Below, in pieces: positions 1 to 64,000 of a DNA stretch of 64,000 nucleotides. A program made the position numbers and the translations under genes. Origin of the DNA: Pseudomonas putida (lineage in GTDB: Bacteria > Pseudomonadota > Gammaproteobacteria > Pseudomonadales > Pseudomonadaceae); contig NZ_CP026115.2 of NCBI RefSeq assembly GCF_009883635.2, forward strand, positions 6,126,191 through 6,190,190, written 5' to 3'. The stretch's first letter is position 1. Each line of letters starts with the position of its first letter. The notes under the pieces were generated by a model. It did not search any database and had not been told where the DNA came from. It saw only the letters and a program-made list of their open reading frames with translations.

Positions 1-1283
1 ACCTGTTGTTCCACCGCGCCGGTATCACCTTCACCCTGTACGGCGACGAACAGGGCACCGAGCGCCTGATCCCCTTCGACATCATCCCCCGCAGCATCAA
101 GGCCAGCGAATGGCAGAAAGTGGAGCGCGGCTGCATCCAACGGGTGCAAGCGTTGAACCTGTTCCTGGCCGACGTCTACCACGACCAGCACATCCTCAAG
201 CAAGGCATCATCCCGGCCGAGCAGGTGCTGGCCAACGAGGGCTACCAGATCGCCATGCAAGGCCTGGACTTGCACCGTGACATCTACGCGCATATCGCCG
301 GCGTCGACCTGGTGCGTGACGGCGACGGCAGCTACTACGTGCTCGAGGACAACCTGCGCACGCCCAGCGGAGTGAGCTACATGCTCGAAGACCGCAAGAT
401 GATGATGCGCCTGTTCCCCGAGCTGTTCGCCAGCCAGCGGGTGGCACCCATCGACCACTACCCCAACCTGCTGCTCGACACCCTCAAGAGCGCCAGCCCG
501 CTGGACAACCCCACCGCCGTGGTGCTGACCCCGGGGCGCTTCAACAGCGCCTACTTCGAACATGCGTTCCTGGCCCGTGAAATGGGCGTTGAGCTGGTGG
601 AGGGCGCCGACCTGTTCGTGCGCGACGACCATGTGTTCATGCGCACCACCGCAGGCCCGAAGCAGGTGGATGTGATCTACCGGCGCCTCGACGACGCCTA
701 CCTCGACCCACTGTCGTTCACCCCCGACTCGATGCTGGGGGTGCCCGGCCTGATCGCGGCCTACCGCTCGGGCAACGTGGTGCTGGCCAACGCCGTGGGC
801 ACCGGCCTTGCCGACGACAAATCGATCTACCCCTACGTCGACGCGATGATCCGTTTCTACCTCGACGAGGAGCCGATCCTCAACAACGTGCCCACCTGGC
901 AATGCCGCAACCCCAAGGAACTGTCCCACGTGCTGGCCCATTTGCCGGAGTTGGTGGTCAAGGAAACCCAGGGTTCCGGCGGCTACGGCATGCTGGTCGG
1001 GCCGGCGGCCACGGCGGCGGAAATCGAAGACTTCCGCGCGCGCCTCAAGGCCCGCCCCGAGGCGTATATCGCCCAACCTACCCTGTGCCTGTCGACCTGC
1101 CCGACCTTCGTCGAGAACGGCATCGCGCCGCGCCATATCGACCTGCGCCCGTTCGTGCTGTCGGGCAGCGAGACCCGCCTGGTGCCCGGAGGCCTGACCC
1201 GCGTGGCACTGCGCGAAGGCTCGCTGGTGGTGAATTCGTCCCAGGGCGGCGGCACCAAGGACACCTGGGTAGTGGAGGACTGA
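1..1283 (+). CDS. Circularly permuted ATP-grasp protein (DUF404/DUF407 type), 5' truncated
   Basis: The reading frame is open to the left window edge, so the N-terminus is missing; the apparent TTG start at 6 is internal. The visible 425 residues include a tract reading EDNLRTPSGVSYMLEDR and a glycine-rich nucleotide loop (KETQGSGGYGMLVG) typical of the circularly permuted ATP-grasp family. Families of this kind are predicted to ligate amino acids or peptides. It is followed after 3 bp by an alpha-E protein and then by a transglutaminase and Anbu, the conserved neighbourhood described for this ligase. Family assignment is secure. The substrate is unknown. Confidence 0.9.
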   Translation, partial: LLFHRAGITFTLYGDEQGTERLIPFDIIPRSIKASEWQKVERGCIQRVQALNLFLADVYHDQHILKQGIIPAEQVLANEGYQIAMQGLDLHRDIYAHIAGVDLVRDGDGSYYVLEDNLRTPSGVSYMLEDRKMMMRLFPELFASQRVAPIDHYPNLLLDTLKSASPLDNPTAVVLTPGRFNSAYFEHAFLAREMGVELVEGADLFVRDDHVFMRTTAGPKQVDVIYRRLDDAYLDPLSFTPDSMLGVPGLIAAYRSGNVVLANAVGTGLADDKSIYPYVDAMIRFYLDEEPILNNVPTWQCRNPKELSHVLAHLPELVVKETQGSGGYGMLVGPAATAAEIEDFRARLKARPEAYIAQPTLCLSTCPTFVENGIAPRHIDLRPFVLSGSETRLVPGGLTRVALREGSLVVNSSQGGGTKDTWVVED

Positions 1284-1286
1284 CAC

Positions 1287-2237
1287 ATGCTTTCAAGAAC
1301 CGCTTCGGACCTCTACTGGATGTCCCGTTACCTGGAGCGCGCCGAAAACCTGGCGCGCATGCTCGAAGTCAGCTATTCGCTGTCGCTGATGCCCCAGGCC
1401 GGGCGCAGCGACGGCCGCGCCGAGCTGGCCATGTCGCTACTGGCGGCCGGCACCCTGGACGACTACAACCAGCGCCACGACGAGCTCGACACCGCGCGCA
1501 TGCTGCATTTTTTCGCCTTCGACGAGACCAACCCCGGCAGCATCTACTGCTGCCTGCAGGCGGCGCGCACCAATGCCCATGCGGTACGCGGGCGGATCAC
1601 CGCCGACATGTGGGAGAACATCAACGCCACCTGGCTGGAGATGCGCAACATCGCCAGCAACGGCCTGGCGCGCTATGGCATGAGCCAGTTCTGCGACTGG
1701 GTCAAGGAGCGCTCGCACCTGTTCCGCGGCGCCACGGCGGGCACCATCATGCGCAACGACGCCTACTGTTTCATCCGCCTGGGCACCTTCCTGGAGCGGG
1801 CGGACAACACCCTGCGCCTGCTGGATGTACGCTACGAAATGTTCGGCGAGGCATCGGAAGAGGTCAGCGACCATTCGGCCCGTGGCTACTACCAGTGGAG
1901 CGCCCTGCTGCGTGCACTGTCGTCGTTCGAGGCGTTCAACGAGATCTACCGCAACGCGCCCAGTGCACGCCAGGTGTCGGAGCTGCTGCTGTTGCGCGCC
2001 GATGTGCCGCGCTCGCTGCATGCGTGCATCGAGGAGTTGGACCATATCCTCGCCGGCCTGCCCAGCACCAGTGGCCGGGCCTCGCAGCGCATGGCTGCCG
2101 AGCTCAATGCCCGGCTGCGCTACACCGGTATCGACGAAATCCTCGAAGCCGGCCTGCACCCCTGGCTGACCGACTTCATCGAGCGTATTCGCCAACTCAG
2201 CCAGACCGTTCACCACTCCTACCTGGAGGTCGTATGA
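1287..2237 (+). CDS. Alpha-E domain protein (DUF403)
   Basis: 316 residues, almost entirely helical in character, opening with SRTASDLYWMSRYLERAENLAR, cited here as residues 3-24 with key W11, R14 and E17. This is the signature start of the alpha-E (DUF403) family that accompanies permuted ATP-grasp proteins. The gene starts 3 bp after the ligase gene. Its stop overlaps the ATG of the transglutaminase gene in an ATGA arrangement, so translation is probably coupled. The biochemical role is not established; a partner or scaffold role for the ATP-grasp enzyme is an inference. Confidence 0.88.
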   Translation: MLSRTASDLYWMSRYLERAENLARMLEVSYSLSLMPQAGRSDGRAELAMSLLAAGTLDDYNQRHDELDTARMLHFFAFDETNPGSIYCCLQAARTNAHAVRGRITADMWENINATWLEMRNIASNGLARYGMSQFCDWVKERSHLFRGATAGTIMRNDAYCFIRLGTFLERADNTLRLLDVRYEMFGEASEEVSDHSARGYYQWSALLRALSSFEAFNEIYRNAPSARQVSELLLLRADVPRSLHACIEELDHILAGLPSTSGRASQRMAAELNARLRYTGIDEILEAGLHPWLTDFIERIRQLSQTVHHSYLEVV

Positions 2238-3031
2238 AGCTCGCCATCCACCACGACACTCGCTACACCTACGCCAACCAGGTATGCGCCAGCATCCAGT
2301 TCCTGCGCCTGACACCCCAGAGCAATGCCCGCCAGCAGGTGCTCGAGTGGCAGGTGCAGATGCCCAGGCCGGTGCGCAGCCAGATCGACCCCTACGGCAA
2401 CGTGCTGCACGTGTTGACCCTGGAAGAGCCACACAGCGCCCTGGCGCTGTGTGCCAAGGGTCAGGTCGAGATCGACCCGACGCTCGAAGTCGAACACGAC
2501 AGCCAGTCGCCCTTGCCATTCCTGCGCACCAGCCGCCTGACCCAGGCCGACGAAGCGCTGCTCGGCTTTGCCAGGGAACACTGTGGCGGCCGCCGCGACC
2601 GCGCCGCGCTGATCGCGCTGATGGAAGGGCTGGCCGAGCGCATGCCGTACAGCCCAGGCGCGACGGCGGTCGACAGCACCGCCGCCGACTCCTTCGCCAT
2701 CGGTGCCGGCGTGTGCCAGGACCACACCCATGCCTTCCTCGCCTGCGCCCGCAGCCTGGGGATCCCGGCACGCTATGTGTCTGGCTACCTGTGCACCGAG
2801 GATGCCAGCCACCTGGCCAGCCACGCCTGGGCCGAGGCCTGGCTGGGCGATGGCTGGTACAGCTTCGATGTGACCAACCGGCTGGCCCGGCCCGATCGCC
2901 ACCTGAAACTGGCGGTGGGCCTGGACTACCTCGACGCCTGCCCCGTACGCGGCATGCGCCGGGGCGGCGGGGCCGAGTCGATGCTGGCGCAGGTTCAGGT
3001 CAGGTCGCTGCTACAGGGGCAGCAACAGTAA
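2234..3031 (+). CDS. Transglutaminase-like cysteine protease family protein
   Basis: 265 residues. The start at 2234 overlaps the previous stop (ATGA), and the protein begins MKLAIHHDTRYTY, the usual N-terminal beta domain of this family. The catalytic triad is visible: Cys161 in GAGVCQDHTHAF, His198 in ASHAWAEAW and Asp212 in WYSFDVTN. Bacterial homologues act as peptidases or peptide-bond-forming enzymes. In the Anbu neighbourhood this one is thought to act on the peptide or tag made by the ATP-grasp protein. Longer upstream extensions of the frame run through the alpha-E gene and are not real. Confidence 0.9.
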   Translation: MKLAIHHDTRYTYANQVCASIQFLRLTPQSNARQQVLEWQVQMPRPVRSQIDPYGNVLHVLTLEEPHSALALCAKGQVEIDPTLEVEHDSQSPLPFLRTSRLTQADEALLGFAREHCGGRRDRAALIALMEGLAERMPYSPGATAVDSTAADSFAIGAGVCQDHTHAFLACARSLGIPARYVSGYLCTEDASHLASHAWAEAWLGDGWYSFDVTNRLARPDRHLKLAVGLDYLDACPVRGMRRGGGAESMLAQVQVRSLLQGQQQ

Positions 3032-3099
3032 CGCAAGCCCCCTACCGACCCCGTCGTCGCCGTGACGCCGGGGTCTTTCAACGCACACAGGTAAACCAC

Positions 3100-3831
3100 A
3101 TGACGTACTGCGTGGCCATGCACCTGGCCGACGGGCTGGTGTTTGTCTCCGATTCACGTACCAACGCCGGGATCGACCAGATCTCGACCTTTCGCAAACT
3201 GTTCATCTTCAGCACACCCGGCGAGCGCTTGATCGTCTTGCAGAGTGCAGGCAACCTGGCCACCTCGCAATCGGTGGTCAACCTGCTGCGCCAGCGCTGC
3301 AACGGCACGGGCAACCATCTGCTGAACGTGCGCACGCTGTACGACGCCACCGTGCTGGTGGCCGAAACCATTCGCGAGGTGGTCACCCGGGACCGCTGCA
3401 AGCTGGCGAGCAAGGTCGATTTGAGCTGCTCGCTGCTGGTGGGCGGGCAGATTGCTGGCGGGCCCATGGGGGTCTACAGCGTATATCCGCAAGGCAACTT
3501 CATTCAGGCCACAGAGGACACGCCGTTTTTGCAACTGGGCGAAAGCAAGTACGGCAAGCCGATCCTTGATCGCAACCTGACCTACCGCACTTCACTGGAC
3601 GAGGCGCTGCGCTGTGGTTTGATCTCGTTCGACTCGACTATTCGCAGCAACCTGTCAGTGGGCATGCCGCTGGATTTGCTGGTGTATCGCAAGGATTCGT
3701 TCAGGCCGACGCAGAGCTATCGCATCACCCAGGACGACCCCTACTACAGTCAGATCCGCAGCCAGTGGTGCACGGGTCTCAGGGACCTACTGGCCGAACT
3801 CCCGGCCCCACCCAAAGACTACATGGAATAA
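3100..3831 (+). CDS. Anbu, proteasome-type Ntn-hydrolase peptidase
   Basis: 243 residues starting MTYCVAMHLADGLVFVSDSR. After removal of Met the N-terminal Thr is the expected nucleophile, and Asp17 and Lys32 (mature numbering) fall where proteasome beta subunits and HslV have them. Anbu is an ancestral proteasome-like peptidase that assembles into open helical rings. It has no dedicated ATPase gene next to it here. It is the last gene of the ligase / alpha-E / transglutaminase / Anbu unit, 68 bp after the transglutaminase stop. The start was chosen at 3100 because the catalytic Thr must be residue 2; upstream in-frame sequence lies inside the transglutaminase gene. Confidence 0.92.
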   Translation: MTYCVAMHLADGLVFVSDSRTNAGIDQISTFRKLFIFSTPGERLIVLQSAGNLATSQSVVNLLRQRCNGTGNHLLNVRTLYDATVLVAETIREVVTRDRCKLASKVDLSCSLLVGGQIAGGPMGVYSVYPQGNFIQATEDTPFLQLGESKYGKPILDRNLTYRTSLDEALRCGLISFDSTIRSNLSVGMPLDLLVYRKDSFRPTQSYRITQDDPYYSQIRSQWCTGLRDLLAELPAPPKDYME

Positions 3832-3874
3832 GAATACCCGCCTTGGCGCGCCTAGCTTTGACGATGAGGATCAT

Positions 3875-3895
3875 GCTCCTGCCTGACACAGGAGC
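3875..3895. terminator. Weak hairpin in the convergent gap between Anbu and the efflux operon
   Basis: A 7-bp perfect inverted repeat (GCTCCTG / CAGGAGC) with a 7-nt loop lies in the 147-bp gap between two converging genes. No clear T-tract follows on either strand, so it is only a weak terminator candidate. I see nothing else in this gap. Confidence 0.3.
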
Positions 3896-3978
3896 CCCCT
3901 TGAGCTCAGTGAGTCCTGGCCCCTGATGGTGGCGTAGACAGCCTGATGCCGGGACAAACACATCCAGCCCCACTACAC

Positions 3979-5361
3979 TTACCCACCTAACGCACTGACC
4001 AGCGCCGCCTGATTCTGCCACTGGGCAGTGCGTACAGTGGCCAGCGCATCCTGGGCACTGAGTTGGCTGCGCTGAGCCTCCAGCACATCGAGGAACGGCG
4101 CCTCGCCAGCCTGCCAGGAACGGCGGATCTGCTCGAAAGCCGAGCTCGACTGCTCGCTCGCACGGGCTAGCAGTACCTGGCGTTCGGCATTGCGCTGGGC
4201 CGCCGCAAGTGCCGACTCCACCTCCGACACCGCCACCAGCACCGTGCGCCGGTAACTCAGCAATGCCTCCCGCGCCTCGGCGTCCCGTACCTGCACCTGC
4301 GCCTTGCGTCGGCCACCATCGAACAGGGGCGCACTGGCATTGACGCCGGCCAGCCAGAAAGTCGAGTTGGCCAGGGTGGCCGCGCTCATGCCATTGATCA
4401 ACGAACCCAACGCCGCCGACAGACTCAGGCGTGGCATCAGCTCGGCCTTGGCCACGCCAACTCGCGCATAGGCGGCAATCACCCGGGCCTCGGCGGCCTT
4501 CACGTCAGGGCGCCGACGCAGCAGGTCCGCTGGTGTGCCAACATCCTGCAAGGCCACCTCATGCACACTTGCCGGGCTCGCCTGCATCTGTGCGTACAGC
4601 TCGACGCTGGGCATAGCCAGCAACACTGCAAGCCTGTGCACCGTGCGCTGCCACTCCAGGCGCAGCGCCGGCACCCGCGCCGCGGTGCGCTCGGTCTGTG
4701 CGCGGGCCCGCAGCAGGTCGGCCTCCGGGCTGCTGCCCGCCGCGTACAACTGCTCGCTCAACTGCAAGGTCTCGGCCTGGCTCTGGGCACTCTGGCGGAC
4801 GATCGCCAGGCGCTGCTCCAGGCCACGGGCTTGGGCATAGGCCTGGACCACTTCACCCACCAGCGCAACCCGCACCGCGCGGGCCTGCTCTTCACTGGCC
4901 GCCACCTCGGCGTCAGCAGCGCGGACACCTTCACGGATGCGGCCAAACAGGTCGATCTCCCAGCTGGCATCCAGGCCCAGCGATACCGGCGCATCGATCA
5001 GTGCCTCGCTGAAGCCGGACTGGTAGGCCGAGGTACGCTGGCGTGCGGCACTGCCGTCGAGGTCCAGGGTCGGGCTGCCAGCCGAGGCGCTGACCGCCCT
5101 CAAGGCCCGGGCCGCGTCGATGCGCGCCAGGGCGGCCTGCATATCGAGGTTATCGTCCAGCGCCCGCTGCACCAGGTGGTCGAGCAACGGATCCTGGTAG
5201 CCGCGCCACCACTGCTCAGTCACCGTCAGCGGCGCTTCGGAGCGGGCATTGAGGTAATGCTGCGCAGGCGCAACGCTGGGCGGCGGCAAGGTCGGCGCGG
5301 CACACGCGGCCAGCAGCGCCGCAGTAAAAGCCATTACGGGGAAACGAAGACGCATGTTCAT
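3979..5361 (-). CDS. Efflux outer-membrane lipoprotein, NodT/OprM family
   Basis: 460 residues. The signal peptide ends in a lipobox LLAAC (Cys20), so the mature protein should be a lipoprotein. Two long repeats rich in QAALARIDAARA-type coiled-coil segments are the TolC-like halves. It forms the trimeric outer-membrane channel of an RND pump. Its ATG overlaps the stop of the pump gene (ATGA), showing that it is the third gene of the adaptor-pump-channel operon. Substrates cannot be read from sequence. Confidence 0.93.
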   Translation of the reverse strand: MNMRLRFPVMAFTAALLAACAAPTLPPPSVAPAQHYLNARSEAPLTVTEQWWRGYQDPLLDHLVQRALDDNLDMQAALARIDAARALRAVSASAGSPTLDLDGSAARQRTSAYQSGFSEALIDAPVSLGLDASWEIDLFGRIREGVRAADAEVAASEEQARAVRVALVGEVVQAYAQARGLEQRLAIVRQSAQSQAETLQLSEQLYAAGSSPEADLLRARAQTERTAARVPALRLEWQRTVHRLAVLLAMPSVELYAQMQASPASVHEVALQDVGTPADLLRRRPDVKAAEARVIAAYARVGVAKAELMPRLSLSAALGSLINGMSAATLANSTFWLAGVNASAPLFDGGRRKAQVQVRDAEAREALLSYRRTVLVAVSEVESALAAAQRNAERQVLLARASEQSSSAFEQIRRSWQAGEAPFLDVLEAQRSQLSAQDALATVRTAQWQNQAALVSALGG

Positions 5362-8300
5362 TGTTGGAAGTCCTGTTCGACAGCCGCAGGCTGTGACGAT
5401 AGCCGCCGTTCACCACCGGCAAGGCGGCGCACCAGCACATAGAAGATCGGTGTGAACACCAGGCCGAACAGGGTCACGCCGATCATCCCGAAGAACACCG
5501 CAGAACCCACCGCCAGGCGCATCTCGGAACCGGCACCCTCAGACAGCACCAGCGGCAGAACGCCGAGGATGAATGCCAGCGAGGTCATCAGGATCGGCCG
5601 CAGGCGCAGGCGACAGGCTTCGACCACCGCCTCGACGATGCCCTGCCCTTCTTTCTCCAGCTGCCGGGCCACTTCGACGATGAGGATGGCGTTCTTCGCC
5701 GCCAGGCCCACCAAAACAATGAAGCCGATCTGGGTGAGAATATTGATGTCCTGGCCCATCAGGCGCACGCCAGCAGCCGCGGCCAGCAGGCACATCGGCA
5801 CGATCAGCAGAATCGCCAGCGGTAGGCTCCAGCTTCCGTACTGCGCCGCCAGCACCAGGTAGACGAACACCACACACAGCGGGAACACCAGCAGCCCCAT
5901 GTTACCGGCGGTGGTCTGCTGGTAGCTCAGGTCGGTCCACTGGTAGCTGATGCCCGCCGGCAGGTGCGCTTTGGCCAGCCGTTCCATGGTCTCGATGGCA
6001 TAGGTCGAGCCCAGACCAGGCACAGTGTCACCATTAATCTCGGCGGTCGGGAACAGGTTGTAACGCGGGAAGCGCTCGACTCCCAGGGCCTCACGCAGCT
6101 GCGTCACACTGGCCAGCGGGACCATCTGCCCGGCCTGGTTGCGCACCTTGACCCGCGCCAGGTCCTCTGGTGTGACCCGGTACGGCAAGTCGGCCTGGGC
6201 CGTGACGCGGTAAGTGCGGCCGACCAGGTTGAAGTCGTTGATGTAGGTCGAGCCAAAGTAGGTCTCGATGGCCTGGTTGATCTGGCTGCTTGGCACCCCC
6301 AGCATCTCGGCGCGCTCACGGTCGAGCTCGACGAACACCTGCGGGGTGCTGGCCGAAAACGGCGAATAGACGCCAGTCATGCCCGGTGTAGCGTTGGCGG
6401 CGGCGATCAGCTCTGCCGTGGCCTTGGCCAGCGCGTCACTGCCCAGCCCACCACGATCCTGCAGACGCAAGGAGAAACCACCGGTACTGCCCAACCCTTG
6501 CACCGGCGGCGGCGTGGCGACGATCACCGACGCACCGCTGACCGCTTTCAGGCGCTCGCGCAGGTCGGCCGCGATCACGTCCGATGTCCGGCCCTTCAGC
6601 TTGCGCTTGGACCAAGGTTCGAACACCGGGGCCAGACCCGCCGAGTTGGACGAGTTGGTCCCGGTGACCATCGAAAAGCCCGAGAAGGTCGGCACCCTGT
6701 CCACACCCGGCACCTGCAGGGCGATGGCTTCGATCTGCTGGGAAATCGCGTTGGTGCGCTCCAGCGATGCGCCGTCGGGCAGTTGCACGATCACCACCAG
6801 GTAGCCACGGTCCTGGGCCGGGATGAAGCCCTTGGGCGTGGCCATCAGCAGGTAAGCGGTGGCGGCGATCAGTACGGCATACACGGCCAGCATCAGCGGC
6901 GTCCTGGCAACCAGGCCGCGGACGCTGCCGGCATAGCCGTCGGAAAGCCGGGCAAAGCCCCGGTTGAACGCTTCGGCAGCGCGCCGCGGCAGGCCCGGCA
7001 GGCCGGCACGTAGCGGCGCATGGCCACCGTGACGGCGCAGGATCATCGCCGCCAGCGCCGGCGACAGGGTCAGCGAGTTGAACAGCGAAATGGCCGTGGC
7101 CACCGCGATGGTCACGCCGAACTGGCGGAAGAACTCGCCGGAAATCCCCGGGATGAACGCCGTGGGAATGAACACCGCGCACAGCACCAGGGTGATCGCC
7201 ACCAGCGCGCCACCAATCTCCTGCATGGTGACGATGGTAGCCTGTAACGGGCTCTTGCCTTCGGCCAGGTGGCGCTCGACGTTCTCCACCACGACGATGG
7301 CGTTGTCGACCACGATCCCTACCGCCAGTACCAGGCCGAACAGGGTCAGGTTGTTGATCGAGTAACCCAGCAGCGCCATCACCGCGAAGGTGCCCACCAA
7401 CGACACCGGGATGGCCAGGATCGGAATGATCGACGGCCGCCAGCCCTGGAGGAACAACAGCACCACCAGCACCACCAGGATCACCGCCTCGTAGATGGTC
7501 TTGCCCAACTCACCGATACTGTCGGCGATAAACGCCGTGGGGTTGTAGCCGATGCTGTATTCGATGCCCTCCGGGAAGTCCTTGCTCAGTTGCTGCATGG
7601 TCTGCTCCACCACCTGCATGGTCGCCAGGGCGTTGGCGCCCGGACGCTGCAGCACCTGCAGGCCGATGGCCGGGTTGCGCAGGTAATAGGTGTTGTTGAC
7701 GTAGGCCAGCCCGGCGATTTCGGTACGCGCCACGTCCTTCAGGCGCACCAGGCGGCCCGCCTCGCCGGACTTGAGCACGATGTTGTCGAAGTCAGCCGGC
7801 TCCTTGAGCCGCCCTTCAAAGATCAGGTTCGGCTGAAACGCCTGGGAGGCCACCGGTGGTTGGGCGATGACACCGCCGGCCACCTGGGTGTTCTGCGCAC
7901 GCACGGCGGCGATGATGTCGCCCGGGGTCAGGTCGAAGGCGGCGACGCGCTCCGGGTCCAGCCAGATGCGCATCGAATACTCACGCGCGCCCAGCGGGTT
8001 TATGTCGCCAACGCCGTCGATGCGCTTGAGGGTATCGGCCACAGTGCGAATGGCGAAGTTCGACACGTACAGCTGGTCATAGGTGCCCTTGGGCGAGGAA
8101 ATGAAAATGGTCGACAGCTGGGTCGGCGAGGACTTGCGCACCGACACACCGCTGCGCTGCACCGGTTCGGGCAGGCGTGGCGTGGCCAGGGCGACGCGGT
8201 TCTGCACCAGCACCTGGGCCTTGTCGACGTCGGTGCCGCCCTTGAAGGTCACGGTCAGGTTCAGGCTGCCATCGGAGGTGGCCTGGCTGTACATGTAGAG

Positions 8301-8531
8301 CATGTCCTCGACGCCGTTGACCTCCTGCTCCAGAGGGATCGCCAGAGTCTCGGCGACGGTCTGTGCCGAGGCCCCCGGGTAGGTGGCCTGGACCACCACC
8401 GTGGGTGGCGCGATGTCGGGGTACTCGGAGGTCGGCAGCACCAGGTAGGCCAGGCCGCCGACGATTATCAGCACCACCGAGAGGACGATCGCCAGCACCG
8501 GCTGCTCGATCGAGGTGCGTCCCAGGTTCAT
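5358..8531 (-). CDS. RND multidrug efflux permease (HAE1 family)
   Basis: 1057 residues, the normal length for an AcrB/MexF-type inner-membrane pump. It begins MNLGRTSIEQPVLAIVLSVV with TM1, and has the two periplasmic loops and a second half with VGLAAKNAILIVEVA (proton-relay Lys) and RLRPILMTSLAF. The TM4 motif reads GIVVDNAIVVVENVER, so the aspartate pair of AcrB (D407/D408) is D409/N410 here. Both neighbouring genes overlap it by 4 bp. It should exchange protons for amphiphilic compounds in complex with the adaptor and channel proteins of the same operon. Confidence 0.94.
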   Translation of the reverse strand: MNLGRTSIEQPVLAIVLSVVLIIVGGLAYLVLPTSEYPDIAPPTVVVQATYPGASAQTVAETLAIPLEQEVNGVEDMLYMYSQATSDGSLNLTVTFKGGTDVDKAQVLVQNRVALATPRLPEPVQRSGVSVRKSSPTQLSTIFISSPKGTYDQLYVSNFAIRTVADTLKRIDGVGDINPLGAREYSMRIWLDPERVAAFDLTPGDIIAAVRAQNTQVAGGVIAQPPVASQAFQPNLIFEGRLKEPADFDNIVLKSGEAGRLVRLKDVARTEIAGLAYVNNTYYLRNPAIGLQVLQRPGANALATMQVVEQTMQQLSKDFPEGIEYSIGYNPTAFIADSIGELGKTIYEAVILVVLVVLLFLQGWRPSIIPILAIPVSLVGTFAVMALLGYSINNLTLFGLVLAVGIVVDNAIVVVENVERHLAEGKSPLQATIVTMQEIGGALVAITLVLCAVFIPTAFIPGISGEFFRQFGVTIAVATAISLFNSLTLSPALAAMILRRHGGHAPLRAGLPGLPRRAAEAFNRGFARLSDGYAGSVRGLVARTPLMLAVYAVLIAATAYLLMATPKGFIPAQDRGYLVVIVQLPDGASLERTNAISQQIEAIALQVPGVDRVPTFSGFSMVTGTNSSNSAGLAPVFEPWSKRKLKGRTSDVIAADLRERLKAVSGASVIVATPPPVQGLGSTGGFSLRLQDRGGLGSDALAKATAELIAAANATPGMTGVYSPFSASTPQVFVELDRERAEMLGVPSSQINQAIETYFGSTYINDFNLVGRTYRVTAQADLPYRVTPEDLARVKVRNQAGQMVPLASVTQLREALGVERFPRYNLFPTAEINGDTVPGLGSTYAIETMERLAKAHLPAGISYQWTDLSYQQTTAGNMGLLVFPLCVVFVYLVLAAQYGSWSLPLAILLIVPMCLLAAAAGVRLMGQDINILTQIGFIVLVGLAAKNAILIVEVARQLEKEGQGIVEAVVEACRLRLRPILMTSLAFILGVLPLVLSEGAGSEMRLAVGSAVFFGMIGVTLFGLVFTPIFYVLVRRLAGGERRLSSQPAAVEQDFQQ

Positions 8532-9694
8532 AGCGGTGCCTCCTGGGCCGGGGTGGCGTCGGCCACACGGGTCAGGCTGCGCTGCTCACCGATCGCGGTA
8601 TCGCCGGCACGCACCCGTTGCAGGCCATCGACTATCACCCGGTCGTCGGCCTGCAGGCCGCTGACCACTTCGCGCAGGCCATCATGCAGCTTGCCCAGTT
8701 GTACCGGGCGCAGCTCGACGCGGTTCTGCGCATCAAGCACATACAGCACCTTGCGGGTGGCATCGATGCCAACGGCCGTATCCGGCACCAGCAAAGCCTC
8801 GTAGGCCGGCCGCGCGGAAAACTGCACGCGGCCGAACTGGCCTGGGCTCAACGCAAGGTCCGGGTTGCTGACCCGCGCGCGCTGGCGCAGGGTGCCGGTG
8901 GATGGGTCCAGGCGGTTGTCAATGAAATCCATGCGCCCGCTCAGCGAGGGCTGGAGCTCGCCTGGCAGGGCGATGCGCACCTGGCTGCCGGCAATGTTGC
9001 CGGCCGACTGGCGGCGGTACTTCAGGTAGCTCTGCTCGTCGATGTCGAAGTAGATGTCGATGGGGTCGAGCGAGACGATGGTGGTCAGCAGCGTGGCATC
9101 GTTGCTGCCACCGTTGACCAGGTTGCCTTCGCTGATCAGCTTGCGGCTGATACGCCCGCTCATGGGCGCGGTGATGCGGGTGAACTCAAGGTCCAGGCGA
9201 GCACTGGCCAGCGCGCCTTCGGCGCTGAGCACTTCGGCGCGGGCTGCCTCGCGCGCTTGCAGGCGCTGGTCGTACAGGCTCTGCGCAATGGTCCTGGAAT
9301 CGATCAGCACCTTGGCGCGGGCATACTCCTGTTCGGCCAGGGCCTGTTGCGAACGGGCCTGGGCCAGTTTGCCCTGGGCCTGGGTCACCGCCGCCTGGAA
9401 GCTGCGCGAGTCGATGACGAACAACAGGTCGCCCTTCTTGACCACTGCGCCATCGGTAAACGCCACTTTCTCCAGGTAGCCGCTGACCCGCGAGCGGACT
9501 TCCACCGAGTCCGTGGCCTCGAAACGCCCGGTGAAGCTGTCCCAGTCACTGATGGTGGCTTTCAAGGGCGCGCTCACCACCACGCTCGGCGCAGCAGGTG
9601 CGCCATTCTGCGGCGCCTGCGGGCCGCAGCCCACCAGTACCGCAGCCAGTGACAAGGCAAGGGCCGAGGCCGCCAAAGGTCCGGATAATTTCAT
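8528..9694 (-). CDS. RND efflux periplasmic adaptor (membrane-fusion protein)
   Basis: 388 residues. I chose the ATG at 9694 because a GGAG ribosome site lies 8 nt upstream and the protein then starts with a lipoprotein signal ending LVGC (Cys23). The order is typical: barrel-sandwich half (residues ~65-95), alpha-hairpin coiled coil rich in AQARSQQALAEQEYARAK, second lipoyl half around FTRITAPMSGRIS, and a C-terminal beta domain. It bridges pump and outer-membrane channel. First large gene of the operon, 25 bp after the small secreted-peptide gene. Confidence 0.93.
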   Translation of the reverse strand: MKLSGPLAASALALSLAAVLVGCGPQAPQNGAPAAPSVVVSAPLKATISDWDSFTGRFEATDSVEVRSRVSGYLEKVAFTDGAVVKKGDLLFVIDSRSFQAAVTQAQGKLAQARSQQALAEQEYARAKVLIDSRTIAQSLYDQRLQAREAARAEVLSAEGALASARLDLEFTRITAPMSGRISRKLISEGNLVNGGSNDATLLTTIVSLDPIDIYFDIDEQSYLKYRRQSAGNIAGSQVRIALPGELQPSLSGRMDFIDNRLDPSTGTLRQRARVSNPDLALSPGQFGRVQFSARPAYEALLVPDTAVGIDATRKVLYVLDAQNRVELRPVQLGKLHDGLREVVSGLQADDRVIVDGLQRVRAGDTAIGEQRSLTRVADATPAQEAPL

Positions 9695-9719
9695 GATGCG
9701 ATCTCCAGGCCAGGCGTGG

Positions 9720-9857
9720 TCAGTGCTTGACGGCACGGGCGCTGGACGCCTGACTGCGTTCGACGAATGCCGACGACTCTTCGGCCAGAGCAGTAAGCGC
9801 AGACGAAAGGGTGACCAGGGTGGTCAGCATCAGCAGGGTCTTCTTGATGACGGTCAT
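9720..9857 (-). CDS. Small secreted protein (45 aa) heading the efflux operon
   Basis: An ATG at 9857 opens a 45-residue frame. It starts MTVIKKTLLMLTTLVTLSSA, a textbook Sec signal peptide with two lysines, a hydrophobic core and a likely cleavage site at ALA-E (after residue 25). About 20 polar residues follow (EESSAFVERSQASSARAVKH). A GAGG lies 10 nt upstream of the ATG. It runs in the same direction as the adaptor gene and ends 25 bp before it, so it is probably the first gene of the efflux transcript. I do not recognise a characterised homologue. The role is unknown; a periplasmic sensor or accessory peptide is only a guess. Confidence 0.72.
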   Translation of the reverse strand: MTVIKKTLLMLTTLVTLSSALTALAEESSAFVERSQASSARAVKH

Positions 9858-10149
9858 GGGAACAAGCCTCAGTAGATTGGAAAGTGAGGCGCATTCTTCG
9901 GTAAGCGCGGCGGGAGAAAAATGGCGGGCGACTGAAATGAGTTTTGTGTGCAGTTCACGAATGGAGTGACCACACAGGGTGCCTTGCTGGCTTCAGCAGC
10001 GGCCTGGTCCGCGACCTCGGCTCGCGTCGCATTACGGGTCAATACCGTGTCCCACGAATCTGGCCACCGTAAGTGTCGGCAAAGCCTTGTGAACCTGCGT
10101 GCACGCTCGCCAGTCCACATCGAAACGCAATCAGTTTGGGTATTGCTGG
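9858..10149. promoter_or_regulatory. Divergent intergenic region upstream of the efflux operon
   Basis: 292 bp between the efflux operon (leftward) and a small membrane-protein gene (rightward). It must hold the efflux promoter, but I cannot identify a convincing operator or -35/-10 pair. Short open frames on both strands here have no ribosome site or recognisable composition. Confidence 0.4.
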
Positions 10150-10395
10150 ATGAATGACTGGATCGACTTTCTAGAATGGCCCGCCATGGTCCTTACCGTA
10201 TTGGCCGCCTGGTGCATTGGTTCAAGGCGCCCGGGCAGACGCAAACTGGGCTTCTGCTGCTTCATCGCCAGCAATGTGCTGTGGGGGGTGTGGGGATGGC
10301 AGGCACAGGCTTGGGCGCTGATCATCCTCCAGGTGTGTCTGTGCGTCATGAACCTGCGGGGCTGGAAGAAAAACACCGCGATGGAGCCGGGATGA
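10150..10395 (+). CDS. Small YgjV-like membrane protein
   Basis: 81 residues starting MNDWIDFLEWPAMVLTVLAAW. Three hydrophobic stretches are visible (about residues 9-22, 31-48 and 52-66), with positive residues GSRRPGRRK between the first two, which fits an inner-membrane protein with three helices. The pattern resembles short YgjV-like proteins whose function is unknown. The ATG at 10150 is preferred because the hydrophobic profile begins right after it. The upstream GGG is weak as a ribosome site. Confidence 0.65.
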   Translation: MNDWIDFLEWPAMVLTVLAAWCIGSRRPGRRKLGFCCFIASNVLWGVWGWQAQAWALIILQVCLCVMNLRGWKKNTAMEPG

Positions 10396-10444
10396 ATGCC
10401 CGGCCACATCACCCCGGATCGAGCGCCGGGCATTGTCGTCGGCT

Positions 10445-10741
10445 TCAGCGGCCCACTGTTTCGACACCAACTGCCGTCTCTTCACCCGCGATACGCCTGG
10501 CGTACTCGACTCCCCATACCAGCGACCGACTCATGGTTTCACCAGCGCGCTGGGCGTAGGCTCGTTCACACAGTACCGATCCGTCTGCGCGATAGATACC
10601 GATGAAAAGCTGGGTGGCGCCCGTGCGTGATAAACGTGTCTGTACCTCTAAGCAGGCTCCGCTGTCGAGGGCTTCCTCATGGGTCTGGTGGTGCAGGATC
10701 GGGTCGCACCACTGTCGATAAGTTTCACCTCTTTTCTTCAT
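10445..10741 (-). CDS. Conserved small protein, paralogue of the protein at 39280-39576
   Basis: 98 residues beginning MKKRGETYRQWCDPILHH, with a GGAGGGCAGG ribosome site just upstream. No known domain is recognised. It aligns along most of its length with the protein encoded at 39280-39576. Shared blocks include W-DPILHH, RLSRTG-TQ-FIG-Y, and a C-terminal WGV--ARR. No signal peptide or membrane segment is visible, so it is probably cytoplasmic. The duplication within 29 kb supports a real gene with a maintained function. Confidence 0.75.
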   Translation of the reverse strand: MKKRGETYRQWCDPILHHQTHEEALDSGACLEVQTRLSRTGATQLFIGIYRADGSVLCERAYAQRAGETMSRSLVWGVEYARRIAGEETAVGVETVGR

Positions 10742-11011
10742 TTACCTGCCCTCCGCTGTTGTCAGCGGTAGATCACCTCATGCAGGCCATCACTCCAAAA
10801 CAAATGACAGCATCGGACGAGCTGTACAACACGATTTTTTGTACCTGCAGTACTCATCGTCAATCCACAGATCGACGGGCGTCCAAGGGACAGTGGTTGT
10901 CGCAAAGGATCTGCACCTGGAGTCCGCTGGTTTGCAGCATGGTCCGCGGGCGGCCCCGGCTCATCGGCGCAAGATTGTGAGATCGCCCTCTGAAGGCTGC
11001 AGCGTGCCAAC
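10742..11011. other. Intergenic stretch with no supported gene
   Basis: About 270 bp between the small conserved gene and the permease terminator. A leftward open frame of 88 codons exists here, but it lacks a ribosome site and has no coding-like composition. I see no repeats or operator beyond an imperfect TGTACA pair at 10823-10845. Confidence 0.4.
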
Positions 11012-11045
11012 AAAACAAGCCCGCGCATTAGCGCGGGCTTGTTTT
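11012..11045 (-). terminator. Rho-independent terminator of the permease gene
   Basis: A 15-bp perfect stem (AAAACAAGCCCGCGC with its complement) closes on a 4-nt loop ATTA, flanked by A4 on one side and T4 on the other. It lies 5 bp beyond the permease stop at 11051. The symmetry would allow it to work in both directions. Confidence 0.88.
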
Positions 11046-11050
11046 CACTC

Positions 11051-12463
11051 TCAAAGGGCAGTGGTGGAGATGTTTCGAGATCTCGCTTGAGACAGCTGGG
11101 GCTGCTTCAGCTGCAGCCAAACACCAATGGCTACAACTATTGCAGTGAGCCCAAATGTCGCGATCAGCTCAGAGCGCTGCCCTGGAAAGGCAGCCATGAC
11201 GCCGAAAATCGCCAGGATCAAAATGATGGTAAAGATTGTGAGGTATGGGAACAGCCACATCTTTACGTCGAGTTTTTCGCCCGCGGCGATCAGCCTTTTC
11301 CTCATCACCAGCTGAGTCAGCGCGATTACCAAGTACATGATCAATGCAATAGCGCCGCTCGTGGCAAGCAGGAAAGTGAACACTTGCTTGGGGAGAGCGT
11401 AGTTGGCAGCAAGGGCGAGGCAAGCCACAACGGTTGTCAGTCCAATCGCAGTAAATGGGACACCTTTGGGGCTGGTGACAGCAACAGATTGCGGGGCATC
11501 ACCGCGCCTGGCCAACGAGTAGCACATACGTGAAGCGGTATAGATTGCGGAATTCAAACAACTGACCACCGCAACGAGCACCACGACGCTCATGATCTGG
11601 GAAGCGGCAGGTATGTTCATTGCCGCCAGCACTGCCTGGTAAGAACCTTTTGCCAGATCAGGGCCGTTCCATGGCACAAGGCATACGACAACCGTGATGG
11701 AGCCCAAGTAAAACAGCGCCAACCTCCAAACAACCGAGCGGATGGCTCTCTTGATATTTTTCTTTGGATTCTCGGACTCCGCCGCTGCAATGGTTACTAC
11801 TTCACTGCCCATGAAACTGAACATTGCCGTTAGCAGCGCTGCCACGATCGCAACGTACCCTTGCGGGGCGAATCCACCATTGGAGTAAAGGTTATGGATA
11901 CCACTGGTGGAGGAGCCGGGTAGCATGCCAAAGATTGCAAGCACGCCTAAGCCAATGAATGACATGATCGCAATGACCTTGACCAAGGCCAGCCAGTATT
12001 CGATCTCACCATAATTGCCTACGCTTAAGCAGTTGCTAGCCACTAGCGCGAAAGTAATTGCAAAAGCGGCGATCCAAGGTGAGATCCCGAGCCATCCGGC
12101 CAAGATTTCTCCCGCTACGATTGCTTCAATCGCGATGACCAGGACGTAGAACCACCAGTACAGCCAGCCGATAGAAAAGCCGGCCCAGCGACCAAGCCCT
12201 TGATCGGCATATGACGAAAATGAACCTGTGTCCGGTCTGGCAGTAGCCATCTCCCCTAGCATTTGCATCACCAGGACGACGAGCGTCGCGGCAAGGAGGT
12301 AAGACACAATTACCGCAGGGCCCGCAATTGCGATCGCGTTTGATGAGCCCACGAAAAGCCCAGCGCCAATCACGCCCGCGATGGATATCATGGCAACTTG
12401 TCGAGACTTCAGCCCGTGTCCAAGTTCCCCGACGGCTTGAGTGCTATTAGATACACCGTCCAT
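11051..12463 (-). CDS. APC-superfamily amino-acid permease (AAT/GABA-permease type)
   Basis: 470 residues. The ATG at 12463 is chosen because GAGGTG precedes it by 6 nt and the protein then starts MDGVSNSTQAVGELGHGLKS, the normal cytoplasmic lead-in before TM1 (ISIAGVIGAGLFVGSS). That TM1 stretch carries the family substrate-site motif G-IGAGLF-G. About 12 membrane helices are present and the length is normal. It follows the HisD-like dehydrogenase on the same strand after a 290-bp gap with a hairpin, so it may be co-regulated rather than strictly co-transcribed. Likely a proton symporter for an amino acid or amine; the substrate is not determined. Confidence 0.88.
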   Translation of the reverse strand: MDGVSNSTQAVGELGHGLKSRQVAMISIAGVIGAGLFVGSSNAIAIAGPAVIVSYLLAATLVVLVMQMLGEMATARPDTGSFSSYADQGLGRWAGFSIGWLYWWFYVLVIAIEAIVAGEILAGWLGISPWIAAFAITFALVASNCLSVGNYGEIEYWLALVKVIAIMSFIGLGVLAIFGMLPGSSTSGIHNLYSNGGFAPQGYVAIVAALLTAMFSFMGSEVVTIAAAESENPKKNIKRAIRSVVWRLALFYLGSITVVVCLVPWNGPDLAKGSYQAVLAAMNIPAASQIMSVVVLVAVVSCLNSAIYTASRMCYSLARRGDAPQSVAVTSPKGVPFTAIGLTTVVACLALAANYALPKQVFTFLLATSGAIALIMYLVIALTQLVMRKRLIAAGEKLDVKMWLFPYLTIFTIILILAIFGVMAAFPGQRSELIATFGLTAIVVAIGVWLQLKQPQLSQARSRNISTTAL

Positions 12464-12710
12464 CCGTTTCACCTCAATATAGGGATTATTTTTTATTTTC
12501 AGACCGCAGCTGAGGTGCGCTAACTTCATGACTACTCGGCATGGATTCAACCATCGAGACATGTACATCAATCAGGCGAATCAGTGCCAGAGGATGTTTT
12601 GGCTTTTTTTTAGCCGAACCCGGTAAGTTTGGCCGAGCGTCCGTTAGTCAGTTATCGATCAAATGCAAGGTCTGTTTTGTGTGCCAATGAATTGGCCTTT
12701 CCTATACACA

Positions 12711-12740
12711 AAGGGGCCGAAGTATTCGCTTCGACCCCTT
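12711..12740 (-). terminator. Hairpin after the HisD-like gene
   Basis: A 12-bp stem with one mismatch (AAGGGGCCGAAG against CTTCGACCCCTT) and a 6-nt loop lies 14 bp beyond the HisD-like stop. Only three T residues follow on the minus strand, so termination may be partial. The rest of the 290-bp gap up to the permease start holds no gene. Confidence 0.5.
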
Positions 12741-12753
12741 CGCTCACTTTCCG

Positions 12754-14061
12754 TTACAGCGCAGGCGCCCCGAACGGTACGTCTTTCTTGCCGTACCGGC
12801 GGACGCGAATGTTGGCTTGCTCAGCATGGCCAACGAACCCTTCCATCAGGCACAGGCGGGAGCAATATTCACCAATAAGCGCCGACGCTTCGTCGGTAAG
12901 TACACGCTGATAGGTACAGGTCTTGATGTACTTGCCGACCCACAGGCCGCCAGTGTAACGAGCTGCCTTATTGGTTGGCAGGGTATGGTTTGTACCAATC
13001 ACCTTGTCGCCATATGAAACATTGGTGCGGGCGCCCACGAACAGCGCGCCATAGTTTTCCAGGTTCTGGACGAAATAGCCGTCATCACGGGTCATGATCT
13101 GTACGTGTTCAGAAGCATACTCGTCCGAGAACTTGACCATTTCCTCAAAGGACTCACAGAGGATGATTTCACCGAAGTTCTCCCATGCCTCCGAGGCAAT
13201 AGCAGAGGTCGGCAGCAGCTCCAGAAGGCGTGCGATTTCCTTCAGAGTGTCCTCGGCCAGTTCGCGGGATGTCGTCAGCATGACGGCGGGAGAGTCTTTG
13301 CCGTGCTCCGCTTGGCCCAGCAGGTCGGTCGCACACAGCTCACCGTCAACGCTGTCATCAGTAATCAGCAACGTTTCAGTCGGGCCTGCGAACAGGTCGA
13401 TGCCCACACGACCGAACAGTTGACGCTTGGCCTCAGCCACATATGCGTTGCCTGGGCCCACGATGATATCCACCGGGTCAATGTTTTGGGTGCCGATAGC
13501 CATTGCGCCTACAGCTTGGATCCCGCCAAGGCAGTAGATCGAGTCTGCACCTGCCAGGTATTGGGCAGCCACGATGTAGGGCGCCGGCTTACCTTGGAAA
13601 GGAGGAGCAGCAGTAGTGATGTTGCGAACACCTGCCGACTTGGCGGTGACGATCGACATGTGAGCGGAGGCCAGCAAAGGATACTTGCCACCAGGTACGT
13701 AGCAGCCGGCAGCGCTGACCGGTATGTGCTTGTGGCCCAGAACCACACCTGGAATAGTCTCAATTTCGCAATCGAGCATCGAGGCGCGTTGAGCATCAGC
13801 AAAGCGACGTACTTGAGCTTGAGCGAAGAGAATATCGTCGCGCTCTCGATCAGTCAGTTTGTTCATGCACTCCTGAATCTCCGCTGGACTCAGCCGGTAA
13901 TCAGTGCGATCCCAGCCATCGAACTGCATCGACAGCTCGCGAACAGCGGCATCACCGCGCTTCTCAATATCCAGGAGAATGCGGGAGACGTCCGACTTTA
14001 CCTTGTCATTGGCGGCTACTTGCTGTTCCGTAGGTTTCGCCTTTTTGATCCACTCAGCCAT
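12754..14061 (-). CDS. Histidinol-dehydrogenase-family NAD-dependent alcohol dehydrogenase (HpsN-like)
   Basis: 435 residues; ATG 14061 sits 7 nt after AGG. The HisD metal and catalytic residues are recognisable: Gln and His in LGQAEHGKD, Glu-His in ASEHVQIM, Asp in [11 protein letters not shown], and the C-terminal His in EGFVGHAEQ. The zinc-dependent four-electron chemistry may therefore be intact. The sequence resembles the stand-alone HpsN-like branch, which oxidises hydroxyalkyl substrates such as dihydroxypropanesulfonate, more than biosynthetic HisD. Absence of other his genes and the neighbouring XRE regulator and permease argue for a catabolic role. The substrate is unknown. Confidence 0.82.
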
Positions 14062-14162
14062 CACTTCACCTTTCTTGTAGGTAGCAGAACCCCTGGCGTC
14101 TAACCTGAAGGCGACGCTCGGTTACGCTTTAAATTTCTTGAGACAAACGCCTTGTCGCATCG

Positions 14163-14183
14163 CTTTGGTTGACCAAACCAAAG
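14163..14183. promoter_or_regulatory. Inverted repeat upstream of the HisD-like gene
   Basis: CTTTGGTT-N5-AACCAAAG, a perfect 8-bp dyad about 100 bp upstream of the HisD-like start. A protein-binding site or a small hairpin is possible. No regulator can be matched to it directly. Confidence 0.45.
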
Positions 14184-14302
14184 AGAGCCGGTGACATATC
14201 GCTCGCTGGTACGGGCAGGGAAACCGGCTCAACAGGCAGTGCCGTGAAGCATCACAACAGAGGTCATGATCTGCCTGCCGATAAAGTTACGGCCTGGCCT
14301 AC

Positions 14303-14349
14303 TGCGTCACAATTTCTCAAGAGTTCGAAATATGACGCAATATGACGCA
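14303..14349. promoter_or_regulatory. Cluster of TGACGCA boxes upstream of the HisD-like gene
   Basis: TGCGTCA at 14303-14309 and two TGACGCA copies at 14333-14339 and 14343-14349. The last two are tandem, exactly 10 bp apart within a repeated TATGACGCA block. The same heptamer recurs as an inverted pair at 15311-15352 in front of the XRE regulator gene. Candidate operator for that regulator. The rest of the 364-bp gap between the two genes contains no supported gene. Confidence 0.6.
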
Positions 14350-14425
14350 CAAGGGACACTGACTGGGCCAAAGCCAGCTAACTGGAACCTCCAGCTCTGG
14401 CACACAGACGTGGCGGATGCGGGGG

Positions 14426-15244
14426 CTAGATCCGAGCAGAATCGATGAATGAATTGTCCGTATCGAGGTAAGTGATCACTTCGCGAGGAATGGAAGGATC
14501 GGACGGGGACAGCACTGTCGCCCTTTTGATATGTGACTTGCGGATCAGGCCTTTGCCGACATAGGCCATCGCGACCTTCGCCGCAACCGGTTGCCGCATC
14601 ATCGTCGCCGCTACGCCACTTATCACGCCAAAGATGAATTTGTTGGAGTTGCGGCTCACGGAGGCAAGGTTGCTGAAGGTGAGTTCATTGCGCTGGATCG
14701 TTTCGAAATCGATGGCGAAGATTCGACCTGCCACAGGGAAGCACAAACCATGGTATTTGAAATGGTAATCCATCTTCCCCGTACCATCAGCGCTGGGGAA
14801 CCGCTCTACGTAGTAGTGCATGAGAGTTCCCTCGTGCTCATAGATGCAGAAGATCGAGCGAACGATTTGCCCCGTATAAATCGATGAGTAATGGTAGCGC
14901 TCGTACACACCCACGATACTGCTTGGGGCGGGACTGGCGGCGCTAGTTACCTCGTTGATGAAACTGACCATTTTCGGCGCCTGGATCAAGCTGCGAAAAA
15001 GGTGGAAATGGCTACCGTCAATGATCGTTCTGAAGTCAGCAGGCGCGGAAAACAAAACTTCGGTGGACAGACCAAAATGATTGGCAATCGTCCTGAGATT
15101 CCCCTTGGAAGGGACGTGACTCCCCGCCAGGTACTTGTTGAACTGTTGCCGGTTGATGCCGACCTTCCTGCAAAATTCAGAGACCGTCCCCCCTTGCTCA
15201 CATAGCGTGCGGAGATTTTCAGCGAGGTTGTTCGATGAATCCAT
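14426..15244 (-). CDS. XRE-family transcriptional regulator
   Basis: 272 residues from the ATG at 15244. The N-terminal ~60 residues form a Cro/CI-type helix-turn-helix: NLRTLCEQGG, then SEFCRKVGINRQQFNKYLAG, then NLRTIANHFGLSTEVLF. The long C-terminal part has no motif I recognise and could sense a ligand. It precedes the HisD-like gene and permease on the same strand, and both promoters carry TGACGCA boxes, so local control including autoregulation is likely. An earlier GTG would add 20 residues but has no better ribosome site. Confidence 0.8.
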   Translation of the reverse strand: MDSSNNLAENLRTLCEQGGTVSEFCRKVGINRQQFNKYLAGSHVPSKGNLRTIANHFGLSTEVLFSAPADFRTIIDGSHFHLFRSLIQAPKMVSFINEVTSAASPAPSSIVGVYERYHYSSIYTGQIVRSIFCIYEHEGTLMHYYVERFPSADGTGKMDYHFKYHGLCFPVAGRIFAIDFETIQRNELTFSNLASVSRNSNKFIFGVISGVAATMMRQPVAAKVAMAYVGKGLIRKSHIKRATVLSPSDPSIPREVITYLDTDNSFIDSARI

Positions 15245-15310
15245 GGCGATTGTCTCAGGAGTGGCTACCCGCCGGTGAGCAGCGGATTGGCGAGAGGGGT
15301 GCATCGCTTA

Positions 15311-15352
15311 GTGCGTCAGATTGAGAATCTACAGCATATATCCGCGACGCAC
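15311..15352. promoter_or_regulatory. Inverted GTGCGTC / GACGCAC pair upstream of the XRE gene
   Basis: GTGCGTC at 15311-15317 and GACGCAC at 15346-15352 form a perfect widely spaced inverted pair about 70-110 bp upstream of the regulator ATG. They match the heptamers in front of the HisD-like gene. Likely autoregulatory operator. The remaining sequence to 15574 shows no supported gene. Confidence 0.55.
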
Positions 15353-15574
15353 TAATGCCCCCTCCTGATCGGGGTTGATGCAAAGATGGCGCTGGGCATC
15401 GCCCACCGACATGGGCGCCGCGCAAAAATCGGCAGGCGCTGTCGGCTGTTCTTTCGCTACGATTCGAGGTCCAATATCATCGTCTATGCATGCGTCCACG
15501 ACGAAAATACCTACGGTCCGCAGGCATTGCCTTCGGTAGTAGGTGCTGCACAACGTGCTGGATTGAATCTCGAT

Positions 15575-16330
15575 TCAGTAGCGATAGTCGGGCGCTACAC
15601 GGTCCAGCATGCGCAACAAGGCCGTCCAGGCCAAGGAAGTCGCCCCCGGATCTGTCAACTCGCCTTCTTTGAGCTCGCGCTGCGGCTCATTGAACTGCCG
15701 CTCGGTATGGGCGCAAATCTCATGGCCAGGCAGCAGCAACTGCCCCGCTTGCTGGGCCGCGAGCTGTATCTCACAGGCTTTTTCCAGGTAGTACATCCTC
15801 ATGAACGCTTCGGCCACACTGCGACCGCCAGCCAGCAGGCCGTGGTTGCGCAAGATCATTACATTCTTGTCTTGCAGGTCTGCGACCAGGCGTTGTTGCT
15901 CATCGAGGTCCAGGGCGATCCCTTCATAAGCGTGATAGGCGACCTTGCCATAGAACTCCATGGATATCTGGTTCACAGGCAGCAATCCGCACTCCAGGGC
16001 AGCAACCGCACAGCCGGCGCGCGTGTGGGTATGCAGCACGCATTGAAGATCGTGGCGTGCCCGGTGAATGGCACTGTGGATGACAAAACCGGCCGGGTTG
16101 ACAGCGTAAGGCGTATCGCCGACTGGCGCCCCATCCAGGTCGATCTTGACCAGGCTGGAGGCGGTGATTTCATCGAACATCAACCCGTATGGATTGATCA
16201 GGAAATGCTGCTCCGGGCCCGGTATGCGTACCGAGATATGGGTAAAGATCAAGTCGGTCATGCGCAAATGCGCGACTAGCCGGTAGCAGGCTGCCAATTC
16301 CTCGCGCAGCGTTTGCTCGGTTGGGGTCAT
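15575..16330 (-). CDS. Class II aldolase/adducin family protein
   Basis: 251 residues, normal for the family. Zinc-binding histidines appear in HTHTRAG (around residues 98-100) and in RNHGLLAGG (around 160), and the substrate-proximal FTHISVRIPG is present near residue 30. Relatives include fuculose- and ribulose-phosphate aldolases and several non-aldolase metal enzymes, so the reaction cannot be named. It is divergent from a GcvA-like LysR gene, which is the obvious candidate regulator. Confidence 0.85.
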   Translation of the reverse strand: MTPTEQTLREELAACYRLVAHLRMTDLIFTHISVRIPGPEQHFLINPYGLMFDEITASSLVKIDLDGAPVGDTPYAVNPAGFVIHSAIHRARHDLQCVLHTHTRAGCAVAALECGLLPVNQISMEFYGKVAYHAYEGIALDLDEQQRLVADLQDKNVMILRNHGLLAGGRSVAEAFMRMYYLEKACEIQLAAQQAGQLLLPGHEICAHTERQFNEPQRELKEGELTDPGATSLAWTALLRMLDRVAPDYRY

Positions 16331-16343
16331 GTCCTTCGCTCCA

Positions 16344-16364
16344 ATACTGATGTGAGCTCAGTAT
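16344..16364. promoter_or_regulatory. Dyad between the aldolase and LysR genes
   Basis: ATACTGA-N7-TCAGTAT, a perfect 7-bp inverted repeat 14 bp upstream of the aldolase ATG in the divergent promoter region. Its size and position fit a LysR-type operator of the adjacent regulator. Confidence 0.5.
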
Positions 16365-16457
16365 CGGTGAATTGAAACAAGCAACAATCGAATTAATTTC
16401 GCAGGTAATGTAGTGTTAGTTTCACCAATTGCTTACTTACACGCGATGCAGGGGCCT

Positions 16458-17342
16458 ATGCACTTCCCATCAATGACGGCGCTTCGCGCGCTGGATGCCG
16501 TGGCACGACTCGGAAGCATCTCCAGTGCAGCTGACGAACTCAGCCTCACACGGAGTGCGATCAGTCACCGCATCGGCACGCTTGAGGAGCAGCTGGGGTT
16601 TGCCCTGACCGAGCGCATTGGCCGTGGCATACGGCTGACGTTTCGAGGGGAGCAGTACGCCCGGGAGGTGCAGCAGATCCTCGAGCGCGTTCAACTGGCC
16701 GCAGCAGGTGAACAGGGGCAACAGATCGCGGGGCGCCTGTGCGTCAGTTGCAACACCGGTTTTGCCAGCGCCTGGTTGTGCCAGCACATCAACGCGTTCA
16801 TGACGCTCCATCCTCAGGTCCAGTTCCACCTGATCTCGCCACGCACGCCGGCCGATACCAGCGCGAGCGAAGCGGATATCTTCATTGCCTACGGCACGGG
16901 CGACTGGCCGAATCTGCAGGTAATGCCGCTGATGGACCTGCATTATTTTCCGGTATTGAGCCCTCAACTGCTCTACGCCAACGGCGGTCTCCGGCATATC
17001 GATGACCTGTCGAACTTCACCTTGCTGCACATGAACGACTACACGGATTGGCGGGTATGGCTGGGGGCAGCGGGCCGCAACAAAGTCGATGCTTCATCCG
17101 GCGTGTTGTTCTCCGACGCCCCCTGTGCACTGGCCGCCTGCCTGGCAGGCCAAGGCATCGCGATGGGCGACAACCTGCTGAGCAGCGACGCACTGAGGCG
17201 AGGCCTGCTGGTGAGCCCATTCGACATCAGTACGCGGGCAAACCGTTCGTACTTTCTGGTCTGCCATCCAGCCAAGGCGCAGCGCCCCATCGTCAAGGCA
17301 TTCAGCGACTGGCTGATCGAAACACTCGCCCTCACGACCTAG
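16458..17342 (+). CDS. LysR-family regulator (GcvA-like)
   Basis: 294 residues from ATG 16458, which follows an AGGGG ribosome site; ATG 16446 or GTG 16413 are alternatives. The N-terminus (FPSMTALRALDAVARLGSIS) and helix-turn-helix SAADELSLTRSAISHRI are LysR-type of the GcvA group. An effector-binding domain follows. It is divergent from the class II aldolase gene with a dyad between them, suggesting it controls that gene. Confidence 0.86.
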   Translation: MHFPSMTALRALDAVARLGSISSAADELSLTRSAISHRIGTLEEQLGFALTERIGRGIRLTFRGEQYAREVQQILERVQLAAAGEQGQQIAGRLCVSCNTGFASAWLCQHINAFMTLHPQVQFHLISPRTPADTSASEADIFIAYGTGDWPNLQVMPLMDLHYFPVLSPQLLYANGGLRHIDDLSNFTLLHMNDYTDWRVWLGAAGRNKVDASSGVLFSDAPCALAACLAGQGIAMGDNLLSSDALRRGLLVSPFDISTRANRSYFLVCHPAKAQRPIVKAFSDWLIETLALTT

Positions 17343-17380
17343 GGTCAGACTTGCTCATCTTCCAAACGTTGACGCGGTCC

Positions 17381-17424
17381 CTGTGGGAGCGGGCTTGCCC
17401 GCGAACACGGGCGAAGCCCGTGCC
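17381..17424. repeat. Pseudomonas REP element
   Basis: GTGGGAGCGGGCTTGCCCGCG followed by an imperfect second hairpin (ACGGGCGAAGCCCGT) is the classic REP palindrome of P. putida-group genomes. It sits in the gap between two converging genes, where such elements usually occur and can act as mRNA 3'-end structures. Confidence 0.85.
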
Positions 17425-17446
17425 ATCCACCGCGGTGTCTGCCCTA

Positions 17447-18343
17447 CTACCCCTGGCTGCGGTAGCTGCGCGGTGTCATGCCCAGCTGCTTCTTGAAGGT
17501 CTTGGAGAAATGCGCAGAATCGGCGAAGCCCCAGCGAGTGCCGATGTCGGTGATCGAGCGATGCCCATAGGCAGGGTTGCGCAAGTCCTGAGCAGCCTTG
17601 AGCAGCCGCTCGCGCAGGATGTAACGGCAGACGCTGTCGCCACTGGCTTCGAACAGGCGATACAGCTGGCGGCTGGAAATGCCCAGCTCGTCGGCCAGGG
17701 CCACCGGCGTCAGGCGCGGCGAGTCCAGGCGCTGCTGGATCAGCGACTGCACTTCGTGCAGATGCAGGCCGGGTGAACTGTCACGCGCCCGGTATTCCAG
17801 CACCGAGCCGAGCAGCCCCACCAACGCGGCCTGCAGGCCGTCACCGTCTTCCGGGCAGGCCCACTGCTCGAGTTCGCCTTCGGCCACCTGACGCACCATC
17901 GTCGCCAGCAGCTGGCCGCAGGCGCCGGCGGTGGACAGCTTGCCGAAACGGCTGGAATCGAGGTTTTTCAAGCGTTCACGGGGCAGGTGAATGGACACGT
18001 GGGAGAACAGCCCGCGGGGGGTCATTTTCATGGCCTGCGCCGAATCCAGCAGTGCCATGTCACCCTCGCGCAATTCCATCACCCGGTCGCCCAGCTCGAT
18101 GGACATTTCTCCGTGCTGCTGTAACACAAGGAAACAATGTGAATCGCCATCACGCCCCGCCTCGCGCCCCGAACGGGCGATCGCATGGGCATTGCTACGG
18201 ATGTGGGCGACCTGCGTGGTGCCCAGCAGCGAGGGGCGCAAATCGCCGATAAAAAGGCTCTGGCACTGGTCGTAGCGGGTTTCGAAGCGCCCGCATACCG
18301 CGTGGACACGCTCGTTCCAGACAGACATCGCTTGACCGTTCAT
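17447..18343 (-). CDS. AraC-family regulator (FeaR-like)
   Basis: 298 residues. The start at 18343 has GAGGTG upstream. The N-terminal ~180 residues form an AraC-binding-like cupin domain. The last ~100 hold two helix-turn-helix motifs, ALADELGISSRQLYRLFEA and ITDIGTRWGFADSAHFSKTF. The layout resembles FeaR, an activator of aromatic-amine oxidation genes. The gene is upstream of and in line with the PanE-like and MFS genes, near an amine-oxidation cluster, which fits such a role. Its target is inferred, not shown. Confidence 0.82.
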   Translation of the reverse strand: MNGQAMSVWNERVHAVCGRFETRYDQCQSLFIGDLRPSLLGTTQVAHIRSNAHAIARSGREAGRDGDSHCFLVLQQHGEMSIELGDRVMELREGDMALLDSAQAMKMTPRGLFSHVSIHLPRERLKNLDSSRFGKLSTAGACGQLLATMVRQVAEGELEQWACPEDGDGLQAALVGLLGSVLEYRARDSSPGLHLHEVQSLIQQRLDSPRLTPVALADELGISSRQLYRLFEASGDSVCRYILRERLLKAAQDLRNPAYGHRSITDIGTRWGFADSAHFSKTFKKQLGMTPRSYRSQG

Positions 18344-18543
18344 GAACCACCTCTATCGGGATCACGCGCCATATTAGTGCAATATTCACGTGATTTTGGG
18401 TAACAAAAAGACAGGTGAACGAAGCGCAAGCACATACCGCGCCACATTGCTCAGGGTGGTCTTCGAGCGGGCAGTCGTTTCGGATAGCGCATCAACATTG
18501 CCTGGGTCTTTAGAGCGTTCGACACAGCAGTTTCAGCGTCGGT

Positions 18544-18770
18544 GAGATCGAGTGCCGCACACGCGGCGCATCGCGAGCTGGCGCTCGCTCCTACGTTTGT
18601 TTCGGGCCAATAACGCCTGTGACGGACGCGCGCGAGCGCCTTGTGGTGCGGCGCGATATCGCGTCATACGCCAAAGCGTACGCGCGCGAATCCCACAGAA
18701 ATAACTGTCCCGAAACAAACGTAGGAGCGAGCGCCAGCTCGCGATGCGCCGCGCGGGCGGCGCTCGATCT
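18544..18770. repeat. Inverted-repeat element (~227 bp), copy 1
   Basis: Two arms of about 65-70 bp at 18544-18613 and 18708-18770 are near-perfect inverted repeats. Each contains the string CCTACGTTTGTTTCGGGCCA or its complement plus a GCGGCGCATCGCGAGC block. They flank a ~94-bp core with a GCGATATCGC centre. A second copy lies at 52641-52868. Comparison of the cores shows that the copies are in opposite orientation. No transposase is encoded. It looks like a non-autonomous MITE or REP doublet. The surrounding 18344-18857 gap otherwise has no gene. Confidence 0.85.
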
Positions 18771-18857
18771 GTGTATCACCTCAGAACACCAGGCAAGCAC
18801 CTGGTAGCCCTCACCCAATCTCCCGGCAAGCAAATCGCAGCCACTTTCCTCGGTGGT

Positions 18858-19802
18858 CTATCTGCCAGCGGCCTTCTCACCGCTGCGCTGACGCTGCGCC
18901 CGGCGCAACAACCTGTCGATGGCAGCCATGGACGGGGCTTGCACGCCCTGGCGCCGGGCATGGGCAAGCAACGCGCCGGACAGCGCGTCGATCTCCATGC
19001 GCCTGCCGTGCTCGAGGTCCTGGAGCATGGAAGGCTTGTGCCCGGCGTGCACGACGTACGCCTCCTCCACCGCCTGCACAACCCGTTGTTGATCCAGCGC
19101 CACGCCCACCGACGCGGCAATCGCGGCCGCCTCGCCAACCAACGCCAACGCCACCTCGCGGCCACGCGAGCAACGGCCTAGCTCGCCCACGCTCTCCCCT
19201 GTCAGGGCACACAGCGAGTTCAGGGCCGTATTGAAGGCGACCTTTTCCCAGATGCTCACCTCGATATCCGGGTCTTCGATGCAGCACATGCCGCCACGGC
19301 GCAAGCCATCGATCAGAACCCGCAACGGCCCGGCGTAATCCGGCCCAGGCAACAGCCCGCGCAAGCGCACCTCGCCACCGCCGCAGCTGCGTACGCTGCC
19401 GGGTGCCAGCACATCGGCCGGGTAAAGGGTCATGCCGATTGCCAGGCAAGGGTCAGCCACGTACTCGCGCAGCACCGGCACGCTGTCCAGGCCGTTCTGC
19501 AACGTCAGCACCAGGGTCTGCTGGCCAAGCAGGTGCCGGCACGCCTGGATGGCCTGGCGGGTGTGGTGGCTCTTGGTCAACATCAGCAAGGCATCGACCT
19601 CGCCCTGCAACTGTTCGGCGCGTGCCACCCGAGGCCAGTACACACGCACGCCCTGCTCGTCCTCCAGGCGCAGGCCATGGATACGCAGGGTGTCGAGCAA
19701 GCGCTCATCGACATCCACCAGCGTCACCTCGGTACCGGCATCGATCAACCGGGCGGCAAACAGGCTGCCCATTGCCCCTGCCCCGATCACGGCAATCTTC
19801 AT
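18858..19802 (-). CDS. 2-dehydropantoate 2-reductase family (PanE/ApbA) protein
   Basis: 314 residues. It begins with an NADP-binding Rossmann motif, KIAVIGAGAMGSLFAARL. The conserved catalytic-lysine region EKVAFNTALNSLCALTG is near residues 188-204, and the substrate-binding C-terminal helical domain contains SMLQDLEHGRRMEID. The family reduces ketopantoate or related 2-oxo acids. Its location after an AraC gene and near amine-oxidation genes suggests a catabolic ketoreductase, but a pantothenate role cannot be excluded from sequence. It lies 85 bp from the MFS gene, after that gene's terminator. Confidence 0.85.
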   Translation of the reverse strand: MKIAVIGAGAMGSLFAARLIDAGTEVTLVDVDERLLDTLRIHGLRLEDEQGVRVYWPRVARAEQLQGEVDALLMLTKSHHTRQAIQACRHLLGQQTLVLTLQNGLDSVPVLREYVADPCLAIGMTLYPADVLAPGSVRSCGGGEVRLRGLLPGPDYAGPLRVLIDGLRRGGMCCIEDPDIEVSIWEKVAFNTALNSLCALTGESVGELGRCSRGREVALALVGEAAAIAASVGVALDQQRVVQAVEEAYVVHAGHKPSMLQDLEHGRRMEIDALSGALLAHARRQGVQAPSMAAIDRLLRRAQRQRSGEKAAGR

Positions 19803-19833
19803 GTTGGGTTTCGTCCTTGTTGTCTACGCCATG

Positions 19834-19864
19834 AAAAAAGCTCGCCAGGTCATCCCCGGCGAGC
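19834..19864 (-). terminator. Terminator of the MFS gene
   Basis: GCTCGCC / GGCGAGC stem (7 bp) with an 11-nt loop, followed on the minus strand by a run of six T. It is 24 bp beyond the MFS stop and separates that gene from the PanE-like gene. Confidence 0.82.
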
Positions 19865-19887
19865 CTCATCTGGATATGCGACTGCCA

Positions 19888-21099
19888 TCACAGCTTCGGC
19901 AAGGTCACCGCGTCGCCCATCGGCTCGCGTTTGCCCGCCTGCTGCGAACGCAGCACCGCAGCACCGTAGATCGCCAGCACGCTGATCGAGCAGGCACCGG
20001 AGAACAGCAGCACCGCCGTGTAGCCATAGGCTTCGATCAGCAGGCCACCGACCGCCGGCCCCACCGCCGCACCGACCGACAGGCACAGTGCCCCCAGGGC
20101 CACCAAGCGGCCCGACAGGTCAAACTCGGCCATCACGCCGAAGGTGTAGGCCAGCACGAAGCTGATCGAGAACAGGAAGCACATCACTCCGGCCACGTAG
20201 GTGGTCAGCGAGTCGAACTGTGCCAGCAGCACCAGGCCCGCTACCTCGGCCGCGATGATCACCGCCACCGGCAGGAAGCGCCCGGCCTTGAGGCCGACCG
20301 ACGAGGCAATGAAGCCGCCGCCCGCATTGATGATGAAGCCCAGCGCCAGCACCGAGCCGATGGTGTCCGAAGACAGGCCGCTCTTCTTGCCCATCAGTTC
20401 AAGGAAGGCCCACACCGACATGATGCCGGTCAGGAACACCAGGCTGGCAAGCAGGCTCAGCCAGGCGATGGTACGGCTGTGGCGGCACACCACCGGCGCC
20501 CCGCCAGCACGCGCCTCCAGTTGCCGTGCGCTGCGGCTTGGCAGCCATGGCAACGGGACCACGCCCATCAGCAGCATGCTGATGACCAGCGTCACCAGCA
20601 TGCCCTGGAAGCCCCACAGGGGCGCCACCGCGACCGGCAGCACGATCAGCAGCAAGGCGCCGGGCACGGTCTCCATGCCCAGCTTGAAGCCGAAGGCCCG
20701 CTCAGGTTGCGCGCTGTCGCCGAAAATGGTCATCGCCAGCGCATACAGCGCACCGGTGCCGGCACCGGCCAGGGCCATGAGCAGCATCAGCGTCTCGTAC
20801 GTGGGGTTGCCCAGCATGCCCGCCAGCGCAGCCACCACCAGCAGCGAGGACAAGGTGGAAATCACCCGCCAGCTCAGGCGCTGGATCCACAGCAGCGAGG
20901 CCAGGCCGAGCACCCCGAAACCGAGGTTCATGGCCATGGCCAGGCTGCCCAGTTGCTGTTCGCCATAACCGAACTGCTCGGCCAGGGCGCCGAACAGCAC
21001 CGGCAACACATTGAGCAGCAAGGCCCCACCAGCGGAAACCAGGCCGGCGCAGATGTACACGGAGGTCTTGTCAATCGGATTGGATGTTGTTGTTTTCAT
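19888..21099 (-). CDS. MFS transporter
   Basis: 403 residues with about 12 hydrophobic segments and a basic loop near the middle (RSARQLEARAGG). It begins MKTTTSNPIDKTSVYICAGL, a short cytoplasmic N-terminus before TM1. It belongs to the major facilitator superfamily without a clear substrate signature. It is divergent from the cyclodeaminase-like / RidA / FAD-oxidase genes, so uptake of the substrate of that pathway is a reasonable inference. Confidence 0.83.
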   Translation of the reverse strand: MKTTTSNPIDKTSVYICAGLVSAGGALLLNVLPVLFGALAEQFGYGEQQLGSLAMAMNLGFGVLGLASLLWIQRLSWRVISTLSSLLVVAALAGMLGNPTYETLMLLMALAGAGTGALYALAMTIFGDSAQPERAFGFKLGMETVPGALLLIVLPVAVAPLWGFQGMLVTLVISMLLMGVVPLPWLPSRSARQLEARAGGAPVVCRHSRTIAWLSLLASLVFLTGIMSVWAFLELMGKKSGLSSDTIGSVLALGFIINAGGGFIASSVGLKAGRFLPVAVIIAAEVAGLVLLAQFDSLTTYVAGVMCFLFSISFVLAYTFGVMAEFDLSGRLVALGALCLSVGAAVGPAVGGLLIEAYGYTAVLLFSGACSISVLAIYGAAVLRSQQAGKREPMGDAVTLPKL

Positions 21100-21406
21100 G
21101 GATTGATCCTGAATTTGGATGTGCTGAGCTCAACGCCTTGTGACCGCCACAGTGTGCAACGCCCAAAGGCCGGCGGCATGTACCCCATTGCCGGGCTTTT
21201 GGTCATGGCTGCCAGCGTTGGTGCGACCCGAAATCCGCTGAAATCGCGCAAACCAGCAGGCTAGACAGCGCGGACCGACATGGCGGCAGGTACCCCGTCA
21301 TTCCTGACCAATTCGGGATAGCCGCCCGCCCTGGCGGCTTCCTAACATCGGCCCCGTCGGCAGCAGCCTTCGCTGCCGGCCCTCTTCCTCCGCCCCGAGA
21401 TGAGCC
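21100..21406. promoter_or_regulatory. Divergent promoter region, MFS / amine-oxidation genes
   Basis: 307 bp holding promoters for the leftward MFS gene and the rightward cyclodeaminase-like gene. A short CCGCCCGCCCTGGCGG hairpin lies near 21323. I cannot name an operator. Confidence 0.4.
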
Positions 21407-22546
21407 ATGACTACAACTACAAAAATCGACTTTCTCTACCTGTCCGAGCAGGACATGATCCGCGCCGGTGTCACCGACATGCTGGCCTGCGTGAACACCA
21501 TGGAGCAGATGTTCGCCCTGCTCCATCACGGCGACTACCGCATGGCCGGGCCGAACAGCGATTCCCACGGCGCGATGATCACCTTCCCCAAGGACTCGCC
21601 CTTCCCCAACATGCCCAAGCCCACGGCCGACCGCCGCATGATGGCGATGCCTGCCTACCTGGGCGGCGACTTCTGCACCGCCGGGGTCAAGTGGTACGGT
21701 TCCAACATCGCCAACCGCGAAAAGGGCCTGCCGCGCTCGATCCTGATGTTCACCCTCAATGACCCGGACACCGGCGCCCCCTTGGCGCACATGTCGGCCA
21801 ACCTGCTGTCGGCCTACCGGACCGGCGCCATCCCGGGTGTCGGCGCACGCCACCTGGCCCGCCGCGACTCGCGGGTGATCGGCCTGCTGGGCCCCGGCGT
21901 GATGGGCAAGACCACCGTGGCCGCGTTCATGGCCGTGTGCCCGCAGGTCGACACGCTCAAGCTCAAGGGCCGCGGCCAGAAGAGCCTGGACGACTTCATC
22001 AGCTGGGTAAGCGACACCTACCCGCAGATCACCACCATCGAAGTGGTCGACAGCATCGAAGAGGTGGTACGCGGTTCGGACCTGGTGACCTACTGCACCT
22101 CCGGCGAAACCGGTGACCCGTCCACCTACCCGCTGGTAAAGCGCGAATGGGTCAAGCCAGGCGCGTTTCTCGCCATGCCCGCCGGCTGCAGCATCGACGC
22201 CGGCATGGAGCAGGCCGACGTGCGCAAGGTGGTCGACAACACCGGCCTGTACGAAGCCTGGTTCGAAGAGCTGCCCAAGCCTGCGCACAACCATGTGCCG
22301 CTAGTGGGCGTGCGCTTCATGGACATGATCGCCGAAGGCAGCCTGCCGGCCGAGCAGCTGGAAGACATCGGCAAGATCGTCGCAGGCGTTGCCCCCGGCC
22401 GCTGCAACGACGAGGAGATCATCATCATGTCGGTCGGCGGCATGCCGGTCGAGGACGTGGCCTGGGGTACGGTGGTGTACCGCCAGGCGCTGGAGCGCGG
22501 CGTCGGCGTACGCCTCAACCTGTGGGAAAGCCCGGCCCTGAGCTGA
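21407..22546 (+). CDS. Ornithine cyclodeaminase / mu-crystallin family oxidoreductase
   Basis: 379 residues. The N-terminal substrate domain (LYLSEQDMIRAGVTDM) is followed by a Rossmann half with GLLGPGVMGKTTVAAFM (about residues 160-176). This is the OCD/mu-crystallin fold, which binds NAD(P) and reduces or forms cyclic and open imines. It is longer than classical ornithine cyclodeaminase (about 350). It is first in a rightward operon with RidA and an FAD amine/amino-acid oxidase. The combination suggests imine chemistry during amine or amino-acid breakdown. The exact substrate is unknown. Confidence 0.85.
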   Translation: MTTTTKIDFLYLSEQDMIRAGVTDMLACVNTMEQMFALLHHGDYRMAGPNSDSHGAMITFPKDSPFPNMPKPTADRRMMAMPAYLGGDFCTAGVKWYGSNIANREKGLPRSILMFTLNDPDTGAPLAHMSANLLSAYRTGAIPGVGARHLARRDSRVIGLLGPGVMGKTTVAAFMAVCPQVDTLKLKGRGQKSLDDFISWVSDTYPQITTIEVVDSIEEVVRGSDLVTYCTSGETGDPSTYPLVKREWVKPGAFLAMPAGCSIDAGMEQADVRKVVDNTGLYEAWFEELPKPAHNHVPLVGVRFMDMIAEGSLPAEQLEDIGKIVAGVAPGRCNDEEIIIMSVGGMPVEDVAWGTVVYRQALERGVGVRLNLWESPALS

Positions 22547-22575
22547 TTCATCCCTCCAACCCCAAGGACAATACC

Positions 22576-22998
22576 ATGCTGCAGATCACCAAACTCAAGA
22601 CCGGATCGAAGTACGAGACCCTGGGCAGCTATTCGCGCCTGGTGGCGGTGGACGACTGGATCTTCGTTTCCAACACCGCCGGGCGTAACCCAGCGACCGG
22701 CGAAATCCCCGAGGACCTCGAGGCCCAGACCCGCCAGGTGTTCGCCAATATCGAAGCGGCGCTGAATGCCGTGGATGCGACCCTGGCCGACGTGGTCTGC
22801 TCGCGGGTGTTCATCCAGAGGCCTGAGGATGTCGCCAGCGTGATGACCATCGTCGGCGAAGTGTTTCGCGGCATCGACCCGGCGAGCACGGTCACCTGCC
22901 CGCCATTGGGCGCGACGGTCTACCGGGTGGAGCTGGAGGTCACCGCCTACCGCGGTGCTTCCCGCGCCACCACCCAGCTGATCGACCTGTCGCGCTAG
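22576..22998 (+). CDS. RidA/YjgF family imine deaminase
   Basis: 140 residues from ATG 22576, preceded by AAGGA. The family block CSRVFIQRPEDV and the conserved end CPPLGATVYRVELEVTAYR are present. RidA-type proteins hydrolyse reactive imines and enamines released by amino-acid oxidases and PLP enzymes. The gene lies 29 bp after the cyclodeaminase-like gene and 23 bp before an FAD oxidase, so it probably hydrolyses that oxidase's imine product. Some members are stable decoys without the catalytic Arg; here an Arg is present in SRVFIQ. Confidence 0.85.
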   Translation: MLQITKLKTGSKYETLGSYSRLVAVDDWIFVSNTAGRNPATGEIPEDLEAQTRQVFANIEAALNAVDATLADVVCSRVFIQRPEDVASVMTIVGEVFRGIDPASTVTCPPLGATVYRVELEVTAYRGASRATTQLIDLSR

Positions 22999-23021
22999 CC
23001 CGACCTCGAGGAGAACCGTCC

Positions 23022-24317
23022 ATGTCCCCTGTCATCGCGCCGGTGCACTGCGCAAACACGCCACCCAGCGCCACCACCGTGGTCATCATCGGCGGCGGAA
23101 TCGTCGGCCTGACCGCTGCCTTGACCCTCGCCGAGCGCAACATCCCGGTGGTGGTGCTGGAGAAAGGCCGCATCGCCGGCGAGCAGTCATCGCGCAACCT
23201 CGGCTGGGTGCGCAAGACCAGCCGCCACCGCGAGGACCTGCCCCTGGCCCTGGCCGCAGACCGGTTGTGGGCGCAAATGCCCGCCCGGGTCGGACGCGAG
23301 GTCGGCTACCGACAGGCGGGCATCCTGTTCGCCGCCCGTGAGCTTGGGCAGATGGCGATGCACGAGGCCTGGCTGAAATCGGTAGACGGTCTGCCGGTCG
23401 GTTCACGCCTGCTGAGCAACGCCGAAATCGCCCAGCGCGTTCCAGGTGGGCAAGCCACCTGGGCCGGAGGCATTTTCACCGAAAGCGACGGCCGTGCCGA
23501 GCCGACCCTGGCCAGCAGTGCCATCGCCAAGGCCGCCATGGCCCGTGGCGCGGTGATCGTGGAGAACTGCGCGGTGCGCAGCGTAACCACCGCCGCCGGG
23601 CGCATCGACGGCGTGGTGACCGAACACGGCGAGATCCGCTGCGAGCAGGTGCTGCTGGCCGGCGGTTTATGGTCGCGGCGCCTGCTGGGCAACCACGGGG
23701 TCGCCTTGCCGACCTTGCCGCTGAACTGCTCGGTGCTGCGCACGGCGGCCATGGAAGGCCCAACCGACATTGCCGTGGGCGGCCCGGACTTCTCGTTCCG
23801 CAAGCATATGGACGGTGGCTTCATCATCACGCAACGGGGTGCCCTCGATGCCCACCTGACCCTCGATCATGCCTTGCTCGGGCGACGCTACCTGCCGCAG
23901 TTCCGCGCTCAGCGGGGCTTGCTGCGGGTGTCGTTCGGCAAGCCGTTTTTCAAGGACCTGGCACTGGCGCGGCGCTGGTCGCCTGCTTCGGTGTCCCCGT
24001 TCGAGCGCATCCGCACCCAGGACCCTGCCGCCAACCCGGCCTTGAACCAGGAAGCGCTGGACAACCTCAGGGCCGCCTGGCCGGTGTTCAAGCAGGCGCG
24101 CATCGAGCAGGCGTGGGCCGGCACCATCGACGTGACACCTGACTCACTGCCAGTGATCGGGCCGGTTCAGCAACTGCCGGGGATGGTGCTGGCGACCGGC
24201 TTCTCCGGCCACGGCTTCGGTACCTCGCCCGCGGCCGGGCAACTGGCGGCGGATCTGATCGATGGCAGCCACCCGCTGGTCGACCCGTCCCCTTATCGCC
24301 TGGATCGCTTCGCCTGA
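23022..24317 (+). CDS. FAD-dependent amine/amino-acid oxidoreductase (DAO family)
   Basis: 431 residues. A dinucleotide-binding motif VVIIGGGIVGLTAALTLAE occurs at residues ~24-42, followed by the DAO-family segment GEQSSRNLGWVRKT. The C-terminal FAD signature GMVLATGFSGHGFGTSPAAG is near residue 390. It should oxidise a C-N bond of an amine or D-amino acid to an imine. It forms an operon with RidA and the cyclodeaminase-like gene. Its last 25 bp overlap the 3' end of the convergent AraC gene. Confidence 0.86.
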   Translation: MSPVIAPVHCANTPPSATTVVIIGGGIVGLTAALTLAERNIPVVVLEKGRIAGEQSSRNLGWVRKTSRHREDLPLALAADRLWAQMPARVGREVGYRQAGILFAARELGQMAMHEAWLKSVDGLPVGSRLLSNAEIAQRVPGGQATWAGGIFTESDGRAEPTLASSAIAKAAMARGAVIVENCAVRSVTTAAGRIDGVVTEHGEIRCEQVLLAGGLWSRRLLGNHGVALPTLPLNCSVLRTAAMEGPTDIAVGGPDFSFRKHMDGGFIITQRGALDAHLTLDHALLGRRYLPQFRAQRGLLRVSFGKPFFKDLALARRWSPASVSPFERIRTQDPAANPALNQEALDNLRAAWPVFKQARIEQAWAGTIDVTPDSLPVIGPVQQLPGMVLATGFSGHGFGTSPAAGQLAADLIDGSHPLVDPSPYRLDRFA

Positions 24318-25255
24318 ACGACGCTGTCCTGGCGAGCGGTGTGTGAAGGCAGTTCACCGAACAGCGCGCGGTAGGCGCCAGAGAAATGCCCAAGGTGGGT
24401 AAAGCCCAGGTCGCTGGCCACCCGGGCAACGGTGAACTGCTCGGCGGCGGTGCACTGCAGCCGTTGCCGCACGGCATTCAGGCGCACCGCACGCAGGTAC
24501 TCGACCGGGCTCAGTCCGGTGACCCCGAGGAAACTGCGCTGCAAGGTGCTGCGGCTGACATCCAGGCGCTCGCAGATCTGCAGCACCGACAGCGGCTCGT
24601 CCAGGCAATCCAGGGCCATCTGGTGCGCCTGGCGGACCAGATAGGCGCTGACCGCAACATTCCCCCCTCGCCCCGCGCCACCTTGGCTGACCTGGTCCAG
24701 CAGCACCAGCATGCACTCCAGCAGCAAGTCTTCGAGCTGCGCTTCCACCAGTGCTTCGCCCTGCAACGCCGCATCTATCAGCCCCTGCAGTTGCAGGCGT
24801 ATCGCACTTAAAAAAGCCGGGCTGACATTCAACCGAGTGGTCCGGTTCAACGCACGCAGTTCCTGGGCGCTGAACTCGCGCTCGGCCAGTCGCTCCAGAC
24901 GATCGGCGTCGACACTGACCGCCAGCAGGTCCATGCCCTCGGGCGCATGGACGAAAAACTCCTGACCACTGTGAAGAAGCGTGACATCCGCGCTACCGAC
25001 GCTGCTGCCCTGGAACACCCCGGCACCCGCGCTGCCAGCGGGTAGCGCCAGGCAAAAGCGCCGCGCCGGCGCCGCGCCGTGCTGGACCACACGCTTGTCC
25101 AGGCATTCACGAAAAATCTGGAAGCGCTCGGCGGTGAGGTGAGTGAGCTCGGTGTGTGCACTGCCGGCGCTGATCTGGTCGTAGGTCTGCTGCCAGCCGA
25201 GGATCGCGCTGGCATGGGTGTTGACGTCGTTGAAGCGGTGGCGTTGGGCGTGCAT
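24293..25255 (-). CDS. AraC-family transcriptional regulator
   Basis: 320 residues from ATG 25255; an upstream GTG at 25309 would add 18 residues. The C-terminal DNA-binding domain has two helix-turn-helices, LSVLQICERLDVSRSTLQRSF and ARVASDLGFTHLGHFSGAYR. The N-terminal part is a cupin-like sensor. It is divergent from the Tat-exported FAD oxidoreductase and convergent with the FAD amine oxidase, so it may control either. The 185-bp promoter region between it and the Tat substrate gene contains a long palindrome. Confidence 0.83.
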   Translation of the reverse strand: MHAQRHRFNDVNTHASAILGWQQTYDQISAGSAHTELTHLTAERFQIFRECLDKRVVQHGAAPARRFCLALPAGSAGAGVFQGSSVGSADVTLLHSGQEFFVHAPEGMDLLAVSVDADRLERLAEREFSAQELRALNRTTRLNVSPAFLSAIRLQLQGLIDAALQGEALVEAQLEDLLLECMLVLLDQVSQGGAGRGGNVAVSAYLVRQAHQMALDCLDEPLSVLQICERLDVSRSTLQRSFLGVTGLSPVEYLRAVRLNAVRQRLQCTAAEQFTVARVASDLGFTHLGHFSGAYRALFGELPSHTARQDSVVQAKRSRR

Positions 25256-25349
25256 GGCGTGACTGTTACCTCGATTGCATGCGCCGTATGAAAGCAAGGA
25301 ATGGGCCACTCGGTCGCAGAGTCAGATTGACGCACCCTCAAACTCGGCC

Positions 25350-25373
25350 ATACAATCTGTATACACATTGTAT
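25350..25373. promoter_or_regulatory. 24-bp near-perfect palindrome upstream of the Tat-exported oxidoreductase
   Basis: ATACAAT-C-TGTATACA-C-ATTGTAT: 22 of 24 positions are symmetric around a TGTATACA core. It lies 67 bp upstream of the oxidoreductase ATG in an AT-rich promoter. The core is of the kind bound by GntR/FadR- or TetR-type repressors; no such regulator is encoded in the window. Confidence 0.6.
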
Positions 25374-25439
25374 TCTTCAAATAAGAATCAATGCGCTTCA
25401 CAGATTTGCCGCAATCACCTTTGACTGAGATGGATGTAA

Positions 25440-26876
25440 ATGGCAGTTACCCGCAGGAAAGTACTTATTGGCGCCGGCGTCGGCGCAGGTGTTGTCGCAG
25501 CAGGTGGCGCAAGCGCACTGCTCAATGACGGAATCCCGGCCGACCCGGCCTCGCTGGTGCGCGTCGATGCACTGCCACGTGATGATTCCTCCCCTGGCTG
25601 GTTCCACACCAGCCGCGTGCGTCAGCCTAAAGCCCCGCTGATCGGTGATGACCAGGCGCCATGGGTGGTCATCGGTGGCGGCTTCACCGGCCTTGCCGCT
25701 GCACGCCAGCTGGCCCTGAACTTCCCTCAGGACAAGGTGATCCTGGTGGAAGCACAGCAGGTCGGCTTCGGTACCTCGGGCCGCAACGCCGGCTTCCTGA
25801 TCGACGTACCCCACGACATCGGCGCGCCGGACTACATCGGCGACAAGGCCAACGCCAAGAACATCCTGCACTTGAACCAGCGCGGCCAGGGCATCCTTCG
25901 TGACCTGGTCGAGCAGCACAACATCGTCGACGCGCACCTGCGCCACTCCGGCAAATACCAGGCAGCCATCGAGGACAAGGGCATCGCGGTGCTCAATGCC
26001 TACCGTGGCGGCCTGGAAGCCCTGGGCGAAAAGGTCGAGCTGATCGAAGGCAACGAGCTGAAGGACCACATCGGCACCTCGTTCTACCGCAAGGCGCTGT
26101 ACACCCCGGGCACCATGCTGGTACAGCCTTCGGCACTGGTCAAAGGCCTGGCCGACAGCCTGCCGGAGAACGTCACGCTGTATGAAGACACGGTGATCAC
26201 CGCAGTCGACTATGGCCAGAAGATCGTGCTGCACCACCCGACCGGGCGCATCACTGCCGGCAAGCTGATCCTCGGCAACAACCACTTCGGCCAGCATTTC
26301 GGTTTCCTGCAGAACCGCATGCTGCCGATCTTCACCTACGGCAGCCTGACCCGCCCGCTGACCCCGGCCGAACAGGCCAGCATCGGTGGCCAGGAGTTCT
26401 GGGGCGTGATCCCGGCCGACCCGTTCGGCTCGACCCTGCGTCGTACCCACGACAACCGCATCCTGGTGCGCAACAGCTTCAGCTTCAACCCTGACGGCCG
26501 CTCCAAGGATGGCTACACCGACAAGGTGCGTGCTTCCCACCGGCTGTCGTTCGAGCGCCGCTTCCCGACCCTTACCGAGGTGCCGTTCGAGCACACCTGG
26601 GGCGGTGGCCTGGGCATGACCCGCAACGGCGCCGGCTTCTTCGGCGAACTGCGCGAGAACGTGTATGGCGCACTGGCCTGCAACGGCCTGGGCACCGTGC
26701 GCGGCACCGCCACCGGTACCCTGCTGGCGAACATGCTGGCCGGCAAGATGGAGCCGCTGACCGAGTTCCTGCTGAGCGCACCGAAGCCTAACTGGAACCC
26801 GCCACAGCCTGTGCTGTCGATGGGCGTCAACTTCACCCTGCGCACCGGCCAGGCCAAGGCTGGCCTGGAAGCCTGA
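25440..26876 (+). CDS. Tat-exported FAD-dependent oxidoreductase
   Basis: 478 residues. The N-terminus has twin arginines at positions 5-6 ([15 protein letters not shown]) followed by a moderately hydrophobic stretch, a Tat signal peptide. The mature part carries an FAD motif [18 protein letters not shown] near residue 76 and the DAO-family segment [12 protein letters not shown]. It is a periplasmic amine or amino-acid oxidoreductase of unknown substrate. The next three genes encode TatA, TatB and TatC, 59 bp downstream, implying a private export system for this folded flavoprotein. The ribosome site is GAGATGG upstream of 25440. Confidence 0.88.
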
Positions 26877-26882
26877 CCCGGC

Positions 26883-26907
26883 AGGCTGGCGCTTCGCGCG
26901 CCAGCCT
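26883..26907 (+). other. Intercistronic hairpin between the Tat substrate gene and tatA
   Basis: A 10-bp perfect stem (AGGCTGGCGC / GCGCCAGCCT) with a 5-nt loop TTCGC starts 7 bp after the oxidoreductase stop. No T-tract follows (CTCTCCCC), so it is probably an mRNA processing or stability structure, or a partial attenuator, rather than a full terminator. Confidence 0.6.
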
Positions 26908-26934
26908 CTCCCCACCCTGACAATAGAGAGCACC

Positions 26935-27144
26935 ATGGGCATTTTTGACTGGAAACACTGGATTGTCCTGCTGGCCGTCGTGGTCCTGGTCTTCGGCACC
27001 AAGAAGCTGAAGAACCTTGGCGGTGACCTGGGCGAATCGATCAAGGGCTTTCGCAAGGCCATGAGCGATGAAGAGAAAGCGCCGGCCGCACCGATACCAG
27101 CGCCGCAGCAACAAAGCAGCGCGCAGCCACAGCAGAACGTCTGA
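26935..27144 (+). CDS. tatA: TatA/E translocase subunit (second copy type)
   Basis: 69 residues beginning [20 protein letters not shown]: one short membrane helix, the [10 protein letters not shown] hinge, an amphipathic helix ([15 protein letters not shown]) and a Gln/Pro-rich tail. These are the defining features of TatA, the pore-forming subunit for export of folded proteins. AGAG lies upstream of the ATG at 26935. It follows a Tat-substrate gene and is 3 bp before tatB, so this is an operon-borne Tat set distinct from the housekeeping tatABC, which in Pseudomonas normally lies near hisI/ubiB-type genes. That location is general knowledge, not seen here. Confidence 0.92.
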
Positions 27145-27147
27145 AGC

Positions 27148-27402
27148 ATGTTCGGTATCAGTTTCAGCGAGCTGCTGCTGGTCGGCCTGGTGGCCTTGCT
27201 GGTGCTCGGCCCCGAGCGCCTGCCCGGTGCCGCGCGTACTGCGGGGCTGTGGATCGGGCGGCTGAAACGCAGCTTCAACGCGATCAAGCACGAAGTCGAA
27301 CGCGAGATCGCTGCCAGCGACATCCACCACCCGCCGCACAACACGCATAGCCTGCATCCGCCTGCCACGCCCGAACCGCCTCAACCGCCGCGAGCCCCAT
27401 GA
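27148..27402 (+). CDS. tatB: TatB translocase subunit (short)
   Basis: 84 residues with the TatB-type N-terminus [20 protein letters not shown] followed by [17 protein letters not shown], then an amphipathic helix and a Pro/His-rich tail. The E residue early in the membrane helix (SFSELLL) and the GPERLP hinge mark it as TatB rather than TatA. It is much shorter than the usual TatB of about 140 residues. Its last codons overlap the tatC start by 4 bp. Confidence 0.88.
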
Positions 27403-28151
27403 GCGAAAGAATCGAACACGACCAGCCCATGCCGCTGGTCTCGCACCTGACCGAACTGCGTACCCGCCTGCTGCGCTGCGTGGCGGTCATCTTCCTGATC
27501 TTTGCCGGGCTGTTCTCCTTCGCCCAGCAGATCTACACCCTGGTCTCGGCGCCGTTGCGCGACCATCTGCCGGCCAACGCGACGATGATCGCCACCGACG
27601 TGGCCTCACCGTTCCTCACGCCATTCAAACTGACCATGATCGTTTCGCTGTTCCTGGCGATCCCGTTCATCCTCCAGCAGATCTGGGGCTTCATCGCGCC
27701 GGGGCTGTATCGCCAGGAAAAACGCATCGCCATTCCGCTGCTGGTGTCGAGCATCCTGCTGTTCTACGCCGGCATGGCCTTCGCCTATTTCCTGGTATTC
27801 CCGCTGATGTTCAGCTTCTTCGCTGCCGCCACTCCGCAAGGCGTGGCGATGATGACCGACATCGCCAACTACCTCGACTTCGTCATGACGCTGTTCTTCG
27901 CCTTCGGCGTTGCCTTCGAGATCCCGGTGGCCGTGGTGCTGCTGGTATGGATCGGCGTGGTCGACGTGAAGTATCTGAAGAAGGTCCGCCCGTACGTGGT
28001 CATCGGCTGCTTCGTGGTCGGCATGATCCTCACCCCGCCGGACATCTTCTCGCAAACGCTGCTCGCCGTGCCCATGTGGCTGTTGTTCGAGGTGGGCGTG
28101 CTGTGTGGCGGTCTGGTCCGCAAGCAGCCTCAGGATATTTGTACAAAATAA
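27399..28151 (+). CDS. tatC: TatC translocase subunit
   Basis: 250 residues with six hydrophobic segments. The N-terminal receptor region reads [16 protein letters not shown], where the conserved HLTELR motif and Glu bind the twin-arginine signal. The [18 protein letters not shown] and [16 protein letters not shown] segments match the family. It is the twin-arginine receptor of the complex. The start overlaps tatB. Its 3' end overlaps the first of two TGTACA-type boxes controlling the next operon. Confidence 0.93.
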
Positions 28152-28163
28152 TTTTGTTGTATA
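28140..28163. promoter_or_regulatory. LitR/PplR-type box 1
   Basis: TGTACA-N12-TGTATA. This is the complement of the published LitR-class motif T(G/A)TACA-N12-TGTACA of P. putida light-responsive promoters. It starts inside the last codons of tatC, 63-86 bp upstream of the next gene. Confidence 0.7.
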
Positions 28164-28191
28164 GATTTCCCCGCTGACCTGCACTATACCT

Positions 28192-28215
28192 TGTACAGAT
28201 ATTGGATTTTGTACA
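28192..28215. promoter_or_regulatory. LitR/PplR-type box 2
   Basis: TGTACA-N12-TGTACA, an exact match to the LitR-class consensus, ending 10 bp before the ATG at 28226 and centred 52 bp (about five turns) from box 1. Binding here would cover the promoter or transcription start and should block transcription in the dark. Confidence 0.72.
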
Positions 28216-28225
28216 GGTATTGTGC

Positions 28226-28648
28226 ATGTCTACCTACCTGCAGCATTTCACCGAACGCTTTGCCACGCTGGGTCCGCACAATCTCGAGCTAGTCGGCGAC
28301 TTGTACAGCGAAGATGTCAGCTTTCGCGACCCGCTCCATCACGTCAGCGGGCTCACAGCCTTGCGTGCCTATTTCGCGCAGCTGTACGCCAACGTTGCCG
28401 AGGTCCGCTACACCTTCGAGGACCTTGACGAGCCACAGCCAGGCCACGGCTACATCCGCTGGACCTTGCACTATCGCCACCCGCGCCTGGCCGGCGGCCA
28501 GCCGATCAGCCTGCAAGGCTGCAGCCACCTGCGCTGGCGTGGACGGGTCTACTTGCATCAGGACTACTTCGACGCCGGCGCCTTGCTCTATGAACATGTT
28601 CCAGTCCTGGGCGGCGCAATTCGCTGGCTCAAGGGCAGGTTGGCATGA
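28226..28648 (+). CDS. NTF2/SnoaL-like protein
   Basis: 140 residues from the ATG at 28226. The pattern LVGDLYSEDVSFRDPLHHVSG is the helix-strand opening of the NTF2-like (SnoaL) fold, with a later ISLQGCSHLRWRGRVYLHQDYFDAG strand pair. Such small alpha+beta barrels are isomerases, cyclases or lipid/ligand binders. It is the first gene of the operon behind two LitR-type boxes and overlaps the next start by 4 bp. Specific function unknown. Confidence 0.85.
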   Translation: MSTYLQHFTERFATLGPHNLELVGDLYSEDVSFRDPLHHVSGLTALRAYFAQLYANVAEVRYTFEDLDEPQPGHGYIRWTLHYRHPRLAGGQPISLQGCSHLRWRGRVYLHQDYFDAGALLYEHVPVLGGAIRWLKGRLA

Positions 28649-29397
28649 GCCGCTGCTGGCTCACCGGTGCCAGCAGCGGCATCGGCGCGCAACTGGCACA
28701 GCGCCTGCTGGAGCAAGGCCACCAGGTAGCGCTTGGGGCTCGCCAGGCAGAGCGCCTGGCAGACCTGGCTGCACGCTTTGCAGGCCAGGTGCTGCTGGCC
28801 GTCGGTGATGTCGACCAGCCTGAGCAGGTGGCACGCATCGCCGCGCAGATCGAGCAGGCCTGGGGCTCGCTGGACCTGGTGATCCTCAATGCCGGCACCT
28901 GCGAATACCTGGAGCCTGGGCAGTTCGACCCGGCGCTGGTCGAGCGGGTCATCCACACCAACCTGATCGGCACCAGCCATTGCCTGGCCGCCGCCCTGCC
29001 CTTGCTGCGTCGCGGCCAACGCCCGCACCTGGTGGTGATGGGCAGTTCGGTCAGCTGGTTTGCCTTGCCACGGGCCGGTGCCTATGGCGCGTCCAAGGCC
29101 GCGCTGCGCTACCTGGTCGAGTCGCTGCGCCTGGACCTGGCCAGCGAGGGCATTGATGTCACCCTGGTCAGCCCCGGTTTCGTCGACACCCCGCTGACGC
29201 GCCGCAACGACTTCCCCATGCCCCAGTTGTGGAGCGCCGAGCGCGCCGCCAAATACATTGCCGCACGCCTGCCCCGTCGCCCACTGGAGATCACCTTCCC
29301 CGCCAGCTTCACCCTGTTGCTGCGCCTGCTCGGCGCACTGCCGGCACGCTGGCGCCTGATGCTGGGCCGGCGCCTGGCGCGCCAGCCCCAGGGTTGA
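28645..29397 (+). CDS. Short-chain dehydrogenase/reductase
   Basis: 250 residues. The cofactor motif TGASSGIGAQLAQRL is at residues 7-21, NAG at about 90, and the catalytic YGASKAALR near residue 149. The C-terminal stretch after residue 200 is hydrophobic and arginine-rich, which may associate with membranes. Member of the conserved NTF2-SDR-FAD-DUF1365-CFA operon linked to singlet-oxygen and light responses in several proteobacteria. Substrate unknown. Confidence 0.88.
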   Translation: MSRCWLTGASSGIGAQLAQRLLEQGHQVALGARQAERLADLAARFAGQVLLAVGDVDQPEQVARIAAQIEQAWGSLDLVILNAGTCEYLEPGQFDPALVERVIHTNLIGTSHCLAAALPLLRRGQRPHLVVMGSSVSWFALPRAGAYGASKAALRYLVESLRLDLASEGIDVTLVSPGFVDTPLTRRNDFPMPQLWSAERAAKYIAARLPRRPLEITFPASFTLLLRLLGALPARWRLMLGRRLARQPQG

Positions 29398-29400
29398 ACC

Positions 29401-30648
29401 ATGCGCATCGCCATCATCGGCAGCGGCATCGCCGGCCTCACCTGTACCCACCTGCTGTCACGCCGGCATGATGTCACGGTATTCGAAGCGGCAGACCGGG
29501 TCGGCGGGCACACCCATACCGTCGATGTTCACTGGCGTGGCCAGCACTTTACCGTGGACACCGGTTTCATCGTCTTCAACGACTGGACCTACCCGCATTT
29601 CATCCGCCTGCTGGAACACCTGGGCGTGGCCTCGCGGATCACCGAGATGAGCTTTTCGGTGCACGACCCGCGTACGGGCTTTGAATACAACGGGCACAAC
29701 CTGCGCAGCCTGTTCGCCCAGCGCCGCAACCTGTTGTCGCCAGGCTTCTGGGGCATGTTGCGCGATGTGTTGCGTTTCAACCGCCAGTCACTGGCCGACC
29801 TCGACCAGCAACGTATCGATGGCGCGACCACCCTGGGCGATTACTTGCACGACAATCGTTACGGTCAGCGCTTCATCGAGCATTACATCGTGCCCATGGG
29901 CTCGGCCATCTGGTCGATGTCACGGGCCGACATGCTGCATTTTCCATTGCAGTTCTTCGTGCGTTTCTGCCGCAACCACGGCCTGCTGTCGGTCAACCAG
30001 CGCCCGCAATGGCGGGTGATCGAGGGCGGTTCACGCAGCTACCTGGCACCGCTGTGCCGGCCCTTTGCCGACCGCATCCGGCTGAACTGCCCGGTGCAAC
30101 GGGTGAACCGCGACGATGAAGGCGTGACCGTGACCTGGGCAGGCGGCAGCGAACGCTTCGACAAGGTGGTCTTCGCCTGCCATAGCGACCAGGTCCTGGC
30201 GCTGCTAGGCAGCCCCAGCGAGCAGGAACAGGCGATCCTCGGCGCCATCCGCTATGCCAGCAACGACGTGGTGCTGCACACCGACACCCGCCTGCTGCCC
30301 CGCCGGCGCAGGGCCTGGGCCAGCTGGAACTACCGCCTGGATGGCAGCGAACAGGCCCCCGCTGCGCTCACCTACGACATGAACATCCTGCAGGGCATCG
30401 AGGCACCGGTCACCTTCTGCGTCAGCCTCAATCAGACGGCGTTGGTGGACCCGGCGCAGATACTCGCCCGCTTCGAGTATGCGCACCCGCAGTACAGCCT
30501 CGCCGCCGTCGCCGCCCAGGCCCGTCAGGTCGAATTGCAAGGCCCGCTGCACAGCTATTACTGCGGTGCCTACTGGGCCAACGGCTTTCACGAAGACGGC
30601 GTGCTCAGTGCGCTGAACGTCGCCCGGTACTTTGGAGAGCAGCTGTGA
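29401..30648 (+). CDS. FAD-dependent amine-oxidase/desaturase-like flavoprotein
   Basis: 415 residues. FAD-binding motif IAIIGSGIAGLTCTHLL at residues 3-19, followed by the second signature EAADRVGGHTHTVDVHW. The C-terminus ends HSYYCGAYWANGFHEDGVLSA, a FAD-contact block of this 'NAD/FAD-binding protein' family. Neighbouring CFA-type methyltransferase and DUF1365 genes suggest a lipid substrate, perhaps a fatty-acyl desaturation or oxidation. Overlaps the next gene by 4 bp. Confidence 0.86.
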   Translation: MRIAIIGSGIAGLTCTHLLSRRHDVTVFEAADRVGGHTHTVDVHWRGQHFTVDTGFIVFNDWTYPHFIRLLEHLGVASRITEMSFSVHDPRTGFEYNGHNLRSLFAQRRNLLSPGFWGMLRDVLRFNRQSLADLDQQRIDGATTLGDYLHDNRYGQRFIEHYIVPMGSAIWSMSRADMLHFPLQFFVRFCRNHGLLSVNQRPQWRVIEGGSRSYLAPLCRPFADRIRLNCPVQRVNRDDEGVTVTWAGGSERFDKVVFACHSDQVLALLGSPSEQEQAILGAIRYASNDVVLHTDTRLLPRRRRAWASWNYRLDGSEQAPAALTYDMNILQGIEAPVTFCVSLNQTALVDPAQILARFEYAHPQYSLAAVAAQARQVELQGPLHSYYCGAYWANGFHEDGVLSALNVARYFGEQL

Positions 30649-31457
30649 ACAGCAGCCTGTGCCACGGCTGGGTCAGCCACCGGCGCCTGACGCCCAGGCC
30701 CCACGCGTTCCGCTACCGCATCGGCCTGTTCTACCTGGACCTCGACGAGCTGCCCCGCCTGCCGAGCCTCTCTCGTTGGCTCGGGCGCTCGCGCCTGGCG
30801 CCGTTGTGCTGGCGCGAAACCGACTACCTGCCCGCGTTGACCCGCCAAGGCATGCCCCTGATCGAGGCCGCGCGCCTGCTGGTTGGCCAAGCCACCGGGC
30901 AGGTGCCTGAGGGTGCCGTGCACCTGCTGACGCAACCGCGCTGCTGGGGGCTGTCGTTCAACCCCGTGAGCGTCTACTTCTGCCACGACCGCCAAGGGCA
31001 AGTCGCGGCCGTACTGCTGGAGGTGCGCAACACCCCCTGGCGCGAGCGCTTCCACTACGTGTTGCCGGTACAGGGCGACCTGACCCAGCCATTTGCCGTG
31101 GCCAAGGCCTTCCACGTCTCGCCGTTCATGCCCATGGACATGGACTACCGGCTGCGCTTCACCGTCGATGCGCAACGCGTGCACGTGCACATGGAAAACT
31201 GGCGTGCCGGGCACCCGGTGTTCGCAGCGGACCTCGCCGTGCAACGCCGGCCGCTCGACCGCGCCAGCCTGCATCGGCACCTGCTGGCCTTTCCTTGGAT
31301 GAGCTTGCGCACCGTCAGCGGCATCTACTGGCAAGCCCTGCGCCTGCTGCTCAAACGTACCCCCGTGCACGACCACACCGCCAGCCAGCACGACCTGGCG
31401 CTTGGCCAAGCCATCCGCGAGGAACCCGACCATGTCCGAACCGATCTTGAGCGTTAG
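30645..31457 (+). CDS. DUF1365 family protein
   Basis: 270 residues. The family hallmarks are present: GWVSHRRLTPRPHAFRYRIGLFYLDLDEL at the N-terminus (residues 6-34), the central FNPVSVYFCHD (near 105) and KAFHVSPFMPMDMDYRL (near 155). DUF1365 genes almost always stand between the FAD protein and the CFA-like methyltransferase, as here. The biochemical role is unresolved; a lipid-modification accessory role is inferred from the neighbourhood. The last 26 bp overlap the CFA-like gene. Confidence 0.9.
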   Translation: MNSSLCHGWVSHRRLTPRPHAFRYRIGLFYLDLDELPRLPSLSRWLGRSRLAPLCWRETDYLPALTRQGMPLIEAARLLVGQATGQVPEGAVHLLTQPRCWGLSFNPVSVYFCHDRQGQVAAVLLEVRNTPWRERFHYVLPVQGDLTQPFAVAKAFHVSPFMPMDMDYRLRFTVDAQRVHVHMENWRAGHPVFAADLAVQRRPLDRASLHRHLLAFPWMSLRTVSGIYWQALRLLLKRTPVHDHTASQHDLALGQAIREEPDHVRTDLER

Positions 31458-32691
31458 CAAATCCGCCGGCATCACGCCGCTGCTCGGCAGCCTGGCCCGG
31501 CGTGCGGTGCTGGCGCAACTGCGCCAGCTGAGCCGTGGCCATCTGCGCCTGATCAGCCAGGGCCAGCAATGGACCTTCGGCGACGTCGCCAGCCCGCTGT
31601 ACGCGGAAGTGGAAATTGTTGACGAAGCCGCCTGGGGCCTGGTGGCCGGCAATGGCTCGATCGGCGCGGGCGAAGGCTACATCCACGGCTACTGGCGCAG
31701 CCCCGACCTGGCCGCGGTGACTCGGCTGTTCGTCGCCAACCTCGACGTGCTGGACGCCATGGAAGGCGGCCTGGCCCGCCTGGCGCGCCCGGCCCTGCGC
31801 CTGCTGCACCGCTTCAACCGCAACAGCCGGCGCGGTGCGCGGCGCAACATCCTGGCCCACTACGACCTGGGCAATGCGCTGTTCGAGCGGCTGCTCGATC
31901 CGACCATGATGTATTCTGCCGCTCAGTTCGACAGTGCCGAGCAGAGCCTGGAACAGGCCCAGTCGAACAAGCTCCGGCAGATCTGCCAGAAGCTCGAACT
32001 CAAGCCCGGCGAACACCTGCTGGAAATCGGCAGCGGCTGGGGCAGCCTGGCCATCCACGCCGCCTTGGAGCATGGCTGCCGGGTCACCACCACCACACTC
32101 TCCGCCGCGCAGCACGCCCACACCTTGCAGCGGGTCAAGGCGCTGGGCCTGGAGCGGTTGGTCACCGTGCTGCACGAGGACTACCGCGACCTGCACGGGC
32201 GCTTCGACAAGCTGGTGTCCATCGAAATGATCGAGGCCGTCGGCCATCGCTACCTGCCCACCTACTTCCGCCAGTGCGCCGCGCTGCTCAAGGACGACGG
32301 CCTGATGCTGCTGCAGGCCATCACCATTCGCGATCAGCGCTACGCCCAGGCCCAACGCTCGGTGGACTTCATCCAGCGCTACATCTTCCCCGGCGGCGCC
32401 CTGCCCTCGCTGAGCGTCCTGCTGAACACCGCCAGCCGCCAGACTGCGCTGAACCTGGTGCACCTCGAAGATTTCGGCCAGGACTATGCGCGCACCCTGC
32501 GCCATTGGCGTGACAACCTGCGCCACTCGCGCACGGAGCTGGCCAGGCTCGGTTACGACGACACCTTCCAGCGCCTGTGGGAGTTCTACCTGTGTTATTG
32601 CCAGGGCGGCTTCGAGGAACGGACCATCGGCGTGGCCCAGATGCTGTGGGCCGGGCCCGAGGCGCGGCGGGCGCCGCTACCGGGTGCCTGA
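31432..32691 (+). CDS. Cyclopropane-fatty-acyl-phospholipid synthase family methyltransferase
   Basis: 419 residues from the ATG at 31432, with GAGGAA 8 nt upstream. The SAM-binding motif LEIGSGWGSLAIHAA is near residue 197 and the family motif VSIEMIEAVGHRYLP near 262. The lead segment ARRNILAHYDLGNALFERLLDPTMMYSAA is also typical. It methylates an unsaturated fatty acyl chain in membrane phospholipid. Because of its operon mates and LitR-type boxes it is more likely a light/singlet-oxygen-induced enzyme, such as a UfaM-like furan fatty acid methylase, than the stationary-phase CFA synthase. Confidence 0.85.
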   Translation: MSEPILSVSKSAGITPLLGSLARRAVLAQLRQLSRGHLRLISQGQQWTFGDVASPLYAEVEIVDEAAWGLVAGNGSIGAGEGYIHGYWRSPDLAAVTRLFVANLDVLDAMEGGLARLARPALRLLHRFNRNSRRGARRNILAHYDLGNALFERLLDPTMMYSAAQFDSAEQSLEQAQSNKLRQICQKLELKPGEHLLEIGSGWGSLAIHAALEHGCRVTTTTLSAAQHAHTLQRVKALGLERLVTVLHEDYRDLHGRFDKLVSIEMIEAVGHRYLPTYFRQCAALLKDDGLMLLQAITIRDQRYAQAQRSVDFIQRYIFPGGALPSLSVLLNTASRQTALNLVHLEDFGQDYARTLRHWRDNLRHSRTELARLGYDDTFQRLWEFYLCYCQGGFEERTIGVAQMLWAGPEARRAPLPGA

Positions 32692-32693
32692 AC

Positions 32694-33179
32694 GTGGTCC
32701 GCCGTGGCTGGCTGCTGGGCAACGCGCTGTGGTTGCAGGCTGGCTGGTGGCTGTGTGTACTGGGGGCACACAGGCCCTGGCTGTTACTGGTGGTGATGGT
32801 CGGCCTGCTGCTGCACCTCTGGCTGAGCCCGCGCGGTGAGTTGCGCGTGCTGCTCTGGGTAGCGGCAGCCGGCTGCCTGCTGGACAGCACCCTGGGCATG
32901 CTCGGTGTGTTCAGTTTCAACCCGTGGCCGTTGCCGCTTTGGCTGGCACTGCTGTGGCTGGTGTTGGCCAGCGGCATGCGTCATAGCTTGGCAGGGCTCG
33001 GCCAACCCGCGTGGCTCCCGGTGCTGCTGGGCCTGCTTGGTGGCCCGTTGGCCTACCTGGCCGGCGCCCGACTGGCCGAGGTCGAATTGCCAATGGGGCA
33101 GCTGAAAACCGCGCTGATCCTGGCACCTGTGTGGGCATTGGCCCTGCCGCAGGCCTTGCGCTTCGCCGCACGAAGCTGA
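32694..33179 (+). CDS. DUF2878 membrane protein
   Basis: 161 residues, nearly all hydrophobic, with five or six membrane segments. It starts at GTG 32694, 2 bp after the CFA-like stop (residues MVRRGWLLGNALWLQAGWW). The central AGCLLDSTLGMLGVFSF fits the DUF2878 family, a usual last member of this operon type. Function unknown; probably an inner-membrane partner of the lipid-modifying enzymes. Confidence 0.8.
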   Translation: MVRRGWLLGNALWLQAGWWLCVLGAHRPWLLLVVMVGLLLHLWLSPRGELRVLLWVAAAGCLLDSTLGMLGVFSFNPWPLPLWLALLWLVLASGMRHSLAGLGQPAWLPVLLGLLGGPLAYLAGARLAEVELPMGQLKTALILAPVWALALPQALRFAARS

Positions 33180-33196
33180 CCCAAGCGACGCACGGT

Positions 33197-34084
33197 TCAA
33201 TTGCCCAGTTGCGCAGCCACCTGTGTAGCCATCTCGACGAACACCCGCGCCGCAGCGCTCTGATAGGCGCCTTTGCGCTGCATCAGTACGGCCGTGCGCT
33301 GTAGGCGGACCGGGTCGAGCGCAATGGCGGCCAGGTCGTCATGGGCCAGCGCGATGGTCGCAGGCAACAGGGTCGACAGGGTCGTGCGACGGACGATCTC
33401 GGTCACCGCACTGATGGTGTTGGCTTCCATCCGCACCTGCGGGTGAATGCCATGTTGCTGGCAAAAGCGGTCGATCTGTTCGCGGGTAGCAAACTCGCCG
33501 CTAAGCAGCACCAACGATTCTGCGCTCAAGGCCTCCAGCCCGATGGACGTTGCCTGGGCCAAAGGGTGCCGGCGGTTGACCACCAACGCCAACGTCTCGA
33601 CCAGCAGCGGGCTGGCCTCGATGTCCTGGGCCTGGGTGCCCTCGAAGGCGATCCCCACGTCCAGCTCATCCGCGAGCAGCAGCGTTTCCATGCGCTCCTG
33701 GGACATTTCACGCACGTTCAGGGTGATGTTCCCATAGCGGTTGTGGAACGCCTCTACCAAGGGGCCGACCAGGTAGGTGGTGAACGTCGGCGTCACCGCC
33801 ACCCGCAGCGAACCGCGGCTGAGGTCACTCACGTCATGAATGGCGCGCCTGGCTTCCTCCAGTTCCTGCGCGGCCCGGCGCGCATAGGCCAGGTAGACCT
33901 CCCCGGCATCGGTCAGCCGCGTGGTACGCCCCGAGCGATCGAACAGCTGGGCCCCCAGGCTTTCCTCCAGCTGGCGGACCTGTTGCGACAACGCTGGCTG
34001 CGACACATGCAGGGCCGTTGCGGCCTTGGTGAAGCTGTGGTGCGCCGCCACGGCGAGGAAGTACTGGATGTGTCGGGCAAGCAT
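33197..34084 (-). CDS. cynR: LysR-type regulator of cyanate degradation
   Basis: 295 residues. Helix-turn-helix at residues ~16-36 ([21 protein letters not shown]), then the linker helix and the effector-binding domain. It is divergent from cynT and cynS with 111 bp between, the standard cynR arrangement in which the regulator senses cyanate and activates the operon. The position and family strongly support CynR; effector specificity is inferred from context. Confidence 0.87.
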
Positions 34085-34108
34085 GGCTACTCACATAAGA
34101 TAATCTGA

Positions 34109-34145
34109 TGGCATAGATCATAAATGAGACTTTTACCTTATGCCA
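34109..34145. promoter_or_regulatory. Candidate CynR operator dyad
   Basis: TGGCATA at 34109-34115 and TATGCCA at 34139-34145 are perfect inverted repeats 30 bp apart (three helical turns), between cynR and cynT. A second nested CATAAG / CTTATG pair overlaps them. Spacing suits a LysR tetramer. Confidence 0.5.
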
Positions 34146-34195
34146 AACGCTCCGTAATCTCTGCTTCAACACACCGCGACACTGAGGCAGCAGCC

Positions 34196-34855
34196 ATGAA
34201 AGACATCATTGACGGTTTCCTGAAATTCCAGCGCGACGCCTTCCCGGAGCGGGTCAAGCTGTTCAAGGACCTGGCCACCCAGCAAAGCCCACGGGCGCTG
34301 TTCATCTCCTGCTCCGACAGCCGCCTGGTGCCGGAGCTGGTCACCCAGCGCGAGCCCGGCGACCTGTTCGTCATCCGCAACGCCGGCAATATCGTGCCCT
34401 CCTACGGCCCTGAGCCAGGTGGCGTTTCCGCCTCGGTCGAATACGCCGTCGCCGCACTGCAGGTGGCCGACATCGTTATCTGCGGCCACTCGGACTGCGG
34501 CGCGATGACCGCCATCGCCACCTGCAAGTGTCTGGAGCACATGCCCGCCGTTGCCGGCTGGCTGCGCTACGCCGACTCCGCCCGGGTGGTCAACGAAGCC
34601 CGCCAGCACCCGGACCAGCCGACCAAGGTCGCGACCATGGTGCGCGAGAACGTCATCGCCCAACTGGCCAATATCCAGACCCACCCGTCGGTGCGCCTGG
34701 CCCTCGAAGAAGGCCGGGTGACCCTGCACGGCTGGATCTACGACATCGAGAGCGGCCGCATCGACGCCTTCGATGGCCGCACCAACAGCTTCGTGTCCCT
34801 CGCCGACAACCCCGAGGTACACGCCGTTTCCCATCAAGCCAGGCATGTTGCCTGA
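34196..34855 (+). CDS. cynT: Beta-carbonic anhydrase of the cyanate operon
   Basis: 219 residues. Zinc ligands are visible as Cys39 in SCSDSR, His98 and Cys101 in GHSDCGAM; Asp41-Arg43 form the catalytic dyad. CynT rehydrates CO2 released by cyanase so that bicarbonate, the co-substrate of cyanase, is not lost by diffusion. The ATG at 34196 begins [20 protein letters not shown], matching known CynT. It is 29 bp upstream of cynS. Confidence 0.94.
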
Positions 34856-34884
34856 CCCTGCTTTCCACCCACGGAGATAACCCC

Positions 34885-35355
34885 ATGATCCAGTCGCAAG
34901 CTACCCAGAGCGTTCGCCAGGCCCTGACCGAAGTCATCCTCATGGCCAAGGCTCGCAAGGACCTGTCCTACGCCCAGATCACCGAGGGCACCGGCCTGTC
35001 CGAAGCCTTCGTCACCGCCGCCCTGCTTGGCCAGCACCCGCTGCCGGCCGACGCAGCCAAGGTGGTGGGCGACAAGCTCGGCCTCGACCTTGACGGCATC
35101 GCCCTGCTGCAGACCATCCCGATCCGCGGCTGCATGCAGAACGGCATCCCGACCGACCCGACCATCTACCGCTTCTACGAGATGCTGCAGGTCTACGGCA
35201 CCACGCTGAAGGCACTGGTCCACGAAAAGTTCGGCGACGGCATCATCAGCGCCATCAACTTCAAGCTGGACGTGAAGAAGGTCGACGACCCGGAAGGCGG
35301 CTCCCGCGCCGTGATCACCCTGGATGGCAAATACCTGCCGACCAAGCCGTTCTGA
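34885..35355 (+). CDS. cynS: Cyanase (cyanate hydratase)
   Basis: 156 residues, the standard length. The catalytic residues Arg96, Glu99 (YRFYEMLQ) and Ser122 (GIISAINF) fall at exactly the numbers known for E. coli CynS. It converts cyanate and bicarbonate to ammonia and CO2 as a decamer. The N-terminal helix-turn-helix-like domain and the C-terminal GKYLPTKPF are conserved. Ribosome site ACGGAGA. Followed after 64 bp by an amidohydrolase gene in the same direction. Confidence 0.97.
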
Positions 35356-35419
35356 TCCTGCTGTAACCGGCTCGCCGCCAGAAGGCGGCGGGCCCGACCC
35401 GATGCGAGGAGCAATGCCC

Positions 35420-36643
35420 ATGGATCTCATCTTTCGAAACGTGCGCATCGACGACGCGCAACCGTTGCTGGACGTGGCCGTGCACGACGGCAAGATCGCC
35501 CAGATCGCCCCGGCAATTGCCGCACGCGCGGCGCAGGAAATCGAAGCCAACGGCAATGTGCTGATTCCGGGCTTCGTCGAAGGCCACCTGCACCTTGAAA
35601 AGGCCAACGTCATGCAGCGCAAGGCCAATCGCTCCGGCACCCTGAAGGAGGCGATCGCGGTCACCGCCGCGCTCAAGCCGATGCTGACCCGCGAGGATAT
35701 CCTCGAGCGCTCGACCCAGGTGCTGCGCGCCCTCGTGCAGGCGGGCAGCACCCATGTCCGCGCCCATGCCGAGTTCGACCCGGTGCAAGGCTTCACCGGC
35801 CTCGACGTGGTGCTTGAGCTGCGCGAGAAGTTTCGCGACATCATCGACATCCAGGTGGTCGCGTTCCCCCAGGAAGGCATCCTGAAACTGCCGGGCATGA
35901 AGGCGATGATGGTCGAGGCCATGGAAAAAGGCGCCAATGTCGTCGGCGGCATTCCCTACAACGACGTATCCCCCTTCGATCACATCGACTTCGTCTTCGA
36001 CCTGGCCAAGCGCTACGGCAAGGACATCGACTTCCACCAGGACTTCGCCGATGACGCCGAGCAGATGACCATCGAGTACGTGGCCCGCCGCACCCTCGCC
36101 GAGGGCTACCACGGCCGCGTCTGCGTCGGCCACCTGACCAGCCTGGCCGCAGTCGAACCCGAGCGGCAGGCGCGCATCATCGAACTGCTGCGCGAGGCCG
36201 ACATCAGCGTGATGTGCCTGCCGGCCACCGACCTGCACCTGGGGGCGCGCGGCGACAGCCACAACATACGGCGCACACTGACCCCGGTACGGGCACTGCG
36301 CGATGGCGGCGTGAACGTGTGCCTGGCCACCAACAACATTCGCAATGCATTCACCCCGTATGGCACCGGCGACTTGCTGAACATCGCCCAACTCGCCCTG
36401 CCGGCCTGCCACCTGGGCGGCGCCGATGACCAGGCTACGGTGTTGTCGATGCTCACTACCCGCCCGGCCAAGGCCTTGGGGTTGCACAACTATGGCCTGG
36501 CGGTGGGCAACGACGCCGACCTGGTGCTGGTGGACACGCAGGCGGTCAGCGATGTGATACTCGACCTGCCAGCGCGGTTGATGGTGCTCAAGCGTGGCAA
36601 GGTGGTGGCGACCGCAGAACATCGGCGCACGGTGATCTTCTGA
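35420..36643 (+). CDS. Cytosine deaminase / AtzC-like amidohydrolase
   Basis: 407 residues. The start at 35420 has GAGGAG 8 nt upstream; 35402 and 35414 are in-frame alternatives. Metal ligands of the amidohydrolase superfamily are seen as HLHLEK (near residue 61), the His in IDFHQDFADD, the His in VCVGHLTS, and a late Asp in CLATNNIRNAF where cytosine deaminases have the conserved D or N tract. The family deaminates cytosine, isocytosine, creatinine-like rings or N-alkyl-ammelides. It probably belongs to the cyn operon, suggesting a nitrogen heterocycle or carbamoyl substrate whose breakdown can release cyanate. That link is inference. Confidence 0.83.
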   Translation: MDLIFRNVRIDDAQPLLDVAVHDGKIAQIAPAIAARAAQEIEANGNVLIPGFVEGHLHLEKANVMQRKANRSGTLKEAIAVTAALKPMLTREDILERSTQVLRALVQAGSTHVRAHAEFDPVQGFTGLDVVLELREKFRDIIDIQVVAFPQEGILKLPGMKAMMVEAMEKGANVVGGIPYNDVSPFDHIDFVFDLAKRYGKDIDFHQDFADDAEQMTIEYVARRTLAEGYHGRVCVGHLTSLAAVEPERQARIIELLREADISVMCLPATDLHLGARGDSHNIRRTLTPVRALRDGGVNVCLATNNIRNAFTPYGTGDLLNIAQLALPACHLGGADDQATVLSMLTTRPAKALGLHNYGLAVGNDADLVLVDTQAVSDVILDLPARLMVLKRGKVVATAEHRRTVIF

Positions 36644-36654
36644 GCCGTCTGCCG

Positions 36655-37383
36655 TTATTGCTGCTGGCGCGTGGCGCAGACCACGATCTCGCGCACGCAG
36701 ACCGATTGCGGTTGGCCGTAAGCGAAGTCGATCACCTCAGCGATGTGCTCGGCGCTCAGTACCCCGCCCATGTCTTTCTTCCACTCGTCGTAGCCCGCCT
36801 TGATGCCCTCATCGCTGGTATGGCTCAGCAGTTCGGTATCCACGGCGCCCGGCTCGATGGTGATCACCCGCACATTGCTCGGCGACAGTTCTTCGCGCAG
36901 GTTCTCGGACAGGCCGCTGACAGCAAATTTGGTACCGACGTAGGCGACGTGGTTGGGGAACGTCTTGCGCCCGGCGACGGAGCTGACATTGATGATGGTG
37001 CCTTGCTTGCGCGCGACCATGCCGGCAGCCACGGCATGGATGCCATTGAGCAGCCCACGCACATTGATGTCGAGCATGCGGTCCCATTCGCCAGGGTCCT
37101 GGGTAGCGATGTTGCCCAGCAGCATCACGCCAGCGTTGTTGATGATCGCATCCACCGGGCCGAAACGCTGTTCGGCCTCGCCGACCGCCGCCAGCACCGC
37201 CGCCCGGTCGGTCACGTCGACCGACAGCGCCAGGCTATTGGGCAGTTGCAGTTGCAGCATCGGCTCCAGGCGGCGTGCCAGCAGCAGCAACGCGTGGCCG
37301 CGGCTGGACAGCAGCCTGGCGGTGGCCAGGCCAATGCCGGAGCTGGCACCGCTGATCACGACCAGGGGTTTATGGGTAGTCAT
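36655..37383 (-). CDS. Short-chain dehydrogenase (SDR)
   Basis: 242 residues from ATG 37383, with AGGAG 8 nt upstream. Cofactor motif ISGASSGIGLATARLL at residues ~10-25, NNAGVML near 83, catalytic Ser in NVSSVAGRK and YVGTKFAV. This is the YdfG-like 3-hydroxy acid/serine dehydrogenase branch. It is divergent from a LysR regulator gene, which may control it, and converges with the amidohydrolase gene with only 11 bp between stops. Confidence 0.87.
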   Translation of the reverse strand: MTTHKPLVVISGASSGIGLATARLLSSRGHALLLLARRLEPMLQLQLPNSLALSVDVTDRAAVLAAVGEAEQRFGPVDAIINNAGVMLLGNIATQDPGEWDRMLDINVRGLLNGIHAVAAGMVARKQGTIINVSSVAGRKTFPNHVAYVGTKFAVSGLSENLREELSPSNVRVITIEPGAVDTELLSHTSDEGIKAGYDEWKKDMGGVLSAEHIAEVIDFAYGQPQSVCVREIVVCATRQQQ

Positions 37384-37505
37384 GGTGAAACTCCTGATAT
37401 TCGAAGTGCCTATTGATAAAACGCAGGGCAAGTATAGGTAAGGGTTAAAACCACGAAAAATGGGATATTCTTGTGGCTGCCATCGGCAGAACTTATGGGT
37501 AACCC

Positions 37506-38318
37506 GTGGATTATCGTCAGCTTCGTGCGTTCATCGCCGTGTTCGAAGAACGCAATATCACCGCCGCCGCACGCGCCATACACCTGAGCCAGCCGGCGCT
37601 GTCGGGCAGCATCAAGGCACTGGAAGATGCACTGGGCACCACACTGTTCGTGCGTCGGCCCAGGGGCGTGGAGGTCACCGACGATGCGCGTGCCCTCTAC
37701 CCCGAAGCCCAGCGCATGGTCGCCGAGGCGAGCAGGCTGCTGACCCGGTTTCGCAGCGACCGCGCCTGTGCAGCCTTGCAGATCGGCGTGGAGCACGATG
37801 TCAGCTCGGTGACGGTGAAGCAGCTTGTGCTGGCTGCGGCAGCCATCACACCTGCCGTGCGCCTGCAGTTGGTGACCGGCTGCATGGGCGCCGCGCGGCT
37901 GGCCAGCGAAGAATTGCGTTGTGAGGATGAGTTGTTTCTACCCTTGCTCAGTGACCCGTTCGTGCGGGCCCTGCCATTGGCCAGCGACGGGCATGAACGC
38001 TGGATCATCTGCCCCGCACTGCCAAGCCATCAGCGGCTGCAGCCATTCTACGATGGCGTCCCGGTGGCCGAAGCCGAAACCTTTGCACTGGCTTTGGAAC
38101 TGGTAGCCGCCGGGCTGGGGTCGGCGATCGTGCCGCAATCGCTGGCCACAGAGCAGCGTGATGTGCGCACCGAACCGCTGCCGCAACTGGACATGCGTCG
38201 GCGCATCGGCCTGTGCTATTCGGCTCAGGCATTGGCACTCGAAGGGGTCATTCAGCTGCGCGATGCCTTGCAACTTTCGATTGGCCAGCCGGCCTGGCTG
38301 GCACTGCCCAGCAGCTGA
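37506..38318 (+). CDS. LysR-family regulator (short)
   Basis: 270 residues from a GTG start. The DNA-binding domain is complete (ITAAARAIHLSQPALSGSIKALEDALG), but the protein is 25-40 residues shorter than normal and the effector-binding domain appears reduced in its middle (ELRCEDELFLPLLSD). Divergent from the SDR gene with 122 bp between, so the SDR is the likely target. Confidence 0.83.
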   Translation: MDYRQLRAFIAVFEERNITAAARAIHLSQPALSGSIKALEDALGTTLFVRRPRGVEVTDDARALYPEAQRMVAEASRLLTRFRSDRACAALQIGVEHDVSSVTVKQLVLAAAAITPAVRLQLVTGCMGAARLASEELRCEDELFLPLLSDPFVRALPLASDGHERWIICPALPSHQRLQPFYDGVPVAEAETFALALELVAAGLGSAIVPQSLATEQRDVRTEPLPQLDMRRRIGLCYSAQALALEGVIQLRDALQLSIGQPAWLALPSS

Positions 38319-38481
38319 CTCGTGGTGATGCAACCGGTGAACGCCTCACCCGGCTTTCCTGCAAAGACTCGCTCATCAGCCAACCGGCGGCGCGATCTGT
38401 CGACAACAAGGCGCGCGCTGAAATGCAATCAGGCGCTGCCGGGCGTCTACTGGTCGGCCATCGCCTCGGCAAGGGACTGAT

Positions 38482-39249
38482 ATGCACGTGATCAACGCTT
38501 TGAGCTCGGACTTCTACGAAGTCGAGTGCGCAGACAAACCGGCCAGCATGTGGGATGTGTTCCCGGGCTGGAACGCCCATGATCGCTTCGGCATCGTCAT
38601 CTACGAACCACTGGCCGCGCTAGGGGCGACCCACCTCATCCAGCTGGCGTGCATGTGCTTCTATGACATCAAGCCGATGCGCCGCACCGAGCGCAAGGTC
38701 TACCCCGAGATGTTCGCGATCCATGTCGGCGGCTGGTGGGGTGGCCATGGCAACTTCGATTTCTGGCCGCCGCGTCGTGAGATCCAGGTGGCGGACGACC
38801 ACCGCGAGATTCTGGGTGCGATCAACGATTTCGGCATCACCCGCCTGGCGCTGCCCGAACGCCCGGTGCGTGATCTGGTGCATCGGCGCAAGGAAGAAGA
38901 CTGCGCCCTGGACCGGCTCGCCACCTCGATCTTCTACAGCCCCACGGGCCGCGTCGCCCAGCCGGACTTCACCATCCGCAGCAACAACCCGCGCAGCGAG
39001 CGGGACGTGCAACGCAATATCAACCCGGTGCAGCTTTCCGAGCAGGGTTTTGCCCAGTTGCAGAAATCGGCGGTCCCGGTCAAAGAGTCGGATGCCGACT
39101 TCACGCCCCGGCAGATCGAGCTGAACGTCAATGTCACAGCGGCCATGCGTGAGCAGGCGGAGCGTAACCGCACGGCGCTGAAGGTCGATGGGCTGATCAC
39201 CGAGGGGTACCGGTTCGTCGACCCGGCGCAATCGCTGAAGTGCCTGTGA
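38482..39249 (+). CDS. Uncharacterised conserved protein, 255 aa
   Basis: Starts at an ATG preceded by AAGGGA. No recognised domain, signal peptide or membrane segment. It is rich in aromatic residues in the first 100 positions (FPGWNAHDRFG, HVGGWWGGHGNFDFWPPRR), which suggests a folded enzyme-like or binding domain. The C-terminal third is polar and probably helical (TAAMREQAERNRTALKVDG). Codon use is like its neighbours. It stands alone between a LysR gene and a small paralogue gene, so context gives no hint of function. Confidence 0.7.
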   Translation: MHVINALSSDFYEVECADKPASMWDVFPGWNAHDRFGIVIYEPLAALGATHLIQLACMCFYDIKPMRRTERKVYPEMFAIHVGGWWGGHGNFDFWPPRREIQVADDHREILGAINDFGITRLALPERPVRDLVHRRKEEDCALDRLATSIFYSPTGRVAQPDFTIRSNNPRSERDVQRNINPVQLSEQGFAQLQKSAVPVKESDADFTPRQIELNVNVTAAMREQAERNRTALKVDGLITEGYRFVDPAQSLKCL

Positions 39250-39279
39250 AGTGAACGGCCACCCTCTCAGCACGTCAAG

Positions 39280-39576
39280 TCAAGCGTAAGCCGCCTGCCT
39301 GAATCGAGGCGGCCCTTCGACGGCGACACGTCTCGCCTGCCCCACGCCCCAGGCCAGCGCCTGGGTCATCGACTCGCCAGGCCTTGAAGCAAAGGCTTCT
39401 TCATGCAGCGCCATGCCGCAGCCGGCGTAAACGCCGATGAACATTTGCGTGTTGCCTGTTCGCGACAGTCGTACCTGGACATCGATGGTCGTGCCATCGT
39501 CCAGGGTTTCTCCGTGAGCCCGATGGTGAAGTATCGGATCTGCCCAGTTCCAGAACACATCCCCGCGAATCCGCAT
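39280..39576 (-). CDS. Conserved small protein, paralogue of the protein at 10445-10741
   Basis: 98 residues with a GGAGGG ribosome site upstream of ATG 39576. It shares W-DPILHH, a following H-E-LD-G stretch, the RLSRTGNTQMFIGVY block and the WGV-QARRVA end with the other copy. No known domain; no signal peptide. It is the more acidic of the two. Equal length and conserved spacing argue for selection on both copies. Confidence 0.75.
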   Translation of the reverse strand: MRIRGDVFWNWADPILHHRAHGETLDDGTTIDVQVRLSRTGNTQMFIGVYAGCGMALHEEAFASRPGESMTQALAWGVGQARRVAVEGPPRFRQAAYA

Positions 39577-39785
39577 GCCGCCCTCCTACGACTTTAGTCT
39601 TATGTGTATGGCTCACCACACCATAGCGGAGAAGGCCGATAGCGCAACGCGATCGATGCAGAATGCCAACGGGTTCCGACTACCGGTGGAAGAACAGCCG
39701 TTGCTGGCTCTGAAGGCCCGCAGCAGTTGACAGCCACCTCCGGGCAAACTAGCGAATGGGATTGTCAAATCGCAATGTGAGGCGC

Positions 39786-40014
39786 ATGAACATCGAACGC
39801 TCCCTGGCTTCGCTGCTGATCGCGAGTGGCCTGCTGGCAACATGGCGCCAGGGCCGACCGTCAACGATGGGCCGCTGCTCTGGCACAATGAAAGCCTGAC
39901 CTATCTCTGGGGCAAGAACTACAAGGTCGACCCGCCCATCCAGCAGACCTTCACCTTCGAAAGTGCGAGCGACTGGACCTGGGGCGACATCTGGTTCTTC
40001 GTCGGCCAGATCAA
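39786..40014 (+). pseudogene. Remnant of a Tsx-like nucleoside-channel outer-membrane protein gene
   Basis: An ATG at 39786 opens a signal-peptide-like stretch (MNIERSLASLLIASGLLA), but the frame then fails. The mature N-terminus continues in another frame from about 39842: GPLLWHNESLTYLWGKNYKV, then PPIQQTFTFESASDW and GDIWFFVGQIK. These are recognisable as the beginning of Tsx/OmpK-family outer-membrane proteins. After about 40014 homology stops and AT-rich unrelated sequence begins. The gene is therefore both frameshifted and truncated, with about 200 residues lost. Confidence 0.78.
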
Positions 40015-40206
40015 AGTTGTTCGCGCAAAGTGCTCACATACTTTCCGCGCGAAGCCAGGCAATAAGATTTCAAAGAGAAAAACCACATTGCGTTAATCAC
40101 TGCATTAAATTAGCGGCCACGCTTTAATACCCAGCATGACTCCCCAAGCTCTCGAGGCATTGGTTATCAATTGAATTCACATTGACTTGAGATGAGTCGT
40201 GGCTCC

Positions 40207-41226
40207 TCAGTTTAAAATCGTACCAGAATCAAGCAGCCTCCAGATTTCGTCACTATTGACATCTGCATCAAATCTTTTACCTGACGCAGAGTTTCCTACG
40301 CCGTCGCCTCTGGCAAAGATCAAGTCGTAGTAGATTGTAATTTTCTTTTGCACATCCAAGCGATTAAATGGAAAATCCATTATGAGGGTCCTATCATTAA
40401 AGCTAAATATAGTCGGGAAATCTGGGTAGAAATCAATATTGCGCCAGCAGCAGTATGTTTCAGTCGCCACCAACGAACCTTGATCATGTATCTGAAAAAC
40501 GATGAGCGCACGAGGAGGTTCTTTTTCGATCGAATAGAATTCTTTCAATTCCGGGCTCTGGGTCATTTTAAAATAAAGACTACTTATTATGAGCTTGCTG
40601 TTTTTTAAGGTGAGTATTATTCTTATTGGCTGAACTCTTTTGCTGATTCTCGGCGACCAATTAACTGAAATTGATTTTCCTGCAAAAAAAGCGTCTCTAT
40701 TGGATTGAGGAGGTGGAGAGACAGAAACCATTGACGTCGATTGATTAGTGGGGGAGACGGGTACAACTGCGGGATTTGCTTTTTGAATAGTCACCTTACT
40801 TGCTGACTTTGTTGCAGATTGGCTCTTCACACTAGAGCTTTGCTGGCCAGATGAACTACCAGCCTCTTCAGGTACAAAACGATTCAAAAGTATTTTATAC
40901 ATTTCAAATTTTTGATCTGGACTAAATTTCTCTTTTGACATCATCTCACAGAACAAATAAAGAAACCTGTTTGTAGCGTTAGCTTTTTCTGATAGCGGGA
41001 AGTCTTTTTGAATATTCTGAGTCGCCGACGATACTTTTCCACTAATTTCACCTTCGGCTTTAGCAATTTTCAAGGTTGTTTCTGCGGTAGCTTTAACTTT
41101 CCCCTCTGTGCTTGAGGATAGTTCGACACGAGGATCTAGTACTGAGCAGTCGTATGTTTGATCAGCCGAGGCTGAATTGAAGCTTAGCAAAAAGCACAAC
41201 GCTACTATTTCTCTGATTCTTACCAT
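40207..41226 (-). CDS. Orphan secreted protein in AT-rich DNA
   Basis: 339 residues from ATG 41226, which has GGAGGG 6 nt upstream. A Sec signal peptide (MVRIREIVALCFLLSFNSASA) precedes a helical, lysine-rich segment (residues ~35-110), a Ser/Thr/Gln-rich linker (~120-175) and a C-terminal beta-rich domain with two adjacent cysteines (TYCCWRN). Base composition and codon use are clearly more AT-rich than the flanks, a sign of horizontal transfer. No homologue is recognised. The architecture (exported, linker, C-terminal beta domain) fits an envelope or secreted factor, but no function can be assigned. Confidence 0.72.
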   Translation of the reverse strand: MVRIREIVALCFLLSFNSASADQTYDCSVLDPRVELSSSTEGKVKATAETTLKIAKAEGEISGKVSSATQNIQKDFPLSEKANATNRFLYLFCEMMSKEKFSPDQKFEMYKILLNRFVPEEAGSSSGQQSSSVKSQSATKSASKVTIQKANPAVVPVSPTNQSTSMVSVSPPPQSNRDAFFAGKSISVNWSPRISKRVQPIRIILTLKNSKLIISSLYFKMTQSPELKEFYSIEKEPPRALIVFQIHDQGSLVATETYCCWRNIDFYPDFPTIFSFNDRTLIMDFPFNRLDVQKKITIYYDLIFARGDGVGNSASGKRFDADVNSDEIWRLLDSGTILN

Positions 41227-41239
41227 TTCCAACCCTCCA

Positions 41240-41950
41240 ACTTTACCTGATGCTTTGCTTGAAGCTTCGCTTTATAGATGAGGTAAGGAATGCATTTCTA
41301 AGATCGCAAGGTGCTGTCTTGCTTTGCTTGAGCTAAAAGCATAGCTTGTTTTTTAAAGCAGGCGAAAATAGTTTACTTAACGGACTTCTTGAGTGTCATT
41401 AACCGCCCTGCGTTAGCGTGCAGCTTCCCCAAGATGGCACCCCAAGAGGTGCACGGCCATTTTGCTAGTCATTAATTACAAAAGGGATAAATTCATGTCT
41501 GGATCAGCGAAATAAATGAACGACTACGCATCACTGCCGATTCCCACATGCGCCCATATCGGACGGGTACATCGCCGTCTCGATCATACTGCCCATCCGC
41601 ATCCAAAAGCGTAAGAGCCTGATTAGGAGAGCAATATTAATAGCTATTGAAATCATGCAGGCCAGCGCCAGCCGCGTAAGTCAACAGGAAAGAAGTACAT
41701 AAACGGGGAGGTTGAAAACATCAACCTCTTTGACCATCCCCCTGACAGCTGCCCCTCGCGACAGCCAATGAACCGTACCTTATCAGTGTACAGGCCGCTC
41801 ACGATTCGTTGACCCACCTTCAGAGCAGGCGAAGGGAGTATGCGGTGCCTGCAATCAGCCCCGCCCAACCTTGTCATTTGCCAAATCCTGGGCCAAGGTC
41901 GATACCACTGATATCTCTGCCGCAACCTCCCTGCCGAAAGGAGTCACCCC
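41240..41950. other. AT-rich intergenic region
   Basis: About 710 bp between the orphan gene and the aminotransferase gene. It holds two direct copies of TGCTTTGCTTGA (41251 and 41320) near the orphan gene's promoter and a terminator-like hairpin at 41708. A leftward 90-codon frame at 41653-41925 lacks a ribosome site and recognisable content. It may be debris from the same insertion event. Confidence 0.45.
41708..41731 (+). terminator. Terminator-like hairpin
   Basis: GAGGTTGA / TCAACCTC, 8-bp perfect stem with a 5-nt loop followed by TTT. There is no rightward gene immediately upstream, so it may be the relic of a lost gene. Confidence 0.5.
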
Positions 41951-43084
41951 ATGTCCAAGATCTATCCCGCCATTGATCCCGAAGGGCTGGTCGAGTACTC
42001 GGTGGTCTACACCGACCGCTCGCTCAATCACATGTCGCAGGCCTTCCAGGGCGTGATGAGGAACATTTCCAGCACCCTGAAACAGGTCTACAACGCCCAG
42101 GCCGTTGCAGTAGTCCCAGGCAGCGGCACCTTCGGCATGGAAGCGGTAGCGCGGCAGTTCGCCACCGGCCAGCAATGCCTGGTGATCCGCAACGGCTGGT
42201 TCAGTTACCGCTGGAGCCAGATCCTTGAGATGGGCAACATCCCGGCGGCCACCACGGTGCTGAAAGCCCGGCCGGTCGAAACCGGTCGCCAGGCGGCCTA
42301 CGCCCCTCCTCCCCTGGACGAAGTGCTGACGGCCATTGAAGCGCACAAGCCGCAGGTGGTCTTCGCCCCCCATGTTGAAACCTCATCCGGGATGATTCTG
42401 CCCGACGATTACCTGCGGGCCGTCGGCGACGCCGTGCATGCGGTGGGTGGCCTGTTCGTGCTGGACTGCATCGCCTCAGGCACGCTGTGGGTCGATATGC
42501 AAAAGTGCGCCGTCGACCTGCTGATCAGCGCACCCCAGAAAGGCTGGAGCGCCTCCCCTTGCTGCGCCCTGGTGATGTTCAGTGCCTTGGCCCTGGAGCG
42601 CATCGGGCAGACGCAGAGCAGCAGCTTTGCCTGCGACCTGAAAAAGTGGCTGCAGATCATGCAGGCCTACGAACAGGGTGGGCATGCCTACCACGCGACC
42701 ATGCCCAGCGATTCACTGGCGCGGTTCAACGACGTGATGAACGAAATGCAAGCCTATGGCTTCGACAAGCTGCGCGGCGAACAACAGGCGCTGGGCGATC
42801 GGGTACGCGCCATACTGGCCGGCAAAGGCATCAGGAGCGTGGCCGCAGCGGGATTCCAGGCCCCGGGCGTGGTGGTGAGTTACACCGATGATGCCGACAT
42901 CAAGAACGGCAGCAAATTTGCCGAGCACGGCCTGCAGATCGCCGCCGGCGTGCCGTTGCAATGTGACGAGCCCGCCGACTTCCAGACCTTCCGCATCGGC
43001 CTGTTCGGGCTGGAAAAACTGCACAACATCGAGCGCACGGTCAGCACCCTTGAGCAGGCATTGGACGAAGTGCTGGTGAACTGA
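41951..43084 (+). CDS. Class V aminotransferase (alanine/serine-glyoxylate type)
   Basis: 377 residues. PLP-binding features of fold type I class V are seen: the glycine-serine loop VPGSGTFGMEAVARQF near residue 57, the Asp in GGLFVLDCIASGTLWVD, and the Schiff-base Lys in SAPQKGWSASPCCALV near 196. Family members transfer amino groups between alanine or serine and glyoxylate or other 2-oxo acids. Ribosome site AAAGGAG. It stands alone and converges with the metR gene. Confidence 0.87.
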   Translation: MSKIYPAIDPEGLVEYSVVYTDRSLNHMSQAFQGVMRNISSTLKQVYNAQAVAVVPGSGTFGMEAVARQFATGQQCLVIRNGWFSYRWSQILEMGNIPAATTVLKARPVETGRQAAYAPPPLDEVLTAIEAHKPQVVFAPHVETSSGMILPDDYLRAVGDAVHAVGGLFVLDCIASGTLWVDMQKCAVDLLISAPQKGWSASPCCALVMFSALALERIGQTQSSSFACDLKKWLQIMQAYEQGGHAYHATMPSDSLARFNDVMNEMQAYGFDKLRGEQQALGDRVRAILAGKGIRSVAAAGFQAPGVVVSYTDDADIKNGSKFAEHGLQIAAGVPLQCDEPADFQTFRIGLFGLEKLHNIERTVSTLEQALDEVLVN

Positions 43085-43151
43085 ACCTCATCCTGGCTGC
43101 ATTTCGCCTACGCTGCAGACTGACCTCACACCAGCGCCAGGAGCGTGGATG

Positions 43152-44081
43152 TCAGGCAGAGCGCCCTGTCACCGCGTTCACGCCCTCCAGCGTGGCAAAG
43201 GAAATGTCTTTTGCAGTGAGCAGGAAATCGCTCATGTAAGGCACTTCGAGCATGTCGCTGCGCACCGCAGCATACAGCGTCGCCTGCAGGCCATGCTCGC
43301 CCAGGCGCCTGGCGATCACATAGCCACGCGAGGTGTACTCGTGCACCGCCCAGTTGGGCAGGCAGCACACGCCACGGCCGCTGGCCACCAGCTGCATCAT
43401 CATGACGGTCATTTCTGCGGTGCGGACCTGAGCCGGTTCGATGCCGGCGGGGTCAAGAAAGCCGGTGAAGATATCCAGGCGGTTGCGTTCGATCGGGTAG
43501 GTGATCAGGGTCTGGCTGGCGATGTCGGCGGGTTCCACATGCAGCTTGTCGCGCAGCGCATGATGCTTGTCGATGGCCAGCATCGCCTCGTAGCCGAACA
43601 GCGGCACGTAGGTGATCCCAGGCAGTGGCAGCGGGTCGGAGGTCACCACCAGATCGAGGTCGCCGCGCTCCAGGGCCGGCAGCGGCGCGAACGACAGGCC
43701 CGATGCCAGGTCCAGCTCAACCTCCGGCCAGGCGCCGCGAAACTCGTCCAGCGAGGGCATCAACCACTGGTAGCAGCTGTGGCACTCGATGGCGATGTGC
43801 AGCCGATCGGCCGTGCCGTTGGCCAGCTTGCTCAAGTTGCGCTCCGTGGTGCGGATCAGCGGCAGCACCTGGTCGGCCAGTTGCAGCAGCTTGAGGCCGG
43901 CGGTGGTGAAGCGCACCGGTTTGGACTTGCGCACGAACACCGGCATGCCGACGCGGTTTTCCAGCTCGCGGAACTGGTGCGACAACGCCGACTGGGTCAG
44001 GTGCAGGCGCTCGGCGGCGTCGGGCATGCTGTCGGTTTCGCGCAGGGCATGCAGGGTGCGCAGGTGTCTCAGATCAATCAT
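43152..44081 (-). CDS. metR: LysR-family regulator MetR
   Basis: 309 residues. It opens MIDLRHLRTLHALRETDSM with helix-turn-helix AERLHLTQSALSHQFRELE, a close match to MetR, the homocysteine-responsive activator of methionine genes. It is the fourth gene of an operon with mesX, mesD and a flavin reductase, starting 15 bp after the reductase. A perfect MetR-type box (TGAA-N5-TTCA) lies upstream of mesX, giving the expected target. Confidence 0.88.
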   Translation of the reverse strand: MIDLRHLRTLHALRETDSMPDAAERLHLTQSALSHQFRELENRVGMPVFVRKSKPVRFTTAGLKLLQLADQVLPLIRTTERNLSKLANGTADRLHIAIECHSCYQWLMPSLDEFRGAWPEVELDLASGLSFAPLPALERGDLDLVVTSDPLPLPGITYVPLFGYEAMLAIDKHHALRDKLHVEPADIASQTLITYPIERNRLDIFTGFLDPAGIEPAQVRTAEMTVMMMQLVASGRGVCCLPNWAVHEYTSRGYVIARRLGEHGLQATLYAAVRSDMLEVPYMSDFLLTAKDISFATLEGVNAVTGRSA

Positions 44082-44096
44082 GGGAAGCCGGCAAAC

Positions 44097-44606
44097 TCAC
44101 AGCGCGCCATGGGCGGCAAGGTTGCAATATTGTCCTTTGAAATACAGCAAGGGTTGCGTCGCCGCAGCGTCCTGCACCTTCAACGCCTTCACCTCACCGA
44201 TCACGATCAGGTGATCACCGGCAACGTGTTCGGCGTGAAGCTCGCAGTCCAGCCAGTGCAGGCTGCCGGCAATCAGCGGATTGCCCAGCGGCGATTCCTG
44301 CCAGTCGACGCCCTGCCACTTGTCAGTGCCCTTGCGGGCGAACTGGTTGGAAATCCCCACCTGCTCGCCGGAAAGGATGTTGACCGCGAACCGACCCGCC
44401 TGGCGCATACCGGGATAACTGGCCGAGCCGGCCATCACGCTGAAGGAAACCAGCGGTGGGTTCACCGATACGCTGTAGAACGATTGGCAGGTGAAGCCGA
44501 TCGGCTGGCCCTCGATCATTGAGGTGATCACCGTGATGCCGGAGGCGTAGTGCCCCAGCGCCTGGCGAAAGCTCACGGGCTCGATGGCCGTACTGAGAAG
44601 TGACAT
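44097..44606 (-). CDS. Flavin reductase (FMN-binding split barrel)
   Basis: 169 residues with the split-barrel flavin reductase pattern: FRQALGHYASGITVITS at residues ~12-28, GFTCQSFYSVSVNPPLVSFSV in the middle, and late GDHLIVIGEVKAL. It would supply reduced FMN. Encoded between mesD and metR, it is a plausible reductant source for the oxygen-dependent MesX step. Members of this family also serve two-component monooxygenases, but none is adjacent. Confidence 0.88.
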   Translation of the reverse strand: MSLLSTAIEPVSFRQALGHYASGITVITSMIEGQPIGFTCQSFYSVSVNPPLVSFSVMAGSASYPGMRQAGRFAVNILSGEQVGISNQFARKGTDKWQGVDWQESPLGNPLIAGSLHWLDCELHAEHVAGDHLIVIGEVKALKVQDAAATQPLLYFKGQYCNLAAHGAL

Positions 44607-44629
44607 GGCAAATCCTGACGGTCGGGGGC

Positions 44630-45661
44630 TTATTGGCGCGCAAGTTCGCGGCGGACGATCTCTGCCCCCGCACTCAAGGCACTCAACTTGCCGTTGGCCA
44701 CGCGCCGTGGCAACGGTGCCATGCCACAGTTGGTGCAGGGGTAGAGCTTGTCGGCATCCACGAACTGCAGCGCCTTGCGCAGGGTATTGGCGACTTCCTC
44801 GGGGGTCTCGATTGTGTGGTTCGCCACGTCAATGGCACCGACCATCACCTTCTTGCCACGGATGAGTTCGATCAGGTCCATGGGGACATGGGAGTTGTGG
44901 CATTCCAGCGAGATGATGTCGATGCTGGACTTCTGCAGCTTGGGGAAGGCTTCTTCGTATTGCCGCCATTCCGAACCCAGGGTCTTCTTCCAGTCGGTGT
45001 TGGCTTTGATGCCATAGCCATAGCAGATATGCACGGCCGTTTCGCATTTCAGGCCTTCGACCGCCCTTTCCAGTGTGGCCACCCCCCACTCGTTCACCTC
45101 GTCAAAGAAGACGTTGAAGGCGGGTTCATCGAACTGGATGATGTCGACACCGGCCGCTTCGAGTTCGCGCGCTTCCTGGTTGAGGATCTTGGCGAACTCC
45201 CAAGCCAGCTTTTCGCGGCTCTTGTAATGCGCGTCATACAGCGTGTCGATCATGGTCATCGGGCCTGGCAGCGCCCATTTGATCGGCTGCGAAGTTTGCT
45301 GACGCAGGAACTTGGCGTCTTCGACGAAGACCGGCTTGCGACGCGCAACGGCGCCCACCACCGATGGCACGCTGGCATCGTAGCGATCGCGAATCCTGAC
45401 GGTTTCACGTTTTTCAAAATCCACACCATCGAGATGTTCGATGAAGGTCGTGACGAAATGCTGACGGGTTTGCTCGCCATCGCTGACGATGTCGATACCG
45501 GCGTGCTGCTGCTCTTGCAGGGCCAGGCGCAGCGCATCCTGCTTGCCTTCGATCAAGGCTTCATCTTGCAACTTCCAGAGCGACCAGAGTGTTTCCGGTT
45601 GCGCCAGCCAGGAAGGCTTGGGCAGGCTGCCGGCGGTGGAAGTGGGTAACAGTTTTTTCAT
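44630..45661 (-). CDS. mesD: MesD, core methionine synthase (MetE C-terminal domain only)
   Basis: 343 residues, equivalent to the catalytic half of cobalamin-independent MetE. The zinc ligands are present: His211, Cys213 (VHICYGYG), Glu253 (ISLECHNSH) and Cys312 (PCTNCGMAPLP). The folate-binding N-terminal half of MetE is absent. Published work on core-MetE families shows that the MesD type makes methionine from homocysteine without folate, needs the DUF1852 protein MesX, and depends on oxygen. MesX is the immediately upstream gene here (27 bp), which fixes the identification. Confidence 0.9.
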   Translation of the reverse strand: MKKLLPTSTAGSLPKPSWLAQPETLWSLWKLQDEALIEGKQDALRLALQEQQHAGIDIVSDGEQTRQHFVTTFIEHLDGVDFEKRETVRIRDRYDASVPSVVGAVARRKPVFVEDAKFLRQQTSQPIKWALPGPMTMIDTLYDAHYKSREKLAWEFAKILNQEARELEAAGVDIIQFDEPAFNVFFDEVNEWGVATLERAVEGLKCETAVHICYGYGIKANTDWKKTLGSEWRQYEEAFPKLQKSSIDIISLECHNSHVPMDLIELIRGKKVMVGAIDVANHTIETPEEVANTLRKALQFVDADKLYPCTNCGMAPLPRRVANGKLSALSAGAEIVRRELARQ

Positions 45662-45688
45662 GGCGGATGACCTTGTATTCCTGGTAAT

Positions 45689-46675
45689 TCAGCACGCGTA
45701 ATGAGCGGACCATTGTTCGAGCACAGCCTGATAGGGCTTGATGAAGTGCTCTTCGACAAAGCGCCCCTGTTCGATGGCCAGCCGGCTACGTTCTTCGCGG
45801 TCATAGACGATGCGCGTCAATGAATAATCCTGGTGCTGCAGGCTGGGCTGGTAGCATTTGCCTGCCGCGGAGTTGGCATTGTAAATTTCCGGCCGATAGA
45901 TCTTCTGAAAGGTATCCATGGTGCTGATGGTGCTGATCAACTCAAGGTTGCTGTAGTCACCCAGCAAATCGCCGGTGAAATAGAACGCCAAGGGCGCAAC
46001 ACTGTTCGGCGGCATGAAGTAACGGACCTTCAGGCCCATTTTCCCGAAGTATTCATCCGTCAGCGAATATTCATCCTGCTGGTATTCATGGCCCAACACA
46101 GGGTGCTGATTTTCAGTGCGGTGATACTTCTTGCTGCTGGAAACACTCAGGCAAATAACCGGCGGCTTGGCAAAGTGTTCTTTATACGCTGCCGAGTTGA
46201 CGAAGCTCTTGAACAGCTTGCCGTGCAGCTCGCCAAAATGCTCGGGCGTGCTGAAGGCGGCCTGGTTTTTGTTGTGCCCCAGCAGCAGAACGCTGAAGTC
46301 GTAATCGCGCACGTAAGATGAGAAGTTGTTGCCGACCATGCCTGCGGTGCGCTCGCCCGTGGTGCGGTCGACGATGTTCGTCTTCAGGATTTCAATCAAC
46401 GGCAATGCCTGATCGTTATTGTCGTCGCCGAGGCTCATGGCGACAGAAACAATTTCCAGCTCGACCGTGTAACGATCACCCTCGGGATTATCCCAGTGCG
46501 CCAGGGCATTGAAGCGGTTGTCAATCATCTGCAAAGTATTGCGCAAATTTTCCTGGCGGCTCGCCCCCCTCGCCAAGTTGGCGAAGTTGGTCGTGAGGCG
46601 CGTTGTTTCGGCCGGGCAATAGTTTTCGTCGAAACAAATGCTGTTGATGGAAAACTGGAAATCTGTGCACGTCAT
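45689..46675 (-). CDS. mesX: MesX (DUF1852), partner of MesD
   Basis: 328 residues from ATG 46675; an earlier in-frame GTG at 46690 is less likely. The sequence (MTCTDFQFSINSICFDENYC, later FSSYVRDYDFSVLLLGHNKNQA) is DUF1852, a family found almost exclusively beside mesD. MesX is required for MesD activity and is thought to provide or make the methyl-donor step in an oxygen-dependent way. It is the first gene of the mesX-mesD-flavin reductase-metR operon. Confidence 0.9.
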   Translation of the reverse strand: MTCTDFQFSINSICFDENYCPAETTRLTTNFANLARGASRQENLRNTLQMIDNRFNALAHWDNPEGDRYTVELEIVSVAMSLGDDNNDQALPLIEILKTNIVDRTTGERTAGMVGNNFSSYVRDYDFSVLLLGHNKNQAAFSTPEHFGELHGKLFKSFVNSAAYKEHFAKPPVICLSVSSSKKYHRTENQHPVLGHEYQQDEYSLTDEYFGKMGLKVRYFMPPNSVAPLAFYFTGDLLGDYSNLELISTISTMDTFQKIYRPEIYNANSAAGKCYQPSLQHQDYSLTRIVYDREERSRLAIEQGRFVEEHFIKPYQAVLEQWSAHYAC

Positions 46676-46692
46676 GATCGACCGTCTCACTC

Positions 46693-46726
46693 GAATACGT
46701 AAAAAGCTTTTAATTGAGACGTATTC
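46693..46726. promoter_or_regulatory. GAATACGT / ACGTATTC dyad upstream of mesX
   Basis: Perfect 8-bp arms (46693-46700 and 46719-46726) separated by 18 bp, with a nested palindrome AAAAGCTTTT at 46702-46711. Lies directly upstream of mesX in the mesX/etfB divergent region. May be an operator or contain the promoter. Confidence 0.45.
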
Positions 46727-46753
46727 TAGGTTGAGGGTCTGAGCGAGTGGAAC

Positions 46754-46766
46754 TGAATTGATTTCA
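46754..46766. promoter_or_regulatory. MetR box upstream of mesX
   Basis: TGAA-TTGAT-TTCA, an exact fit to the MetR consensus TGAA-N5-TTCA. It is 79 bp upstream of the mesX ATG, a usual activator position, and 147 bp from etfB. The regulator itself is encoded in the same operon. Confidence 0.7.
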
Positions 46767-46913
46767 CAGAACCTTTAGTCATGCTCATGACGCCTTCAGC
46801 GCAATCAGCGCCAGCCCCGCTAGTTGAAACGGACGATCCGCCCCCGCCAACACTGCGCTACCGTCGCTGCCAACCCCCTCCCCGCCGCCCCACCATCAAT
46901 GACTGGAGAACCT

Positions 46914-47666
46914 ATGAGGGTATTGGTAAGCGTCAAGCGAGTGGTCGATTACAACGTCAAGGTTCGCGTCAAGGCGGACAACAGCGGTATCGACCTGGCA
47001 AATGCCAAGATGGCCATGAACCCCTTCTGCGAAATTGCCGTGGAACAAGCCGTGCGCCTGAAGGAACAGGGTATCGCCAGCGAGGTCGTGGTGGTTTCGG
47101 TCGGCCCGGTCGCCGTCCAGGAGCAACTGCGTACTGCCCTGGCCCTGGGTGCCGACCGCGCCATCCTGGTCGAAGCTGCTGACGAGCTGAATGCCCTGGC
47201 CGTGGCCAAGGCGCTGAAAGCCGTTGTCGACAAGGAACAGCCGCAGCTGGTGATCCTCGGCAAGCAGGCCATCGACAGTGACAACAACCAGACCGGCCAG
47301 ATGCTGGCCGCGCTGACCGGCTTCGCCCAGGGCACCTTCGCCTCCAAGGTCGAAGTGGCTGGCGACAAGCTGAACGTCACCCGTGAAATCGACGGCGGCC
47401 TGCAGACCGTTGCGCTGAACCTGCCAGCCATCGTCACCACCGACCTGCGCCTGAACGAGCCACGCTACGCGTCGCTGCCGAACATCATGAAGGCGAAGAA
47501 GAAGCCGCTGGAAACCGTTACGCCAGAAGCGCTGGGCGTGTCCCTCACCTCTACCAGCAAGACCCTGAAGGTTGAAGCCCCGGCTGCCCGAAGCGCGGGC
47601 ATCAAGGTCAAATCGGTGGCCGAACTGGTCGAGAAACTCAAGAACGAAGCGAAGGTGATCCAATGA
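46914..47666 (+). CDS. etfB: Electron transfer flavoprotein subunit beta
   Basis: 250 residues from ATG 46914 (GGAGAACCT upstream). It starts [20 protein letters not shown], with the beta-subunit signature [20 protein letters not shown] near residue 117 and the AMP-contacting region [20 protein letters not shown]. It forms EtfAB with the next gene and passes electrons from acyl-CoA dehydrogenases to the quinone pool. The two acyl-CoA dehydrogenases of the steroid operon at 57-60 kb are probable local donors. Confidence 0.95.
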
Positions 47667-48592
47667 CTATTCTGGTTGTCGCTGAACACATTAGCGGTGC
47701 CATAGCCCCGGCCACCCTGAACACCGTCGCCGCTGCCGCCAAGATCGGTGGTGATATCCACGTGCTGGTCGCAGGCGCAAACGTCGGCGGCGTTGCCGAA
47801 TCTGCTGCCAAGATCGCTGGCGTGGCCAAGGTGCTGGTTGCCGATAACGCTGCCTACGCCCACGCGTTGCCGGAAAACGTCGCGCCGCTGATCGTCGAGC
47901 TGGCGAAAGGCTACAGCCACGTGCTGGCCCCGGCCACCACCAACGGCAAGAACATCCTGCCACGCGTTGCCGCGCTGCTGGACGTTGACCAGATCTCCGA
48001 GATCATCTCGGTTGAATCGGCCGACACCTTCAAGCGCCCGATCTACGCCGGCAACGCCATTGCCACCGTGCAATCGAGCGCTTCGGTCAAGGTCATCACC
48101 GTGCGTACCACCGGCTTCGACGCCGTGGCTGCCGAAGGTGGTTCGGCTGCTGTAGAAGCTGTCGCTGCTGCGCACAACGCCGGCATCTCGGTCTTCGTTG
48201 GCGAAGAACTGGCCAAGTCCGACCGCCCAGAGCTGACCGCTGCCAAGATCGTCGTTTCCGGCGGCCGTGGCATGGGCAACGGTGACAACTTCAAGCACCT
48301 GTACAGCCTGGCCGACAAGCTTGGCGCTGCCGTAGGTGCCTCGCGCGCCGCGGTCGATGCCGGTTTCGTGCCGAACGACATGCAGGTCGGCCAGACCGGC
48401 AAGATCGTTGCGCCACAGCTGTACATCGCCGTCGGTATTTCCGGCGCGATCCAGCACCTGGCCGGCATGAAGGATTCCAAGGTGATCGTCGCGATCAACA
48501 AGGATGAAGAAGCGCCGATCTTCCAGGTGGCCGACTACGGCCTGGTCGCCGACCTGTTCGAGGCCGTTCCCGAACTGGAACAGCTGGCCTGA
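47663..48592 (+). CDS. etfA: Electron transfer flavoprotein subunit alpha
   Basis: 309 residues, overlapping etfB by 4 bp (ATGA). N-terminal domain [20 protein letters not shown], and C-terminal FAD domain with [34 protein letters not shown] and AIQHLAGM. Standard length and all FAD contacts present. Works with EtfB. A strong terminator follows 8 bp after the stop. Confidence 0.96.
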
Positions 48593-48599
48593 TCCACGC

Positions 48600-48641
48600 A
48601 CGCAAAAGCCCGGCCCTCAAACGAGGGCCGGGCTTTTGCGT
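48600..48641 (+). terminator. Rho-independent terminator after etfBA
   Basis: A 19-bp perfect stem (ACGCAAAAGCCCGGCCCTC and its complement) closes on the 4-nt loop AAAC, with T4 in the descending arm. It can serve both etfA and the small leftward gene that ends at 48656. Confidence 0.9.
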
Positions 48642-48655
48642 GGCATCTGCACCGC

Positions 48656-48829
48656 TCAGCGAACCCCGGGGAAACCCTGGAAGCTCGGCAGGATGCTCGT
48701 GCAACCCGGAATCTGCCGGCACGCCCTGGCCCCGGCAGACTCGGGCGCGGCCGAGGCCAGCAACGTCAGGCCGATGATCAACACCACCGACAGCGGCACG
48801 CAGTACGCCAGCAAGCGCTGTAGCTTCAT
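48656..48829 (-). CDS. Small membrane-anchored or secreted protein (57 aa) downstream of kshA
   Basis: ATG 48829 with GAGGTGGG upstream opens a 57-residue frame. It reads MKLQRLLAYCVPLSVVLIIG, continuing hydrophobic to about residue 27, then a short polar tail with two cysteines (ARACRQIPGCTSILPSFQGF). It resembles a signal anchor or cleavable signal (ASA-AP) with a small disulfide-capable periplasmic part. It lies 53 bp after the KshA-like gene on the same strand and before a shared terminator. I know no characterised homologue. Confidence 0.7.
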   Translation of the reverse strand: MKLQRLLAYCVPLSVVLIIGLTLLASAAPESAGARACRQIPGCTSILPSFQGFPGVR

Positions 48830-48882
48830 GACCCACCTCTCGATCTGCCGCCCTGCCAGGCTGGCTGGCAGGGCGCTGGCAC

Positions 48883-49923
48883 TCAGCGTTCATCCACCGT
48901 GATGATCTCGCGGCGCTCGGCCATGCTTGCCGGCACCTGGTCCTCGTCGGTGAAGAACTGCTGGTACCACTCGCGCAGCTGGTACACCGGGCCGTCGTTT
49001 TCGGCCAGTACCGGCTTGTCGATGCGCACCTTGTGCTTCCAGATATCCACGTCCTGGTAGAACGAATCGCGGTTGCCTTTGACGTAGGCCTTGGCGATCT
49101 CACTGTTCTGCTCGTCGGTCAGGCCCGGCACCCGCTTGACCATGCAACCGAAGCGCAGCACGAAGCTGTCCGGGGTCACCGGCACGTGGCTGTTGAGCAG
49201 GATCGCGTGCACCCGCACCTCGCCGAACATCGAGCTCAGCTCGGTGAAGTGGGTGGCCGGCCCGTAGTAGGCCGACGGCGCAATCAAATCGCCGCCCAGG
49301 CGCTCGGAGTCTCCATGGAAGATCTGCCGGCCGATATGCCCTTCAAACTCGTTGGCAAAATACTTGGTCGGGGTGCCGTGCACCGGCCCGAAATGCTGGG
49401 CATCGACCAGATTGTCGACCAGCTCGCGCGGGTTGGTCTCGATCAGCATGGTGTCGATGTTCCAGTCGTGGATCCACTCGGGGTCGTCCATCTCCGGCAG
49501 GTGCGGAATGACCACGCCCTCCTTCGGCGGGCGCCCTTCCGGGTTGTTCCAGACGAACAGCAGGTTGTTTTCCACGCAGGTCAGCCAGCTGCGGGTCTTG
49601 GCCTTGGGCGGTATGCGCTTGCAGTAAGGGATGTCCACGCACTTGCCGCTGTTGTCGTACTTCCAGTGGTGGAACGGGCAGACCACGGTGTCGTTCTCGA
49701 TGGTGCCCTGGGACAGGTCGGCGCCCATGTGCGGGCAGAATGCGTCAAGAATGCTGATGGCGCCGGCACTGTTAGCAAACGCCACCAGGCGCGTGCCGAA
49801 CACGTTGAGGGTGTGCAGCTTGCCATCCCGGTAGTCGTCGGCCACGCCCAGGCAATGCCAGCCCCGGGCGTAGCGGTGGGTGCGCTGGGCGCTGTCGATG
49901 GAGAGTTCGGCGAGTTTGGTCAT
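48883..49923 (-). CDS. kshA: KshA-like 3-ketosteroid 9-alpha-hydroxylase oxygenase (Rieske)
   Basis: 346 residues from ATG 49923. The Rieske [2Fe-2S] ligands are Cys63-His65 (FCPHMGADLS) and Cys82-His85 (CPFHHWKY). Mononuclear iron ligands are His177 and His182 in DAQHFGPVHGTP. The C-terminal part (DSFVLRFGC, DVDIWKHKVRIDKPVL, VYQLREWYQQFF) closely matches known KshA proteins. It 9-alpha-hydroxylates 4-androstenedione-type intermediates, opening ring B. A reductase (KshB) is not adjacent. Steroid C/D-ring genes on the same strand upstream support the role. Confidence 0.87.
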   Translation of the reverse strand: MTKLAELSIDSAQRTHRYARGWHCLGVADDYRDGKLHTLNVFGTRLVAFANSAGAISILDAFCPHMGADLSQGTIENDTVVCPFHHWKYDNSGKCVDIPYCKRIPPKAKTRSWLTCVENNLLFVWNNPEGRPPKEGVVIPHLPEMDDPEWIHDWNIDTMLIETNPRELVDNLVDAQHFGPVHGTPTKYFANEFEGHIGRQIFHGDSERLGGDLIAPSAYYGPATHFTELSSMFGEVRVHAILLNSHVPVTPDSFVLRFGCMVKRVPGLTDEQNSEIAKAYVKGNRDSFYQDVDIWKHKVRIDKPVLAENDGPVYQLREWYQQFFTDEDQVPASMAERREIITVDER

Positions 49924-50052
49924 GTTCTTGTTATTCCTGTAGGGGGTACGCCAATCACCGGCAATACCCCTGCGGTTCCGGGGGGATTGCCTGGCCGCTA
50001 TCTTTGAGCAGCCGTGCCCGGCCCTCATCCTTCAATCGGACTAGGCCGTTGC

Positions 50053-51432
50053 TCATTGGCCGAAGCGCCGCGCCGCCTCCGGGCCGAAGTCGCGCGGGCT
50101 GAAGCCGGGGCGGTTGAGCAGGTAGCCGGTGCGCTGCTGGTTAATCAGGTTGAATGCCAGGTAGCTGCCGGCGTTGAGGTCGTGGTACAGGCCGACGCCG
50201 GCCTGGGGCCGTTGCGACTCGTAGGCATAGAAGTAGTTGACCATCGAGGTCCGCCACAGCTCGCCACGGGTGTCGTAGTTGTCGGCCAGCATCGGGAACC
50301 AGGTGTCCTCGTCGATGTACAGCTTGCGCTTGCCGTACAAGTGGCGGTAACCCGGCTTCAGCGTGCCTTCCAGTTCCCACACCCGGTGGCGCTCGTAGCG
50401 CATGGCCTGCGGGTTGATGTGCCCGGGGGTGAGCAGGTCGGCGTACTTGAGGTCCGGCGCATGCAGGCGGTAGGCGTTGTAGGGGATGAACATTTCCCGC
50501 TTGCCGACGATCTTCCAGTCGTAGCGCTGGCCCGAGCCGTTGAACAGGCGCACCTCATCGACAGTGATCGAGCCGCCACTGCCCGGGAACGACATGTCGA
50601 AGCCATAGCCGGGCGACTGCCGCACCCGCCGTGTGCCCGGGTCGTAGCGCCAGGCCTGGCGGGGTTCGGTCTTGTCGTTCCAGAACTCGGTGCCGGTGTT
50701 GATCTCGCCCTTGTCGCGTTGCGGCAACAGGGTTTCGTTGAGGTAGAACGACGAGTTGCCCGCCGTGTCACCGACCTTGCCCGGTTCCAGCGCCGGCGCC
50801 AGGTTGCGCGAATGCACGCGGCCCCAGTTGATGTTGCCGCTCTTGAGCACGTAGGCGTTGTCGGAGGTGTATTCCTCGGTCCAGGCGCGCAAGGTGAAGG
50901 TCGAAGCGTTCTTCAGCAGTTCCAGGCCGCTGCGCGGTACCGGGAATGGCGTGCCGCCGGTCTTGCCGACCACGCCCTCGCCGTCGTCCACCAGCTTGGC
51001 CAGCCTGGCGTTCTCGCGGGTGGCCTGGCACACCGCATCGTCAAAGCGAAAGTCCCGGTGGCTGGGATAGACCGGCATCTTGTAGGTCGCCGGGTACAAC
51101 TTGAACAGCGCCTTCTGCCCGTCGGACAGGGCATTGGCGTATTGCCCGAGGTTGTCGGCGGTGATCACGAACAAGGGCTTTTCATCAGGGTACGGATCGA
51201 CCGGGTGCTGGCCGGTGCCCTTGAACGCAACGTGCGGCGGAACACCCAGCCACTTGCCAGAGAATGGCGGGATGCTGCCGTCGGCATTGCCGCTGGGGTC
51301 GGCGCCGAGGCAGGTCAGGTCCTTGCCCAGGCGCTCGACATCCTCGGGCGCGGCCAGCGCCACACCCGGCGCCGCAACCACCAGCAGCAGGCCCAGGGCC
51401 AGGCCGCGACGCGCCAGAATACTCTCGGTCAT
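50053..51432 (-). CDS. DUF1329 envelope protein
   Basis: 459 residues with a signal peptide ending near AALA (MTESILARRGLALGLLLVVA). The rest matches DUF1329, a LolB-like beta-fold family with many aromatic strands (RKLYIDEDTWFPMLADNYD, FYAYESQRPQAGVG). DUF1329 genes usually accompany DUF1302, YCF48-like and RND (MMPL) genes in clusters for uptake or export of hydrophobic compounds, including steroids. Here only the YCF48-like partner is present. Exact function unknown. Confidence 0.85.
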   Translation of the reverse strand: MTESILARRGLALGLLLVVAAPGVALAAPEDVERLGKDLTCLGADPSGNADGSIPPFSGKWLGVPPHVAFKGTGQHPVDPYPDEKPLFVITADNLGQYANALSDGQKALFKLYPATYKMPVYPSHRDFRFDDAVCQATRENARLAKLVDDGEGVVGKTGGTPFPVPRSGLELLKNASTFTLRAWTEEYTSDNAYVLKSGNINWGRVHSRNLAPALEPGKVGDTAGNSSFYLNETLLPQRDKGEINTGTEFWNDKTEPRQAWRYDPGTRRVRQSPGYGFDMSFPGSGGSITVDEVRLFNGSGQRYDWKIVGKREMFIPYNAYRLHAPDLKYADLLTPGHINPQAMRYERHRVWELEGTLKPGYRHLYGKRKLYIDEDTWFPMLADNYDTRGELWRTSMVNYFYAYESQRPQAGVGLYHDLNAGSYLAFNLINQQRTGYLLNRPGFSPRDFGPEAARRFGQ

Positions 51433-51535
51433 TGTTGTTCTCCTTGGTTACCGATAGCGGTGGCCCAGTATCGATAGGCCCTCGCGGCAGCAGCATCGTC
51501 CGCTCGGACTAACGCACCTCAAGCGACGGGCCGCA

Positions 51536-52531
51536 TCAGTGCCCCGGTTGCGTGCTCAGCGCGATGCCAGGCTGTGCGCCCTGGAACACGCCGCGCTCAC
51601 CGGCCACCAGCAGGTGCCGGCCATTGAGCCCCACCGCCGAGGTCAAGGTACCCAAGCCGCTGCGCTGTTCGATGCCGAGCAGGTAGCCCTCGGCATCCAG
51701 GCTGATCAGCCGGCTGCCGCCCCCCACCAGCACCAGCCCGGCTTGCCCTGGCAACCGCGCGTGGCCGTAGATCGGCTGGTTGCTGCCGACCTCGATACGC
51801 TCCCAGCTGTCGCCGAAGTCGCGGCTGCGAAACACATGGCCGCGCATGCCGTAGGCCAGCCAGGTCGAGGTCGAGAGGCGCACCACCCCGAACAGCGAGC
51901 CATTGTAGAAGGCCGGCAGCTGCTGCCAGTGCTGGCCGCCATCGCTGGAGCGCAGCACCAGGCCCTGCTCGCCAACCAGCATCTGGCGGCCGTCGGCGCC
52001 GCCATCGAGGCCGTTGAAGTGGGCACCGTCACCGGGCATTTCGCGCGCGGCCCAGTGCTCACCGGCATCGTCGGAGACCAGGAACTTGCCATAGCTGCCG
52101 TAGGCCACCACCTGCTTGCCGTCTGCGCTCCACACGCCCAGCAGCGGCTCGCCGAGGTCGGCGTCGTAGTGTTTTTCCTGCCAGGTCTGGCCGGCATCGC
52201 CCGAGCGCAGGATCCAGCCGTCGTGGCCGACCGCGACCAGTACCTGGTCGCTGAGGGCGACCACGCCGGTCAGCGTCACCTCGCGCCCGGCATCAGGCTG
52301 GCTGGCCTGCCAGCTGCGGCCGCTGTCGCGGCTGGCCAGCAGAGTGCCGCGCTCACCGACGGCGATCAGCCGGTTACCGCTGCTGATCAGCGCATTGACC
52401 TGGACCCGGTCGGCCAGCACCTCGGTGACCGCCAGGGGCGCGGGTTGACGGGGGGCGAAGGCAAAGACCACGGCGGCGATGACGATGGCGCTCATGACAT
52501 AGCCGGTCAGCTGGCGCGAGGCAGGCTTCAT
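51536..52531 (-). CDS. YCF48/BNR-repeat beta-propeller protein
   Basis: 331 residues. One N-terminal membrane anchor (GYVMSAIVIAAVVFAFAP), then at least five repeats of the type G--GTLL-S-DSG-SW (GERGTLLASRDSGRSW, GHDGWILRSGDAGQTW, GSYGKFLVSDDAGEHW, GEQGLVLRSSDGGQHW, RGHVFRSRDFGDSW), the BNR/YCF48 blades of a periplasmic beta-propeller. Found with DUF1329 in steroid and hydrocarbon gene clusters, probably as an envelope partner. About 100 bp upstream of the DUF1329 gene in the same direction. Confidence 0.86.
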   Translation of the reverse strand: MKPASRQLTGYVMSAIVIAAVVFAFAPRQPAPLAVTEVLADRVQVNALISSGNRLIAVGERGTLLASRDSGRSWQASQPDAGREVTLTGVVALSDQVLVAVGHDGWILRSGDAGQTWQEKHYDADLGEPLLGVWSADGKQVVAYGSYGKFLVSDDAGEHWAAREMPGDGAHFNGLDGGADGRQMLVGEQGLVLRSSDGGQHWQQLPAFYNGSLFGVVRLSTSTWLAYGMRGHVFRSRDFGDSWERIEVGSNQPIYGHARLPGQAGLVLVGGGSRLISLDAEGYLLGIEQRSGLGTLTSAVGLNGRHLLVAGERGVFQGAQPGIALSTQPGH

Positions 52532-52640
52532 TGGGTGACCCTCTTGGAATTATGCCTGGATGATCTGGGTGGGGTGGGCTGGGTGCATCGTCCAAATGGG
52601 GTAGCGCGGGGGTGTTCGCCTTTAGAGGTGTGGCGCTTAT

Positions 52641-52868
52641 GAGATCGAGCGCCGCCCGCGCGGCGCATCGCGAGCTTTGCTCGCTCCTACGTTTGTTTCG
52701 GGCCAATTATTCCTGTGGGATTTGCGCGCGAACGCCTTGGCGCATGGCTCGATATCGCGTCGTACCAACAAGGCTGTCGCGCGCGCCTGTCGCAGGCATT
52801 ACTGGCCCGAAACAAACGTAGGAGCGAGCGCAGCTCGCGATGCGCCGCGCGGGCGGCGCTCGATCTCA
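52641..52868. repeat. Inverted-repeat element (~228 bp), copy 2
   Basis: Arms at 52641-52708 and 52803-52868 are inverted repeats of each other and nearly identical to those at 18544-18770. The ~94-bp core matches the reverse complement of the core of copy 1, so the two copies are inverted. This copy ends 26 bp beyond the stop of the last gene of the steroid operon. No other gene is seen in the 52532-52894 gap. Confidence 0.85.
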
Positions 52869-52894
52869 CAGGCGCTGAAAATCCCAAGCCAGGT

Positions 52895-54103
52895 TCATGG
52901 CAACTCAAACAATCCCGCCGCCCCCATCCCGCCACCAATACACATCGCCACCACCACATACCGCACCCCGCGCCGCCGCCCTTCCAACAACGCATGCCCC
53001 ACCATCCGCGCCCCGGACATGCCAAACGGGTGCCCAATGGCAATCGCCCCGCCATTCACATTCAACCGCTCTGGCGGGATCTCCAGCGCATCCCGGCAAT
53101 GCAGCACCTGGCAGGCAAACGCCTCGTTGATCTCCCACAAACCAATGTCCGCCACCCCCAAGCCGAAGCGCTTGAGCAGTTTGGGCACCGCCAGCACCGG
53201 CCCGATGCCCATCTCCTGCGGCGCACAACCCGCCAGGGCGATGCCGCGATAGATGCCCAACGGCTTCAGCCCACGCCTGCGCGCCTCGGCGCGGCTCATC
53301 AACAGGCTGGCCGATGCACCATCGGAAAACTGCGAGGCATTGCCCGCCGTGACGAACTCGCCATGGCCCACCCACTTGCCGTCCTTCCACACCGGCTTCA
53401 GCGCGGCCAGGTCTTCCAGGCGCGTGCCCGGGCGGTTGCATTCGTCACGTTCGACGCGCACCCGCTGATGCCCGGCAGGCTGGCCGTCCTGGTCGAACAG
53501 CAGCTTGTCGACCTCCAGCGGCACCAGTTCCTCGGCGAACAGCCCGTCACGCTGGGCCGCCGCGGTACGCAGCTGGCTCTGCAGCGAATACTCATCCTGC
53601 GCAGCGCGGCTGATGCCGTAACGGCGCGACACGATCTCGGCGGTTTCCAGCATCGGGATATAGGCGTCCGGCATCACCGCCTGCACCGCCTGGGACTGGG
53701 CCCGGTAGCTGTTCTTGTGCTTGGTCTGGGTCAGCGACAGCGACTCCACGCCACCGCCGATGGCAATGTTCAGCTCGCCCGTGACGATGCCCTTGGCGGC
53801 CATGCCGATGCTGATCAGGCCCGAGGCGCACATGCGGTCCACGGCCATGCCCGGCACGCTGTGGGGCAGCCCGCCGGTATAGGCACACAGCCGGCCGATG
53901 TTGTAGGCCTGGGTGCCCTGCTGCACGGCGGCGCCCATGATCACATCGTCGATGGCCGCGGCCTCGACCCCGCTGCGCTCGACCACGGCACGCACCACGT
54001 GCCCACCCAGTACAGGGGCCTCGGTATCGTTGAACGACCCACGGAACGACTTGGCCAACGCGGTACGGGCGGTGGCAACGATGACGGCTTCATTCTGGTC
54101 CAT
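52895..54103 (-). CDS. Thiolase (acetyl-CoA acyltransferase)
   Basis: 402 residues with the complete thiolase active site: nucleophilic Cys in [11 protein letters not shown] (about residue 92), His in [14 protein letters not shown] and Cys in [12 protein letters not shown] near the C-terminus. It cleaves a 3-ketoacyl-CoA. It is the last gene of the 12-gene steroid operon, 6 bp after the MaoC gene. Which of the steroid thiolytic steps it performs cannot be decided from sequence. Confidence 0.88.
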
Positions 54104-54109
54104 GACGGC

Positions 54110-54580
54110 TCACTCGGTAACGGGGTTGAAGGTGTAGCGGCTGATGGTGTCGATCACGCAGCCTGGGCGGCTCTCGCCTTCGATCTCGACGCTGACCCGC
54201 ACCACCAGCTGCACGCTGTCGGCCAGCTGTTCGGCACGCAGGATCTGGCCATGGCCACGCACCCGCGCACCGACGCGCACCGGCGCCGGGAAGCGCACCC
54301 GGTCGCTGCCGTAGTTCACCCCCATGGCCAGGTTGTCGAGGGTCAGCAACTGCGGCAGGAACAGGTTGACCAGCGACTGGGTCAGGTAGCCGTGGGCAAT
54401 GCAGGCACCGAACGGGCCTTGCGCGGCGCGTTCCGGGTCGACATGGATCCACTGGTGGTCACCCGTGGCTTCGGCAAAGAGGTCGATGCGCGGCTGGCTT
54501 ATGGTCAGCCACTCGCTGTGACCCAGGTCGGTGCCCTCGGCGGCAAGCAAGGCCTGGGCACTGTTGAAGACATGACTCAT
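54110..54580 (-). CDS. MaoC-family hydratase
   Basis: 156 residues in the hot-dog fold. The hydratase-2 motif is visible as residues 27-49: ISQPRIDLFAEATGDHQWIHVDP, with the catalytic Asp-His pair in TGDHQWIH. It adds water to a 2-enoyl-CoA. A GAGGAGCG ribosome site precedes ATG 54580. Located between ipdF and the final thiolase of the operon, it could hydrate an unsaturated acyl-CoA from the opened D ring or propionyl side. Confidence 0.86.
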   Translation of the reverse strand: MSHVFNSAQALLAAEGTDLGHSEWLTISQPRIDLFAEATGDHQWIHVDPERAAQGPFGACIAHGYLTQSLVNLFLPQLLTLDNLAMGVNYGSDRVRFPAPVRVGARVRGHGQILRAEQLADSVQLVVRVSVEIEGESRPGCVIDTISRYTFNPVTE

Positions 54581-54591
54581 AGGGGCGCTCC

Positions 54592-55377
54592 TCAGGCTTG
54601 CTGCGAACTGACCGACAACACTTCGCCGACCATGTACGACGCATAGTCGCTGGCCAGGAACATCATCACGTTGGCGACCTCCCAGACCTCGGCGGCGCGG
54701 CCAAAGGCCTCGCGGCTGGCCAGGCTGGCCAGTAACGCTTCACTGGAGGCCTTCTTGAGGAAATCGTGCAGGGCAATCGACGGCGACACCGCGTTGATGC
54801 GCACGCCATGCTCGGCCGCCTCCAGCGCGCTGCAGCGGGTCAGCGCCATCACCCCGGCCTTGGCCGCGGCATAGTGGGCCTGCTCCTTCTGCGCCCGCCA
54901 TCCCAGCACCGAGGCGTTGTTGACGATGGCCCCGGCGCCGCGCCGCTGCATGTGCGGCAGCATCGCCCGGGTCATGCGGAAGGTGCCGGTCAGGGTCACA
55001 TCCAGCACCCGCGACCATTCCTGGTCGGTCATCTCGACCACCGCCTTCTGGCCGCCGAGCCCGGCATTGTTGATCAGTACATCGACGCCGCCCAGCAGGC
55101 CCTCGGCACGGTCGACCAGGGCCTGCACGTCAGCCTCAACGGTGACGTCGCACAGCTGGCCATGAATGGCCTGCAGGCCGGTTTCCGCTTTCAGGCGCGC
55201 CACCGCCTCTTCAAGACGGCGCGGGTGCACATCGGAAATCATCAGTGCCCGGCAGCCTTCCTCGGCGCTGCGCCGGGCCGCCGAGTAGCCGATACCGGCA
55301 CCGGCAGCAGCCGTGATCAGCACCGACTTGCCGGCCAGCAACTGGTGGCCAGGTACATAAGGGGGAACGTGTTTCAT
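54592..55377 (-). CDS. ipdF: IpdF-like SDR of steroid ring C/D catabolism
   Basis: 261 residues from ATG 55377; upstream in-frame codons belong to the previous gene's antisense or leader. Cofactor motif ITAAAGAGIGYSAARRS, NNAGLGGQ, catalytic SVLGWRAQKEQAHYAAAKAG. The segments NNASVLGWRAQ and INAVSPSIA match mycobacterial IpdF, the dehydrogenase acting on the 5-hydroxy form of the methylhexahydroindane propionate intermediate (HIP). Its place in an ipd gene set supports the name. Confidence 0.82.
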   Translation of the reverse strand: MKHVPPYVPGHQLLAGKSVLITAAAGAGIGYSAARRSAEEGCRALMISDVHPRRLEEAVARLKAETGLQAIHGQLCDVTVEADVQALVDRAEGLLGGVDVLINNAGLGGQKAVVEMTDQEWSRVLDVTLTGTFRMTRAMLPHMQRRGAGAIVNNASVLGWRAQKEQAHYAAAKAGVMALTRCSALEAAEHGVRINAVSPSIALHDFLKKASSEALLASLASREAFGRAAEVWEVANVMMFLASDYASYMVGEVLSVSSQQA

Positions 55378-55414
55378 GGGGGGTTTCCTCAAGTCGAAGG
55401 TCTGCAGGCGCTGA

Positions 55415-56293
55415 TCAGCTGCCCCAGACCCGTTGTGCCGCGGGTGCCTGGGCCAGGATCTGCGCCACGGCCGGGCCGATTTCCTCGACCTGCCAGCGCC
55501 CGCCCTTGTCCTGGGTGGTGCCGGTGCGCCAGCCATCGGCCAGCGAAATCCGCCCGCCCTGGCTTTCGAACACCTGCCCGGTCACCTGGGCGGACTCGAC
55601 ACTGCCCAGCCACACCACCAGCGGCGCGACGTTCTCCGGCGCCCAGGCATCGAAGCTGCCGTCCACCGGCGCCTTGACCACCTCGGGCATCGCGCTTTCG
55701 GTCATGGCCGTGCGTGCTGCCGGTGCCAAGGCATTGGCGGTAACCCCGTAGCGCGCAAGCTCCGCCGCCTGCACCAGGGTCAGCGCGGCGATGCCGCCCT
55801 TGGCTGCGGCATAGTTGGACTGGCCGATCGAGCCCTGCAGGCCGGCCCCGGAGCTGGTGTTGATGATCCGCCCGGCCACCGGGGTGCCGGCCTTGGCCAG
55901 GTCGCGCCAGCGGCGCCCGAGCAGGTTGGCCAGGCAGTAATGGCCCTTGAGGTGCACGCGCATCACCAGGTCCCAGTCGTCTTCTTCCAGGCTGATGAAC
56001 ATGCGGTCACGCAGCACCCCGGCGTTGTTGACCAGCACGTGCACCTCGCCGAACGCCGCCAGCGCGGCATCGATGATGCGCTGGGCGCTGGCCAGGCTGG
56101 TGATGTCGTCGCTGTTGCCGATGGCCTGGCCACCGCTGGCGCGGATCTCCTCGGCCACCGCCTGGGCCGCCTCGGCGCGGATGTCATTGACCACTACCTG
56201 GGCGCCCTGCGCGGCAAATGCCAGTGCGTAGGCGCGGCCCAGCCCGCCGCCGGCACCGGTGATGATCACGGTGCGGCCTTCACATATCGCCAT
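55415..56293 (-). CDS. SDR family oxidoreductase of the steroid operon
   Basis: 292 residues from ATG 56293. The motif IITGAGGGLGRAYALAFAAQGAQVVVND resembles (cited as residues 9-36) the dehydrogenase domain of peroxisomal 17-beta-HSD4-type enzymes. NNAGVLRD and catalytic SNYAAAKGG follow. It likely oxidises a 3-hydroxyacyl-CoA. It lies 37 bp upstream of ipdF and 35 bp after fadA6. Confidence 0.85.
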   Translation of the reverse strand: MAICEGRTVIITGAGGGLGRAYALAFAAQGAQVVVNDIRAEAAQAVAEEIRASGGQAIGNSDDITSLASAQRIIDAALAAFGEVHVLVNNAGVLRDRMFISLEEDDWDLVMRVHLKGHYCLANLLGRRWRDLAKAGTPVAGRIINTSSGAGLQGSIGQSNYAAAKGGIAALTLVQAAELARYGVTANALAPAARTAMTESAMPEVVKAPVDGSFDAWAPENVAPLVVWLGSVESAQVTGQVFESQGGRISLADGWRTGTTQDKGGRWQVEEIGPAVAQILAQAPAAQRVWGS

Positions 56294-56328
56294 GTCTGAA
56301 TCCTTTTGCTTGGAATGAAGAGCGCAGC

Positions 56329-57480
56329 TCAAAGGCGCTCGATGATCGTCACGTTGGCCTGGCCGCCGCCCTCGCACATGGTCTGCAAGCCATATCGGCC
56401 ACCGCTGCATTCCAGTTCGTTGAGCAGCGTGGTGGTCAACCGGGCGCCGGTCGCGCCGAGCGGGTGGCCGAGGGCGATGGCGCCGCCATTGACGTTGGTG
56501 CGGGCCGGGTCGTAGTCAAGTTCCTTGCTCCAGGCCATCACCACCGAGGCGAACGCTTCGTTGATTTCCACCCGGTCGATGTCGGCCATGCGCAGGCCGC
56601 TGCGTTGCAACGCCCTGCGGGTGGCGGCGATGGGCGCGGTGAGGTGCCAGATCGGGTCGTCGCCGAGCACCGTCAGGTGGTGGATGCGCGCCCTCGGGGT
56701 CAGGTCGTAGCGCTTGAGCGCAGCCTCGGAGACCACCAACAAGGCCGCCGATGCATCACAGGTCTGGCTCGACACTGCCGCCGTGATCGACGGGAACTGC
56801 GGATCGACCGGCTGTAGCTCGGCCATTTTCGCCAGGCTACTCTGGCGCGGCGTTTCATCCACGCTCAGCTCCTGGTAACCGACGATCTCGCGGGCAAAGC
56901 GCCCACTGGCAATGGCCGCCAACGCCCGCTGGTGGCTTTCCAGGGCGAATGCCTCCATCTGCTCTCGACTGATCTGCCAATGGTCGGCAATGCGCTGCGC
57001 GGCATAGAACTGGTTGACCGGCTGCGTGCCGAAGCGCGCACGCCAGCCCTCGCTGCCGCTGAACGGGTCGGCAAAGCCCAGCGGTTGCCCGGCGAGCATC
57101 GCCGAGGCGATCGGAATGCGGGTCATGGTCTGCACGCCGCCGACCGCCACCACATCCTGGGTGCCACTCATCACCGCCTGGGCGGCAAAGTGCAGTGCCT
57201 GCTGCGACGAACCGCACTGGCGGTCGACGGTGGTCCCCGGCACCGACAGCGGCAACCCCGCAGCCAGCCAGCTGGTGCGGGCGATGTCGCCAGCCTGGGC
57301 GCCAATGGTGTCGACGCAGCCAAAGATCACGTCGTCGTAATCCTCGGCCGGGATGGCATTGCGCGCCACCAGGGCCTTGAGCACATGCGCGCCCAGGTCG
57401 ATGGCGTGCACCTCGGCCAGCGCGCCCTTGCGCTTGCCGGTGGGGCTGCGCAGTGCATCGACGATATATGCCTGTGCCAT
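56329..57480 (-). CDS. fadA6: FadA6-like steroid thiolase
   Basis: 383 residues; nucleophile in DRQCGSSQQA (Cys near 88), His in ALGHPLGATGAR, second Cys in QTMCEGGGQAN. The string GAQAGDIARTSWLAAGLP and the CEGGG ending resemble KstR2-regulon FadA6, which cleaves the ring C-derived 3-ketoacyl-CoA. It begins 3 bp after the acyl-CoA dehydrogenase stop. The assignment rests on family resemblance plus the ipd context. Confidence 0.78.
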   Translation of the reverse strand: MAQAYIVDALRSPTGKRKGALAEVHAIDLGAHVLKALVARNAIPAEDYDDVIFGCVDTIGAQAGDIARTSWLAAGLPLSVPGTTVDRQCGSSQQALHFAAQAVMSGTQDVVAVGGVQTMTRIPIASAMLAGQPLGFADPFSGSEGWRARFGTQPVNQFYAAQRIADHWQISREQMEAFALESHQRALAAIASGRFAREIVGYQELSVDETPRQSSLAKMAELQPVDPQFPSITAAVSSQTCDASAALLVVSEAALKRYDLTPRARIHHLTVLGDDPIWHLTAPIAATRRALQRSGLRMADIDRVEINEAFASVVMAWSKELDYDPARTNVNGGAIALGHPLGATGARLTTTLLNELECSGGRYGLQTMCEGGGQANVTIIERL

Positions 57481-57483
57481 GCT

Positions 57484-58542
57484 CTACTCCTCGAAGGTAT
57501 GCCCCGGCCCGAGCCGGGTGTTGTCGGCGAACAGGAAGGCGCCGACACGGGACTTGTGGAAACCGCGGTCGCCCCAGGACGCGTCCAGCGCCCAGGCCCG
57601 CTTCATGAACATCTGCAGGTCGACTTCCCAGGTGTACCCCATCGCGCCATGCACCTGGATGCCCTGGCGCGCCGCCAGCCAGCTGGCCTCGCAGCACGCC
57701 AGGCGGGCCTGCGAAACCCACACCGAAGCGTTCGCTTCACCCTGGGCCAGCCCATGGGCGGCGCGGTACAGCACCGGCTTGGCCTGCTCGATCTGGCGTG
57801 CCACGTCGGCCAGGTGATGCTTCACCGCCTGGAAGCTGCCGATCGGCCGGCCGAACTGCTTGCGCTGGGCCACGTAGTCCACCGACAGGTCGAGCATGCG
57901 CTGAGCCAGGCCGAGCAACTGGCCGGCCACCGACAGCGCGCCTCGGTCGAGCAGCTGCGCCTGCAGGCTCCGGCCCTCTTCGCCACTGGCCAGCAGGGTC
58001 TGCGGCGTCGGGTTCCAGCTCACCTGGCCGAGGCGCCGCGAGGCGTCGATGCTCGGGTTGGCCTGCACATCCACCGCCGCACGCGACACCCAGTGCAGGT
58101 CGTCGCCCGCCGGCAGGATCAGCACCTCGGCCAGCTGGGCATCGCTGACCAGCGGGTTGATGCCATGGCTGATCGCCAGGCGCACGCTGCCCTCGGCAAT
58201 GCGCGGCAGCAGCTCGGCCCGCGCCGGGTGGCCGGGGTCGAGGCTGGCCAGCAGGCCGGCGGCCACGTAGGCGGTGTCGGCCAGCGAGTCGGGGATGCCG
58301 TAGTAGCCCAGCTCCTGGGTCATCAACGCCCAGGCCACATCGTCCATGCCCAGCCCGCCCTCGGCTTCGGGCACCGACAGCGCGGTCAGGCCCTGGGCGG
58401 CGATGCGGTTGCGCAGGTCCGGCGAGCGGCCGGCGTCGGTCTCCCAGATTTCCCGGAGCATCTCCGGGGCGGCTTCGGTCATCAGGAAACGGCTGATGGC
58501 TTCGCGAAACGACAGCTGGTCATCGGTAAAGGTGAAGTCCAT
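57484..58542 (-). CDS. Acyl-CoA dehydrogenase subunit (FadE, small)
   Basis: 352 residues from ATG 58542 (MDFTFTDDQLSFREAISRFL). It has the acyl-CoA dehydrogenase C-terminal helix bundle (VAQRKQFGRPIGSFQAVKHHLAD, QVHGAMGYTWEVDL). It is 10 bp downstream of a second dehydrogenase gene. Steroid acyl-CoA dehydrogenases act as alpha2-beta2 heterotetramers encoded by adjacent genes, and this pair fits. No Glu is present at the usual base position near residue 240, so this may be the non-catalytic partner. Confidence 0.86.
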   Translation of the reverse strand: MDFTFTDDQLSFREAISRFLMTEAAPEMLREIWETDAGRSPDLRNRIAAQGLTALSVPEAEGGLGMDDVAWALMTQELGYYGIPDSLADTAYVAAGLLASLDPGHPARAELLPRIAEGSVRLAISHGINPLVSDAQLAEVLILPAGDDLHWVSRAAVDVQANPSIDASRRLGQVSWNPTPQTLLASGEEGRSLQAQLLDRGALSVAGQLLGLAQRMLDLSVDYVAQRKQFGRPIGSFQAVKHHLADVARQIEQAKPVLYRAAHGLAQGEANASVWVSQARLACCEASWLAARQGIQVHGAMGYTWEVDLQMFMKRAWALDASWGDRGFHKSRVGAFLFADNTRLGPGHTFEE

Positions 58543-58552
58543 GGCCTGGTCC

Positions 58553-59701
58553 TTACTTGGGCAGGCCGAGCATGCGCTCGGCGATGATGTTGCGCTGGAT
58601 CTCGTTGGTGCCGGCGTAGATCGGCCCGGCCTGGGCGAACAGAAAGCCCTCCAGCCAGCCCGCCGCTGCGCCGGCCAGCAGCTCGCCACGGGCACCCAGC
58701 AGACGCATGGCGGTTTCGTGCATCTTCAGGTCGAGCTCGGACCAGATGATCTTGTTGATGCTCGACTCGGCACCGATCTGCTCGCCACGGGCCAGCCGCC
58801 CTACCGTGTGATAGGCCGACAAGGCATAGGCTTCGGCGCCCATCCAGCAGTCGATCACCGCATCGCCCAGGGCCGGGTCGCGCGCGGCGCTTTCAGGGTG
58901 GGCCTTGAACAGCTCCACCAGCTTGCGCGCGGTGTACTGGAAGCGCGCCGGCGAGCGCAGCAGCAGCCCGCGCTCGAAGCCGGCGGTGGCCATCGCCACA
59001 TGCCAGCCCTGGCCTTCGGCACCGATGCGGTTGGCCACCGGCACGCGCACGTCGTCGAAGAACACTTCAGCAAAGGCGTCCTTGCCGTTGAGCGCCTTGA
59101 TCGGGCGAATGCTGACCCCGGGCGCATCCAGCGGCACCATCAGGAACGACAGGCCATGGTGGCGGCTGGAGCCGGGCTCGCTGCGGAACAGGCCGAACAG
59201 CCAGTCGGCATAGATCGCCCGGGTCGACCAGGTCTTCTGGCCATTGAGCACGTAATGGTCGCCGTCGAGCAGCGCCTTGCTGGTGATCGCCGCCATGTCC
59301 GAGCCGGCGTTGGGCTCCGACCAGCCCTGCGCCCACATGTCGACGCTGGCCGCCATGCGCGGCAGGAAGCGGCGCTTCTGTTCAGCGGTGCCGAACTCCA
59401 TCAGGGTCGGGCCGAGCAGCAGCTGGCCGTTCTGGTTGACCCGCATCGGCGCCCCGGCGCCGTAGTACTCTTCCTCGAAGATCAGCCATTCGGTCAGGTC
59501 GCAGCCGCGCCCGCCAAGCTCGGCGGGCCACATCACCATCGACCAGCGGCTCTCGAACAGCTTCGCTTCCCAGGCCCGGTGCTGTTCGAAGCCTTCGCGG
59601 GTGTCATAGCTGGCCAGCGGCTCGCCTGGCAGGTTGTGGGCGAGCCACGCCCGCACTTCAGCGCGAAAGGCCTGCTGCTTGGGGGTATAGGTCAGTTGCA
59701 T
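58553..59701 (-). CDS. Acyl-CoA dehydrogenase subunit (FadE, large)
   Basis: 382 residues. Acyl-CoA dehydrogenase signatures AQGWSEPNAGSDMAAI and GQKTWSTRAIYADW in the middle domain and EIQRNIIAERMLGLP at the C-terminus. Oxidises a bulky acyl-CoA from the opened steroid rings, with electrons passed to ETF. Forms an operon pair with the 352-residue subunit. The homologous mycobacterial genes are FadE30-FadE33 type; exact orthology is not claimed. Confidence 0.88.
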   Translation of the reverse strand: MQLTYTPKQQAFRAEVRAWLAHNLPGEPLASYDTREGFEQHRAWEAKLFESRWSMVMWPAELGGRGCDLTEWLIFEEEYYGAGAPMRVNQNGQLLLGPTLMEFGTAEQKRRFLPRMAASVDMWAQGWSEPNAGSDMAAITSKALLDGDHYVLNGQKTWSTRAIYADWLFGLFRSEPGSSRHHGLSFLMVPLDAPGVSIRPIKALNGKDAFAEVFFDDVRVPVANRIGAEGQGWHVAMATAGFERGLLLRSPARFQYTARKLVELFKAHPESAARDPALGDAVIDCWMGAEAYALSAYHTVGRLARGEQIGAESSINKIIWSELDLKMHETAMRLLGARGELLAGAAAGWLEGFLFAQAGPIYAGTNEIQRNIIAERMLGLPK

Positions 59702-59710
59702 GGCGTTCCC

Positions 59711-60463
59711 TCAGAACTTGGCGTCGCGTTTTTCGACAAACGCCCGGCGGGTCTCTGCCGAGTCGGGGCTGGTGTAGGCCTGCAAGGTGAAGCCCTGCTC
59801 CCAGCGGTACTTGTCTTCCAGGTTGCCGTCCTCGATGCCGTTCAAGGCCTCCTTGGCGATGCGGATCATCCCCGGGCTCTTGGCGGCGATGCGGGCGGCA
59901 ATCTCCAGGGCCGTTTCCCGCAGCTGCGCCCTGGGCACCACCCGCTCGATGAAGCCGTAGGCCTGGGCCTGGGTGGCGTCGATGCTGTCGCCGGTGAAGA
60001 ACAGGTAGCGCACCTTCTGCACCGGGAACAGCCGCTGCAGGTGGGCGCCGCCGCCCATGGCACCGCGGTCCACTTCCGGCAGGGCAAAGCGCGCGCAGTC
60101 GGCGGCCACGACGATGTCGGCGGCGCCGGTGATGCCGATGCCACCGCCCAGCACGAAGCCGTGCACGGCGACGATCACCGGCACCGGGTTGCGGTGCACG
60201 GCCTTGAAGGTCTCGTAGTTACCAGCGTTGACCTCGACGATGCGCTCGGGGTGGGCGTCCAGTTCCTTGATGTCGACCCCGGCACAGAAGCCGCGCCCCT
60301 CGGCGCGGATGACGATGACGCGCACCTCGGGGTTGGCGCCCAGTGCGCTGATCTGCGCGGCCAGGGCGCGCCATTGCTGGCTGTCGAGGGCGTTGACCGG
60401 TGGTTTGTCGATGACCAGCTCGGCAATGCCCTGGTCGATCTGGGTGGTGAAGGCCGGGTTCAT
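59711..60463 (-). CDS. echA20: EchA20-like crotonase of steroid ring D hydrolysis
   Basis: 250 residues. Crotonase oxyanion-hole segments IRAEGRGFCAGVDIKEL (near 52) and HGFVLGGGIGITGAADI (near 105). The usual Glu144 position (rat numbering) is Gly here (GGGIGITG) while Glu164 is kept (LPEVDRG), matching EchA20, a ring-opening hydrolase rather than a true hydratase. In the pathway EchA20 opens ring D of the HIEC-CoA intermediate made by IpdC. Its start overlaps the ipdC stop by 4 bp, which supports that step order. Confidence 0.82.
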   Translation of the reverse strand: MNPAFTTQIDQGIAELVIDKPPVNALDSQQWRALAAQISALGANPEVRVIVIRAEGRGFCAGVDIKELDAHPERIVEVNAGNYETFKAVHRNPVPVIVAVHGFVLGGGIGITGAADIVVAADCARFALPEVDRGAMGGGAHLQRLFPVQKVRYLFFTGDSIDATQAQAYGFIERVVPRAQLRETALEIAARIAAKSPGMIRIAKEALNGIEDGNLEDKYRWEQGFTLQAYTSPDSAETRRAFVEKRDAKF

Positions 60464-61584
60464 GCGCGTTCTCCGCTAGGGGCAAGTCTTTCATTGGGGG
60501 TGGCCGACGGTTCGGCCGGGCAGCGGGCGAGCAAGGCGTCCAGGCACTGGTTGGCCTCGGCGACGATGCCGTCGATGACCTCGCGGCAGCTCAGCAGCTC
60601 GCTGATCGCCGCCGCCACCTGGCCGCTGGGCAGGATGCCGGCGTCCGGCTCGCCATCGACCATAGAGCGCTGCAGCAGCACCGGCTGGTTGGCGGCCATG
60701 ACCACTTGCGACAGCGCCGCCGGGTCTTCGCGCAGGGCGCGCACGAACACCGCGCCCATGTGCGCCAGGCTCATGCCGGTGTGCTGCTTCCATTGCCAGG
60801 CGCTGGCAAGCGCGATGCGCAGGCGGCCAAACGGCCCGGCCTGTTCGAGGCGGTTGATGAAGCGGTTCTCGATCATGCGGTGGCGCATGCCGTCCACTGC
60901 CGTGGTCACCCGCACCTGCTGCGGGTCGTCGACCTTGAGGTAGCGTGCCAGGGTGCTGGCCGGGGTCGGCGATTCGCGGGTCATCAGGAACCGCGTGCCC
61001 ATGGCGATGCCACTGGCACCGGCCGCCAGCACGGCGGCCAGGCCACGCCCGGTGGAATGCCCGCCTGCGGCGATCACTGGCACGCGTACCGCTGCCAGTA
61101 CCTGCGGCAACAGGATCGAGCCCGGTACGCCACCGGTATGGCCACCGCCCTCGCCCGCCTGCAGGGTGATCAGGTCGGCGCCCAGCTGCTGGGCCTTGAG
61201 CGCATGCTTGAGGGCGCCGACGGTGGGAATGCACAACACCCCGGCCGCCTTGAAGCGAGCGATGGTCTGCGCATCCGGCCCGCGTCCATAGCTGACGGCG
61301 CGCAGGCGATAACGGATGGCCAGGTCGACGCACTGCGCGGCGTTGTCCTGGAACATATGGAAGTTGAGGCCGAAGTTGCTGGCGCCGGTGGCGTCGATCA
61401 CCTTGCGGATCTCAGCCTCCAGCGCATCGGCGGCAATCGTCGCCCCGGCCAGGAAGCCGAAGCCGCCGGCCTGGGTGGTGGCGATCACCAGGTTGGCATC
61501 GGACACCCAGCCCATGGCCGTCTGCACCACCGGGTAGCGGCAGCCCAGCGCCTCGGTCAGCGCGGTGTTCATCCAGCGGCTCAC
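60460..61584 (-). CDS. ipdC: IpdC-like flavin-dependent oxidoreductase (nitronate monooxygenase family)
   Basis: 374 residues from GTG 61584, which overlaps the previous stop; ATG 61572 is an alternative. TIM-barrel of the 2-nitropropane dioxygenase family: YPVVQTAMGWVSDANLVIAT at the N-terminus, FMN-site segments TLQAGEGGGHTGGVPG and AAGGHSTGRGLAAVLAAGASGIAMGTRF. These match mycobacterial IpdC, which introduces a ring double bond before EchA20 acts. Flanked by the two crotonase genes. Confidence 0.82.
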   Translation of the reverse strand: MSRWMNTALTEALGCRYPVVQTAMGWVSDANLVIATTQAGGFGFLAGATIAADALEAEIRKVIDATGASNFGLNFHMFQDNAAQCVDLAIRYRLRAVSYGRGPDAQTIARFKAAGVLCIPTVGALKHALKAQQLGADLITLQAGEGGGHTGGVPGSILLPQVLAAVRVPVIAAGGHSTGRGLAAVLAAGASGIAMGTRFLMTRESPTPASTLARYLKVDDPQQVRVTTAVDGMRHRMIENRFINRLEQAGPFGRLRIALASAWQWKQHTGMSLAHMGAVFVRALREDPAALSQVVMAANQPVLLQRSMVDGEPDAGILPSGQVAAAISELLSCREVIDGIVAEANQCLDALLARCPAEPSATPNERLAPSGERA

Positions 61585-62498
61585 CGCTCGCCCCCTTCGG
61601 CGCGCAGCGCCTGCTTGTTGGCCTGGGCCATACCCTTGGCATCGAAACCACCGAGCTTGTCGCCCGACAGCAGCTCGTTGTGGGCATGGGCGAAGTGGTG
61701 CCAGGCGAATGCCGCATCCATGGCCGTGCGCTTGCCTTGCAGGTCTTCGACGTGGTTGATCGCCTGCTTGGTCAGGGCCAGGCCCATGCGTGGCTGGCGG
61801 GCGATGCTCGCCGCCAGGGCGTAGGTCACCGCCTGCAACTGGTCGCGCGGTACCACGCGGTTGACCATGCCCATCTGGTAGGCGCGTTCGGCGCTCATGC
61901 GCTCGCCACAGAACAGGAACTCCTTGGCGATGCGCGGGTTCAGCTCATAGGGATGGGCGAAGTACTCCACCCCCGGGATGCCCATGCGCACCACCGGGTC
62001 CTGGAAGAACGCATCGTCGCTGGCGACGATCAGGTCGCAGACCCACGCCAGCATCAGCCCACCGGCCACGCAGGCGCCATGGACCATGGCGATGGTCGGC
62101 TTGGGCAACTCGCGCCAGCGCCGGCACATGCCCAGGTAGACCTCCTGCTCACGGGCATACAGCTGCTCGCCACCCGGCTTGTTGGTGTGGTCCCACCACA
62201 GGTGGGCGCGCTCGAACGGCTTGTTGATGTCGCGCCCGGGGGTGCCGATGTCGTGGCCTGCAGAGAAGTGCCGGCCCTCACCGCACAACACGATGACTTT
62301 GACGCCGTCGTCGTCCACCGCCTGGCGCAAGGCCGCGTCCAGGGCGTAGGTCATCTGCGAGTTCTGCGCGTTGTTGAACGCCGGGCGGTTGAGGGTGAGC
62401 GTGGCGATACCGTCGGCCACGGCATACAGCACCGGGTCCTGGGTCTCGTACACGGCCGCGTCCTCGCGGCTGACGAATTGGCTGTCGCTGCTGTGCAT
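61581..62498 (-). CDS. Crotonase/enoyl-CoA hydratase family protein, 305 aa
   Basis: 305 residues from ATG 62498. Oxyanion motifs EGRHFSAGHDIG and HGACVAGGLMLAWVCDL are present, but the two classical glutamates are replaced: Glu144 is Met (GGLMLAW) and Glu164 is Asp (QDPVVRMG). It has an insertion rich in W and charged residues (AHLWWDHTNKPGGEQLYAREQE) after residue 115. It may be another ring- or thioester-processing crotonase of the pathway. It lies 10 bp after ipdB. Confidence 0.82.
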   Translation of the reverse strand: MHSSDSQFVSREDAAVYETQDPVLYAVADGIATLTLNRPAFNNAQNSQMTYALDAALRQAVDDDGVKVIVLCGEGRHFSAGHDIGTPGRDINKPFERAHLWWDHTNKPGGEQLYAREQEVYLGMCRRWRELPKPTIAMVHGACVAGGLMLAWVCDLIVASDDAFFQDPVVRMGIPGVEYFAHPYELNPRIAKEFLFCGERMSAERAYQMGMVNRVVPRDQLQAVTYALAASIARQPRMGLALTKQAINHVEDLQGKRTAMDAAFAWHHFAHAHNELLSGDKLGGFDAKGMAQANKQALRAEGGER

Positions 62499-62508
62499 GG
62501 TGGTGTCC

Positions 62509-63306
62509 TCAGGCAGCGCGGATGCCGGGCGGGTTGCCCTTGATCGCGCTGGCTCGCAGGCCATGGGGGTCGAGACGGCGGATCAGCGCCAGTTGCTCGG
62601 CATTCGGGTGCACGGTCTCGCGCAGCTGCGCCGAGCGCAGCAACGGGAAGCCGGTCTTGTCCTGCACTTCGTCGAAGCTCACGCCCGGGTGCAGGGTGCG
62701 CACCTGCGCAGCGCGGCCAGGGCCGTCGAAGTCCAGGGTGCACAGGTCGGTGATGACCTGGCGGATGTCCATCAGGTCGCGGCGCGCGCCCTCGGGCCAG
62801 CGCTCGGCCTTGAAGCCGACGCCAGAGACCATGTCCACTTCGCCACTGACGAACACCCGGGTGCTGTGGTTGGGCACGAAGAACGAGTTGAGGTGGTTGA
62901 TGCTGTTGCCTGGCAAGCCACGCACGCCGAGCATCGCGGTGCGCGGCTTGTGATAGTCGCCGACGCAGGACAGGTTGGTCTGGCCCCAGCGGTCGACCTG
63001 GGTCGGCCCGATCATGGCGTGGCGGCGGCCGCCCCAGACGCATTCGAACACCCGCTCGAAGCTCAGGTAGCCGCTGTAGCGTGGCGCCTGTTCGCCACGC
63101 GGGCCCAGCGGGATCGGCTCCTCGACCAGGAACGCCTCGCTGTCGGTCATCAGCAGCTCGGGGCTGTGGGTGAGCTTGGCCAGGCTGGCGCCCAGGCGCG
63201 GAATCACGCCCAGGCCCGAGGCAATGACCTCGCCATTGCCGCGCCAGGCTTCGGCGGCGGCCACGATCAGCAGTTCGGCCAGGGTGAATTCTTGGGTGGC
63301 TGTCAT
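62509..63306 (-). CDS. ipdB: IpdB, beta subunit of the ring C hydrolase (CoA-transferase family)
   Basis: 265 residues from ATG 63306. Family I CoA-transferase beta fold with GEVIASGLGVIPRLGASLAK, SGEVDMVSGVGFKAERW and VRTLHPGVSFDEVQDKTGFPL. With IpdA it forms a heterodimer that hydrolyses ring C of COCHEA-CoA rather than transferring CoA. It starts 11 bp after the ipdA stop. Confidence 0.87.
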   Translation of the reverse strand: MTATQEFTLAELLIVAAAEAWRGNGEVIASGLGVIPRLGASLAKLTHSPELLMTDSEAFLVEEPIPLGPRGEQAPRYSGYLSFERVFECVWGGRRHAMIGPTQVDRWGQTNLSCVGDYHKPRTAMLGVRGLPGNSINHLNSFFVPNHSTRVFVSGEVDMVSGVGFKAERWPEGARRDLMDIRQVITDLCTLDFDGPGRAAQVRTLHPGVSFDEVQDKTGFPLLRSAQLRETVHPNAEQLALIRRLDPHGLRASAIKGNPPGIRAA

Positions 63307-63317
63307 ACGGGGAATCC

Positions 63318-64000
63318 TCAGAACACGGGAAGGGGCAAGGCGCCCATGCGCGCGGCGCCGCCGTTGTGCGCCTGGTAGGCCTGCTCGCCACCGGCCACGC
63401 AGGCCTCGACGTAGCGTTGCCAGCCGCCCTCTTCCTGGGCGCTGGCGACATAGCCCTTGAGGTGCTCCAGGTCCCAGCCGTAGTCCGACGGGCAGGAGGT
63501 CGGGTGGGCACCGAGCGGTGCATGCACCACGCCGGTCACCAGGTAGCGCTCGAAGGTGTTGGCGCGGGCCTGCTCGGCGTCGAGCTGCAGGCGCTCTTCC
63601 AGGCGTTCGCAGGAGACGAAGCACTGCTTGGCGGCGCGGGCGAACAGGTGGTCGAAATACGGGTCGGGGCCGGTGACCAGGCAGTTGCCCAGGCGGTCGG
63701 CGACGTTCACATGCAGGAACGCCACGTCCAGCTCCAGCGCCGGCATGGCCAGCAGCACCTCACCGTCGTCATAGGGCGAGCGGACGGTCTTCAGCGCCGG
63801 GTTCAGCCGTGTCACATCGGTGGCCAGGCCACAGCGGGTGGGCAGGAACGGCAGGCGCATGCCGGCAGCGCGCAGGCCCCACTGGAACATGCCTTCGTCG
63901 AGCTCCATCAGCTCCAGCTCGCCGGCCTCACGGGCCTTGCGGTAGTAGGGTTCAAGCGGGATGGCATCGAGGGTGACGAAGCCGAACACCAGCTTGCGCA
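63318..64000 (-). CDS. ipdA: IpdA, alpha subunit of the ring C hydrolase (partial)
   Basis: The frame is open to the right window edge, so about 60-70 N-terminal residues are missing. The visible part shows RKLVFGFVTLDAIPLEPYYR, DEGMFQWGLRAAGMRLPFLP and DVAFLHVNVADRLGNCLVTG, characteristic of the IpdA branch of CoA-transferase alpha subunits. First visible gene of the leftward steroid operon; more genes probably lie upstream beyond the window. Confidence 0.87.
   Translation of the reverse strand, partial: RKLVFGFVTLDAIPLEPYYRKAREAGELELMELDEGMFQWGLRAAGMRLPFLPTRCGLATDVTRLNPALKTVRSPYDDGEVLLAMPALELDVAFLHVNVADRLGNCLVTGPDPYFDHLFARAAKQCFVSCERLEERLQLDAEQARANTFERYLVTGVVHAPLGAHPTSCPSDYGWDLEHLKGYVASAQEEGGWQRYVEACVAGGEQAYQAHNGGAARMGALPLPVF

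Follow-up and report, generated by a model that had tools for sequence, protein, structure and literature searches.

The window, by which we mean the whole stretch of 64,000 nucleotides of Pseudomonas putida DNA that was analysed, contains six genes that overlap or nearly so, a tatC copy directly upstream of them and, at the junction of the two, a pair of tandem boxes (Table 1). UfaD-, DUF1365 UfaO- and UfaM-type genes stand together in this operon. These names were given by domains and gene order, and on this footing the six-gene operon probably makes furan fatty acids.

Table 1. Features around the operon head (positions of the window).
Feature	Position	Strand	Sequence	Basis
tatC copy, directly upstream of operon	27399..28151	+		3' end fused to cassette edge
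Box 1 (Site 1), TGTACA-N12-TGTATA	28140..28163	.	TGTACAAAATAATTTTGTTGTATA	exact consensus match
Candidate promoter core between boxes; hexamers uncertain	28162..28190	+	TAGaTTT (from 28162), TATAcC (28185-28190)	predicted from conservation in 15 loci
Box 2 (Site 2), TGTACA-N12-TGTACA, directly ahead of first gene	28192..28215	.	TGTACAGATATTGGATTTTGTACA	exact consensus match
Putative weak ribosome-binding site at end of box 2	28215..28217	+	AGG	predicted from sequence
SnoaL_2/NTF2-like protein, first gene	28226..28648	+		Pfam PF12680, E 5.2e-15
Short-chain dehydrogenase (SDR)	28645..29397	+		Pfam PF00106
FAD amine-oxidase-type protein, probable UfaD	29401..30648	+		Pfam PF01593; precedes DUF1365 gene as in R. 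palustris
DUF1365 protein, probable UfaO	30645..31457	+		Pfam PF07103, E 4.2e-78
CMAS-type methyltransferase, probable UfaM	31435..32691	+		Pfam PF02353, E 4.9e-87
DUF2878 protein	about 32694..33179 (start codon inferred)	+		Pfam PF11086

UfaO of Rhodobacter contains DUF1365, and the R. palustris locus numbers run ufaD-ufaO-ufaM (PMC7380195). The ufa genes of Rhodobacter sphaeroides and Rhodopseudomonas palustris are thus like those of the window in combining a DUF1365 UfaO with a methyltransferase UfaM, in R. palustris also in the same order, but the window operon adds the SnoaL/NTF2, SDR and DUF2878 genes. In R. sphaeroides, product accumulation goes up on deletion of chrR, that is, the regulator is a different one (PMC7380195).

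Two exact boxes ahead of the operon

Both boxes match T(G/A)TACA-N12-TGTA(C/T)A, the PplR1 consensus as printed in PMC9758184, with no mismatch, as expected of class II LitR operators. From the start of box 1 to that of box 2 is 52 bp, and between box 2 and the ATG (28226) there are 10 bases (28216-28225). The earlier note's description of two tandem boxes of the published motif, with this spacing and this distance to the first gene, was therefore correct. Such a fixed tandem arrangement with the second site near the ATG recurs in relatives, at 46-52 bp.

A search of the window for TRTACA-N12-TGTAYA with at most one mismatch returned 3 matches where 0.06 were expected, and only boxes 1 and 2 were exact. 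When positions 28130-28225 were shuffled 20,000 times with dinucleotides preserved, one exact box arose in 3 shuffles and two boxes in none, so that local AT-richness does not explain the pair. A chance origin of the boxes was rejected on the excess of window matches over expectation and on this shuffle test. The third match in the window (50316-50339) has one mismatch, lies within a coding-like frame and is probably due to chance.

The 6.19-Mb genome contains TGTACA-N12-TGTAYA at four places, and the reversed control at none. Two of the four are those of the window, one lies ahead of an amine-oxidase-type gene beside rudS, and one is in a coding frame at 2,681,836. Allowing the TRTACA form and up to one mismatch gave 26 places genome-wide versus 7 for the reversed control, and single near-matches therefore carry little weight by themselves. 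Besides the rudS promoter and the window, 16 of the 19 other one-mismatch places fall in coding-like frames. We claim no further regulon members among these 19: L163 and L164 are inside long ORFs, and L029 is not inside one, yet has no clear gene start. Since TGTACA is a simple palindrome and near-matches are mostly found in coding-like frames, the boxes could be imagined to be chance sequences, relics or the sites of another regulator that recognizes TGTACA palindromes. This is nevertheless very unlikely, given that no shuffle produced two sites, that spacing and position are conserved in relatives and that a class II LitR leaves a footprint on such sites in a relative (PMC9758184).

Candidate regulators and photoreceptor elsewhere in the genome

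None of the eight MerR_1 matches of the genome falls in the window, which bears out the earlier note's statement that no LitR gene is present there. Two of the eight have the long form of LitR (class II LitR-type). One is a PplR1-like LitR at 1,718,300-1,719,196, within rudS-pplR1-phrB, and ahead of this group of genes are tandem boxes with one mismatch each, 50 bp apart (L019:9251-9324). The other, a PmlR2/PplR3-like LitR, starts near 3,513,390 (L020:8388-9458), and a short-LOV gene ends about 0.7 kb past it on the opposite strand. The genome, for which the earlier note had named the lack of any LitR homologue as evidence against light control, thus encodes two, one of them near a short-LOV gene. 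The exact box described above, ahead of the amine-oxidase-type gene beside rudS, is at L019:8174-8197.

The short-LOV protein is the only one found in this genome, where class II LitR and short LOV consequently occur together. It is 93% identical to what we take to be the sequence of PpSB1-LOV, keeps the NCRFLQ-type cysteine motif as DCRFLQ and matches a solved structure of the short-LOV type. The remaining 5 matches of the LOV search have 22-30% identity and lie in much longer frames. Proximity of the two genes is common in relatives: of the 17 relatives of the second LitR that were fetched, 16 had a short LOV within the 3.5 kb taken, and so did all three loci of a third LitR type inside the stretch taken.

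A different light sensor would be a B12-dependent class I (CarH-type) LitR controlling the operon with adenosylcobalamin. Both LitRs match CarH over the HTH and the helical bundle, and the second has a His aligned to a CarH His that we take to be the cobalt ligand; 8 of its 17 fetched relatives keep the His and the other 9 have Arg. On the other hand, the tryptophan and EH of the CarH motif are, by eye, absent from the second LitR. Moreover, a Pfam scan found no B12-binding domain above threshold in either protein, the PplR1-like LitR having a sub-threshold B12-binding_2 match only, and neither therefore qualifies as a class I LitR. A B12 effect is hence not expected, contrary to what the earlier note implied by suggesting a comparison with and without vitamin B12; the discussion of PMC9758184 likewise describes B12 as dispensable in P. 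putida. Control of the CarH type, extremely unlikely on these grounds, was rejected on the domains and on this statement. By analogy with the published systems, the sensor would be the LOV protein and not vitamin B12.

PmlR2, a class II LitR of P. mendocina, protects one broad stretch, from -54 to +37 on one strand and from -45 to +32 on the other. This stretch has two sites, Site 1 overlapping the -35 and Site 2 between the start point and the ATG, and replacement of both TGTACA of Site 2 abolishes binding (PMC9758184). LOV lit with blue light binds LitR and inhibits its DNA binding; in vitro, LitR represses and lit LOV relieves the repression. These results come from footprint, SPR and in vitro transcription experiments, and in light ufaM goes up 25-33-fold and phrB 27-33-fold (PMC9758184).

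The operon head of the window resembles P6650 of Pseudomonas mendocina NBRC 14162 (PmlR2/PmSB-LOV) in having two TGTACA-N12-TGTACA-type sites, one near the core and one ahead of the start codon, with ufaM among the targets; in each case the genome also encodes a short LOV along with a class II LitR (PMC9758184). However, the P6650 boxes head a single long operon that includes pmlR1 and phrB besides the ufa genes (PMC9758184), whereas the ufa genes of the window are a separate unit with its own boxes and no LitR beside it. The right half of box 1 is here TGTATA, and the TTGACT / TATGAT core is missing. The window also shares its consensus with the PplR1-PplR3 regulon of Pseudomonas putida KT2440, in which ufaM and phrB are light-inducible (PMC9758184). 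Three PplR and two short LOVs are present in KT2440 (PMC9758184), as against the two LitR-type proteins and the single short LOV found in the genome of the window.

We infer, with a probability of about 0.88, that class II LitR repressors, encoded at other places on the chromosome, use the boxes as operators; they would be bound in the dark, released through LOV in blue light and would in this way switch the six-gene operon. This is supported by the agreement of motif, tandem layout, target genes and regulators in trans with the class II LitR system of P. mendocina and P. putida. With operators, LitRs and a blue-light sensor in one genome, the window operon appears to be a further case of a light switch already known. 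The candidate repressors are the PplR1-like LitR beside rudS/phrB and the PmlR2/PplR3-like LitR near the short-LOV gene. LitR bound to the two sites in the dark would cover the intervening promoter as well as the message start, with the furan-fatty-acid operon switched off. In blue light, the LOV protein would form a cysteine adduct, bind LitR and remove it from the DNA, and the six genes would then be transcribed. Binding, repression and release by light are carried over here from the relatives; on this analogy, there is good support for the predicted light induction and for control in trans. What we see in the sequence itself are the sites and their conservation, together with the regulator, receptor and target genes. 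The mechanism is thus a known one with a new member, in which the LOV-LitR blue-light switch would extend to a separately promoted furan-fatty-acid operon that has no adjoining regulator gene.

Boxes at related operon heads

To follow the boxes in relatives, we used a genus set of 119 genomes, 86 of which have a match to the first gene (90 matches). The first 61 of these were taken (the window's own locus and 60 stretches from 59 genomes) and 29 were left out. All 61 heads have at least one box within 300 bp, and 51 have two. In 45 heads the ufa genes come after phrB as part of a long run, whose first gene is rudS (pplR1 in one locus) and which has the boxes ahead of it. Two boxes with at most one mismatch each precede 41 of these 45 runs, spaced by 46 (2 loci), 49 (4), 50 (32) or 51 bp (3). 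Stand-alone ufa operons make up 16 of the 61, and 10 of the 16 have two boxes, at a spacing of 51 (7) or 52 bp (3). A box is also present at the neighbouring amine-oxidase gene in 41 of 42 cases, 10 of them exact.

A second set, which overlaps the 61 heads, consisted of the best 80 of 403 confirmed relatives, in named genomes. Among these best 80, at least one box was found in every case and two in 62, ahead of 16 of the 17 long operons and of 46 of the 63 separate ones. Inspection by eye showed that in several single-box cases a second pair is spaced by 11 or 13 and is hence outside the pattern's count. In 33 of the 63 separate operons, the 2.5 kb upstream contain a minus-strand LitR gene and a plus-strand LOV gene.

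Across the genus set, 116 of the 119 genomes have an exact box, and the reversed control, counted by eye, is matched in 18; a LitR match was obtained in 118. A strict link between box and LitR was sought in this set and not found: only one (G093) of the three genomes without an exact box is also without LitR, and the other two, G010 and G080, possess it.

A conserved unit behind varied neighbours

The promoter form of the window occurs in 15 loci, namely the window and 14 named loci (L185-L198), with the common end TGTACAGGTATTG(T/C)GCATG. The boxes are 52 bp apart in this form, L196 with its degenerate box 1 being the exception, and GTATTG[TC]GCATG follows box 2 in all 15. Conservation runs from a few bases ahead of box 1 to the ATG and no farther upstream. 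Depending on the length compared, the upstream DNA of the 15 loci belongs to six to eight different neighbour groups: 8 within 500 bp, 6 within 1.5 kb (blastn and tblastx, the membership of the six differing between the two programs) and 7 within 2.5 kb (blastn only). Downstream DNA varies as well, with 9 groups among the 14 loci that have sequence there.

We found no consensus sigma-70 promoter in 27900-28400. The rudS promoters have TTGACY and NATGMT 16 apart in 39 of 45 cases, and this pair is absent from the window's form. Instead, the conservation of TGTATAGaTTT and aCcTGCACTATAcC in the 15 loci suggests that the core lies between the boxes, though its hexamers are uncertain. The lack of a consensus sigma-70 core, the absence of the TTGACY -35 and the fact that the presence of LitR is not always matched by boxes are points against the LitR-LOV model.

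What is added here is a conserved unit that starts at box 1 in 15 loci behind varied upstream neighbours, a natural deletion series. As nothing upstream of box 1 is common to the 15 loci, and the boxes and intervening sequence are kept, the series would mark a minimal light promoter, in which the contributions of each site and of the individual LitRs become directly testable.

In the window, the upstream neighbour is a tatC gene, of which the genome has three; it is 94% identical to another of them over residues 1-244. DNA similarity to the other tatC loci compared stops at or before 28129, which places the junction at about 28130-28138. The 3' end of tatC has been replaced, its last codons and stop being supplied by the cassette edge and box 1, and the first 12 bases of box 1 are the last three codons and stop of the copy. 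The same junction occurs in Pseudomonas sp. CC120222-01a (L185), which speaks against an assembly error.

Because the tatC copy runs into box 1, read-through could bypass control. The operon might then be transcribed mostly by read-through from the tatC copy as a result of the rearrangement, and light control would be weak or lost despite intact boxes. Consistent with this, the tatC ORF ends inside box 1 and leaves no space for a terminator in between, the sole terminator-like match in 27900-28400 lies inside tatC (shuffles average 0.6), and a consensus promoter is lacking. Yet the 15 loci, for all their differing upstream DNA, have retained the two boxes together with the intervening sequence, which suggests a promoter in use, and we consider predominant read-through very unlikely. 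We tentatively propose that operator pair and ufa operon may form a self-contained light-gated cassette that has moved repeatedly within the P. putida group and has box 1 as its left edge. Here this edge would be fused into the end of tatC, and LitR may also act as a roadblock to tat read-through. Such a relocated operator-operon cassette is the least expected part of the analysis.

Pseudomonas putida KH-21-134 and Pseudomonas sp. MN1F have counterparts of window positions 1-3812 and 28139-33169 only 36-37 bp apart; in the window these two stretches are separated by 24.3 kb (3813-28138). In KH-21-134, a counterpart of window 15567-25334 is found farther upstream and is bordered by a tatC remnant.
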